Below the pieces are notes generated by a model. That model saw only the letters and a program-made list of their open reading frames with translations, searched no databases and was not told where the DNA came from. A stretch of 64,000 bases of DNA, from positions 13,456,501-13,520,500 of the forward strand of contig OY540822.1 of NCBI GenBank assembly GCA_961205875.1, in the 5' to 3' direction. Numbering within the stretch: position 1 is the first letter of the stretch; every line of letters begins with the position of its first letter. This document shows positions 1 to 64,000 of this stretch, piece after piece. This DNA comes from Sialis fuliginosa. Its lineage: Eukaryota; Arthropoda; Insecta; Megaloptera; Sialidae. Both the position numbers and the translations under genes were made by a program.

Positions 1-1020
1 ATATATATTTGTATTTCCTTTATAAAATTTGCATATACAAGTAAATATTCATAGTAAGATCTGATAATTCTTAGAAAACGTTCAAGGTTATGACAATAAC
101 TTAAAATACAATTAATTATTAAATCATATATAAATGAATTAGTAACGATTCTATTTGGAAAATACGTTCTTAATTGTTTTAATAATATTTATCTTGACCT
201 TCACATTCATTTTTTATTTTAAAGATGTAAAATATCACTTAATAATCTATGTTTTAGGTTTAAAATGTTATTTTTTTATAAATTTACACTTAAATGATAT
301 TAATAATATAAATGAAAAAGTATTTTTCATTTATTTCGAATTTACAAAGTTTATATCAAATTTAAAAATTCTGCTAATTCATTTTAGTTTAAACAGTAAC
401 CACAAGATGTCGCAAATTCTAAAATTTTAGTACAACATATTATCTACTAGTTTGTAAATATCATTCTAGTGTATATTTATGGAATTCCTACTATGCTGTG
501 AGTCAGTGACGCCGGAGCCCCGGTAGAAGGGGGAATTGCCACCCCAAAATTTTCAGTGGGAGGGCAATGACTACTTTTTGTCCCCTCAAAATTTGGATCC
601 TGTAAAAAACAGGCGAGTTTGAAGCGACGTGCCATTATAAAAATCTGTTTTCTGCATATGTCTATGGTTTTCTGTAATTTTTTTACTCGGCAATTCCTGA
701 GAGTTTGTCGATATGTTTACAGGACAGCCTGCATATAAATATAATACATGTTTATGTTATAATTATACTAACGCTACTAGCTATTGTTTAGACAAATTAA
801 AAAAGTCGGTCAAGCATTTTAATTATCTTTTAAAGTAACAAAATACAAATATTAGTCTTTTTCATAATTTTGTCATCTTCATACAGCTCCTTACAATAAA
901 TGTTGTGTATCCTTATGGTTGGAGATACAGGAACACAAAAAAGAGTAGAATGTTGCTTATGTAACATACAGGGTAGCGGGGATTAAATAGATGTTATACA
1001 ATCAGTTGGAATACGAATAT
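1..1020. other. AT-rich stretch with no supported gene
   Basis: I see no coding exon here. The open frame at about 155-430 is AT-driven low-complexity sequence with no family resemblance. A more GC-rich patch at about 500-620 looks like decayed repeat rather than gene. Confidence 0.5.
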
Positions 1021-1791
1021 ACCTGTGTAGATAAATAGATACCTATATAAAATTTTTCTTACATTTCTAATGAAATCGACACTAAAACAGCCTCGAGTAT
1101 CATTGTTTGTTTTTATTTTTTGGTGTAATTTTAATTGTTTATAAAAAAATATATAATATATAATTAAATTTTGAAATTATTTATTTATTCCATTTTCAGC
1201 AATTTCTATGTATGTATGTATTATTTATATACTACAATACTGTATATCTGTGTAGATAAACAGGTAATATAGAGCTAAAATAAAGAGCATCTATATAAAT
1301 AAATAGATGTTATAAATTCAGTAAGTTGACAAACATGTAAGTTATACCTGTGTAGATAAACAGGTATACATATCATCAAATATTAAACAACTATATTTAT
1401 TTAATATAATTATGATATAAAAATTAAATCATATATAATTGCAAGTGGCGCCATCCCTCGTTAAAAAGCAACACTATTAATTACAGATTTCTGCATTATC
1501 AAAATTATAGTTCATATAAATGAGATATAATGTACGCATCTCCACCATATGGTGTAGGTGCACCTATAATATATAGCATGTATGTATATATCAACAATGA
1601 CGCCATGTAATAAGTAAGTATGCATTATTATTTATAAAAAAAGGTAAGTACAGTCAATAGTACAATACTCTATATCTGTGTAGATAAACAGGTTACAAAG
1701 AACCAATTAAAAACATCTATGTAGATAAATAGATGTTATAAATTCAGTAAGTTAACAAACATACATATTATACCTGTGTAGATAAACAGGT
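1021..1791 (+). repeat. Block of short hairpin repeats (ACCTGT/ATCTAT family), plus orientation
   Basis: Several copies of a 20-base motif occur here: a 6-base arm, a constant loop GTAGATAA, and the complementary arm. Clear copies are at 1246-1265, 1346-1365, 1674-1693, 1715-1734 and 1772-1791; an arm-mismatched copy is at 1021-1040. Some copies have arms ACCTGT/ACAGGT, another has ATCTAT/ATAGAT. The spacers between hairpins are also conserved (for example TTATAAATTCAGTAAGTT). Related blocks lie in reverse orientation at 4313-4332 and 7745-9312. I do not recognise the family. Confidence 0.75.
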
Positions 1792-1821
1792 ATAAAATCA
1801 AATCGCATATATTCAATTCAA

Positions 1822-2291
1822 CTTTTTGATTGTTCAAGTTTGTGTCCGCTAGATGGTGCTACATGTACCTTTTAAATTTCAATAATTTTTTCAGATGCCA
1901 TTCCGACTAAGACAATTTTTTTTAACAAGTTAGAGACGCTATCGTATGTATTAGGGCATCATGATTCCAAAAATACATTATTAAAAGTTTCGTTCAGATC
2001 GATAGAACTGTTTTTTATCAACATTTGTCTAAAAAATTTGCTTGAAAATTCCTTCATTTGTTAAAAATTTCATGCAAATTTTTTAGACAAATGTTGATAA
2101 AAAACAGTTTTATCGATCTGAACGAAACTTTTAATGTGTATTTTTGGAATCAGGGTGGCCTTATACATACGATAGCGTCTCTAACTAGTTAAAAAAAATT
2201 GTCTTAGTCGGAATGGCATCTGAAAAAATTACTGAAATTTTAAAAGTACATGTAACAACATCTAGCGTAAAAATGTTAAACTATCAAAAAA
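1822..2291. mobile_element. Foldback element, about 470 bp, two long inverted arms
   Basis: The left arm (about 1822-2050) is nearly the reverse complement of the right arm (about 2067-2291), with a spacer of about 16 bases. Matching landmarks are ATGCCATTCCGACTAAG at 1896-1912 and its complement near the other end, and ACATTTGTCTAAAAAATTTG against its complement near the centre. There is no internal ORF. This is consistent with a foldback or MITE-like element; the superfamily is unknown. Single arms and diverged copies recur at about 2910-4250. Confidence 0.75.
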
Positions 2292-2399
2292 CTGGCTGAA
2301 TTATATTGTTAGTTCAAGCATTGAGTACAAAATAATTTTTATTTTTTACTCAATGGTTTAAACTTTAAACCACAAATCATTAAATGTAAGAAAAGGCTA

Positions 2400-2870
2400 A
2401 TACAGGGCAAGCGATCGCGGTAGCACATCTGGGAACTTTCTGATTAAGTTGTGCGCATTCGATCAGTCGTTTTTCAGCTTTCGCGCAGATAACAACTGAC
2501 ATTTGCTATTGTTAAGTATTATATGTGAAAATATCAAATTAAATACGAGTTGCTGTGTCGTTATAACATGCTAAAATCAAAGTGTCAGTGTTAACAAAGC
2601 GAACAGTGAGATAACTTCTCATGTGTAAGTATTTATATTTTCAAATATTTTGTACGTCATATTTATTATTATTGTTCTCTGCGCATGCTCGTACAGAACT
2701 GGATTTACTGTTATGTGATATTAAAGTGTAAATTTATTTAGGTATTATTATTTTTTTATAAAATTTATATTTGCAAATAAATAACTGTTACAAATAAGAT
2801 AATTATTATTAAATACCACTCTGATAGATGCCACAAGTGCGCAGGCCTGGCTTTACTGTGTACTGTGTTA
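2400..2870 (+). other. Non-repeat stretch with a possible promoter and first exon
   Basis: This segment is less AT-rich than its surroundings and shows no relation to the flanking repeats. It holds a TCAGTC initiator-like motif (2463-2468) and, 150 bases on, an ATG directly before a strong donor (ATGT then GTAAGT at 2621-2630). No downstream exon could be assigned, so this is only a candidate transcription start. Confidence 0.2.
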
Positions 2871-2909
2871 AAATTGTCTTATGAGCCTTCTATTATTTTT
2901 AATGTTCTG

Positions 2910-4250
2910 TGGTTCAAGCTGTTTCTGCTAGATTTTTAAAATTTCAATATTTTTTCAGAAGCCATTCCGACTAAGTCAATTTTTTTTTAACAAGTTATAG
3001 ACGCTATCGTATATATTAGGGCATCCTGAGTCCAAAAATGTACATACAAAGTTTCGCTCGGATCGATAAAACTGTTTTTTATTAACATTTGTCTAAACAA
3101 TTTGCTTGAAATTTTTAACTAATATATATTTATTTTTATATATATTTTTAACTAATACAGGATAAAATATTTTTTGATTTTTTTGTTTTCCTTATTCAAA
3201 AATACTTAATATGTATTATTTTTGTATATTTTTATATATGGTGAAGGCGCCGTCATGTTACGTCACCGCTACAAATTTTTTTTGTCGAGTTAAGCACGCT
3301 ATCGTATGTATAACAGCATGGCGATTCCAAAAATGTTGATAAAAAGTTGCGCTCGGACCGCTATTACAGTTTTTTATCAATTTTTCGTCGTAAAATGGCT
3401 ATAACTTTCGACCCTTTCGACAAATTTTGCAATTGATAAGAAAAGTCGAATTAACGTATCCCTTTACATGCGATAACGTATCTAATTATTTGAAAATCGA
3501 AAAAAGTGTTTTTCGACTGTTTTTTAAGCCATACTATAGCCTTGTTTCTTTTTGGGAATTTTTTTTTTTTGGCGAGTTAGAGACGCTATCGTATGTATTA
3601 GGGCACCCTGATTCCAAATATGCCCATAAAAAGTTGCGCTCGGATCGATAACACGGTTTTTTATCGATATTTGTCTTGAAAAATTTCATCAAATTTTGAA
3701 CCAGTGAATTGATTTAAAATCTATTATCATTTCTGATATCAGCGAGTCATATTACATACGATGGAGTGTCAATTATTTTCAAATTCAACAAGGATGTGTT
3801 TTTCAGTACGGTAATTTATACACCCATTTTGAATTTGAAAATATTATACACGCCATCATATGTAAAAGGACACGCTGATATCAAATATTGAACCAGATTA
3901 AAATACCTTCTTTAGTTAAAAATTTCAAGCTAATTTTTTAGACAAATGTTGATAAAAACAGTTTTACCGATCTGAACGAAACTTTTAATGTGTATTTTTG
4001 GAATCAGGGTGGCCTTATACACACGATAGCGTCTCTAACTTGTTAAAAAAAATTGACTTAGTCGGAATAGCTTCTGAAAAAAATATTAAAATTTAAAAGG
4101 TAGGATGTGACACCATTTAGCGGGACAAACTTGAACAATCAAAAAGTTGTTTTTGGTAGATGGCATCACATGTACCTTCTTATTTCAATATTTGTTTCAG
4201 ATGCCATTCCGACTAAATCAATTTTTTTTTGTCAAAGTAGAGACGCTAAT
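2910..4250. repeat. Partial and diverged copies of the foldback-arm family
   Basis: Arm-related sequence recurs at about 2915-3115, 3240-3420, 3560-3690, 3905-4085 and 4140-4250. Each carries variants of 'GACGCTATCGTATGTAT' and 'CGATCTGAACGAAACTTT' or their complements. At about 3905-4250 two arms face each other again. The open frames seen here are repeat-derived and not genes. Confidence 0.65.
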
Positions 4251-4312
4251 ATACATATATATATATATATATATATAATATATATAGTTGTTTATTATTT
4301 GATAATATGTAT

Positions 4313-4460
4313 ACCTGTTTATCTACACAGGTATAAAATATTGTATAATTGAAAATTACTTACCTTTTATTTATAAATATTATTATATAGGTACTTATTA
4401 CATGGCGTCATTGTTGAGACATACATACTATATATTATTGATGCACCTATTATAAAACAG
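4313..4460 (-). repeat. Hairpin-block copy in reverse orientation
   Basis: Arms ACCTGT (4313-4318) and ACAGGT (4327-4332) flank loop TTATCTAC. Downstream sequence (TTACATGGCGTCATTGTTGA and onward) matches the reverse complement of 1560-1640 and also the copy at about 8740-8770. Confidence 0.7.
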
Positions 4461-4590
4461 ATCATCTTGGGATTCGAACACTGAACCCTTGGGTTGCGGG
4501 GGCGTAAATACATATGAGTTAAATTTTTTGAAGGTATTTTGAACTGATATTTTCTCAAAATATACGTTTTTTAGACCACTGAATATTTCC

Positions 4591-4618
4591 GGGGGGGGGG
4601 GGGGGGGCGGGGGGGGGG
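4591..4618 (+). repeat. Poly-G tract (17 G, C, 10 G)
   Basis: A nearly uninterrupted G run lies inside a repeat whose right end (about 4633-4652) reads as the complement of a CAGTRGCGTAGT-type hAT terminus. The tract can in principle form a G-quadruplex. Run length in an assembly may be unreliable. Confidence 0.8.
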
Positions 4619-5054
4619 TCGTCGTCGTCATCCCCGTTACTACGCTACTGGACCCAATACAAAGAAATGTGTTCTATAATGTATTTTCTTGCATCGAATT
4701 AGTTCACTGAGAAAAAAATGCCCTTTAAAATTGAAAGGGTTGGGCCAGTCCGGTTCTGCTGTAAATAAATGGCCAAAATGATTTTTATTTTTTATTTTCA
4801 TATATTGGATTTTTTCTGCTAATTGTAGTTTCCTTAGAACCGAGGGAACCACTGGTTTTTATTTATATTCAGTCACAACAGTGCATTTTTCCCACGCTAT
4901 GGGTGCCCGGCATTCCTCATGCTTTTCCCCGTATACATTCATTGCGGTGTTACGATAGAAGCGCCGGTACTTCTCACAATGGCGCATGTCTCCGGCGCCC
5001 CTCCCCCTATTGTGAATTATTGTGGAATTTTTTACTATAATTAGTTTATTATTT

Positions 5055-5235
5055 AAGCGCCGCGTCATTTACAAATATTTATTCCCACGCCGCGGCGCCA
5101 GTACACATTCTTTAAAGTTTAGTTTTTATTATAAGCGCCGCGTCCTTCACAAATATTTCTTCCCACGCCCCCGCGTCATTTACAAATATTTATTCCCACG
5201 CCGCGGCGCCAGTACACATTCTTTAAAGTTTAGTT
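5055..5235. repeat. GC-rich tandem duplication, about 75-bp unit
   Basis: The unit begins GCGCCGCGT, passes through CCCACGCCGCGGCGCC, and ends TTCTTTAAAGTTTAGTT. Copies lie at 5055-5128 and 5171-5235, with a shortened middle copy at 5133-5170. Each complete unit contains a CGCCGCGGCG palindrome. Confidence 0.8.
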
Positions 5236-5310
5236 CGATTCACAAAGTTCAATGTACTACTACTACTACCAAATACCTATACATATTAACGATTTCTCAA
5301 TAGAGTAAAA

Positions 5311-5386
5311 AATCCAGCCCGGGTCACCCATCCAACACTTGTCTTTACGTGATACTGCTTAACTTTTGTGCAGATACAGAACGGGT
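5311..5386 (-). pseudogene. 5S rRNA-like relic (SINE3-like or 5S pseudogene)
   Basis: The minus strand contains AAGTTAAGCA followed by about 30 bases and then TTGGATGGGTGACCCGGGCT. These match the internal promoter part of arthropod 5S rRNA (box A GTTAAGCA and box C GGATGGGTGACC) in the right order and spacing. The 5' third of 5S is not recognisable and the 3' end is replaced by a T-run. It is therefore a degenerate 5S copy or the head of a 5S-derived SINE, not a functional rRNA gene. Confidence 0.55.
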
Positions 5387-5399
5387 GAATTCTATATAA

Positions 5400-6720
5400 G
5401 CTGATCATTGCATTTCAATAATGTTTCATTTACAGTATAAAATACTTCTCTTGTTTGAAAGCATATAACTTCATTATTAAATTTAATCTAGTTTTATGAA
5501 TTTGATTTGAATTTAAAATCAGTACGATCAATAGTTTTTTAATTACAGCCTTTATTAACGTAAATTATATCAATAATATCGATATCTGGATTAAGTAATT
5601 TGTCCGTGTTTGACGATGTGTAACTTTGTAACTAATAATCACATAATTTTCTAAATGGTTTTAAAATGTTCGTTATTTAATCTAGTTTTATGCATTCGAA
5701 ATTCAAATCAATAGTTTTTTAGTTACTTTAATTAACGAAAAGTAAGTCAAAAGAGATAGAAATGCTGACATTATTAAATAGGTATGAGTATTTATTTACT
5801 GATTTTTTTAGTAAGAATATTAATATGTGTTTCCCACGTAAATTTTTTAACAATATGTATTCATTAAATTTATATACTATCTACTCATTTTTTTATATTA
5901 TTATTTGTTAATAATTATTATTATTATTATTGTACCAATTAGATAAGTTAGTCATTGTCATTTTTAATATTATTAAGTAAAGAATTAATGCCAAGAGTGT
6001 TAATAATACATAATTATTTTGTTGTTTATTATTTTAGGTAAATCATTCATATAATTATAAATAATAAATAATTGATCTTTGTAGTACACCTTTATTTATT
6101 ATTTAGTAATGTTATTTTCGAAAAAGTGTCAGTCATGTTATTGTTTATCATCTTAATTTTAACTATTTCTTCTCTATCTGTTAAATATTAATTTTAGTGC
6201 AAGTCCCCATATTCAAAACCTTTTGATAGATCTAGAAATGCAAACATATTAACATTATGATTTATAAATTATTGCTATCAAAAAAATGTAAAAGTCTATT
6301 AAGAATGATTTTTTAAATTTTTTGTATAATTATCCATTGACTTTTTATTGCCTTTTTGAATATGGGAACAGCAATTGCTGCTTTTAATTTGTATGGTTTA
6401 TATAGATATCTGATGATAAACAACAATAAAATATATAAAATAAAGGATGTGTAATTAATGATGCGAAATATTTTATAATAAAAATAGGAACTTCATTCCA
6501 TCAATAGAATGTTTATTTTTTAAATTTTGAATTCTATTGTAAATTTCAGAATTACTTTATTATTTATTATTGATATTGAATATGTATATATAAGAATATA
6601 TTTTGTACCAAGTGTGCTTTATTTCGTGTATTATGCATAAATAATAAAGACCAATTTTTTTAAACTACTGTCTCTTTATTTTCTCTTTTTTCAGATCGAC
6701 CTCAGTTATTTTTAGAATTT
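5400..6720. other. AT-rich stretch, nothing recognised
   Basis: Very AT-rich DNA with short ATT and TAA runs. No ORF, structured RNA or repeat family was recognised. Confidence 0.5.
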
Positions 6721-6815
6721 AAAAAAAGCATCTATGTCAATAAGTAGATGTGATATAAACATACCTACTATAGTATGTTATGTACTGATAATTTTTTTTT
6801 TGTTGCTATACTAAC

Positions 6816-7640
6816 TCCATCTAGCGGCAAAATGATGAAGTATCAAAAATCGTGACGTCATTAGCCGAGATAAGCTCCGAATCGTGAAATTTTAGGTGTT
6901 ATATAATCAAAACGGAGCTTGTCTTGGCTAAGTTTATTTGTCGTTGAAATAGTGGCGCCATCTAGCGGCAAAATGATGAACTACCAAAAATCGTGACGTC
7001 ATTAGCCGAGATAAGCTCCGAATCCAGAAATTTTAGGTGTTATATAATCAAAACGGAGCTTGTCTTGGCTAAGTTTATTTCTCATTGAAATAGTGGCGCC
7101 ATCTAGCGGCAAAATGATGAACTATCAAAAATCGTGACGTCATTAGCCGAGATAAGCTCCGAATCGTGAAATTTTAGGTGTTATATAATCAAAACGGAGC
7201 TTGTCTTGGCTAAGTTTATTTGTCGTTGAAATAGTGGCGCCATCTAGCGGCAAAATGATGAACTACCAAAAATCGTGACGTCATTAGCCGAGATAAGCTC
7301 CGAATCCAGAAATTTTAGGTGTTATATAATCAAAACGGAGCTTGTCTTGGCTAAGTTTATTTGTCTTTGAAATAGTGGCGCCATCTAGCGGCAAAATGAT
7401 GAACTACCAAAAATCGTGACGTCATTAGCCGAGATAAGCTCCGAATCGTGAAATTTTAGGTGTTATATAATCAAAACGGAGCTTGTCTTGGCTAAGTTTA
7501 TTTCTCATTGAAATAGTGGCGCCGTCTAGCGGCAAAATGATGAACTATCAAAAATCGTGACGTCATTAGCCGAGATAAGCTCCGAATCCTGAAATTTTAG
7601 GTGTTATATAATCAAAACGGAGCTTATCTCGGCTAAGCAC
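6816..7640. repeat. Tandem array, six copies of a 141-bp unit
   Basis: The landmark CTAGCGGCAAAATGATGA begins at 6821, 6962, 7103, 7244, 7385 and 7526, an exact 141-bp period. Each unit contains two complementary segments, AGCCGAGATAAGCTCCG and CGGAGCTTGTCTTGGCT, separated by about 36 bases. The last copy has CGGAGCTTATCTCGGCT, a perfect complement. Several variant positions largely alternate between neighbouring units (GAATCGTG against GAATCCAG), suggesting past amplification as a 282-bp dimer. No ORF is present. Confidence 0.92.
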
Positions 7641-7972
7641 ACTTGATACAAAATATGCTCTCTTATGTATAAACATATTCAAAATCAATAATAATTTATA
7701 TTTTGGTTTAATTATTGGCGCTATTTTGTTTTAAAGTTTAAAATACCTGCTTATCTACACAGATATGTGACGCCTTATCACTGATAGCGTACTATTATTT
7801 ATCAATCTGTTAATACCTACCATAAATGCAGCCAAGAATTTTGTATTTTGTGTTTTTGTTTTCATTGTCATGTAATTTTCGGTACACCCTCTCGACTTCA
7901 CTTTTGCACCTCCCTGCTGTTTTTGATAAACATTTGTTTTTTTATCGGTCATCAAGATTTTGCTACCGTCTC

Positions 7973-7992
7973 TCTGTCTGTCTGTCTGTCCG
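7973..7992. repeat. CTGT microsatellite
   Basis: Short CTGT run. Similar runs begin repeat copies at about 18580, 29185 and 59812. Confidence 0.8.
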
Positions 7993-8120
7993 TTAATGTG
8001 CTTATCACTACACTTGTATAAATAAAGGATTAATAAGTTAATAAATTTGAATTTTTATTTAGTATGTATACACAATTTCATAAAAAGTACAATAAGCAAT
8101 AATCATGATAATGTCAGCAA

Positions 8121-8600
8121 TTACCCTTCAAGTTGTTTGTATAGAGTAGGAACGTAGTCATCCCACTGAGCTTGATATAAGTTGCCAGCAACTGGAGCTC
8201 CCAAGTTGTATTTCTTAGCAAAATTTCACATTGAAAACTTTTGCCGATTAGCACCAGATCTAAACATATAACACAAGTTAATATTATTGCAATCCACATT
8301 ATAAGAAAGAGTACGTAAGCCAGTTACCTGTTGGTATATCTTATCAGGTTGTTTGTAAACTAGAAATACGTAATGATGTAGTCCGGTTCCATTAGGTGGT
8401 CCGGAACCGATATATTGGAACAATGTTTCTCCGTCTGATACATTGGCTTCAGGAATGTTTCCTACGAGTCAGTGATGCCATTCTCTAAGTTTTGGTTCTT
8501 TACGGCAAGGTGCAACAGCATCTAAATTTAAGATAAATCAATAATTATAATAATTTACACTCTTAAATAAGTACTCACCGAGTGTACAACATTCTAGGTT
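8121..8600 (-). pseudogene. PEBP (phosphatidylethanolamine-binding protein) gene fragment, broken
   Basis: The minus strand encodes recognisable PEBP sequence. Near 8340-8425 it reads [20 protein letters not shown], which is the ligand-site region of the family. Near 8121-8225 it reads the family's C-terminal stretch ending in [14 protein letters not shown] and a stop at 8121-8123. The central part begins near 8532 after an acceptor-like AG. The copy is defective: in-frame TGA codons lie at 8469-8471 (where the family has Trp in REWHHWLV) and 8226-8228. A 68-base intron-like insert (about 8259-8326) joins out of frame. Retained introns argue for a DNA-level copy and not a processed retrocopy. 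Sequence upstream of about 8600 turns into the hairpin repeat, so the N-terminal exons are missing. PEBP proteins are small cytosolic lipid-binding or kinase-regulating proteins; this copy should not make one. Confidence 0.85.
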
Positions 8601-9419
8601 TGATTTTTGAAACAGTCGTACATCTATTTATCTACATAGATGCTCTTAATTGATTCTTTGTTACCTGTTTATCTACACAGGTTTAAATTAATGTACTATT
8701 GAATGTACTTACATTTTTTTATAAATAATAATGCATACTTACTTATTACATGACGTCATTGTTGATACATACATATATGCTATGTATTATAGGTGCACCT
8801 ACACCATATGGTGGAGATGCGTACATTATATCTCATTTATATGAACTATATTTTCGATAATGCAGAAATCTGTAATTAATAGTGTCGCTTTTTAAGGAGA
8901 GATGGCGCTACTTGTATTTATAAGCGATTTAATTTTGTAATATATAATATCATATATTAAACAGTTTAGTTGTTTAACACGGTATATTGTAGTATGTGTA
9001 TACATGTTTATCTACACAGGTAAAACATACATATTTCTTACTGACTGAATTTATAACATCTAGGTATCTACATAGATGTTTTTAATTATTTGCCTGTTTA
9101 TCTACACAGGTATAGATTGATATAAATAGTACCTACCTTCTTTATATAAATAGTACATACATTCTTATTAAATACGTAGCGCTACGTGATTTCATGCCTT
9201 TTAGTATTCAATAATACAAACGTATATTATTTTATATTAAAATGCTGGTAATGCAGAATTCTGTAATTAGATTGATTTTGCATTTATTAGATACCTGTTT
9301 GTCTACATAGATAGTGATAATGCAGATGTCTATAGTCGGTAATAAGTGGTTTTCATTGCTGGAAATAGATGGCGCTACTACACATTGCAATCAATTTGAA
9401 AATTGTTAAATATCACGGC

Positions 9420-10604
9420 CGTAACTACCACCGGGGCCTCCGAGTTTAGGGGGGGGGCTCCGAAAAAGGAAGGTATTTCTTACGAAATTGTATTAAAAAA
9501 GTTTTGAAGTTAAACTCATTTTGATTTAACACGGAGAAAATTTTTCAAAAACAAAAACTAAAAAAAAAAAATTGTTTAATAAATTTATAAAATGTATTAA
9601 AAATATATAAATTTATAAAATTATCGCATAGTACATAAAAAATTTACAAAAAAAACAATGCCCCTCTACCATTTGTTGCTCACAAGAGTCAATTTTTATT
9701 TTTAAACGTGTTTTTTGATTTGGAACTTGTCACACTTACATATTTATAATCATAAGGAATATCTTTCCCCAAAATTTTATAAAAATCGATTTTATTGCTC
9801 GTTGTAAATAGGTTCTGTAATAAAATAAGATTTTTTTTAAATTTAGTTTTATAGGGAAATTCATAACATGAATTTTAAAAACATATTTTTATTTTTGCAA
9901 TCCAGCCAATAGAAAAAAAATCGTACACGAAAAACCGTAAAAATGGTAGTTTTTTCAACAAGGTACAAAAAATTTCGCTAATATAACTGCACTATTGTTT
10001 GTTTTTTCAAAAAAAAAATTTACTGGTGTAGTTTTCATTGTCCACAAAAAATATTAACAATTAAAATTTGAAAGCATTTACAGTTTTATTTAAAAATTTA
10101 TTTTTTCGAAAATAGTCACATACTTCAAAATTTAAAACGCAGTAATGCAGAATAAAAATTTATTTCAATGTATTTTATTGAGATCAAAATAAAATAATCT
10201 TTTAGGGAACAGTCGGGGTTTCAAAGTTTTATAGGCTTTCAAAAAATCTGAAAAAATTCAGGAATCCTTCTCGAAGTGTCTAAATATGGCCCAGCAGTTA
10301 CCAAAAGTTAAAAAAAAATCGAATGTTTGAAATCACGTTTTTATGCAACTCTGTATACAATAAAGAAAGATAAAACAGTGGTACCATCTAGTGGTCAACA
10401 TACATATATATGATACTTACATAGTAAAAGAAAGCAATTTCTATAGAGTAGAACTCCTATTCCTATCTTTGTTTAAATATCATTCTGTATTTTTTTCTTA
10501 TGAATTCACCGATGTAGATATTTATACCTATACAAGTAGGCCGGATTAAACAGTTGTATGAATGACTCTTGACAAAATTGTTTTCGTCTGAATAAAAAAA
10601 CACC
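9420..10604. other. AT-rich upstream region of the SDR gene
   Basis: A repeat-like patch (ACCACCGGGGCCTCCGAG, 9432-9449) is followed by AT-rich DNA. No gene is visible. The SDR promoter should be in the last few hundred bases, but no convincing core motif is seen. Confidence 0.4.
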
Positions 10605-13600
10605 ATGTTGTGGTGGATTAATATAATATGTTATTTAATAAGTTTAGGTGTGATTTTTGCCGGATTGTATGGTGTTATATATTTTTTGGTAATAATACAA
10701 ATAGACTGTGATTTTGGATTAAAATTTGCTGAATTATTCGGTAAAAAAATTGGTAAGCATTTTTTATATTTATTAAAATCCATGTTAATTTAAATGCATT
10801 TTAACAAATTTTGTTTCTAATCTGAAAACATGAAAATATTAGGAATTCAGAAATTGTAGTTTTCAAGAATTATTTTTATCAAAATTAGAATAAAAAATAT
10901 AATGAAAATAGAAAAATGTGTATTATTATAATAATAATTTCAAATTATGATTAGACCGACGCGTGAGGTGGCGTCGCGACGCCATCTCACCTCACAAAGG
11001 TCAATATTCGATACCATATCAATAATTATACACGTATATGTACTTTAACCATTCCTTCAGAAATTAAAATTACTTATTTCAAGAAATATTTTGTTTTTAT
11101 TGATAATATCTTTGAAGTTATGGTAAATGTATTACAATAAGTAAATAAATACAAAATTTAATTATTCAGAATATCATACCAAATATTTATCTATATTATC
11201 ATGTTTGTATAAAGAATCTTTAAATAATAATCACGTCTTAATTTTATGTTAATTTATATGCTAATGAGTTTTTTGTATTCGTATCTACATTAGTTAAAAA
11301 TAAAAATATTTTCGAATCGATTTTCAAACTATTTTACATACCTATTTCCAGTTTTTGAAGGCCATTTAGTCACTCTTAGGACTTAAAAAAGGAAAATATA
11401 TATATAATAACTTATATATAAATTAAAATGATTGATTTTTTTTATAGAAAATGAGTTTCAAAAAAAAGAATATGTATGGTTCGAAAATATAATTTAGATT
11501 ATTGAATTCTAGACATTAGTTAAAATAATATTTTTAAAATAAATATTTAGATAATTAGACATTGGACACTGTTTTGCAGTAATGTATCAACTCACACAGA
11601 GTGTGAGTTGTTAAATTATAATTTAAATATAACTTTGATAGCTATGCACTATTTTCTATAATCTTGTAAACTTTATTTTAAATGAAACTACATTTATAAC
11701 TCAAAAATTATATTTTTGTGAGTTGATACATTACTGATACTTGATAAATAGATACAGTAAACCCTCCATTTACGCGGATTCACTTTACGTTTGGAATAAA
11801 GGGTGGAAACTGCGTAAATGGAGAAATTATTGTACTTCACTTAACATATACATAACAAATGATGTAGATTAAGTTCTTTTTTCCTGAAGCTACATGCTGA
11901 TTCAAAAGTATGTTTTGTATGTATTAATTTTTATTGTATTTTATTTTTTAGACTATCTTAGTGGTAAAGTTGTATGGGTAACAGGAGCTTCTAGTGGAAT
12001 AGGAGAAGCAATATCAAAATCATTGGGTAAACATGGTGTCAAATTAGTTCTTTCAGCAAGAAGAATTAATGAATTAGAAAGAGTTAAAGAAGAAATATTA
12101 GGTTAGTTACAATTGTGAATATTAAGCTCTAATTGCTGAAAATAAGAACGTTAATTTTGATTGCATAATACAGTGGTTCTCAAAATATTTTGGGTGACGG
12201 TACAGTAATATAAAATAAATTAAAATTTGCGATACCATATCGATGTTTTTCGTAAGATAGTGTTTTCAAAATGTCTAAAAGAGATGCACGTATATTGTAA
12301 ATTGGAGAAACACTGCATTTCGTTTGGGAGTCATTGCATTATATTTATTTAAATAATGAGTTTGGAAATTTATTTAAAAAAATTCTTTATTTATATAAAT
12401 AAAGTTTTTTTTCCTTTAATTAATAAATCCAGAAAAATATTTGTATGAAATGCAGTTATTCCTATAATTTAATATAAATCGGATAACGGGTTAACATTAT
12501 TAACCGTAAATTCCTATTTCCGAGTTACTTGTCTTGGCCAAAAGTAGAACTTGCTTTGCAACAATAATTGAGTACAAATAACAGGTACTGCTGTTTAAAA
12601 TTAGCATTTATTATCAGCACAGTGAGGAACTCCCCCCCCCCCCCCCTATCCATTCATATTTCGATAGGTAAAAAAACAATATTATGAATTTTAATAAATA
12701 TGTAATCTTTTAATTGTTTAAATATATATGAAGAAAATCCATTGCTATTACATTTTTTTTTGTAAAAATCTCCCCTCCCTCAAGTAAATCAGTGGATTGA
12801 ACACTATCTTAAATTCTTAAAAAGAATTATTTTATAAATTTTGATTGTAAAAGAAACAAAGTAGTGAAGGTTTTTTTATGTCACATATTTATTCAAATTT
12901 CAAAATGGAACCAAATTACAGTATGAACCCCAAAAATTAAGCTGGCCTAATTTTACTTGGCGTTCTTAAAATTCAAAATCGACTTAAATTTTCTTTAGCT
13001 TGATTAATATCGTATTATTTGTTAAATAATAAAAATAAATAGAAATACAGTGGACCCTCGTTAGTACGTTTTTATGGGAACTGGAGGAAAATTCGTACTA
13101 ACGAGAAAAACGTACTAACGAGGTTTCACTATACTTATTTTTTATTTTTATTTCTCACTAGACTCATGGTTACATTTTATAATTTGTTTGTGATCTTTAA
13201 TATCAGTTTATAAAAGAGTAAAAAAAATTACAGAAAATCCGCCCTAAAAACTAGGATCCATATTTTGTGGTGGCAAAATTTATGATATATAAAAAATGTA
13301 ATTATAATAATATTTTGAATCACATCACCATAAATTTTAATTTCAATCAAACAAAAAAAATATTGATTTCGTCGATTAACGTTAATCCTTAACATAATCG
13401 AGGATAGTAAACGGACGATTTAAATCGCGTGTTGACGCACGTTGCAACGCTTATGGCTTATTTGATATCCTGCGATGGAATATACAGCGTTTTAACGCGC
13501 GTCAAAACGCTTTTATTGAAAAGAAATTTGAATATTTTAAATGAATTGTAGAAAATTCAAACCTGGAACCTAGAGACATATTAATACTTCCCATGGATAT

Positions 13601-16600
13601 GATAAATTTAGACAACCACAATACACTATTGAACGATGTTATCACACATTTTGGTCGTTTGGATATTTTGGTTAATAATGCTGGAAGGTCGCAGAGAGCC
13701 AAATGGGTTGATATCGATATAGAAGTCGATAAAGATGTATTTGAATTAAACGTATTTAGTGTTATTTCTTTAACACGGGTTGTTGTTAAATACTTTGAAG
13801 AATATCAAATTGAAGGACATGTAGCTGTTACGTCTAGTTTAGCCGGAATAATTCCAGCGCCCTTTTCAGCTGCTTATACCGGAGCAAAACATGCAATTCA
13901 TGTAAGTATTTAACCTTTTTTCCGGTATAATTTAGTTTTGTATGTTGCCAAAATGTCAGTTATACTGCCTTTTTTAGTCTCATTTCATTGCGTAATTTTT
14001 TTATAAATTGTAAAAAATAATTAAGAGTCCTGCATGGGTCCACAGGGGGAAGGAGGGGGGAGGGCAGATAGGGCTTTATTATTATTAAGGAGACCCGCGA
14101 TAAAACGTGGGAATAAAATAATTTTCCAGTCTCGCTCATTTAAAATTATTATTATTTTTTAGAAATTAATTTTAATTGAAGTTTGCTGTAAATATATATA
14201 TTTTTTTCAAAAATTGTTACATCAAATAATTTGATAGAAATAGAAAGTATTGTATAAAGTTATAAAACTGAACATCGATAAACTGGTGAATCGAACTTTC
14301 TCTTGAGAATTGAACTGTTATTTTTAATAGATTTCGTTAGAGGTCAATGAATTTTAATAATACGTGGATCTTAAAATAATTATTATTATGATGTTATTAC
14401 TTTAACATACGTACAAAAATCTTTAAAATGTTTTTTTTTACTATACTTTAAAACTTTGAATGATTTTATATTATTTAAATTATATTTTTTATTAACAGTT
14501 AACTAAAGATTTGAGTTTTATTTTTTATTTATTATTTTGTTGTAATTCCAGGGGTACTACAACAGTTTAAGAAATGAGATGTTTCATAAAAAATTAACAG
14601 TGACTGTATTATGCCCAGGACCAACCCATACGAATTTCCTTTCTGAAGCGTTCACTGGTAAAAAAGGAGAAGTAAGTTAATCTGGGTAAAAAAAATGAGT
14701 TTGGCTATATTTAAAAATATATTACTAAGCCGGCAATTTTTTAAAATGTTTTCGGTAGTAAATAGTGTTTTCTTTTCCCTTTTAAATAAACTTTTACGTT
14801 TTACTGTACGATTTTTTTCGCCGAGATATACAAATATAAAAATTAACAGAAGAATTTGTTGCCGAAAAAAAAATCTGTTTGGCCAAATTCTTTGGAACTT
14901 TTCGTCAATTTTAAGTGTTTTTTACAGATCAAAAGTATTTTTTTTGTTGCCCAATGTTATTATATAACTATCATAGGATATAGGTTTCTTTATTAATGCC
15001 AATCAAGAAATAAATATATACTAGTTCAACAACATTCGAAAAATAGTTTTCGGTATTAGATACTAAAAATTAAAGGTCATATTATGTAAAATATTTTGAC
15101 ATGCTTTTACTTTTTTTCACTCGTGAAACAAAGTAACCTAAAACAAGTTTTTGATAATAAATTGATACCATCTAATTGCAATGTAGAGAAATTGTTAGAA
15201 ATCACACATTTTGAAACCGATTGTAGGTCAGTTTCATAATATCATTAAAATATCGTCGATTAAAACTGCTAATTATATGTCCAATTTCAATAATTTGACA
15301 GAGGAGCAAAAGATTATATTCAAAAAAATATATTTTACGTATAAAAATAATAAATTTTAAGCAAAATAAAAAATGTTTATTTTTTTTCAGAAATTTGAAG
15401 GCAGTGTTTCTAAAACTGACCGACGTATGACAGCCGAAAGATGCGGCGAGTTGAGTGCCATAGCTATAGCTAATCAAATAGATGAGGCATGGATAACAAT
15501 ACATCCATACCTAGTAATGCTTTATTTCAATTCACTTGTACCGAACGTGTTTAGATTGTAAGTATTAATTCATACGTGTTAACAAAAAAACAAGATTTCG
15601 AACCTGATTGTTAAAGTAGCATCAATTTGTTACCAGTGTGCTCCGTAAAAATGTGCTCCGTAAAGTCAGCGGTGTATCATTCGGGTCTTATTGTTTTGAA
15701 TTATAAAATTATTAAATAATAAAATTAAAAGTGATTCTTAGCTATATGAGAATTGAAATGATGTTAAAATTAATCAGGATCCAGATATAAATTTTGTATG
15801 GCCTGGATCCGGCCTGCGGACCGTAGTTTAGGGACCGCTGTTTTATTTTTTTTTAATTAATAGAACATATGTACATTATAGATAAATATATATTTACAAC
15901 TTTTACCATTTTTTTAAATGCATCGTTTCAAAAATATCTCAAAAATTGACAAAAGTAAATATCTATTTCCGGTGATAAGATCGTTTTCAAAAATATAATA
16001 TTTTCTTCCCAGACGTATATTAATCCTAAATATAAAATTTTAACTTTCTATTTTTGTCGTCTTTGAAATTCCTCGTCTAGACAGACAGGCAGACAGATAG
16101 ACATCATGTCGAAAATAGGTTAAAATTAGAGTTGCGCCGAATATTCGGCATAGTTTTGGCATTAACAATGGTTTATTTTTTATAATTTGATTAAAACAGT
16201 GTATTAAAAATTACGTACTACAAAAAACAAATAAAAATAATTCTTTTATGTCCGGTATTATTAAGAAATTTGCAAGCTTGCAAGCGCTTTCAAATAGGGT
16301 ATTAATTCTGTGATAGTATCTATTGATTAGTTATGGAATATAGAGCAGTGATACTTCAACTTATAACACAGTTGGCGACTCTGATCGTACAAAATAATTT
16401 TTATAATATCACCACTGTTTTAATATCGTTGGTGTTTACGTACTACGCGTATGCGAAACCTGTCAAACACTTCATGAAGTTTCAAGTGAACTGTCAGATA
16501 GGTTTGATACCTCACTTAAATGTGCTTGCAAGCTTGAGTAATTAAAATGTCGAATATTGATTGTAATAAACGAATAAATTATTTTTACTGTATACACACT

Positions 16601-18312
16601 TTCTGATACTATATTTCTTAGGTATAAGAAAGTAAAACATGTATGCAAAACGTAATAAAAACTACCATATACATATTATTATATTTTCTAGTTACACGTG
16701 ATATTTGTTTTTCGTCTGTCATGATTTAAACAATGGAAATTGTACAAATAATAACTGCAAGGTAAAATCTAAGTTGTCGCATCCCCCCACTTCTCCTACA
16801 GTTATAATTGTGTACATCCAAAAAAATTATAAATAAAAAAACACAATTCGTTATTTCTACAGGTTCGATTTCTTCTTAAGAAATTATAATTCATATTATT
16901 TAAAGAATCTAATCATTTTTTATACACTTTATATTTAATTACAAATTAAGGTAATTTAAATTTTAAACATTAATAATTATTAATTTAATAACTAACATTA
17001 TTTTATTATTGGCAAAAAGACCATAAAGAGAAATTAAGTAGATCCCTTATTGTGGATCTTGGCTTCTGGGTGTAAGCCGCGTCGGTTTGGTTGATTTATC
17101 GGCCAACGTTTTGTCACACATTGCAGTGGACATCTTCAGGGCTCTTCTTTTTCTTCTTTCTACACCCAGAAGCCAACATCCATATCAAGATCACCGCGGA
17201 AGTCTCAAGACTTGATCCCTTATTAATTACAGAAATTAATAATATTTTTATTTCCTAGATTGGTCAAGATAAAATTATCAGGCTTTCTTGAATTACGGTA
17301 TTTGAGAAAAAAGAATACATATGAAATACTTTACTCTCCGACTTTGAGAAAAATTAAAAAGATTCAGTATATTGTCGACGAAAATGTAATTTCCTTTTTT
17401 CTTTTCGTTATGCACATAATTTTACACAGAGTTAGTTTATTTACTATTAATAACTTGTTTATATTTGAATAGGTGATTTTGGAGGTTCTTAGCGTGCTGA
17501 AATTGAACTCGTTATCCAAATTTGCTTCACCACGTCATATTTTTGAAATAATCTAACATAAAATGCAAAAAATTCAAGTAGAGACAAAAAATGATGTCGG
17601 CCTGTTTTTATCAATAAATAAAAATATATGTTAAATGGGAAAATTCAATTTTACAATTTCATTATCATTTAAATGTTTTATTATAGTAAATAAATAAACT
17701 TTGTGCGAATGATTTTTTCAATAACACAATGGTAGTGGGTTACTTAATCAGAATTCAAAAAGTCGAAAACGAGGCAAGTCTCGATTTAAGAAATTATTAT
17801 TTCAATAATATGAACTATAAGATACAATGTTCTATGTAAACAATATTCGTTTATATTTTGAAATTAGAACTAAATAAAGTTTATAGAAAATTGAAACTTG
17901 TCTCGGTCTGAAATTTTCATCAAATTACGATACCACTCTATTTGGCCTATTTGGAGATTAACTTTTTGAAAATGGGCGTTTAAATCGTAATAAATAAAGT
18001 GAAGGTTTAGTATAAACAAAAAAACTGGTACATTTATCAATTTTATTTATGTAGTTGCCCAATTCATTTTAATTGAGTAACAGCAAAGTATTTTCCTAAA
18101 CTAGAGTTGATTGAGAATGGCTTAATATTTTCACTTTGCATAGTTTATATAAAAATGTAGACATACGGAATATAAAAGAAGCATATAATTGTAAGTATAT
18201 ATTATTTTTATTTGAATTGTAATATATTTTATTTTACAGAATAATGAAGAGACTTGGCCCTGAACAGCTAATAAGACTTAGGGATACTAAGAAAACACTA
18301 AATGTGGAATGA
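10605..18312 (+). CDS. Short-chain dehydrogenase/reductase, DHRS7-like (6 exons, 335 aa)
   Basis: Predicted membrane-anchored NAD(P)-dependent oxidoreductase of the classical SDR superfamily; the substrate is unknown (family members act on steroids, retinoids and other carbonyls). Exons: 10605-10752, 11952-12101, 13552-13901, 14552-14671, 15391-15557, 18240-18312. All introns are GT-AG and the frame is continuous. Residues 6-32 form a hydrophobic anchor. The cofactor motif TGASSGIG is at 60-67, NNAG at 141-144, Asn166 in the helix-4 position, catalytic Ser194/195, and the YTGAK active site gives Tyr208 and Lys212. PGPT follows. The C-terminus (MKRLGPEQLIRLRDTKKT) fits the DHRS7 group, and the 335-aa length is typical. 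The start has a good context (CACCATG). In-frame alternatives exist: an ATG at 11894 reading straight into exon 2, and an alternative 3' exon at 17259. Family call is firm; the orthologue call is inference. Confidence 0.92.
10963..10990. repeat. GC-rich palindrome in SDR intron 1
   Basis: TGGCGTCGCGACGCCA (10969-10984) is a perfect 16-bp palindrome, extended by GTGAG and CTCAC on either side with one mismatched pair. It stands out in strongly AT-rich surroundings. Function unknown. Confidence 0.8.
11577..11736. mobile_element. Small TIR element (160 bp), 20-bp perfect TIRs
   Basis: CAGTAATGTATCAACTCACA (11577-11596) is exactly complementary to the right end (11717-11736). The left TIR is followed by AGAGTGTGAGTT, which can pair with the TIR itself. 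No coding capacity; a non-autonomous DNA element in SDR intron 1. No clear target duplication. Confidence 0.75.
11755..11832. mobile_element. Tiny Tc1/mariner-type MITE (pogo/Tigger-like ends)
   Basis: The left end CAGTAAACCCTCCATTTACG and the right end, whose complement reads CAATAATTTCTCCATTTACG, are inverted repeats flanked by TA on both sides. Only 78 bp. The 'CAGTRRACCCTC' start is typical of pogo/Tigger-like elements. Confidence 0.7.
13048..13131. mobile_element. Tiny pogo/Tigger-like MITE (84 bp)
   Basis: The left TIR CAGTGGACCCTCGTTAGTAC and the complementary right end are flanked by TA target duplications at 13046-13047 and 13132-13133. It lies in SDR intron 2. Confidence 0.8.
17052..17213. 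mobile_element. SINE- or Penelope-related short element with 11-bp target duplication
   Basis: GATCCCTTATT flanks both ends (17041-17051 and 17214-17224), the long duplication expected of target-primed retrotransposition. Inside, TTGGCTTCTGGGTGTA (17059-17074) and TACACCCAGAAGCCAA (17161-17176) are perfect inverted repeats. Related sequence lies at 46864-46982 and, weakly, 41505-41570. No ORF. Placement as Penelope-derived is a guess from recall of similar insect repeats. Confidence 0.6.
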
Positions 18313-18478
18313 AAAATGTGGATTTTTTCATATCAATATAACTAAAAGTGGTGTTGAAAAAATGTTTGAGGATCACTGATAGACGGGATATTGGCCATTG
18401 TAAAAGAGAGACTGAAAAGTTATTATTTTTTTATGTTTATTTTAAGATATACCTACAACTATTAAATATGTATTTTAT

Positions 18479-18484
18479 AAATAA
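18479..18484 (+). promoter_or_regulatory. Poly(A) signal AATAAA of the SDR gene
   Basis: AATAAA lies 167 bases after the SDR stop codon, a plausible 3' end signal. Confidence 0.55.
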
Positions 18485-18568
18485 AATTTTATAGCTATGT
18501 TTTATTTATTCATTTATTTATCAACAGAAATCTGGGAATTATTGCTATATTCATATTAATATAATAAA

Positions 18569-18700
18569 TGCGAGAGTTATTTGTCTGTCTGTTTGTTACC
18601 TTTTCACGGCTAAACCACTGAACCGATTTGGATGAAATTTGGCACGAATTTGACGAAGGGCATATATTACACGCAGACGAAGTTGCGGGTAACAGCTAGT
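18569..18700 (+). mobile_element. Short Helitron-like or tail-repeat copy ending in CTAGT
   Basis: The sequence has a CTGTCTGTTTGTTACC start, the segment AAACCACTGAACCGATTTGG, and the end GCGGGTAACAGCTAGT. This layout recurs in many insect genomes and ends CTAG-T as Helitrons do. No coding capacity. Confidence 0.5.
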
Positions 18701-21700
18701 TAACAATAATATTAAAAAATATACTTTTTAACATTAATATTAATTTACTCGTATTTCAAATTAGCTTTTTATTTGTTAAAAAAAGAGAGACTTTGATAAA
18801 AATTCAAAGAAGAACAATAATATAGTCGCGGCACAGCTAGAGGGAAACTCGTAAATTGGGAATTAGTAGCGAAAAACATTTTAGAGTTATCAATTTTATA
18901 GGGACTTACTTCGCCCAAAAAAATGGTCACACTAAAACTTTTTTCTCCGAAACGATTAATTTTGGGGGCCTGATTTTTTTTCTCATCCAGTATATTAATT
19001 TTGATTAACAGAAACACTTCAATTAAAATTATTTATTTTTATCATTACCTGATCTATGGTAAGTATCACATCACTGTACTGCATTTTAAAAATATTGCAC
19101 ATTATTCTAGGTAGCTATATATAAATTTTATCTAATTTAGTAATTACTTTAACAGAGCGTATCACAGCCGTGCCCCTGTTAACAGTCGATTTGGGCCCCT
19201 CCCTTTTCGGCCAATTGTTTAATTCTGTTGACAACGATACTTCACTGAAATGGTTTTAGTATAATACATTGAAGGGCAAACAGCTAATGTTGAATTAAAA
19301 AAATTGTATGTATTTATACACTGCAGAAATTCAAAAGAATTAAAATGAACAATTTTTTTGGTAGGTACTAAAGAAAAATAATTTAAATGCAAAGTAACTC
19401 AATATACATATAAGTTTTATCAAAAAAATTGAATAAGCCTTATCAGCACAACAAATTATGAACAATAGAGACGATAATAATTTATTATTTTAATTGTTTT
19501 AACGGACATTAAAAATCACATAGGGACTACTTTTAAATCTGTGTCAACACATGGGCGCATTTTTTTTAAATCAGATGAGGTAAGTAAATAAATTTAAGTA
19601 AATAAAATGTTTGGATCTGGCTTGAAGACGGTCCCATTTCAAAATCATCAAAATCGTGTGTAAGGGAGAGGGGGAACATCCCAAAATATTTATTTTTTCA
19701 AGATATCTCAAGAACGACACATGTTACGTGAAAATTTTATAGAATCTTTTTTATAGATTATTAATTTCCTATAATATTTGTTTTTTAAATTGATATTTAC
19801 TTTGACATATTAAATGCCATTTTGATGTTTGCATACATTTTGATTTAGATTGAAATTGTAAAAAAATTAAAAATATACGAAAAAATAATCAAGTGCGTCT
19901 TAAGAAAAATTTCGAACTAATATTTTTTAGTAAAATTGTATAAAAATTAAACCAATTAACCAACGACAGGCAATTTATCGATTTTTATTTAAATTGTTCA
20001 ATAATTAACTACCGTTTATGAATTAAGCACGAGGAAGCACTGTGCATTTACTTGGCAGATGTTTTTTTTATTCATACATTAAAAATGTACTCTTCATTTT
20101 TAGAATTTGAGATCACCTTACATTATTTTTAAAACTTGTAAACCCTGCTCTTAATAAATTTTAATCAAATAAAATTTACGCAGCCCTACATATCTTTAAT
20201 ACACAAGCAATTAAACTAATTAAAGGGTCATCTTAAGTACAGTTGAAGGCTTCATGATGAAGTTAATATAATATTTATATAAATATTATTTTCAGTATAT
20301 GACTCGTCTTTGCATCCACTCTATTTTCATTCATACTTTATATATGTATAATTACTAAATGGTTAATTTGTTGACAAAAATTATTAGTCATTTTTTTTAA
20401 TACAGAAAGTACCTAGTTTTAAAATTATTAAAAGGAATGCAATTGGAAGAGTCTAATATAAAATGATCAAATCAATACTAATAAATATGAACATTCGCTT
20501 AAAAGTTCTGTGTATAGAATGAAAATATTTTATATTTTTTAAATTTATATGTTTTTTACAATAATATAAATTCATTCTAATATTTTCAAATTTGTTGTCT
20601 GACTTTCTGTTAAAACTACATAATCAATTTTGAATAAAATAGGAAAGCCTTAGATCCTAGAAATAGTTTAAACTACATGATAATTGATTGAAGGCAGGCT
20701 CGTATCAAGGAAAATTGATATTTTCTAATAAAAATGCATAAAAATTAGTTGGAATGTTGATTTAATAAAACCAACATCTACAAGGTAGGTTTAAGAGCAA
20801 CCAGTGGTACGGGCATTCACACTTTATTTTTAAAATTTCGAAAAAAGACCTTTAAAATATTAAGTAGATGTTTTATAAACTTTATTTTGTTTATAATTTT
20901 TTTTTTATAAATTTATAAATTTTGACTCTGGATTCGAACGAACGACCTCAAAAACTTCTAGATACCAAATCATGTGTGGTTAAAAATTTTATATTAGATA
21001 AATATTTTATTAAGCCGTCATATTAATTATTCTTAAAAAATTAAAATTCTATAAAACTTTCACCCTTCTACAATGTTTCGTATTCTAATTACAGCGTCTA
21101 CAAACAGACACACAGACATTATAAAAATAGTCAGAATGGATTAAGAGAAGGTCAAAATGAATATTTCCATAAAAATCCAGAGTTCGAAAAAATCGGCCTT
21201 ACAATAATATATGTACCGTATAAGAAAGTAAAAATAGTATAATAGACAATATTAGTATGCGTGTAAACGTGCAAATGCTAGATAACATTTATACTTTACA
21301 AATATAGTAAGTCACTTGCGGGTCTAAACATACATATTATCACTTTTAATAACAAAAGTCCAAAATGTATGATAAGACACGTTAATATAATTTATAAACA
21401 TCGCTGCTGAAATAGCAGATAATTGGTTAGTACATCTTCTAACTGTATTTGAACGATTATAAAATCTCTGAAACTTTTTAAAATACTTGAGTACTTTTTT
21501 TCAGTAATTGTATTTAAATTTATTTAAAAATAATTGTACTGTGTACTTACAAATATACTTATTGTTAGTACTCTTACATATGGCAATATATTTGTACATA
21601 TTTTTCCTTTTTTTAAGTAACATAAATATTAAAATATGTTAGTAACTTTGACTTCATGTCATAATAACAATTAAACAAAATTGTTATTGTTTTTGAACTA

Positions 21701-22440
21701 AAATTGAATTGTTTACAATTTTTCTATTAGAACAGTGAATATTTATAATTTTTGAAGTAAAAATTAATAATATTTTAAAACTATTTTTAGAATGATTAGT
21801 AATATTTTTTAATTTTGTAAATATCCAAAATTGAGAATATAGTGTGATTTTAAATATCTAATGATCAGTTACAAATTAAATACAGTTCTTTGATTTTTAA
21901 TGCCATAAATGTTTAACATGTCAAAAGGTTAAACGAGATTATTTAGAAAACGTTTTTTTTAATGATGTATATTTCTCGAATATGTTATTTTCTCCAGTAT
22001 TTAATGCCCTCTGTTTAACAGGAAGGTTCTTTGTTCAGAAAGCACTGTGTTTCCTATTAATATATTTATATATATTTTTATTATACTACTTGTATCATAT
22101 AGATAAAATTTATTACATTTTAAAAAAGTGCGTAAAACAGAGATATCTATGTATTTATACGTATGTATATTAATAAAGATTAAAATGTTACCTTTTTAAA
22201 TAAAAAAACTATTATTATGCCGTCCTATAAATTTTTTCATATAATTTTTTTTAAAAGCAATGTATCCGGGGGCAACGAAAGTTTATAAAATATTGTTTTG
22301 GACCCCAGGAAACTGTTCTTTTTGCCGATAGGATAACGCGCTACTGGCTTTTAGCTATATAATTTACTCAGCCACTGGTACACATTGTTAAGAGCGTGTC
22401 TAGTGACTTATTAATCAATCTGTGATTTAAGTAATAATAC
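18701..22440. other. AT-rich intergenic region
   Basis: No gene recognised. It contains the dispersed repeat at 19616-20060 and, near 20925-20985, a minus-strand segment with a B-box-like GTTCGAATCC that could be part of a tRNA-derived SINE. The remainder is plain AT-rich DNA. Confidence 0.5.
19616..20060 (+). repeat. Dispersed repeat (family also at 59912-60037 and 62175-62700)
   Basis: Matches include TCTGGCTTGAAGACGGTCCC, CAAAATATTTATTTTTTCAA, and the end AGCACGAGGAAGCACTGTGC. The same order is found at 62175-62700, and the first 125 bases also at 59912-60037. No ORF. Confidence 0.75.
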
Positions 22441-22800
22441 ACAATGCCTGTTAGTAGCGATCATTATACATTAACAAAGCTTGGAGAGAAGTTCCAGGGG
22501 TCAGAATCAATTGTTGACTAAATTCGAATATTTTATGGTTTAATGCAACAAATAAGTACATAACTTACAAGGTTAATATTATATCAATAAGTAATACTTA
22601 GATTAAATTTGAACAAATATCGTTAAGTGTTTTAATATATATTTTTAAGTTGAGATAAATGTTTTAAGGAGATAGCACATTTAATTCCAAACCATTTATA
22701 ATTGTAAATATCGTTATATAACATTTGTGATTGTTAAAGTGCGCTTTGTTGACAATGTGAGAATATATTTTTTGGGAAAAGGAATAATTTCTATAACAAA

Positions 22801-25800
22801 ATGAGTAAGTAATTTATATTTTTTTACTTTAGGTTCATTTTTAAATAATGAATAAAACAATACAATAATGGAAGTTTTTTTTTTTAAATCTCAACAACGG
22901 AATATAATTTTTTCAATTTAAAATATTGTAAAATAATGAATGTATGTACCTATATTAAATATTGTAAACAAAAGTATTTGGTTACGTATTTGATAAAAAA
23001 AATAGATGCATCATTTTTTAATGTTTAAAATATGATAAAATGTAAATTATTGTATAAAAAAATTCTCAGTATTTTGCGATGTATAAAATATACGTGACTT
23101 AACAATATTTTAAAAAATATCATTGATTTATTATTCTTAAATTAAACAGGAACAAATGACGAATAACATAATAACAAGATATGAAAATAAAAATATGAAA
23201 TTAAAAGAAAAAATAAAAGAATTAATATTATCTTTGTAATAATTAAATAGCATTATCACTTATATTCTACAAATAAGAGATAATTATAATCAACAATTCT
23301 GAAATTGAAATGTACTACAAATAAAGATTACTTTATTTAAAAAAATATATATATTTTTACAGATAACTCAAGTTTTTCTTATTACGAAATTTATATTGTT
23401 AAAATACATTTATTTATTGTAAAAATGTAATGTAAAAAACCTATAAGAAATATGAAACGGCGTGTAATCAAATAAATGTAATTAAATTGTTATCAAGTTA
23501 AATAATTTTTTTTGATAAAAATTGACGTTTTGCATTGTATAGTATTAATAAACGTAATCTAAATATATCTTTTTTTGTGGTTTTAAATTCAAATCATTAC
23601 ATATATCATCCTTTAATAACGTTAAATGCTTATACTGGATGTTCCAAAAATCTTTTCCAGCATGGGGATCTCAGTATCTATCTATAAGAGATACAGATTT
23701 GGTTAAATGAGATGAATTATTTGTAAGGAAGGGGCGAGTATTATTTATACCTAAAAATTAGAATTTTCACGTTAAGGCGGTACATAAAAAAATCCTGATT
23801 TCTTTAAATGGTTATTTTTTTATTTAAGTAGATAGGAACTTATTGAGGTACTTTTTTAATGTAGTATTGAATGGAGTTTTTAGAATTTGTATACCAATTT
23901 TCGTTTTTGAGTTACAAGCTGTAATTGCTCCTAATATTAGTTTTGAAAGTATTATTTTACAACGATATGTCACTTGTAAAACTTATTTTCGAAAATATGT
24001 CGAAAACTAAAATATAGTGATTTTAATATAGCATTTAATTACAAACATTCAAGTTAGTTATGAAAAATAAACAATATTATAACAAAATTCATAACAACAG
24101 TAATAATAATAACAAATGAATATCTTCAAATAATAAACTAGTATGTATAATAATTTTCAGCTAGTTTTCGACTTATGGCAAGTGACATATCGTTAAAAAG
24201 CAGAGTAAAAAGCACGTTCAAATATGTCATAGTCAACTTTGTACCTCATATGAAAAACTAAACTTAAATGAAAACAGCAATCAATTCTACAAAAAAGTAC
24301 CTTAAAAAAACCGTAAATAAAAAGTACTTATCTACACTGAAAAAAAGTTATAGTCTTATGAAGAAATTTGAAATTTTTAGTTTTTTGGATCACATTTTCA
24401 AATTTTGTGATATAGCTCTTCTCTTTTATATTCGGAGAACCCCATGCTGGTAAAGATTTCTGGGACACCCGGTATATCATAAATATATAATATATAATAA
24501 GCCATAAACTACTAATTATTTATAATAATGTTGTTTTCACGAAAAAGTTAAACGATTATATAAATTAAAAAATAACAACGAATAATAACGATGAGATGGA
24601 TAATTAATCAAATAAGAATTACGAAAACAAAAACAAAACTGTCATTATTTTTAATTAACATTAAAATAATAAAGAAGGGTTAGAATTGTTAAAAAATAAT
24701 AACAGATAAAATCTAATAATTTCGAGCTCTTAAAATATACTAATTTATATTAGAGATATTTCTCGGTGAGCAACAATTCGTAAAATTTCTAGAATTATAT
24801 AAAATCTTGAAATGATTCATCGTGAATCTGTGTACATTTGCAAAGATATCGTCAAAATAAAATCAGTTAATTTATAATTGCGAATATTTTTTGTACCTTC
24901 GTTGAATGGGTGAAATTTGCCAGTTAAAAAATTAATATTAAGTAAAAATACCCCTTGAATATGTTTTAATATTTATCTTTTATATTGCTGACTGAATCAA
25001 AATGATATAAAACAATAATAAATTTTTTTTGCTTAACATAAAACTTAAGTGCTAGATTGGGGAGTTATTTCAAGCAAAAAAGTTCATATGAATATGTATA
25101 AATTTTAATAATTGGTTTAATATTAACAGTATTATCGATTTCCTAATGGATAAAGTAAAACTAGTAATGGGTACCCAATGATGGACACTAATGATAAGTT
25201 ATACGACACAAAAGTTATAAAATAAATAATCGTAAAATTTGAATCAAAGTAAATTACACTAATATTTAGTTAATATGTCCATCATTTTGATACCCATTGG
25301 CCGATTGTCATCAAATTACGTTGTTTTACAGTTAAATGTCTTTAGATTATGATTCAGTAATGGCAGTATGTAATCAAATATCAACAAATATTTATAATTT
25401 AGTACATTTAATTAAACAAGAATCCATCACTTGGGTATGATCCAAGACTGGTGTCAGTACCTTATATTTCTATAAGGAAAAAATCTAAGAACAAAAAAAA
25501 CTACTACTTAAAAATCGACGGGCCCACTGGTCCCATAAAATTGTTTGTTACTGGAAATCGATAGCACTAAACTGATTATCAAATTACAAAACTGTATCAG
25601 AACGTAGGGGTTATTTTAGCGTGTAATTGTAGCTTGTTTCTGCAGTTCTAAAAATGAAAACTGCAGTTGTACAAGCTAATTTGTGCAGCTGAAAAATTGC
25701 AAGTAGAAAGAAAAATATAAAAAAAGTGTAATGTCCGGTGTTTTAAACGAGGTTTCAAACCTATCTGACAGTTCTCTTGAAGTTTCATGTTGTAGAGCAA

Positions 25801-28800
25801 AAAAAGTTACTATAATTATATTTGCAGTTGAAATTTTTTTTAAAAATAACCCCTATCAGAACGAACGAGTTTTCAATATATCAAATAAAAACTAATTATA
25901 TATGTACAAAATCGTTAGGAGACTGTAGCTCCCTCACGAAAAATTTGTTTAAAATAACTTCTTCGATCGCTGTAAAAGTTTGGCACGCCAGTTTGGTTAA
26001 GTTTTCACTCTACATATAAATAATAATAAAAATAGTTTGTATTTTGATTTCAGGGAAATTCATAGCTTTAATAACTGCTATTTTTGTATTTGTTGGCCTA
26101 TTTGGATCGATTTTCTCTGAAACGATCGTTGCAAATCCATCGCCCACCAGTGGCACGCAAGTGCAGAAAAAGAGGAAATGTTTTTTTAATACCGCCTATG
26201 GAATGCCAGCGGCAGATTGTTCAGGAATGGAGTTGATTACAGTCCCGGAACGCCTTAAGAGTAATTTAGAGGTTATAATAATTATTATATTAATATTTAT
26301 AAGTTAATTGAATTTTGTTACAAAAAAATTGTTTAATCATAAACAATTGATATTTAAATTGTTAGGGATATTGCAAAAGTAATCAGATGCAATTTAGCAA
26401 TAATATTATGTTATTATTAACACTTGTTAATTTTTACACTGGGGTATCACAGGCCCCGCATTATTGTTTAAATTATTAATAAATTATCTAGCCTTGTATA
26501 TTTAATCTATGTTATCCACACTAATCTGATAAAATTAAAAGCAACTTGACTTTCAATAAAGGCTCGAAGTTACCCCAGTGGGAAGTTTGTGCCATATCAT
26601 AATTTATGTTGTGCCATATCATAATAATAATAATAAACAATTTATTATGTTAATTCAATGTACAGGAATAGAATAACTCAATCAATTAACAGTTCACAGT
26701 ACATGTAGAGAATATATGCAGTAAATAAAAAAGATATTATAGTTAATTTACAGATTTAATGATCAGGTATGTCTTTTAAATTCTGTAAGAGTGTAATGAC
26801 ATTTTTTACTTAAATGTAGTTTTAATTCTTTTTTGTATTTATTGATGGGTAAGACTTTTATATCATTTGGTATTGCGTTATATATTCTGATTAACGTGTT
26901 TTTAAGACAAGTTTGATTTTTTTATATTTAAGTTTGTCTTGTTTCGTGTAAGATGATTATGAGTTTTTAGGTTGTCGGTGAAAAGATTCAAATTAGATTT
27001 GACATATATGCTACATTCATAAATAAACAAATCGACTAGAGTTAATATTTTGAGTGCTTTAAAATGTGGTTTACAGGTTTTTCTAGGATGATGCGAATGC
27101 ATCTTTTCTGTATTCGAAACAAATGAATTGCGGAAAGGATATTTCCCCAAAATATAATACAATATTTTAGATTTAATCTACGTTATCCACACTGATCTGA
27201 TAAAATTGAAAGCAACTAGACTTTCAATTAAGGCTCGAAGTTACTCCAGTGGGAAGTTTGTGCCATAGGAAATATACAATTCCAGAGTTTTTTCGAAACG
27301 AATAATTTCGTATTAAATAAAAACTTGCAAGGCTTTACGTAAAAAAGATTTAATAATGAATTAATTAATAATTCCCTGTTTTTAAATTCGCACTACTTTT
27401 CGGCATTTCTTTATTTTTTATCTTGTGACACCACGATTTATTAATTGTTAGAGGATAAATCGGTAAAAGCCCCTCTTTAGAAGCAAAAAAATGAAGAAAA
27501 ATAAAAATTAATTAACGAAAATAAATCTGCGTATTTATTATTAATAAAGGCCCCTTAACTACGATTTTTCGGGGCCCCATTTCCCCTCTCAAAAGTACTA
27601 ATTCTATTATCTATTTTGTATAGTAAATAAAAAAAATCGTATTCATGTTATAAAAGAAATAATGCTTCTGAAAAAAGGGCAGTTGGCAATGAGACCTGCA
27701 TTAATTTTAACGAAACGAGACTCGGTTGTTTAATCCGAGATAGGAACGAGACAAGAAAGAAATACCTATTTAATTTTTTTTTTATATGAAATTGGAATCT
27801 GGTGTGAAATTCGTGTCCTCCAAAAACATTCGTGGAAACCGAAGGTTAACAAAACGATATAAAAGCTATGGCCTAAAATAATGCGGAATCAATGGTACAT
27901 AGTTTGTACATGTTATTATTCTATTAAAACCAATTAGAACTGTGCTGCGTTAGTCGATCAAACGTCAAAGAAAAATAGACTTTAAGTTACGTTAATTTAA
28001 AGACTATTGTTCAAAAATATCTTAAATAAGATAAGTGATGAAGTTTTCGACAAATTATGTGACTAAAGAATGTAACTCTATATTATTTGTGTACAATAAA
28101 AATTCGCTATTAAAAATAAAGTTATTTTCATATAATTTTATAATTTGAAAAATTGTTCGTCTTCAAAATAGAAATTAATTATGCTAGATTATTTCAGTGT
28201 CGTCTTATGAACTATCACAGGAATTTTAAGGGCCCTTTTCAGTGTAAATATTATATTGTGGCACGCTTCGGAACGTCAATTGTAAAATTTATAAAGCTAA
28301 TATTGAATATATTTAATTTTGATAATCGATTCAGCACTAAAAAGAGACTACCTTTTGGGTCACATAAACTTAGTTTTCGAAAAAAATAATTTTTAGGGTT
28401 CCGAAGAAACTATTAATCTCACTTTGTCGTCCGTCAAAAGTGAGTGAAAACATCCGTCCTTTTCAGTCAAAGTAAAATATCTTGTAAACTATATAAGCTA
28501 GAAACTTTGAACATGTAAAATGTGTACAATTTTTGAAAAAAGTAATTTTTCAGAAAGGGCGCGAAGGAGCTAAAGACAAATATCTGAAAAAAATTGGGAA
28601 CGAGGTTTTGGTGGGACTACCAACGATAAAACTGAAGTCAACAAAATCATTTAAAATTTTGGAATAATAAGGAGGAGCGTCATATAATTTTTTATTATTA
28701 TTTTCATATCTAGTCATGTGGGGTGTCAAAATGTAGATCTCAATTAGTAGAATACGACTCTATTTTTATATTATTTTCTAACTCAAAAATGCACCTGTGG

Positions 28801-31689
28801 CTCCAAACAGTCCACGTAGTACGTACTTTGGAACCCTTATGGCATACAACCGTGTATGTCTTGACCGAATTATTAACGATTATTATAACAAAAATTTTTA
28901 TTTTCATTACAGTCAAATAATATTAATATATGATTTACTTCGTGTAATAAAAATCTAGTACGAAGTAAGTAAGTCAAATAGTAAAAGGTGGACACTTAAT
29001 AATTTCTGCCCTAGTCCAACACTGACTCGTTTTATTATATTTTATAGAAAAATAATTCTTTTTTCTTCCTCGTAATATTGAAGTGGTAGGGGAAAGTATT
29101 TGATCATTGGTGAAAGAAAAAAAAATACATTCTCCGATTTCCGAATTTCAACTTAAGATCAAAACATCATTTTTCGTTTCGTATCTGTCTGTCTGTCTGT
29201 CCTCTGAATCCTTATCACATGTATAATACATGAACCGATGAATCAATTTAAAAAAACTTACTTTGTTAACTGGGCTTAAATGATCCCATATATAAATCAT
29301 CAAAATCGATTGGGTTGATTTTATTAGCTTCCAGCTGACGCTATCTGCTAGGTGTCAGATTGTTATGAAATTGATCGATATTTTAAACCAGTGGTACTAA
29401 ATATATAATAATGTAATTGTTATGCATTTTATGAGATACACTTGGCAGCACTTACTTTAAATCGCTGATTGTACTTATCGCGCATGTGTCAAGGTTATGA
29501 TATGTACGATTTCATTTTCTACATCTGTGTGTGTCATTTAAATTAAATACTTAGCAGATAGCGTTAGCTGGAAGCTAACTTTACATTATTTGAAGTAAAT
29601 CTTCGCATCGTTAAGATTCACATAAAATTCTCAATTGTTTATGGAATAAATATTTCACTAACGATAATAAATTTTCAGGTTTTGGATGTATCATACAACA
29701 GAATTCGATCGTTGCAACACGCTTCATTTACGATGTATAGAAAATTGAAGTTCTTATATCTTGGGGACAACATGATCAATGATATAGAATCAGGGACTTT
29801 AGAGTCGTTGAGAAATCTTGAAGTATTAGATCTATCACTAAACAGTCTACAAAGTATACCCCCTACAGTTTTCAATATTCCTTCATTGAGGAAGTTGTAT
29901 CTATATAATAATTCAATAAGTGATATAAGTACTAATGTTGAAAAACCCATCAAGGCAAAACTGGAATTCTTAGATTTATCATTTCTAAAATTACGCGAGG
30001 TACCAGATTTGGGAGTTCTGCCTGACTTGAAGCACTTGAATTTGTCTGGAAATAAAATTACGAAGATAAGCATTAAGGATTTAATACCATTTTGTCAGTT
30101 GAAGGAGCTAGATTTAAATTTTATAGATACATTGATATTTGAAAGTTGTGAATGTATACAGCTTAGTGAATATGTCACTAATAATAATATAAAAGTTAAT
30201 AAAAATGGCCAAATCAAAATCTGTGACATTTCAGAACGAGGTACGATATATAGGAACATGTCATACATTATTTTTATATACAGGATGAATAAAAATTGCT
30301 TGATCTACGTAACTAATTATGATTAAATTCAATTATTAATGATTTTTCTTGACAACAATAGACAAAAATTAAATCATAACATCTTTGTTAAAAATAGTTG
30401 TTGGACGATCATTCGTAAAGTATTTTGAAGTGTAATAAAAACCGTATTTCTTAAATATATTTTTTTTAATTTTTGAAGTGACGTAACACGTAAACGTTTG
30501 GTTCTACGAAGATGAACCTAAACAAAAATTGTAGAAAATTCATTTTTTTTACAAGATTGGCAATATCGTAAAATCAAGTTATCGAAACAATTCGCAAAAA
30601 TTAATTTTTCAACGTTTTCCGGCAACGTATTAAAAAAAATTAAGCAGTAGAATCATTTTTTTTTTTATTCAACCTATATATAGACCTATAACTGTTAAAA
30701 ATATTTACAAGGTGTCCCACAAGGTATTGAAACTACTAATCAGCTGTCATTTTCAAATGGATGTAGTTATTGAGAAAATAAAAATTGCGTTGAAAAGAGT
30801 AGAGGCTGCAATTTTATTCGGGTTATGGTAGAAGCAAGTACGTACGCGTCAAAATGAATATTCTGACTTTTACTCTCGAAAAGTACTTCTTTTCGAGAGG
30901 AAAAGGGTATGGCAGTTCTTATCAGTGCCGGCCTTAGCAAATCTGGCGCCCTGGGCGAAATTTATTTTTCCACCCTCTTTCCCCATAAAAAAAATGTTAA
31001 AAAATCACCGAAAATGTCAATTAAAATTGATAAATTCATATCTCAGCTTGGCGCGATCCTACAGACTCAAACTTTTAAAAAAAATATAGCTTACATCATT
31101 AACTTTAAGACTATTAAATGCCCTAAGACCGCCGAGACCTCCTTCCCCTATTATGAACAAATTAAAATTGATAAATTAACAAATAAGTTGAATAATTCAT
31201 ATCTCAGCTAATACCTTATTAAAGGTTTTATGGGTTGCTGAATAAGTATATGTTAGCATCTATCAAATAATCGTTTGAAAATGACAGCTGATTAGTTTTA
31301 ATGTCTTCCCGTGGGACACCCTGTATATTCTAAATGCAAAATATATAAATACTTGTCTTAGGTATTTAATAAACTCAATTATCATTTAAATATTATATAC
31401 TGTGTATTTTTTAAAAAACTTTATATATATTTTAGATCTTAATACATGCCAGAATAAAACAATACCTGAAGATCTACAATTGATTCATGATGAATGTGCT
31501 AACAAAATACAGACAAGGGAAATCCAAAAAGCAAGTCAGCAAACATGGATATTTGTCGCGATTGGAATTGCAGTATTTTTTATAATTTTTATAGCAATAC
31601 TGTATGCCGTACATCGAAAAAATCTAACCACTACAAAGAAAAAACAAAAACAAATAAAGCCAAGTGAAGCTCTTCTTCTAACTCACTAA
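22801..31689 (+). CDS. Leucine-rich-repeat type I membrane protein (4 exons, 345 aa)
   Basis: Predicted secreted-pathway surface protein with an extracellular LRR domain; ligand unknown. Exons: 22801-22804 (ATGA only), 26054-26271, 29679-30240, 31436-31689; the frame is continuous across all joins. Residues 1-28 form a signal peptide (MRKFIALITAIFVFVGLFGS...). Cys44 and Cys57 form a short N-terminal cap. LRRs run from about 72 to 220, for example NLEVLDVSYNRI (72-83) and later NLEVLDLSLNSL, with a CEC-containing C-terminal cap near 230. A single transmembrane helix spans about 299-320, followed by a short Lys-rich cytoplasmic tail. The exon 2 donor is GTTATA, non-optimal but supported by the LRR frame. 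The four-base first coding exon explains why no ATG begins exon 2. Introns 1-3 are full of small transposons. LRR membrane protein is firm; orthology not determined. Confidence 0.88.
23635..24472. mobile_element. TIR element, 838 bp, in LRR intron 1
   Basis: The left end CTGGATGTTCCAAAAATCTT and the complement of the right end (CCGGGTGTCCCAGAAATCTT) are similar inverted repeats that continue through CCAGCATGGGG. TA flanks both sides. No transposase ORF remains. It belongs to the 'CAGGGTGTCCC' class of TIR elements also seen at 30708, 51986 and 52490. Confidence 0.7.
25511..26003 (+). repeat. Dispersed repeat copy A, interrupted by a hAT-like insertion
   Basis: TACTGGAAATCGATA, GACTGTAGCTC and other blocks appear in the same order at 57080-57830. 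Copy A is split at 25604/25856 by the element at 25605-25855. Confidence 0.65.
25605..25855. mobile_element. hAT-like MITE, 251 bp, with 8-bp target duplication
   Basis: The ends TAGGGGTTATTTT and AAAATAACCCCTA are inverted (one mismatch allowed). TCAGAACG flanks both sides (25597-25604 and 25856-25863). The 8-bp duplication and TAGGGG ends fit hAT elements. The interior also holds complementary CTGCAG-containing segments. It lies just before LRR exon 2. Confidence 0.8.
26505..26605 (+). repeat. Direct repeat, left copy (partner at 27176-27268)
   Basis: Contains TTATCCACACTAATCTGATA and GAAGTTACCCCAGTGGGAAG; about 90% like the partner by eye. The pair brackets a LINE relic. Confidence 0.8.
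26763..27162 (-). pseudogene. Non-LTR retrotransposon (LINE) reverse transcriptase, 3' remnant
   Basis: The minus strand reads FKALKILTLVDLFIYECSIY and then HNHLTRNKTNLN. In a second frame it continues LIRIYNAIPNDIKVLP and ends HYTLTEFKRHT before TGA at 26763-26765. These match the conserved tail of insect RTE/Jockey/CR1-like reverse transcriptases ('Hxyx-TRNK... YNxLP...YS.xEF'). A frameshift and stop near 26902 break the reading frame and the 5' portion is missing, so the copy is dead. It lies in LRR intron 2. Confidence 0.75.
27176..27268 (+). repeat. Direct repeat, right copy
   Basis: Partner of 26505-26605 (TTATCCACACTGATCTGATA, then GAAGTTACTCCAGTGGGAAG). Confidence 0.8.
27270..29060. 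other. Rest of LRR intron 2, no gene
   Basis: AT-rich intronic DNA. A repeat-like segment near 28400-28520 (CTTTGTCGTCCGTCAAAAG and following) resembles common insect tail repeats. Nothing else recognised. Confidence 0.5.
29065..29260 (+). repeat. CTGTCTGT dispersed repeat, copy in LRR intron
   Basis: The order TTCTCCGATTTC, CTGTCTGTCTGTCC, CTGAATCCTTATCACA and CATGAACCGATGAA is shared with 59735-59885. Confidence 0.7.
29324..29578. mobile_element. MITE, 255 bp, TIR TTAGCTTCCAGCTRACGCTA
   Basis: The left end TTAGCTTCCAGCTGACGCTA and the complement of the right end (TTAGCTTCCAGCTAACGCTA) differ at one base; similarity continues to TCTGCTAGGTGTCA. A second copy lies at 38732-38977. It ends 100 bases before LRR exon 3. 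No clear target duplication. Confidence 0.8.
30708..31323. mobile_element. TIR element, 616 bp, in LRR intron 3
   Basis: The left end CAAGGTGTCCCACAAGGTAT and the complement of the right end (CAGGGTGTCCCACGGGAAGA) begin inverted repeats of about 50 bp that include ATCAGCTGTCATTTTCAAA. TA flanks both ends. It carries a copy of the satellite-like unit described at 60617. No transposase. Confidence 0.78.
31028..31210 (+). repeat. Single dispersed copy of the 160-bp satellite unit
   Basis: Shares CTTGGCGCGATC, TATAGCTTACATCATTAACTTTAAGACTAT-like order, and AAATTAACAAATAAGTTGAA with the array at 60617-62165, diverged. Confidence 0.65.
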
Positions 31690-34499
31690 GAAAAAAGGTA
31701 TAACTAATCATTATATTAATTTAAATTAAGCTAATTTTTAATCTAATCTTTCTATGAGGAACGTATAAAAAAGTGTCTTTAAATATATGTTTAATATATA
31801 CATTAAAATTTCAGTTAATTTCAGGATTGAAACATTAATATATATTTTTTTCAGATTAGTGTGAATTTTGAATACATGACGCCAAAAAAGTAAACATTTT
31901 CGTCGCTGCTTCTTTTAAACTTGTGTATAAAAAACGACTCAGTAGTGGTTTTTGAACTAACTTTAACGGAGACATCTCTGCTATATTAAATACGTTTTAT
32001 TTAAACTATGTCTCCTCTGAAGTTAGGATGATTCAAATAATCTAGAAGGTATTCTGGATTAGCTAACTATGTATAAAATTTTTAAATTATTTTGTTGATG
32101 TGTGATACAATTTAGTGATTATTGAAAGGGCTGTAGAAAATTCAAAATGTTAAAATTGTAATGTTTCGTTATACGACCTTTTATTACAACATTTTATTTA
32201 TAAGGAATAGTTATATTTAAAAAAAATATTTTGAACGAAAATTAAATATTAAAAATTACGAAATTGTTTAAATACCAACTGTGTACATATTAAAAATGTA
32301 TATAATTATTATTATTACTTGAATATATTATATGAATCATTAATAAGCCAAACCAACTTAGTCAACTTTTTAAACAATGCTATATTTGTAATAACCATAA
32401 AAAACAGTCAATGAGAAGAATACATATCTAGCACCATCTGGCAAGTAAAGTACGAGTACATTAGTACCAAAATCAATATAAAAAAAAATGAACAATCAAA
32501 TTGGCAACCGAATGATTCATAAAAATGTAATCGCATTTCGATTCTAACCTAGTTTTTGTGATAAAATTAAAATTAATTCGATTTACTTAAAGTAAATTTT
32601 GTATTAGTATATATTTTAAATAGTCAGGGTTACCACCCCATAAAAATATTAACAATGTAATCAATTATTAAAAAATCGTGCCTCAAAAATACATACAAGC
32701 TACAACTATTTAATTTTGACTGATATATACATATATATATATATATTTATAATATTTTTATATCTTATCGTATTATATTTTTTATAGAAAACTGTTTTCC
32801 GTAGTATTTCTTACAATACATAAATAACATATTTTATTAAAGTAAAAATTCATTTTCTAAGTTTCTTATAATAATTATAATAGTTATTTCTTGATATAAT
32901 AAAATATAGCATGATTTTATTTAAGTATTACAAAAATTGACCCATTTCGAAAATTTAGTATACAAAATTTTATATATTTATTGAGAATATGTATTAACTG
33001 TTAAAGATTTTTGTATAAAATAAAAAATATATTAATAAAATATCGATAATTGCGTTCATTTTTTAATAACACATCGTTAATGCCCAATGTTATAAAGAAT
33101 GGCACCGAATCATTTCAAAAGTTTTTTCTCTCAATGTAGGAACTGCAAATACTTTATTTTTTTGCTCTACACTTACATTTTTATATATTTTTCTTTCTAT
33201 TTGCAATTTTTCAACTACACACTGGGTAACGATTATCAAAGATGCCCAAAGCTGAGTGTAAGGGCCACCCCTCCTAGCCTGTCGCCCTGGGCCATGGCCC
33301 TAGGGTAAAAACGCCACTCGGTAGCATGCCATACGATTTAGCAGCGCGGCTGTCGCTTAAAGGAGTTATAAACTAAGACATTATACATAGTATATTTTAT
33401 GTGTCAATCTCTACTTCGCCACAATTTATTACATAGAATAGATGTAGTTTTATTTATTTTTTATTTAACACTATTTTTTAACAAAAAACAAACATGGCAT
33501 ATATTGTTAATTTAATATTGCAAGTCGGTACTTGTAATAATGAAATTGTAAAGTGATAAACATTATTGTATAGCTTTGTAGAATTTTTTTTATTTTATTA
33601 ACAATACAAATAAAAATTATTTTATTGTCATATTCATAAAATAATAATATTAAATAAATACATCGACAGTAATTATAAGGTTCTTTACAAGCATAATATG
33701 GCACTTTTATTTTATTAAAAATAAATAAAACTTGATTTAAAAACAATTCTTACCAAGTAAAATTTATTTCAAATAAATTCAAACTAATAATGTAATTTAT
33801 ATTAAAGAAGTTTGACGAAATAATTGAAAAAAAATAATTATATTATTTATAATACATATTTTGTTTTAAAATATGAATAACTGTAGATAAAGTATCCAAT
33901 AAATTATTAATATAATTAACCCAGTCATTTATAATTTGTATCACAAATATTAATATTGATATTATCAAATTAGAAAGACATGATTATAAATTCTCTCGAT
34001 AAAAACATTTTTCTAAAATAACATATGTATAGTTTCTAAAAAATTATAACAATTAAAGTATTTGCTCCAAAAGCATAGCCTAAATGGTGACAGGGGGGTA
34101 TAGTAGTAAGAGTATTATAAAAAATATTCCCCCCCTGTAATTTAAAAAATTGTAAAATGGGGTTAACAACCAACATAGCAGACTTTTTGCTGTCTGATGG
34201 ATGTTTTCCACCAAAACAAAATAGTTTTTTTTTCTTGTTCTTAGCTTTGTATGCTTGCACCTCTAATGTCAAAATCTCTAGCTTTCACCTAATTATTTAT
34301 TTAATTAATTAATTAAATTGGTATCAAACTTTATTACAGTTTTTGATTCATCAATACACAATTGAAAAGTTATGTTTTGTTGCTTTGGTGGAAAACCATT
34401 TTGTGAAACAATAAAATAAGGTACTGGCACCAGTCATGGTCGGATTAAAGGTGTCAGCCCACGATGAGATTGAAATTTAATAAAATTTTTTATGTTTAC
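31690..34499. other. 3' flank of the LRR gene and AT-rich intergenic DNA
   Basis: The early part should hold the LRR 3' UTR. AATAAA-type hexamers occur but none can be chosen. A (TA)n run is near 32727-32748. A GC-richer patch at about 33245-33350 (GCCCTGGGCCATGGCCC) looks like a repeat remnant. No gene recognised. Confidence 0.45.
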
Positions 34500-34507
34500 A
34501 CGATGAG

Positions 34508-34765
34508 CAGTGGCGTAGTTAGAAAAAATTTCGAGGGGGGCTAAGCTTGGGGCTCCGAAAACATGCGAAATTATTATTATAATTTTTAATCGAATGACCT
34601 TTTTTTTTTACTAATTGTAAGTAGGTACAATTAGCTATATGATCAAAAAAAAAGGTCATCATTCAATTCAATCAAAATTACAATAATAATTTCACAATAT
34701 TTTAAGAACATTGAATATTTCGGGGAGGGGGTCGACCCCAAAACCCCCCATTCCTACGCCACTGA
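34508..34765. mobile_element. hAT MITE, 258 bp, with perfect 8-bp target duplication
   Basis: It begins CAGTGGCGTAG and ends CTACGCCACTG, perfect 11-bp TIRs. ACGATGAG is duplicated at 34500-34507 and 34766-34773. No transposase; a recent-looking non-autonomous insertion. Confidence 0.9.
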
Positions 34766-35159
34766 CGATGAGTCATTAGTTTCTTGATACTAAACTCTTA
34801 TGAAACTGTTTCATTAAAAACTAATTGTTGCTGAGATATTTGTCTCATCATAGACTAGCACCTTTATAATAACTAAAGTATGATAAAACATAATTAGTTT
34901 ATTAATAATTAAAATCCGCTTACCTAACATTTTTCACACCCAATAATGAACACACCGTTAATGAATATCACTTTACATCACGTTCATAACTGGGTATTAG
35001 ACAAAAATAATATCAAACACAACAATTGAATGATAATCGATCTAAAAACAAAGCTTAAGAATCAAACATTTTAATTTGACTACAGAACAAAATGTAAGTA
35101 GCATTAAAAATGACGAAAAATGTGCTCACTTTACTAATAATTTACATAAGAAGACATTT

Positions 35160-35460
35160 CTTAGACAACTGCATCGTGATATTACGTGGCGGCCATTTTG
35201 AAAATTATGAACATAATGGTTGTTTGTTTCACATTTAGATTAGGAAAGACTATGATGACATCTAATGCTAGTTCGTATACGAAAGTGTTACCTAAGCTTA
35301 GTAAATACACAGGTTACCTCAGTAGCTTTTGACCAATCAGCTTGGGCACTCTAGATGACGTGTTTTCCCTCTCTCGCGCCGAGCTTTTGAGGCTACTTAT
35401 GGCAGCCATCTTGTATCATATGTCATTTCCATGAAAATATATCAAAGGCGTCAGTTGAAA
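35160..35460. promoter_or_regulatory. Possible regulatory cluster (YY1/Pho-like, CCAAT, CRE-like motifs)
   Basis: The + strand has GGCGGCCATTTTG (35189-35201), GACCAATCAG (35331-35340), ATGACGTG (35354-35361) and GGCAGCCATCTTG (35400-35412). The motifs are short and may be chance or part of a repeat. No transcript start is evident. Confidence 0.25.
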
Positions 35461-36257
35461 ATTTATAATATGCAAATATGCTTTAAATTACAATTGAATT
35501 TAGTATGTATGAGAGATAGTTCCAAATAGACGTTTCTCTGTTAATCAATTATCACTGAAATACTTTTAAAGACAATATAAAACATTTATTATCAATAAAT
35601 TTTATAATTCAAAATAATTGATATTTATTTTAAAATCTGAATGATACGCCAAAACTCGTGGAGCGATATAGTAACAACGCTAGGTTATGTGTTATTTCTC
35701 CTTTATCTTTCCTTGTCTAATGTTTGACAGTTAAGTTTCTATAGATTATGATTCATTGTTGCCAATATGAAATCAAATTCAAATATGAACAAATATATAT
35801 TTATAATTTAGCATATTTAACTAAACATATGTCTAATACTGGTGCCTGTACATTATTATAACATAAATAAATGATAAAAATTTGTTCGATAGAATTTTAA
35901 AACTTAATAAAAATATTGCTTAAATATTAACAATAAAAAAAATTACGTATATCCTTCCCATTAAGGATAATTAAAAAAACTACAAAATATACTAACCTAA
36001 TACTAATATTCTTCATTAAATTCTTGTATACAGGACATGTTGGGAATGTTCTATAATGCATAATATATTATCAGTTTTTATCCTACAGTGTATACAAGTA
36101 TGAAGTTACATAAAAAATAAATAACTTAATTATAACAAATAAGTCTTTATAGAAAACATTTTTTCATAGTCATTTTAGGCTGTAGTAAAGAATAAAAGAA
36201 CGAAGCATACTTTTGCAATAATTAACTATAATTGTTTATTTACATAAATAAATAAAT

Positions 36258-37921
36258 TTAAATACTAGATTCTGAGCATTGCGAGTATGATTTAAACAGA
36301 CTTGTAAAATTAACTATACAGAAAATAAGGGTAGCCCCTGATGCTGATCCTAGTTGTCCTATTGCACCACACCAAAATAATGATTTTCCTCCTACTTTTC
36401 GGAATAAAGAAGTAATCGATAGTTTTATGTAACTGATCAGTCCCCAAGCAAGGACCCATGATAATACCTAAAAAGAAATCAAAAATTTGAATTAAATATT
36501 CTTTTAATTTAATTTAAAAAGTTTTAGACAATTGCCCTGATAATAATGCAAGAAACTCAATTAGATTATATAACACACATTTTAAGATTAATTTGAAGTT
36601 GAGAGTATTATGTAGCTAAATATTGCTAAAATTAAAATACAAAATAAGATTTATTTACCATTATAATTTCTCCAATGGTATGACCAACCAGAGGTGGATT
36701 GGGACTTAATAATGCTGTTGATAATATATATAAACTACAAATAGCCCATAAGAATATCAAACTGAAAATAGCTCGTATAGAAGTATGAGGTAAAAATAAT
36801 GCTAGAAAACAAGCTATCGGACTTGCCATAGTTGACAAAGAAACTGTTAAATGATATGCAACATTTCCATATGGAAGACACGAATAACTCTGTATAGCTG
36901 GAAATATACCATTACCAAAAAAACAGACGATACAAATCCAAATATATAAATATTTATATTTCGGTCCCGTGTATTCTTCTATGCTTTCAGTTTCAGTGTT
37001 TTCTGGATTTTCGTACTTATAGACTTTCTTATTACTTTTTTGAGATTTGGATGTCTTTAAATGATTGAGTAAGAAAAACGATACTGTTGAAATACAAAGA
37101 ATGCCAAACATTACTAAGAAGAATATAAATGTAGAAAATCCAGGTGTAGGAGGTGAAGGCTCTAAATGTGTTGTTCCGTTAATAGTTACATTAACGCAAG
37201 TAGGGTTGCCTCCGACACCCTGAATGAGGGATGTTATACTTGGTAGGAAGCCACTCAAACCCTCTCCAATTAAATATGATATAAGATAAACCTCTTTATA
37301 ATTTCCCATATATGGCATGAATAAAACCGAACTGGTGCATCCTACCAGCGCTAGGAAAAATGCAAGAATAAATAACGCAGTACTGTGTTCTTCACCGCCA
37401 ATAAAACTCGTTTTCCGATTGAAAAATGACATCAAAATCATAGATAACGTTCCAAGTAACAAAATAACATAAACACAATATTCATCCTTCACATTTAAAT
37501 ATTTCTTTAATAAACTGTAGGTTATAGGTCCGATGTTGGCAACTTGTATAATAATAGTCAGGTACGAAGGTAGATTCCATTGTTCAGGAGCAGATTGTAC
37601 TAAAAGAGGTAATTGATTGAACATGGCATTTACTCCGAGCCATGATCCGATTCCAAATGAAATTGCTAGAATATCTACTAGCAATTTTCTCTCTTTAAAA
37701 TTCTCACGTATATTTGACAATGTGTTTGGCATGTTTACGAAACCTTCAGGCGGTAAAAGTGGATATAGTTCTTCGTTTGGAACTCTGTAAACAAAAAATA
37801 TAAGTTTATACAAAATTTTCACACAGATATTTTAAGATATCGTTTATTATTACATAATAAAATTATACCTTCTCTCCTCAAAGTCCCAAACACAGTTCTC
37901 AATAATTTCAACAAAATGCAT
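36258..37921 (-). CDS. Riboflavin transporter, SLC52 family (3 exons, 462 aa)
   Basis: Predicted plasma-membrane vitamin B2 uptake carrier. Minus-strand exons: 37921-37869 (17 codons plus 2 bases), 37784-36659, and 36467-36258 including the TAA. Splice phases match at both junctions. Family signatures include GIGSWLGVNAMFNQLPLLVQ followed by PEQWNLPSYLTIIIQVANIG at the N-terminal membrane pair, and WCGAIGQLGSASGATLIFC near the C-terminus. About ten or eleven membrane helices are visible, split by a charged cytoplasmic loop (KTSKSQKSNKKVYKYENPEN). The region with NVTINGT holds possible N-glycosylation sites. Length fits the family (about 445-470). The ATG is preceded by an acceptor-like CCTAG, so a 5' UTR intron is possible. 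No defects seen. Confidence 0.93.
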
Positions 37922-39940
37922 AAGCTAGGTTATAAGATAATCATTATAGATATTTATATATATGCAAATAATGAAACATTTTAATAAGGTAGATTCCTTT
38001 TATACACATAATCGTATAGGTAAAACTTGTTAAAACCAACAATAATTTAAATCACATGGAATATTATTAAATACTACATAAAATGCATAACCGGAATGCC
38101 CACATACTCGTTTGACAGATCATATGTTTGTTTCACAATAATATAAACCAGTGGTCGGCCACATTTTTGATATCGACGGCCGTATCAGTTAAAATAAATT
38201 TTGGCGAACTATAAAAATATCGAACAAAAAATGTCAACTTTATATTTCTCTGAATACCTAATTCATTTTATAAAAAGCAAATAAGCAATTGTTTTCATAA
38301 AAATAGTCCTTCATTAAAAATAAATGTTCGTTCAATTATTTAATAAAAGCATTCATTAAAGACAAATACATATAAAAAAGTGGGTACGTACCTTTCTCAA
38401 GAAAATATTTCAACAAGTGTTAATATTATTGAACACAGTTATTAAGAAAACGTAATTTAAATAAGTATAAATAACTTTAAAGACTTTCAGATAAGGCTAA
38501 TGCATTCTAATATATTCCTATGTATGTATATCATATCTGTACAACGAATACCTACTTTTAAACTAATATTAAATTTGTATGTTATCTATAAGTTCAAGCA
38601 ATAATATTTTTAAAAACTGGATTTTCATCATATCAATATTATTTAAATTAAGAAACAGCATCTTTTTTTTAAATTAGGTATAAATGAAGATCATTTATAT
38701 GCTAGATATTATAAAGAATTTGTTCCGGAACAAAAGCTAAGCGAACGCTATCTGCTAGGTGTCAAATTGTAATCGATTGGCTCGGGATTTTAGAGCAGTG
38801 GTAATAAATATATAAAAATGTAAATTCCATGCTTTTAATGGTGTACACTTATCACTACTGCTTCAAGATTGCTGACTTCTACTTAACGCACATGCGTCAA
38901 GGTCAATTAATTGATTACAACTGTCAGAGGGCTGTCATTTATATTTAATACCTTGTAGACAGAGTCAGTTTGGCTTTTACTCGAAAGCAAAGTCTTTTTA
39001 ATACCGGACATTAAATGTATTTATTAAAATTATTTTATAAAAACTCGTTTATGTTATCTTTATTGCATCAAAGAAGTTGAAAAGGATTTCAAAGCTATTT
39101 GTATTTAAATTCACACATATTGACTTTCTAATATCTTTAGCACATTACCATGTTATTTTATTGTTTATTGATCCCCCTTTTATGATTTTCTTTAGCTGGT
39201 AATGTTAATTATAACAACACAAAAAACTGCATCTTTCATTGAAATGGTCTAAATAATTTTCATAATTGATTTATTAAGTAACACTATTTCTAAATTAAAA
39301 ATACTAAGGGTGTATTAGACCTTAAAAAATTGTCTATCATTTTAACTAAGATTTATTTTTTATAGAAGCATCTGAAATATAATATTTTTTACTTTGGACC
39401 TTCAAAAGATTAAAGATATTTATAAAGGATTAGTGACAAAATGACAGCAGGACCGGTTTATCAAGAAAGAAGAGAGTCGTTAAGATTTTTAAAAATAAAA
39501 TTTACAAATTATATTTTTTTATTTTCATGTTAGTCGTGTGGTTTTTCACCAATTTTGAAAAACACGCGGATCTGCGGGGAAATTCTAGTAGAACGAAAAT
39601 GTAGATTAAATGTAACCAGAATTTTTAATCAGTAGGAAATATTTTATAATCTATGACGAATTTTATATCGTTTATAAAATAAAATAAGTTGAAGATATTT
39701 CAAATTATATATTTAGTTTATAGAAAGGTGTACAGTAAAACAAAAAACATATTTATCAATAAATTACTTAAATCTAAATAGTGACCACAAAACTATATTC
39801 TATATATTTTAATATCAATTTTTTCAACTCAGTTGTAAACATTATTCTATATATTCCTAAAACAAAAGTGTATAGAGTAGTTAATATTAAAGCAACAGAG
39901 GTTATTTTTTGGAAATAAGATACTTACAACAAGAAGTCTT
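37922..39940. other. Upstream region of the riboflavin transporter
   Basis: AT-rich with a hAT-like CAGTGGTCGGCCACA fragment near 38151 and the MITE at 38732-38977. No other gene recognised. Confidence 0.45.
38732..38977. mobile_element. Second copy of the 29324 MITE family
   Basis: Shares CGCTATCTGCTAGGTGTCA, TGGTAATAAATATATAA and GCGTCAAGGT-type order with 29324-29578. The TIRs are more diverged, so this copy looks older. Confidence 0.7.
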
Positions 39941-40031
39941 CAGTGGCATAACCAAGATTTTTTAGGGTGGGCCAAAATTTGTATATATATATATATATAT
40001 TTTCCTGACCCCTCTTCTGGTTACCCCACTG
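39941..40031. mobile_element. Very short hAT-like MITE (91 bp)
   Basis: CAGTGGCATAACCA at the left and CTGGTTACCCCACTG at the right are imperfect inverted repeats. GAAGTCTT (39933-39940) and GAAGTCAT (40032-40039) form an 8-bp target duplication with one change. The middle carries a (TA)n run. Confidence 0.7.
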
Positions 40032-42510
40032 GAAGTCATAGTTTTCTAGTAGCCTAACTAACAATTAATTTAAAAACAATGTTTAGACATTTTTAACACA
40101 TACCACAATTTAAACTTATTTTATTTTTTATCAAGCTGTAGTAACGCCACTGGATTTAAATACAGTTTTTCTTACCAGTAAGAAGGGTGCAGAAATAATT
40201 AACACTTTTATGTTTATGAGAATTGCACCAAAAAAAAAAAATAACCCCTGTAAAGCAGAATTAAATAACTACTACATAAATCTAACTATTTAAAAACTCG
40301 GTTATCTATTTAAATTATAAATTGTTCTTTTTACTATAAACTATCCAATATAGATTTTGCAATTGAAGAGCAAAAAATGGAAGCACTAAAGTGTGAGCAC
40401 AGTGAAATATTCTAAAAAGCTATCTACATTCCTTACTTTAAAATAACACTGCGTGTGAACCTGTTGACAATAATACGTATAACTATTTCAAATTCTCTCC
40501 AGGTACTGTCACCACTACATTTGAAATCATATTTCATTATTCTGGACTTATAAATTAAAATAGTTGATTAAAATCGAACATTCATAATGTATAAATTCCT
40601 AACAGAGACAGGGGTGCATTCAGAAATTTTTTTTATATAAAAATTAAATATTTTATGATAAAAATATATCCCATACAATTTTAAAAGATGACCCTCCCCC
40701 TCTTGAAATCCTACAATTTTTATCTGCCACATAGTTATTCTGGGATAGAAAAATTAATTATTTAAATTTTAATTTTAAATAAAGTCAAAACAAATGAAAT
40801 ATTTATAATAAAAATGTATTCAATTATTATATTTTGACAGTATGTAATCTCTTTAGTGACTCGAATCATTGGGGGGCCCATTTGATATTGATTATGATAT
40901 AAACTAGTCACGTCGAAGCTCCATCGAAAAATCGACGAAAGTAATGGGCCCGAATATTTCTGGTACCAGGCCTGAGTAAAATGATTCGTTCAGTGCAAGT
41001 GACTTGTTGATCAAAATATTCTATATGTAAAGTTTGATTCTTTGACTCTTTTTTTTAATACGGGAACATAATATATATCGAAATATTTATGAAGTATTTT
41101 AACAATTAAAAATTAATAAATGCTAATTTTTTAATAGCATAAAATATAAAATTTAAAAAAATGTATTTCACACGTAGTGTTGTTTTATAAAACCGTAAAA
41201 ATATATTGTTTCAATTCTTAACATAATAAGAAATTAGTATTCTATGTATTCGAATTTAAATTAAATTTTCTATTTATAGTAATAAGGTATTATTAACAGA
41301 CATTTTTAAATTAGGCCAATTCATTGTCTTAACAATGAACCAGGGTCGTATTAGAGCATTATATTTAATAACTGTTTCTAAATCGTACAGCCCTGTATAG
41401 ATTTCATTCAAATCGATACTTACATCTATTGGGGTTTCCATTTTTTTATTATTACTAACAATAAGACTTACTTCTTAGAAATTTGATTTTTACAATAATC
41501 CTTGACTCTTGACTTATATCCAGAAGCTAAGAATCACTTCAAGATCACAGCGAAAGCTCTAGATAATTGAAACAATATATTTTACAATTTCGGATCCTTA
41601 AAACTAACGTGAATTTGAAAATCGTTTAAAGTGCGTTCCTAACCCTTGCAACATTTCAAACAATGTTAAATGGACAAAAACTTAATATTATATTCATTCT
41701 TAAAAGTAGTTGTGCTTATATTTATTTAATATATATATATATATATATATATTTATATGTATATGTTATACGAAGAATTTTATATGAGAATATAGAAAAA
41801 ATACATTTATAATATGATCTATATTTATTAACAGTAAGAATATAATATTTAAGAAGATTGTACTGGCATATATACAAGGAGCTTGTTTGCAAAATAAACA
41901 TGCTCTATTTATGTTTACTTTCTTTTGCGATAAAATAACAAATATTTAATATTTTTAACAAATAATCAAAAGTAATGCTAAATACAAAGGAATTTTATAT
42001 TTTTATGAACAAAATAATGGTTAATTCACCCCTGCATGTGTATGTAGTCTGTATTTTTATATTAATGCAATAAAAAATCAATTAAAATAATACACGTCTT
42101 AGATTTAGAATCTTAATCTAAAATAAATATTTTAAATACACTGGAAATTTACGTAGATTTTTATTGTTTATTTTTTTTAAAACACTGACACCTATATTAT
42201 GTTATATATGTATTATACAAGCTACTCACTACTGAATGGTTTGAAAATAACATGTTAACATTAATTAACGGCTGTCTTCAAAACTTCAAATATATACTAT
42301 ATGTATTGAACGTTAATATAATTTAGAGAAAAAATTAGTTGTGTTATAAGAAATTATTATTTAATATTTACTATCTAAATTTAGGAAACCACATTGAACA
42401 TATGTGCTAGAAAAAGACCCTCAAAAGGGACTCATATCGAGGTCTTTCTCTTTCATTATGTATTATAACTATATTTATTAACCCTTCTCAAAATAGCTCA
42501 TCTAATACAA

Positions 42511-42539
42511 ACATATCGGCCAATATTTGGCCGATATGT
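42511..42539. repeat. Perfect 13-bp-arm palindrome
   Basis: ACATATCGGCCAA, a 3-base spacer, then TTGGCCGATATGT. Perfect arms; isolated in unique sequence. Confidence 0.85.
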
Positions 42540-43920
42540 AAAGAAAAACTATATTGTCAACATTGATAGGGAATAACCTGACCCCTTTTTTAACGCATTT
42601 TTTTAAATTTTAATTATAAAGAATTATGAATAATCTTTTAATTTAATTTTCGAAATAACATATTTTATTAATATAATTCTTTTGGAATTATAATGGACCC
42701 ATACTCGTTAACAATTTAACAATAATTTTGACAAAAATAAATTGGGTAATTCGTGAAATTCTGGATTGTTTTTAAATGTGTATTTTGAGTATCGCTGGTA
42801 TAGAAAAATGGATGTTTGTATTAAACGATAACGCTGCCTTGGAAGGGTTAATATAACTATCTGAATCTATCACTAATTGTTAGTCTAAGAACATTGGTAT
42901 ATTATTTTTTAACTCACAATACCACATCTATATAATTATTGAAAACATTTTAACTATACATTTATTTTAAATTTCAACTTTTTATTTATGTAATAAAATT
43001 ATGTATGTATTATTTTAATTGATTATTTTATTTTTTATATACGTAAATAATAACTTAAAAAAATAATTTAAAATATACGTAACTTCAGAGATGTACAAAA
43101 AAACTACTAATTGTAAGAACTACATTTACTGTTACCAAAAATTGTATTTAAGTACAATTACAATTACTTTTCAATAAATGTATTTAAGTAAAGTACTTTT
43201 TTGAGAACGTATTTCTACAAGAATAATTACCCCCAAGCACACCTCTGCATTTTTTTCGTATATAAGTACCTATAAATATAAATTTATCAATATAAAATTG
43301 TGATATTTATATGTATATAATATTTTAAATATAATTGATAAAGAATACTATGTAATAATTTAATGGTTTAAACAATTAAAAATAAAACTTTGTGTTATAT
43401 TATCGCAAAAGTTGAAGGAAACATTTCTGTCATTATCACGAATACGATTTTTATAATAATAAATATACTAAAAAGAAACAAATAAAAACTATTCCAAATA
43501 TGAATTGACATTTCAAACCTATATTCATACCTTACTCGACTTTTATACAAATCATTTTTTGACATTTTATTATTAATTAAATCCGTAACATGAATCTTTT
43601 TATAACCTTAATATTTTATGTGATATTAAACTTATTATTAGCAATTTAATAATTATACTTACAGCTACCTTTCTTCTGTTATATGTTATAACTGACAATC
43701 AATTAAATGTTACGGATTCTAAATATTGACATTTCTAACGTTCGTTTGCATTCAAAATACGCAACGTCCTTAATATTGAAAGAAAAAATAAAATATGAAA
43801 AAAGCTCAATATAGTATAGCAATAGTTGGTCCCATAGAGAAAAGTTAATAACATATTTTCATAGATAATTACGCTAAATAGTTTACGGTTGGGAATTTTT
43901 TAATGAAAATTTAATACATA

Positions 43921-44031
43921 GGGTAATTACTGGGACACATGCACATTTTAAAAATTAATTATATGTAATGAATAATTTCCGATGTTATTTACATTATATG
44001 CAAGGATGCTAATTTGTCCCAGGGTTTACCC
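43921..44031. mobile_element. Small TIR element (about 111 bp)
   Basis: The left end GGGTAATTACTGGGACACA and the complement of the right end (GGGTAAACCCTGGGACAAA) match at most positions. No coding capacity and no clear target duplication. Confidence 0.5.
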
Positions 44032-45640
44032 GATGCCTTTCAGATATGTCGATTGAAAAATTGGGTAACTTTAAAAATATTAGGACGGCTTTTAATAGCG
44101 TTATCTTAGATTTTATATATAAAGTTTAAAAAATGCGTACATTAACCTAATAGTTTTTTTTTGAAATATACTATTATCGACATATCTGTAACAGTAGTAG
44201 GATGACTACTTTTAATTTTGAATAATTTACTAATGTGGACCATAACTGTTTTTAAATTTCCATCAATCAATAAAAAACAAAAAATAAATTAATGCAAATT
44301 CTCATATCGCTAGAAAAACAATTAAAATTAAAATTTATGAGACCTTGCAAACTAAAAAATTATTTTGTATATTCATGTGTCAGTTTTAATGTGATTTTTT
44401 TTCCAAGAATGAAAACCTGTATATATAGCAAATATATAATAATTTGTTGACAAATTTTATCTCCTGAGCGTCTTCAATACGAAAATAACGTACCACAATT
44501 AATTTCTAATTGATTTTCCAAAGACGCACGATTTGTCGAAATTATTGAGATATTATAATTGTTATTCTAACTTGTTTATTTTATTTTAAAACCAATATTT
44601 ATAATATAATTTGTTGCAAAATAGATCTTATTTTTGTTAATTTATTATCTATATATTTATATTTATAGCTTCTAATTTTGGTCATTATAACATCAACAAT
44701 AATATCTTAATAATTAGGTTATTTGATTTTTTACATTTAAGGGAAAATGATTTTTATTTTGTTTAAAAGGCCATGATAAATTATTTAAGTATATATTAAT
44801 ATAGATGTTGTTAACATTGGTCATAAAATAACGCGAATTGGTGTTTTTGCAAATTAAATATTATTTATTATTTTAATAAATATACTTACTGGGTGCATTA
44901 AAAAAACATTTCCGGTTTAGCGATACAGTATTCTGAAACAACAAATTTAAAATGTGTTATAATAAAACTTTACGAATTTTTATTTCGAAATAAAGTTGAT
45001 ATTACCAATATTATTGTTTTAAGGATCGGATTCAACGTGAAAAAAATGAAACTTTTTTTAACCCAGGGCGATTTTTATTTGACTAATTTAATATTTAAAG
45101 ATGTCAAAATCTTCTCAAGAAACAATGTTTTAAATCAACTTACTGTTAAACAGTTAAAAAAATCTAACGTTTGATACATTAATTTGCTAAAAAACTTCGG
45201 ATTTAAAAATGTTTCACGTAGAAAAAAAAATTCAGATCCAAACTGAAAAGTTTTTCTATAAACTTTACTTTACTTTTTGATATACAAATTCGTAAAGTTA
45301 TATTTTTTATTTTTTTATTTATAATTTCAAATTACTATGTCGCTATATAGGGGACGTTTTTTATTTATTTTCTCCACCCTGTAAATTATTTAATTCATCA
45401 TGGCACTTTCAGACAAAACAAAGTATCTTATACATAGGTAATTATCCTAAATTTTCCTAAATATAGCACTTTTAAGCCACATACTAAAGCAATATTTAGA
45501 TGTAAAAAACACTAATACTTTAAAGTTTTTTTTGTGGTAGAGGAAAAACATTTTATAGACCATCGCTTAAGCTGTATAGAAAAAATCTAAATATGATCAA
45601 TTATAACTACTTATTATATTTTATAATATGTATGTATATA

Positions 45641-45989
45641 AGGGTGTGTCAAAAAAATCATTTTTTTCATCACTCTCATTATGAAATAATCCTTGCAGAA
45701 GAATTACCCATTTAAATAACATTGCAAAATTATTCTTTAGTACTAAAGTTGGTATTACTGATTCATGATAATGGATGAAAAAAATTAAGAACGTCATTTT
45801 ATTATCTTCTACAAAATGATATCCTTAACAAATTTTTAACAGTTATTCTGAATCATTTCCCCATGTTATGGGAAACGGGACCCTCTTTGCGGCACTTCTT
45901 AAAATTGAACTACAGGGTAATCCTTCGGCGAGGATTTATTTTAGTCATAAACTAACGAGAGCGAATGTTTATTTTTTTTGACACAGTTT
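45641..45989. mobile_element. Probable non-autonomous TIR element (about 350 bp)
   Basis: AGGGTGTGTCAAAAAAA at the left and TTTTTTTTGACACAGTTT at the right form about 13 bp of inverted repeat. Termini are approximate. Confidence 0.4.
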
Positions 45990-46863
45990 AATGTATCTAT
46001 ATATATCGTTCGAATTCTTTTTAAATATTTTCAAAATAAATATTACAATTGTGAATGTAATATTAATTATTTAATTGATTTAAGTACTCACTTTGACTCA
46101 CATACACTCCACTGAAATAATTACCTACTAAATGTAATGCTGATAAGATACATGTACATATATAATAATAATTCACATATGTAATCAGAGCTGGTCACAA
46201 TTAACACATACAGTCCGATGTTATTGTTAATCTTTTCTCTCTCTTTAACAATCTGTCAAGCATAGATTAAATGTACTAGAGAGAGTCCGACTGTACATGG
46301 TCATCTAATACAATATAATTTATATTATAATAATCATATGTATCAGATAAAAATCCTATAATAAAACAATGCAAGTGTGTTTAATATATTTTATCTATGA
46401 ATGCTGTGCAAAAAATTGTTGCAAATAACGCAAATACAATTAGTATTATTGAAATTGTTAAGTTGCATGTCTACTACATTCAGTTTTTGTGATACATTTA
46501 TAAAGATTTCCACTGAAATTGTGGTTGTTTCAATGTTACAAATAAGTTTGTTCCTCTGGTGAATAGGTGCAATTAAGTTTGTTCCAGCAACAATCAGAAA
46601 CAGGACTAAAATGTTTCCTTAGTGTTAACAGACAGTTCCTTTTTTGTTTCTTTGTTACAATTGCACCTTTAGGTTAAACAGGTTTCATAACTATTGTAAA
46701 AGGTTAATGAAATGCAACTTTTACATTAGATATACCGGGTGTTCTTTTTAAAAGTTACCACCTGAATATTTCTGAAACAAAATATTTTTGGGTAGTAATT
46801 CTGTTTTCTTCATTTTTATTTTTGTCGAGTATTTTTGTGTGTAAAAGCTTGGTTTTTAAAAAC

Positions 46864-46982
46864 AATGGATCTTGGCTTCTGGGTGTGTGTGTGACGAAAC
46901 GTTGGCTGATAACACGACCAAATCAACACGGCTTACATCCAAGATCCATATCAAGATTTCTGCGGAGCCTTCAAAACTTGTA
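46864..46982 (+). mobile_element. Second copy of the 17052 SINE/Penelope-like family
   Basis: GGATCTTGGCTTCTGGGTGT, then GACGAAACGTTGGCTGATAA, then ATCAACACGGCTTACA and CCATATCAAGAT, in an order related to 17052-17213 but rearranged. Confidence 0.6.
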
Positions 46983-48511
46983 ATTGTACATTATTTATTA
47001 TTTAGGATATAATTATTTCCAAGAAATAATAATATTACATAATCGGTATTTTTTTAAATAAATGTATTTTGTTCCTTGAAACTTTAGGGGTTTCTTTTAA
47101 ACAGTAATTTAAAAAATCACATATTACAAAAAAAAAAATATTTAAGTTAAGATATTAAAAATCTATTGTATTTCTGATAATTCTGATACATAGATAATTT
47201 TTGCATTGTTTTAAGAATGATTATGCTATTGTAATATTTACTGAAATCTACAAGAAAAGTGTTTAAAGAAAATTTTATGTCGATATTATCTTTGAACGTA
47301 TATAATACCATTATAATATTTATGTGTATGAGAGTTGAATTTTAATATACATCCTAGCTCCCAAAATAATTGTGTTTCTATATATGTTTATATGTGATAA
47401 ATACCTTTTTAAAGTTGATTTATATTTAAAAATAAAAATTAATTTAAACTGGGAACTTGTTATGATATAGAACTCGACATCAAAGTTGCCGTTAATAGAT
47501 TTCATTGTGTTTTTGCTACTGTTTCAAGTTGTCAATACTTCGATTGAAATTTAAAATATTGCGTGCATTTTCAAACTGTAATTGTAAGCATTCCAACGAG
47601 AAAAATTAAATTAAGCTTTATTTTAAATTGAACTCATAAAATAAATTGGTTTTCAAGTAATATTGAAAAATAAAATAAATAAATACAGGGTTCGTTTAAA
47701 TCAGTGGTGCGCAACATTTCTTCTTTAAATTTCCATATTTTAATTATTTATTTATTCTGACACACTTTATCCCCCCCCCCCCTTCCCCTACACCGGGCAA
47801 CATATATTTTGGCTTATGTTTATTTGTTTATAGATCGAAAAAATATATTTTTTACAAACCATATGGCTTCGTAAGTGGTAAAGGGTTTTTAACTAGTGTC
47901 CGACCGAACTTTTTTTTTTTTGTTATCTTCGACCGAAATCGAATTGTAAAATGCTGAAGAAGTTAGAAAAAATATATTTATTTTTAAATGTTTTTTTTTT
48001 GTGTAGCAGAAATTTATTATTTATAATTTTATATATTCTGATATAACTTAATACCATAATTTGTAATAATATAACAGTTATTTTTTAATTTAAATAGTAA
48101 TATTAGCAAATAAATAATCAATAATTTTCGTAGAAATTATGAACTACCTGCTTGTAAGTTATTTTTGCACTTGACTTTAGTAACATATAATAAGTAGTAA
48201 CTAGGAAAAACTAAATAATAATAATAATCTTCTAATTCTGTTTACAGGAAAAAAATTCAGATACAAATTTTAATGAGAAACTTTTGTTTTAAGAAATATT
48301 TGTCGGAAAAAAAGATTTATATAGTATACTTCGGCTTCGGCCTGATTAAAACCGATGATTTGTTCGAAGGTACAAACCGAATGTTCAATCGGGCATTAGT
48401 TAAATAAAACCAGGCAAATATAGGCGCATCATTGGTTTAAAATAACGTGTTTCTTTTAAAGTTGAAAAATATTCGAGTTCAGACATACATTACAGTTCCC
48501 AGGATTATACG

Positions 48512-48788
48512 TTACAATTTAGTCGGTTTCCCAGGTTTGAAAATACCAAGAGAGCAGACCAAACCGGCGATTGCTTCCCATATGGAAATAGTTGGATGTT
48601 GATCATCATCTAAATTAAAAATACCGTCAATCGCTGACTTGGAACTCGTCGAACGATCTTGATCTTTGGAATGGTGCTTAGAATTGTGTTTTACAATTGT
48701 GGCTGTGGCAGTTGGCAACACTTTGTTACCGAACTTTGAAATGTTAGGATCTCGTCTAGGTTGTGGTAGTAGTCTACGTTGGTTAGCC
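48512..48788 (-). CDS. Downstream coding exon, in frame after the TGA of the MATH-like gene
   Basis: The acceptor CAG ends at 48789. The exon reads, after completing an AGG codon with the upstream AG, ANQRRLLPQPRRDPNISKFG and continues without a stop to GIFKPGKPTKL and TAA at 48512-48514 (91 codons). Phase fits the upstream donor at 49779/49778 exactly. The sequence has ordinary protein composition (basic/His/Ser stretch, acidic NLDDDQ, hydrophobic tail) and its GC is higher than the flanks. It is either a translated C-terminal extension reached by UGA readthrough, an alternative isoform's last exon joined by an unseen splice, or 3' UTR with a chance ORF. I favour translation. Confidence 0.55.
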
Positions 48789-48828
48789 CTGAAAACGAAT
48801 GTATTGTATCCAAGTAAAATCTTCTACA

Positions 48829-49440
48829 GATCGAAGCGAAACATTTGCAGCGGCTGCGAATAATTCAGACAGGCGCGGGCGCGGCGCGACAGTTAATCGC
48901 TGAGAGTGCGGTTTTACAGCGAAATTTAAAACGCGTTCGACAGCGTTTTAATCGCTGCCGCAAGACCGGAAAAAGTAATTTAATTTGTAAGAAATCTTCT
49001 TATTCAGTGGTGGACTAAGAAAAGTTGAGATGGTGACTCAAATTTATTTTCTAATGATTAAAAAAATATGTTTATTTATTTATATTTTATTATAAAATAA
49101 TGACCTAAAAAAAGTTCCGTAGTAAGTAAAATAATTAATATTTTTAAAATTTTAAGCATAACATTACAACTACAATTTTTAAAACTTTTAATTTACAATT
49201 TTATAAAATACCAATTTGAATTAAGGTTTTCAAAAATTTAATAAAAATATTATGTAAAAAATTACATATATGAGTGTCAGATAGCATCGAATAATGCATG
49301 TATAAGAAAAATTAATGACTATTGATAAAATAAACGCGCTGCGTCAGTGTAAACAGACTTGCGAATTCCGCTGCCCATGCCGCAAGGAATGTGTGTTGTT
49401 TTTCTGCGTCGTAGCCGCTGCGAATATCTCGCTTCGGTTT
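48829..49440. mobile_element. Candidate MITE with GC-rich inverted ends, in the last intron of the MATH-like gene
   Basis: GAAGCGAAACATTTGCAGCG near 48832 resembles the complement of the sequence around 49411-49440 (GAAGCGAGATATTCGCAGCG). The ends are imperfect and no target duplication was found. Both ends and interior are CpG-rich against an AT-rich background. Confidence 0.4.
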
Positions 49441-49801
49441 GTGGAAGCTTTATGCATGCAAAGATTTTTCGTTTTAAGTGGAAATCAGTTACTTTATACA
49501 TTTTTCAAAAATAAATCGTAATTAAAATGTATTACAATTCGTAAATACATTGTTCTGAATAAATTGGTTCTAAATTTTGTTAACGTTTAAATCTGATCGA
49601 TTCGAATACATTGAAAAACTATAAGGTACGGGACACTAATACGCAAGGCTCGGGTCGCACTTGACAATTTTTTTCAACAAACGTCTTATAGCTCACAGAT
49701 GAAGATATTTTTTTACTAATATGAGTTCGCTAGGAAGTTTTAAGTATTATAAATATATTTAAATCAGTGTTTACTTACCTATTCGGCTTATTGGCCAATT
49801 C

Positions 49802-52800
49802 TCAGGCATATTCAGTATCAGTCGAAAGACTTCGTTCTCCGAGTGCATTGAATGGTCTTTCATCATAGAATTCATCCTTCCTCCAAATATCGTCCTCGTC
49901 TTCCCCGCCCTTTGTATGCCCTTCAGCCGTTTCTACTAAAGTATTGGAATAGTTGCCTCTGGAATGTGCATAAGCTAAACTTTTTTGATAACTAAATAAC
50001 TGGCGTTCGAGTCCATAGTTTTCGGCTTGTAATGCGCATATTTCCCTCCTACAAAGAAGAATTTATAATATTTATACAGGAAAGAATGATGATTTTTTAA
50101 CGTGTTTAACAAAGAAAGTATCAATTTACGAGGTGTGATTGAAATTTTAATGGGGGGTATAAAATAGTTACCGAGTAACAGTATTAATGGAGGTTACATA
50201 ATGAAAAGTACTCACTTCATTTGATGATTGTGCATACGAAAAATATCATCATATTTATGATAAATTGCTTGAAATAATAAATAACTTTCACCCCATTCAA
50301 CTTGAACTTTAAGTTGCGCTTTATCAGTTAAATACGGGCAGTCTGAAGTTTTTATCTATAAAAAATATTTTTTCATAAATTACATAAATATACTTAAAAT
50401 GTCCAATCGAAAAAATACTAATGGTCTAAGGTAAGTCGCATAAATAGACAAAAAAAGTAAAAAATATTATATTTTTTAATGTAAAGCTTAATTTGGGATT
50501 TTATTAGCTAATTTAACTAATTTTTTTGGTTCCCAAAATTAAAAAGAATCAAAATTCAATTTCGAGAAAACAGATTCACAGAGATACTTAAGGCTCTGGG
50601 GCCCCGAGGCAGCAAGTGATCGAGGGGCCCCTTATAAAAAAAAACATAAATAATCCTTACATATAATAATATAGACAATTTAATATATTTATGATTTCTG
50701 GTAAGGTTGAATTTAAATTTTCAATTATTCGAAACTTCGGAAGGGTTGCAATAAAGCCTCAATTGGGCCGTGGGTCGGAAATATCTTGGATCAGTTTCTA
50801 AACAATACCTTTTATCTATCAAAGTAATTCGTAAAAAAATCTATATCATTTTTATTCTTAATTAGGTATATCTACATATATTTAAAATGAGTTAATATTT
50901 CTGTAACTGGTGTCGACATAATAGTTTCTTAAACTCCAAAAAAAATATAGTAAAATATTTAGATGTTTTCATTATACACTCAATTATATTCCGCTAACAG
51001 CATAAAAAAGTTAAGTACCTCTTTAACAGCTAAATGAGTTTCCATAATAATTCCCTCGTCCGTATTTTCCTGGGCATAGTAGTGTGAAAATGGCCCCCCT
51101 GGCAAAGCCACCGGTTCAACATGTTTTGTTTTTGCGTGATAGCGAAGTAAATATGCTTGCCAACTTACGAAGCTGAAAAAAAGTTTTTTTTTGTGTGTTG
51201 TTTTATCTCTACATTGTTTGGCGTTGTTTTTATAAAATGTTTTGTTTAACACTTTCATTGTAAAATATGAAACAATAGTTTTGTCTTTCTATAAGTTGGT
51301 TTTTTTTCAAATGAACACTATTTTGGATGCATGCAAATATTTTTACTCTGATTAATTTGTAGCTTGATACAAATTTAATATTAGTTTTTTTATCATCAAG
51401 TTTGATTATAAATACAAAACATAGTTTTTTTTTACCTATATCTATGTAAAGGAAATAACTTTTACATATCAAATGTTAGGTCGCTATAACATTATCAAAG
51501 AAATATAATATCTTTGATCAAAGAAATATTACCTGCAGTGAATTTAATCAAATCTTATAATATATTTCTTCGTAATATTTCTATGAACATAGATGAGGAA
51601 ACTCTCTTATATTCAATCAAAGTTTTTTTTATCTTTGTCAAAGATCACTGACATATACTCGTATCTTTGAAAATGCAATAACGGTTTTAGCATACGATTG
51701 ATTTAAAGGAAATGCAAAAAAACTGCAAGTTCTTCCTGTATTCGATAAGATACAGATTGGCCATATATTATGAGCCGGATAAAAAATTTAACGTATTTTA
51801 CTTTATGGTAAATTTAGAAATGTTACTAATTGTAAGAAAAATAAACAATAGCTAACTAAAAATAACGTTTTTTTAAATAGTCTGTTAAAACTAATGACAA
51901 ATTTGAATCAAGCTTCAAAATTACAAGAATAAAGTGTATTTTTGAGTTATGTACTTAATATGAACAGAAGAGAAAAAATTCTGTACACAGGATGTTCAAA
52001 ATAACACGTTACAGAAAGAATGCTGTGTGCAGAAAATTTTTCAGATTGAAGGAGGCAAAATCACAATATATTTTCCACTGGATTTAAAATAACTTTTTCT
52101 GTTGTTAGATCCTTAAAACAAAAGTATACTTAGATCCTTATTAAAAAAAACACACAAATAAAAAAATATCATAATATTATCTTCTCCAAACTGAATACGT
52201 TTTATTTTGAACACCCGGTATAGTATGTTAATAAATCCTGTATCACGTTAAAAACCATACTATTGAATTATATATGACACAAACTTTATAACGGCCCTGA
52301 AATCTTTGCTAGTTTAGTTTTACTTATTAATATTTCATGTCATTTTGAAGAATCGTAGAGTAGTTACACACCTTTAAGTAATGTACATAAACACTGAATA
52401 AATAATTTTATTTTAAGAATAGTTATTGGTATTTAAGTCAATTGCAATTAAGGGTGGTAATTACTAAATTGTTAATAATTATTACTATACTAAGGGTTTC
52501 CCACGGGAAGATGTTGAAACTATCGATAATTCTGTTAAAAGTAACACAGAAAATTATGTTATTGCCCCAAAATGGAGTGACGTAACATATATGTTTAATT
52601 AAAAAATGAGTTATAACCTTTTTAGTGTGGTTCCACTCTCGGAAAGTGGTTTTACTTTCGAAAAGAAGCACTTTTCAAGATTATTCATTTTGACGCGAAC
52701 CATAGCCGTTACTCTTTTCAACACCTTCTCGTGAGACATCCTGTATATATAACAAACATCTGGATTTTATTGATTGAAATAAATCGAAGAGATCGAGTTT

Positions 52801-55800
52801 TAGAGAAAAATAATAATTACAAAATTTTTTGGGTTTAAAAAAACAATATTCGAAAGTAATATTTACGACATCATAACTTTGAAACGAGGTGAACTTTTTT
52901 GTTTAAATTATTTCAGAATATTACTTCCCGTAAAGAAAATAATTCGAAGTTTTTCTTCAGCCTGTAGTTCCAGAGTCAACGTTTATTTTATCCTATAGTA
53001 AAAAATAACTTACCGCAAATGATTTCTGGGAACATTATGAATATCCTTGTATACCATATGAAGCCGAACAGTTTCCGAATGCAAATCGCTTTTTACGGTC
53101 CATGCTTGTTTGTCTCTGTCGTACAACTGGGCACAAATCGGAGTTGGCATTACTACAGTCGCGCTGCTGTCGCCATCAACCGGAGTTGGGTGATTTGTCT
53201 GGGATATACCGCTAGTCACTGCTACTTCAGATATGGTATTCGCTACCACCATACGAAGTTCTACATTAACTATACCCTATATGAGAAAACATACCCTTTT
53301 TAAGTAAGACCGAAGCCATATTTCTGCTGGCCAGAAGCGAGGTGAGTTGAACAGGCGTATACATGACATTTTAAATTAAGTATATATGTATATTATGTCA
53401 GGGATATCTCGTTTACATGTGGTATATATATCAGTGGAAGTAGGGGAAGCAAGAAATTTCACAAAAAAATTTCGAATTTTTGATTACGTTAAAAGTATGT
53501 TTATTATATAGAAAATGACGTGAAAAGTAGTTTGTTTCAAACCGCAGGTCTGTATCTCAAACCGTTCTCAAGATATAGCCTCTCAAAGTTTTAGTTTTTT
53601 CAAATTTCTGGAGAAAAAAGGCCATAACTTTTGAACGCGTGGTCGGAATTGAATTTAGTTGACGGATTTGGAATCAGCGTGTCAAAATCTATATAATGAT
53701 ATGTATAATACTTTAAAACTCTAAAAAAAAAATTTCGCGAAAAATCGAAAAAATTCAAAGGGGTATACCTTAAAAAAATGTCGATTTTTCGCCAAAATTT
53801 TTTTGTCGGATTTTAAAGTATTATACATGTCATTATATAGATTTTGATACGCTGATTTCAAATCCGTCAACTAAAATCAATTCTGACCACTCATTCAAAA
53901 GTTATGGCCTTTTTTCTCCAAAAATTTGAAAAAACTAAAACTTTGAGAGGCTGTATCTCGAGAACGGTTTGAGATACAGACCTGCGGTTTGAAACAAACA
54001 ACTTTTCACGTCATTTTATATACAATAAATATACTTTTAACGAAATCAAAAATTCGAAATTTTTTAGTGAAATTTCCTTCAGTGAACTTCAGCTCGTCAT
54101 ACAAATATCGGCTAAAATACAAGAAAATAAGACGTAGAATCATTTAGTTACTATATAAATATAAAAGAATTTATTTAAAAAAGTAAAAGCTTGAACTTAA
54201 GGTGTTTCATAACTAGTTTTTTTGTTAATAGGAGGGGGAGGATTGACAAAATATGCTTCCCTTATTAAAAATTTCACGCCTCGCCACTGATATATATATA
54301 TATACATATATATAATATTCAAACGCAGTGAATATTAAACGTAAAAATTCTTAATTGAATATCATTTTCTACTGACGGTACTTTTTTTCGATAAAAAAAT
54401 ATTATAGATGGGTATTTTGCTATCATAATTAAATCTTGCTGTCAATTCTCTACAGACTATAGTTTATTTATAAAATCTACCGTGCACTGATGACCTAGTT
54501 TCATTTACATAGAAGCATATATGGGGTTGTTACAAGAAAATGAATATTTTTATATTTTTAGCGAGATGAAGTTCTATGAAAAACTTAATTCTTCGGAAAA
54601 GTAATATACACGGTGTAGAATTTCACTATTCATAAGAAAAATGCACTGAATTTCGTAGCTGGAACACAGGATTATATTTACCCTTCGTTTATTCCTGTTA
54701 CTAAATACGAAATTCAATTTATTTTTACTCGGAATGGAACATAGAGAAATCAATGTTATTTTAGATGCATAAAAATATATTTGTTCGTAATTACATTTTT
54801 TTCTTGTAAAGCTAAAATTTGTCTCTCGACGAAGATAAATTCTTACTAACTATTAATAAACTGGAGAAAATTAGATGTTTTGGATTGTTATATAACTTTC
54901 TTAATTTCATTTTGATATTTGATTTAACTTTTATAATTCCATGAGGTATTATATATAATTGTTAATTAACAAAAATAAATGTTTGAAGGACTTAAATTAG
55001 TAGCAAATGTCAAAACGCAATTAATAAAGTTGTAAAACAATCAAAAGCAATTGTTATTAATTTGTTTGAACTTCTTTTAATATTTAAGACGAAATTTAAA
55101 AACAAACTGGTTTTGAAGCACGCTTAAATTTACAAGAAAAAATCTATATTTACGAGTTTCTCGAAATGTGAAAAGCAGAGCAAATCTTTCCATGTGTCTG
55201 ATATAACATTGATCTCCCTATGTACCGTAGTTACATTAGATATGTTTGATATAAATACATATAGTAATAATAAAAATATGTAAGTATTTGTACAGTATGA
55301 AATGTCAAGAATTTATTAATGAAAAATTACACGCAAGCATTTTTCTTCTTTATTAACATCCTGACGATAATTCTGTGAATCGAAAGCTTGCGTGTAATTT
55401 TTCATTAATAAATTCTTGACGTGTTATCCGAACAAGGATTTTTATTGTTATTTTTAACGTTACTACTTTTATATTATTATTATTATTATCAATATATATA
55501 TATATACATATAAGAAAGAATTCAACCTCTCGAGATAGAAATGTGAAAATTTCGACGCATGCTACCAACATTTTTTGCGCATCCTTTTTATATATTACTA
55601 ATGTCGGAATCTTCATAGATCATTCGTATGGCAGTATTCGATTGTAAATATAATACTAAAATTCCAAAGCTCCAGTCGGTTTACGTATAAATATCTTTTT
55701 ATTTCAATAATTTATAAAAACCGTTTAACGTTGACTAATTCAATTATCGAATAGAATCAAACGCAATCGAAGCGAAAGTCGGATTAACTTACACTCACAC

Positions 55801-58252
55801 AATTTTCATTAAATAAATTGGTTTAACCATTTATTTATTTTGCACTATTTACTCTTTACCAGAGTTATGCAGACGTAAAAAAATGTGTAATGATGAGTGA
55901 AAAAAATATTTCTTATTTTCGATAACTTTGTTGTAAACTGTATATGTACCTATGAAAATATATATGTAGAATTTAAGAAAATGACCATTTTTAATGATTT
56001 TTATTTTTACTTCGAGGCTTTTAGGTCATTATATGTAAATAAAATAGTTATATGTGATATAACATTATTTATTATTATAGACGTTTCGTCATGTTTCAGA
56101 CTTCATCAGTATCTTTTAATAACAATGATATAGAAATATGTACAATGTACAAGTATCATATGTATAATAATAAATAATGTTATAATATCACATATAACTC
56201 GAAGTCAAAATGAAAATATATATAAAGTACCTACTTAAGTATAAGAACAATTACTCAAAAGAGTACTTAAGTAGATGCACATCTTTGCTTTGTATATATA
56301 TAATTAAAAAGCAATTGTAAAATGTAAAGCGAATTTTCAGATTAAATATTTATGTATGAAATTCATATCGTCGGTGGCTATGAAAAATATAAACAAAGCT
56401 TTTCTTTAGTATTTATTTTCCCCGTACCTTTATTTGAAATTTTGTATAGGGCATCAGATTTAAAATTGAAAGGATGTATTCTGTATATATGGAAAAACAA
56501 CAAAATTAAATATTCAGCTATTGTTTTTCCTTTTTTGTCATATGTTGTTTTTAGGATTTTATATACAAATTTCGCACATGTTTGAATAAATTACGATATG
56601 TTACAATTTACAACGTGAAGATTTTATTGTAAATACATTTTTTATTAAACAATTAACCCATTTTCAATTTTACATTCTAAGGGGGATCATCTCTTGAATA
56701 ATGGATTATTTTTTTAACTTCGTATTTAAAATTTGTAACGCTAATTTCACCCACTTTACGTTGTCCGATTGTCTTGAAATTTTGAATAATTATATATGTT
56801 AGATACACTTTTATCTAATATTTAATTTTAGAAAAAATAAAGTAACTATTCAATTTAAAAAAGTAGACGTATTTTTTAATTGATAATTATAAAAAAAATC
56901 ATGACGAGTATAACTTCGTATAACTTAAAACATCCATATTAAATAAAATTTTACAGTCTTATTTAAGCATCGATATTTCTCGTAAACGATTGATCCTATG
57001 GGAAATAAGAAATATTTTTTTTATTCGAGTATTTTGTGTTATATAAACATACAAAACAATATAAAATACTGGATTGAAAATCAACGGACTACTGGGCCCA
57101 TACATTCCTTGTCTAAATAATTATTGGTTGATACTGGAAATCGATAAACCTTATTAATATTATTATCAGATTAACTAGATATTAAATAAAAACTAATATT
57201 GGGCAAAGGACTGTAGCTCTCTCATGTCGTAGAATTTCCCAAGTTTTTGGATGAAGAATTTCAATTAGCTTTTGGGAGGTGAAACTAGATTAAAAATAAA
57301 AAGACACGTGTTCGGGTATTTATATATTTAAATGCTCATTATTAATTACGATATTTAATTCTAAATTACTTATTTATAAAATTAGATTTATTAATAAAAT
57401 CTATTTTGTAACAAATTAAGTATTAATAATTAATATCCGAAAACCGGAAAAAATTATAATTTATATGAAAGTATTAATACATACGTTATTAATAATTAAT
57501 TTGTTACAAAATAGATTTTATTAATTTCATAAATAAATCATTTAATTTACCTACATAATATATTTTAGTCCAGAAACTTGTGCGAAATATGTACAAGAAA
57601 ATAAAAACAATTGCAAATTAAAATAAAAAGTAAAATTCCTAAATCAAGATTCGAACCACAGTTCGCCGCGTTCCTAATAATCCATTAACCGCTTTTCAGA
57701 ATTAAATAAATGCTCGAACACGTGTCTTTTTATTTAACAGAAATCCTGCGACGTCCCTCTGTAAGAATAACTTCCCCGATTTACTGTTAAAGTTTAACAC
57801 GTCCGTCATGAATCACCCTGTATTTAATTGAAAAGTAGTTTTTAAATAATTTATTATCGCCTTTGTTATATTATTTGTAAACAGTAAGATATATTGAATA
57901 CTCTCTTGTAGAACTACTTTTCAGGCATGGTCTATTATGTTCCATCATGAATATAACAGTATCTATTCAGACTTGATCTATAATTGGTAGCAGGGATTGA
58001 AGGTAACAATAGATGAATAAATAAACATAACTAACTGACATTTCAAACTAACCTTGTATACGAGATCGTTGAATTTAGCTCGAGGATGCCATCCGTACCC
58101 CTTTCCATCGGAGTCTGAAATATCATCTAGTTGCCCACTGTCCATTAATGTTTTGCCAGACCCCAAGAGGACTTGGTAACGTACCCGACACTGATGGTCA
58201 AAGCCTGTTAGACGATTTAAATATACGGAGACACGACCTTCTGAATTTTCAC
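49802..58252 (-). CDS. MATH/TRAF-like segment plus helical C-terminal region, 5' partial (5 exons seen)
   Basis: Minus-strand exons: 58252-58053, 53276-53014, 51172-51019, 50355-50216, 50048-49802 (TGA at 49804-49802). All joins keep frame, giving 334 residues. Exon one begins in phase 1, so N-terminal exons are missing and probably lie beyond or unseen in 58,253-64,000. The first two exons read RVSVYLNRLTGFDHQCRVRY, DISDSDGKGYGWHPRAKFND and VNVELRMVVANTISEVAV. This strand-rich pattern resembles the second half of a MATH domain (the '...GWhpra.f.dL.ykg.l.velem' shape). Later exons give a Ser/Thr/Pro linker, a segment with FVSWQAYLLRYHAKTKH, and a helix-rich, Gln/Glu-containing stretch (MKREICALQAENYGLERQLF) likely to be coiled coil. 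The last part is acidic (GGEDEDDIW). Function and orthology unknown; the MATH call is inference. The donor at 49779/49778 lies 23 bases after the TGA. Confidence 0.8.
51986..52218. mobile_element. TIR element, about 233 bp, in MATH-like gene intron
   Basis: The left end CACAGGATGTTCAAAATAAC and the complement of the right end (CCGGGTGTTCAAAATAAAAC) are inverted repeats, with TA on each side. Confidence 0.65.
52490..52743. mobile_element. TIR element, about 254 bp, same class as 30708
   Basis: The left end GGGTTTCCCACGGGAAGATG and the complement of the right end (CAGGATGTCTCACGAGAAGG) are imperfect inverted repeats. Interior GACGCGAACCATAG resembles the interior of 30708-31323. Confidence 0.5.
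53432..54289. mobile_element. hAT-like element (858 bp) containing a 635-bp foldback palindrome
   Basis: The outer ends are CAGTGG and CCACTG with partial further complementarity; flanking ATATATAT on both sides is compatible with an 8-bp duplication but is low-complexity. Inside, 53446-53760 is nearly the reverse complement of 53768-54080 (for example ACCGCAGGTCTGTATCTCAA against its complement at 53970-53990), with GGTATACC at the centre. No ORF. It lies in the intron between the first two visible exons of the MATH-like gene. Confidence 0.8.
54290..55303. other. AT-rich intron sequence, nothing recognised
   Basis: Starts with a (TA)n run. No exon or repeat identified. Confidence 0.45.
55304..55420. 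repeat. Perfect 35-bp inverted repeat with hammerhead-like core in the loop
   Basis: Arms 55304-55338 and 55386-55420 are perfectly complementary (ends GTCAAGAATTTATTAATG and its complement). The 47-base loop ends CTGACGA, ATTCTGTGAAT, CGAAA (55362-55385), resembling the conserved core of a hammerhead ribozyme. It may be a retroelement terminal repeat. Confidence 0.75.
56046..56199. repeat. Imperfect 34-bp inverted repeat with minus-strand hammerhead-like core
   Basis: Arms 56046-56079 and 56163-56199 are complementary apart from a 3-base insertion. On the minus strand CTGATGA (56109-56103) is followed by AGTC, a loop, GAC and GAAACGT (to 56081). Confidence 0.7.
57080..57830 (+). repeat. Dispersed repeat copy B, interrupted by an inverted-repeat insertion
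   Basis: Counterpart of 25511-26003: TACTGGAAATCGATAAACC, GACTGTAGCTCTCTCAT and GTTAAAGTTTAACACG appear in the same order. The copy is split around 57291-57736. Confidence 0.6.
57291..57736. mobile_element. Candidate insertion with 17-bp perfect inverted ends
   Basis: AAAAAGACACGTGTTCG (57298-57314) and CGAACACGTGTCTTTTT (57715-57731) are exact complements. A second inverted pair (about 57385-57440 and 57490-57540) lies inside. A minus-strand GTGGTTCGAATCTT (57648-57661) is B-box-like, so a tRNA-derived SINE piece may be present. Confidence 0.5.
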
Positions 58253-59453
58253 CTGTAAAATTAACAATGATTAACACATATTGTACTCAACTTGTGTTTA
58301 ATTCTTGAAATTTTCAATGATCATTAATCAACCTTCTTCGATACGATCGTTTAGAATTTAGAATATCAAAATACATATATTTTTGCAAAGGCATTTATTT
58401 CAAATGAGTTATTTTTAAAATATAATTAATTAATTTAATTAAATCAATTGTTAAATAATGCATTTTACATTAAAAAGTGTGTTCATCTGTAACGATATAT
58501 TTTTAATTAATTGCATTCTTATAAAGTATGGAAACATTATTTGATTAATATTAGAAAATCTATTGCTTTCTGAATTAAATAAGTTTGACAGTAGATAATT
58601 GTTAGCACACTTCTGTCTTGTTTATATTACTTTGCATGTTGTCAAAGACAAAACACAAACACTGGATTGCACAAATGCTGATTAAGAAATTTAACGGAGG
58701 ATTAATGATAATACTTTGTTAAATATTTGTTTTTCTGTTGCATAAAACATTTTTCCCTTAAAACACTTAACGGGTCATGCAAGGGTCAATTAAAGCCTGT
58801 ATTAAATTTGCCAATTTTTCCATCAATTTTAAGTACCTATCAAACGTTAATAAGCAATACCAAAAATAGAATAGCAAATTACAATAACAATATCTTAAAT
58901 GAACTCACACAAAATAATAATTAATAATTAACACAAAATTATCCAAATTGGCCAAGCAATCGTTAAATTTACCAACAAATTGACGGAAAAATAGAACATG
59001 TTCTATTTTCGATAATAAATTGAATTTAAAATGTGATTTTCAGTATTTTAAAATTGATGTATTGATTTTAAAATTCTTATTGCACCGATATATTTCCTTA
59101 TTTACGATGCTACTAAACTGCATTTATTGTTAGTTTGATATATAACATAAGTGCGGTATTTTTTTTATGCAATTCACCAAAATTATGTTTTATATTCTCG
59201 CATGGAAAAAATTATACGCCAAGTATATAAAAATAAATACGGTGTATTTTTATGGTAAATATTTCATAGAGAGGGATTTGAATAGCCCTCGCTTGGGAAG
59301 TGTATTTGCGATTATTATATGAAGAATTAATCTTTTCATGCATACCATTTTTTAGTCCAATGAGGTTAAGTACTGCCTCTGCCTAGGCTGATAGTAGTTT
59401 TGGCCCGATATATTTGAGATATATAACGTGTACATATATTTTACGTAATACAT
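58253..59453. other. AT-rich; missing upstream exons of the MATH-like gene not found
   Basis: No minus-strand exon ending in phase 1 with a good donor could be supported. Confidence 0.4.
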
Positions 59454-59618
59454 TAGACTCTCACTAATCCGGCTATTCCTTGCGCAAAAAATGCCGGATT
59501 ATAGAGGGGGTCGGATTACTTTCAGTAATAAAGGCCGGATTAGCGAGTGTAATGCGGCATGTAAGCCATCGCGGCGGAGGTACGCCGGACTAGCAAGTAC
59601 CGGATTAACAAGAGTCTA
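59454..59618. mobile_element. Tigger/pogo-like MITE (165 bp)
   Basis: TAGACTCTCACTAATCCGG at the left and the complement of the right end (TAGACTCTTGTTAATCCGG) match at 16 of 19 positions. The interior repeats CCGGATTA several times. No transposase. Confidence 0.7.
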
Positions 59619-59679
59619 GTGTATATGTAAAAGTACATAAAATATATTTCCCGTATATTTAAAATTTACGAAATATATT

Positions 59680-60037
59680 GCTTCCTCGCAATATCGAAGA
59701 TACGAGAAGCTTTGTGATCGTTTCAGATTGAGACAAAAAAATGTTCTCCGATTTCAAAATTTTAAATTGATTTATCCGTTTCATGTCAAGGCAAACACTT
59801 TTCGTTCCGTGTCTGTCTGTCTGTCCGTCTGTCCCCTGAATCCTTGTCACACGCATAACTCATGAACCACTGAACCGATATTATTGAAACTTGGTCAGAT
59901 GGTTGGTTCTGGCTTGAGGACGGTCCCATTTCAAAATCATCAAAATCGTATGTAAGGGAAGGGGGTGACACCCCAAAATATTTATTTTTTCAAGATATCT
60001 CGAGAACGACACATGTTTCGTGAAAATTTTATAGAAT
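59680..60037 (+). repeat. CTGTCTGT dispersed repeat joined to the 19616-family unit
   Basis: The first part matches 29065-29260; from 59912 it matches 19616-19740 (TCTGGCTTGAGGACGGTCCC and onward). It stops abruptly at ACTAG where the Helitron-like end begins. Confidence 0.65.
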
Positions 60038-60096
60038 ACTAGCGCATTGGCCCGGTGTTACCGGGGGTATTAATTTAATTAAACATAAAGTAATAA

Positions 60097-60161
60097 TGCC
60101 CACCCGACATGCCCACCCAACATGCTCACCCAACATGCCCACCCAACATGCCCACCTAACA
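60097..60161 (+). repeat. Minisatellite, five copies of a 13-bp unit
   Basis: The unit TGCCCACCCAACA is repeated five times with single-base changes. Confidence 0.9.
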
Positions 60162-60616
60162 TGCTAACAACACAGGGTTCACCACGAATTGTTTTTTCCG
60201 GCTTCATGAAATTTACCCAAAATATCCACAAATTATACACCTAAACTTAACCTATCCATTAGTGAAAACCGGAATAAAATCCATTCAGTAGTTATTGAAA
60301 AAATCGTGTAAAATTATATTTTCTCCCAGGAAATACCAGGTCTTATCTTAGAATTTGTATGAAAATCAAAAATAAATAAATAGGTTACCTTTCTTGGAAG
60401 TTCTTTATTTTGATTTTTTTAAATTCACTTATTCATATTACACTTAATTTCTTCATTTGTAAAATGCGTGTTTTTTTCATTCAAATTGACATTCACATAA
60501 AATATAGTAATTGTTTTCAGCGTCTTATATTCCATAGCTACTGTGTTTTTATATAAATGACAGTTGTATGCTCTGATATCATAGAAACAAAAGACACGCT
60601 GTTCAAAAGATTCTTC

Positions 60617-62165
60617 GGCTATTATTAAGAAATTTATATTGAAAATTTAACAAATAAGTTAAATAGTTAATATGTCAACTTGGCGCGATCGAAGAAACTC
60701 CAGTTTTTTTTTAAAATGTAGCTTAAACCATTATCTTTAAGACTATCTAATGCCCGAAGACCTTCGTTTGCGCATTTGGCTATTATTAAGAAATTTATAT
60801 TGAAAATTTAACAAATAAGTTGAATAGTTAATATGTCAACTTGGCGCGATCGAAGAAACTCCAGTTTTTTTTTTAAATGTAGCTTAAACCATTATCTTTA
60901 AGTCTATCTAATGCCCGAAGACCTTCGTTTGCGCATTTGGCTAGTATTAAGAAATTTATATTGAAAATTTAACAAATAAGTTAAATAGTTAATATGTCAA
61001 CTTGGCGCGATCGAAGAAACTCCAGTTTTTTTTTAAAATGTAGCTTAAACCATTATCTTTAAGACTATCTAATGCCCGAAGACATCGTTTGCGCATTTGG
61101 CTATTATTAAGAAATTTATATTGAAAATTTAACAAATAAGTTAAATAGTTAATATGTCAACTTGGCGCGATCGAAGAAACTCCAGTTTTTTTTAAAATGT
61201 AGCTTAAACCATTATCTTTAAGACTATCTAATGCCCGAAGACCTTCGTTTGCGCATTTGGCTATTATTAAGAAATTTATATTGAAAATTTAACAAATAAG
61301 TTGAATAGTTAATATGTCAACTTGGCGCGATCGAAGAAACTCCAGTTTTTTTTAAAAATGTAGCTTAAACCATTATCTTTAAGACTATCTAATGCCCGAA
61401 GACCTTCGTTTGCGCATTTGGCTATTATTAAGAAATTTATATTGAAAATTTAACAAATAAGTTGAATAGTTAATATGTCAACTTGGCGCGATCGAAGAAA
61501 CTCCAGTTTTTTTTTAAATGTAGCTTAAACCATTATCTTTAAGTCTATTTAATGCCCGAAGACCTTCGTTTGCGCATTTGGCTATTATTAAGAAATTTAT
61601 ATTGAAAATTTAACAAATAAGTTAAATAGTTAATATGTCAACTTGGCGCGATCGAAGAAACTCCAGTTTTTTTTTAAAATGTAGCTTAAACCATTATCTT
61701 TAAGACTATCTAATGCCCGAAGACATCGTTTGCGCATTTGGCTATTATTAAGAAATTTATATTGAAAATTTAACAAATAAGTTAAATAGTTAATATGTCA
61801 ACTTGGCGCGATCGAAGAAACTCCAGTTTTTTTTTAAAATGTAGCTTAAACCATTATCTTTAAGTCTATTTAATGCCCGAAGACCTTCGTTTGCGCATTT
61901 GGCTATTATTAAGAAATTTATATTGAAAATTTAACAAATAAGTTAAATAGTTAATATGTCAACTTGGCGCGATCGAAGAAACTCCAGTTTTTTTTTAAAA
62001 TGTAGCTTAAACCATTATCTTTAAGACTATCTAAGGCCCGAAGACCTTCGTATGCTCCTTCGGCTATTATTAAGAAATTTAAATTGAAAATTTAACAAAA
62101 AAGTTGAATAGTTAATATGTCAGCTTGGGGCGATCGAGCAGACTCCAGTTTTTTTTAAAATATAA
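60617..62165 (+). repeat. Tandem array, about ten copies of a 160/161-bp unit
   Basis: GGCTATTATTAAGAAATTTA (or close variants) begins at 60617, 60778, 60939, 61099, 61259, 61420, 61580, 61740, 61901 and 62062. The units differ mainly in poly-T length and a few substitutions; the last is the most diverged. Each unit carries TTGGCGCGATCGAAG. No ORF. Confidence 0.93.
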
Positions 62166-62174
62166 CTTCTATCC

Positions 62175-62700
62175 TAGTCCCATTTCAATGTAAGAGAGAG
62201 GGGTGACATCCCAAAATATTTATTTTTTCAAGATATTTCAAGAACGATACGTTACGTGAAAATTTTATAGAATATTTTTTGTAGAGCATTAAATTTCCTA
62301 TAATATGGGTCTACAACGTTTGTTGTAAAATATTCCCTTACAAAGATTTATCTCAATTTATTTTAAAAATTCGTGTTTTGTTTTTCGTAATTGATATTGC
62401 TTGGATATAGTATTTAATGTCATTTTGACGTTTTAAATGTCATTTTGACATTTGCATAAATTTAGATTTAGATTGAAATTTCCAAAAAATTAAAAATTAT
62501 GAAAAAATAATCAGGTGCGTTTTAAGAAAAATTTCGAACTTATATTTTTTTGTAAAATTGTATAAAAATTAAATGGTTAACCAATTCCAGGCAATTTATA
62601 TAAACACTATCGGTTTTTATTTAAATTGTTCAATAATGAACTACCTTTGGTGAATTTAGCACGAGGAAGCACCGTGCATTTACTTGGCTTATATTTTTTA
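62175..62700 (+). repeat. Full copy of the 19616 dispersed repeat family
   Basis: Colinear with 19616-20060, ending AGCACGAGGAAGCACCGTGC. Confidence 0.75.
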
Positions 62701-64000
62701 AATATTTTTTGGCGTATAATTTTTTTCATGCAGGTTTTGATGGAATTAAAAAAAAAGTATCGTATGTTGTTATATAGGTATTTTTAATGTATTGAATATT
62801 AGCATTATATTAGATTCAATAAAAAATTCCAACAATAATCCAAAGAGAAATGATTGATTATGACAACTTATGGGCGTTACCAATATTTACCATTCGGCTT
62901 TTATTAGTTATGTATGTGTGTGTATTGTATATATACGTACATCTATCAAACTATACCATCTGAGGAAAGCCAACATACATATGTACAATTGGTTCCAAAA
63001 GTATTAGTAATATTACACCTCTTAAATTAAATAAAAGATCTGATGTGCTCTACAAATATTTAATTAATATACAAATCTCTACCTCTATAAAAATTTTAAT
63101 GCGGTTTTCACCAATTTTTCGGTGGGTGTTCTTAGCTATTACTATTTTATGAAAACTTAAGACTAAAAAATCTTGTATCAAGTCGTATTTTGTTTCCATG
63201 ATGTCACAGCATACAAACGCGAGCGAAGCCGCGGAATGGCCGTTCGTTGTACATATTATGACAGATAAGCTAATCGTGGCTTCAATTTTTTTATATAAGA
63301 ATTTTTTTTATAATGTGTTGATTTTAGGTAAAAGTTTTGATTCGGACTGTAGATACATTTTATTACATTATTCATAATCTAATCTATAAATATTTATATG
63401 AAACCAATTTGAGTATATGCTTGATAATATTGTATTTATAAGACAGCCTTTATTTTTATGCTGTTCAAAACAGAATAAAAATGAACGAAATATGAGGTTG
63501 ATTGACGTTTTATTATATGTCGAAAAATTACTAACACTCGTACATACTATTTTATAAATCATTAAATGGACACTCAAAGAGAAATAAACAAGGGCTGCGG
63601 TATCGATCGCTTATACTTTTTTTATATATACCTACCTACTTGAAATGTACTGTATAATAAAGTATAGTAATCATGAAAAAATTCAAACTCTACATTTCAA
63701 CGGAACCTGAATTGAGTATGAACATTATCTCAATGACGTATGCATGTACATATGTATGGATGTGTGTACATATGTCGGTCTGTAAACTCTCTACAACCAA
63801 AACGGTGAAACTTACAAGCATGAAATTTTAAATAAAGTTCTTGTACAGTCAGTTCTCGACTTACAACCATTCGTAAAATAGTAAAAAAATATTTTGTTTA
63901 GCATAGATGTTGAAAATACTCCAGATGTATGTACCTAATACATATGTATGTAGTTAACAATTAGTAATCAGAAATAAAAACTTTTAATGTACCACACACC
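62700..64000. other. AT-rich, no gene recognised
   Basis: Contains a tail-repeat fragment near 63205-63240 (ACGCGAGCGAAGCCGCGG) and a pogo-type end near 63845 (CAGTCAGTTCTCGACTTACA). No exon supported. Confidence 0.45.

Follow-up and report, generated by a model that had tools for sequence, protein, structure and literature searches.

A candidate case of UGA stop-codon readthrough in a MATH-domain gene of Sialis fuliginosa

Does a MATH-domain gene of the insect Sialis fuliginosa encode one protein, or a shorter and a longer one from the same frame? Its predicted main reading frame ends at a UGA in the penultimate coding exon, and beyond a further splice junction the last exon stays open in the same frame. 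The gene lies on the minus strand of a 64,000-nucleotide stretch of contig OY540822.1 (hereafter the window) and extends past its edge. We placed nine coding exons (E1 to E9) by hand, using open frames and splice consensus rather than transcripts, so that the splicing itself is predicted. As placed, all junctions are phase-consistent, and the joined exons read as 551 codons, TGA, 99 codons and TAA. E1 to E3 fall outside the window edge (>64000), at 81685-81395, 68782-68631 and 67346-67138 in extended window coordinates, and the first intron exceeds 12 kb. Inside the window, again on the minus strand, follow E4 (58053..58252; ENSEGRVSVYLNR...DLVYK), E5 (53014..53276; GIVNVELRMVVAN...), E6 (51019..51172), E7 (50216..50355), whose 3' end reads ATG AA (phase 2), and, after a short intron of 167 nt, E8 (49779..50048) and finally E9 (48512..48788). 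The five exons recognized in the original prediction match E4 to E8, the three others lying beyond position 64000.

The 551-aa protein scores 39.5 bits over its whole length against Pfam MATH_2, exceeding the curated cut-off of 32, with the best stretch at residues 187-244, and residues 45-121 reach 21 bits against Pfam MATH, just below the cut-off of 21.2. As one match is over its cut-off and the other just under, in separate stretches, the protein probably contains two MATH domains. These matches emerged after E1 to E3 were added; partial cores lacking these exons had no Pfam match. Searches of the PDB recovered nothing for the core part or the extension, and for the whole core three chance-like rows (E 2 or more).

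The stop in question, a TGA at 49802..49804 in the context GCC TGA GAA, was read directly on the minus strand, and its last base lies 23 nt from the E8 junction. Seven open codons (ELANKPN) and a terminal AG separate it from the exon end at 49779; an AGG codon is then formed across the junction, and E9, preceded by ...TTTTCAG, continues in the E1 to E8 frame for 91 open codons up to the TAA at 48514-48512. The extension of 99 codons is the sum of these 7, 1 and 91. The coordinates and codon counts of the original prediction hold, and it also rightly reported a canonical donor after E8 (here AG|GTAAGT), but 49779/49778, cited there as the donor, is the junction, the GT itself being at 49778/49777. 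The further remark that nonsense-mediated decay would not be expected holds as to the 23-nt distance, but the rule behind it is the mammalian distance rule, which is not known to govern insects. The exon-junction complex sits 20-24 nt upstream of a junction, and the UGA thus ends at about the position of this complex.

Of the explanations considered, stop-codon readthrough at the UGA is the one we regard as somewhat probable, as a candidate predicted from one genome. A fraction of ribosomes would decode the UGA with a near-cognate tRNA and then cross the E8-E9 junction in frame, and the product would gain one residue at the UGA plus a further 99, its basic tail ending in SIWEAIAGLVCSLGIFKPGKPTKL. 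The weights that we attach to this and all other readings rest on general base rates together with the tests reported here, not on a fitted model. The sequence logic by which readthrough was originally proposed stands, and it is the likeliest single reading; skipping of E8 had been missed, and a nonsense change is also possible. Likewise, the proposed short and long proteins are compatible with the frames as placed, but E8 skipping would also give a long form.

Two other routes to translation of E9 could be set aside. There is no in-frame ATG among the 99 codons between the TGA and the TAA, and therefore AUG initiation in the tail, whose 99 residues include no Met, cannot explain E9 and was rejected. 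An alternative GT donor in E8 upstream of the stop was rejected because the five GTs found there all score -5.0 or less under general animal donor frequencies, none being donor-like; a GC[AG]AG donor-like site is also absent from E8 before the TGA.

At the stop the +4 base is G (TGA-G), no CAGCAGCA 8-mer occurs in either the last 250 nt or the tail, and the UGA CUA G motif, given as the high-readthrough motif in PMC12233894, is absent at this stop. RNA structure in the 70 nt after the stop is ordinary (z -0.9; 35 of 200 shuffles as stable) and over 103 nt modest (z -1.7; 14 of 200). Counted from the TGA over 121 nt it reaches z -2.1 (4 of 200 shuffles), and a hairpin about 76 nt past the stop, which was picked after seeing the fold, gives z -2.6 (3 of 200). 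Neither a leaky TGA-C context nor a clear 3' RNA structure was thus found; such features are typical of readthrough genes and not obligatory for them.

The strongest rival proposes that the ancestral protein ran into E9 and that the TGA is a nonsense allele or a recent nonsense substitution, after which the sequence downstream has not yet decayed. It accounts for an intact E9 and for a frame continuous save for one codon, it predicts open codons between the stop and the junction, all seven of which are indeed open, and the TGA-G tetranucleotide is not a favoured leaky context. Stops confined to close relatives are excluded from the candidates described in PMC5100048 as possible recent nonsense substitutions. 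Going by rough orders of magnitude, however, a genome should contain fewer such changes than genes with readthrough. A minor version, in which the TGA is a base error in the assembly, faces the added difficulty that a single-base error should be unlikely in an assembly of chromosome scale. One genome would look identical under either reading, and we regard a nonsense change as unlikely though of appreciable weight.

Skipping of E8 is a further way to a long protein, and one that involves no recoding. E8 measures 270 nt and lies between two phase-2 introns, and because it is symmetric in this sense (phase 2-2) its omission would also yield an in-frame, TGA-free long protein. E8 would then be a stop-containing cassette: its inclusion would give the 551-aa protein, and its skipping would join E7 to E9 as one open frame of 561 aa. 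Splice variants are treated as a rival to readthrough in PMC5100048, and extensions explained by stop-omitting isoforms were excluded in PMC3840789. Against skipping, the splice sites of E8 look strong: its donor scores 6.7, the best among the eight donors of the gene (range -0.0 to 6.7), 12 of the 16 bases before its acceptor are pyrimidines, equal to the maximum in the gene, and the intron upstream of it is the short one noted above. Nor does skipping predict that the codons between the TGA and the donor should be open and phase-matched, a circumstance that we estimate would arise by chance about one time in five. We consider skipping rather unlikely, a little behind the nonsense change. Were either of these two readings to be right, the locus would usefully show the risk of inferring readthrough from a single genome.

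A further rival holds that E9 is an ordinary 3' UTR that is open by chance. We scored it with a position-specific base model (phase score) trained on E1 to E8 up to the TGA and on three neighbouring coding exons. In the continued frame E9 scores 3.88, while the two remaining sense frames give -4.64 and -7.33. The antisense frames score -6.16, -0.19 and -4.03 and contain 5, 2 and 8 stops, and on account of these low scores and stops an antisense gene over E9 was rejected. The score is 3.92 when the model is trained on other genes only and falls to 1.81 with training on this gene only, under which the first third is negative (-0.86). Among 20,000 dinucleotide shuffles of E9 the observed score was reached in 36 and a stop-free frame was obtained in 206, never both together; with mononucleotide shuffles the two coincided in 1 of 20,000. 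Hand-chosen introns supplied 2,202 overlapping window-frames, of which a single one reached 3.88 and none was stop-free. The method was checked on E1 to E8, themselves part of the training set: the known frame ranked top in 7 of these 8 exons, with E1 as the exception. With the full model, scores on either side of E9 are lower, at -2.62 for the 90 nt preceding it and -0.24 for the 90 nt that follow the TAA. The seven codons between the TGA and the donor score 0.05 to 0.35, and are too few to be scored on their own.

The chance-open UTR can draw on the lower value under the gene-only model and on the misranking of the frame in E1. Base composition is of no help in deciding the matter: GC already stands at 0.45 over the 200 nt upstream of E9, a region occupied by a dispersed repeat, and with local GC so high just before E9 we dropped the argument from GC. 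The shuffles and the drop of the score on either side of E9 nevertheless speak against a chance-open UTR, which appears very improbable, and we take E9 to be coding. E8 is thus followed by a second open reading frame that is in frame and coding-like, the latter more weakly under the gene-only model.

The dispersed repeat, an element with inverted arms (MITE-like) at 48808..49453, lies in the E8-E9 intron outside the coding feature. In the farthest-reaching of the six copies compared, its edge is 20 nt short of the first base of E9, and a repeat-derived origin of E9 was rejected since the copies stop short of the exon. Within the 392-Mb assembly E9 has a single match, itself, both as DNA and as protein, and the tail has no paralogue in its own genome. 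When E5 to E8 were searched against the same genome, the query recovered its own four exons and one match on C3 (E 0.003); the latter includes six TAA, its DNA having been looked at unaligned, and was taken for chance. Pattern scans of a genome-contig and a viral-contig collection, neither of which is an insect collection, gave 20 stretches in the first and 2 in the second with the core, and 55 and 9 with the extension; among these stretches tblastn recovered no relative. The literature on readthrough, the MATH domain or insects yielded no title on this gene among the matches listed, and readthrough combined with 'meprin and TRAF' yielded a single plant-virus paper.

Could the UGA instead encode selenocysteine? 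The insect probably makes selenoproteins, and thus probably decodes UGA as selenocysteine elsewhere. One of seven matches in a tRNA-Sec search exceeds the cut-off of 47 bits, at 74.2, and was also called by ARAGORN as tRNA-Sec with anticodon TCA; the same search has matches in 14 prokaryote controls as well, over the cut-off in 5. There are two selD-like loci, one reading LKGRGCKVPQ, with Arg, and the other LRG*GCKVPQ, with a TGA at the Sec position, as in SPS2. SPS1 and SPS2 are both described in PMC2500217, and the Arg form is as in the insect SPS1 of that account. The SPS2-like match is partial, its 89.6 bits being below the family cut-off of 125. The evidence for the machinery consists of the tRNA-Sec and this SPS2-like locus.

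For the MATH gene itself no credible SECIS element was found. At the gathering threshold Rfam gave no SECIS in the window, and when it was relaxed to E 10 over 46000-49830 it gave four matches, none of them SECIS. A strict SECIS scan of the gene, run with no positive control, was also negative. A relaxed scan of the 2,012 nt after the TAA returned a single poor candidate, which begins with TTGA and lies 1.56 kb past that codon. The same relaxed scan did recover a SECIS-like element on C2, which, with 150 of the 5,823 candidates in the genome scored, is the sole Rfam SECIS match, at 26.9 bits against a cut-off of 35; this genome-wide search also gives matches in prokaryote controls, in 4 of 14, all of them below the cut-off. 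Downstream of SPS2 the relaxed scan returned just one candidate, a multi-branched one, and Rfam returned none, so that the sensitivity of the SECIS search is limited. By eye, the UGA site shows no redox motif. We therefore judge selenocysteine insertion at this UGA to be extremely improbable. A-to-I editing of UGA to UGG, for which no supporting point was found and whose duplex over the TGA was rejected as none of the 15 inverted-repeat pairs (>=14 nt, 48400-50400) covers it, is the least credible reading, at the very edge of what we would entertain.

If UGA readthrough does take place, the tail that it adds would be a basic one, with 16 K+R, 9 D+E and 4 H among its 99 residues, and it has no Pfam match. 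Its final tripeptide, -TKL, resembles a weak peroxisomal signal, a likeness to which we give little weight. For HPGDS, a native protein with the same ending, PMC6770196 describes a prediction of no targeting, yet a measurable affinity. It is conceivable that readthrough is coupled either to splicing or to the first round of translation, and would switch a MATH-domain protein to a form with the -TKL tail; we regard this as highly improbable.

Among known systems, the gene resembles those of selenoproteins in that its UGA occurs in a species whose selenocysteine pathway apparently works, and differs from them in the want of a credible SECIS and of a redox context. Readthrough here, if it takes place, would exist alongside a probable use of UGA for selenocysteine in the same species. 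Proteins with MATH/TRAF-C domains include SPOP, TRAF, USP7 and TRIM37; the 551-aa protein shares with this class its MATH_2 and near-cut-off MATH matches, whereas RING, BTB and protease domains are absent from among its Pfam matches. Readthrough of Drosophila kelch and headcase rests on experiments. The likeness lies in the production of two proteins from one message by way of a suppressible stop, which is proposed here by prediction from a single genome, while in kelch and headcase it is experimental. The two genes, as kel and heca, are named in PMC13170385.

Closest in kind are the readthrough genes of insects at large. That the present genome belongs to an insect is borne out by 42 matches to 7tm_6, an insect-specific odorant-receptor family. 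Conserved candidates of Drosophila and Anopheles number in the hundreds, and PMC5100048 describes TGA as their commonest stop and reports a strong preference for TGA and for a C at +4, an enrichment of CAGCAGCA, increased RNA structure over the 100 nt that follow, and genes of greater length. In the bumblebee 851 candidates are given, at least 306 of them inferred to be functional (PMC7826183). In the ribosome-profiling study PMC3840789, by contrast, UGA accounts for only 25% of the events, a point against the readthrough reading; a table legend there has a sign for splice junctions inside extensions. With the genes of PMC5100048 and PMC3840789, as far as these are described there, the MATH gene has in common an in-frame UGA, an open and coding-like second reading frame, and a gene of considerable length, with numerous exons and long introns. 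It differs in having G rather than C at +4 and no strong structure right after the stop, and those genes were recognized from conservation or ribosomes, whereas this one is predicted from one genome. The MATH gene is a sound but unproven candidate for a process that hundreds of insect genes already exemplify, and would, if genuine, be one more of them, its stop placed just before a splice junction and its tail 99 codons long.

The intron between E8, the coding exon of the MATH-domain gene that carries the in-frame TGA, and E9, which continues its frame, contains a MITE-like dispersed repeat (window 48808-49453) whose 43-nt inverted arms are 81% complementary. A genome search with this repeat recovered at least 74 matching pieces, itself included, a lower bound as 40 of the 193 candidates were scored; among those 40 the best-scoring other copy is 80% identical to it. 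Two tandem arrays, each with 96% matches, also lie in the window: one in the E3-E4 intron (60617-62168; 161-bp unit, 9.7 copies) and another at 6817-7637 (141-bp unit, 5.8 copies). Other coding exons in the window belong to an SLC52 riboflavin transporter (36635-37831, minus strand; E 3.5e-123), a leucine-rich-repeat protein (29568-30323, plus strand) and a short-chain dehydrogenase (13545-13910, plus strand).

Elsewhere in the insect's own assembly (G000), an SPS2-like gene near G000:C14:9472363-9472827 has a TGA at the selenocysteine position (LRG-TGA-GCKVPQ; 724-726 of the extracted stretch L022) and is likely a selenoprotein gene; no convincing SECIS was found in the L022 stretch examined around it. 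A SECIS-like element on contig C2 (L018 1501-1563, equivalent to G000:C2:28407203-28407265), scoring 26.9 bits against the Rfam cut-off of 35, has AUGA, AAA and UGA in its core and may be part of some selenoprotein gene.
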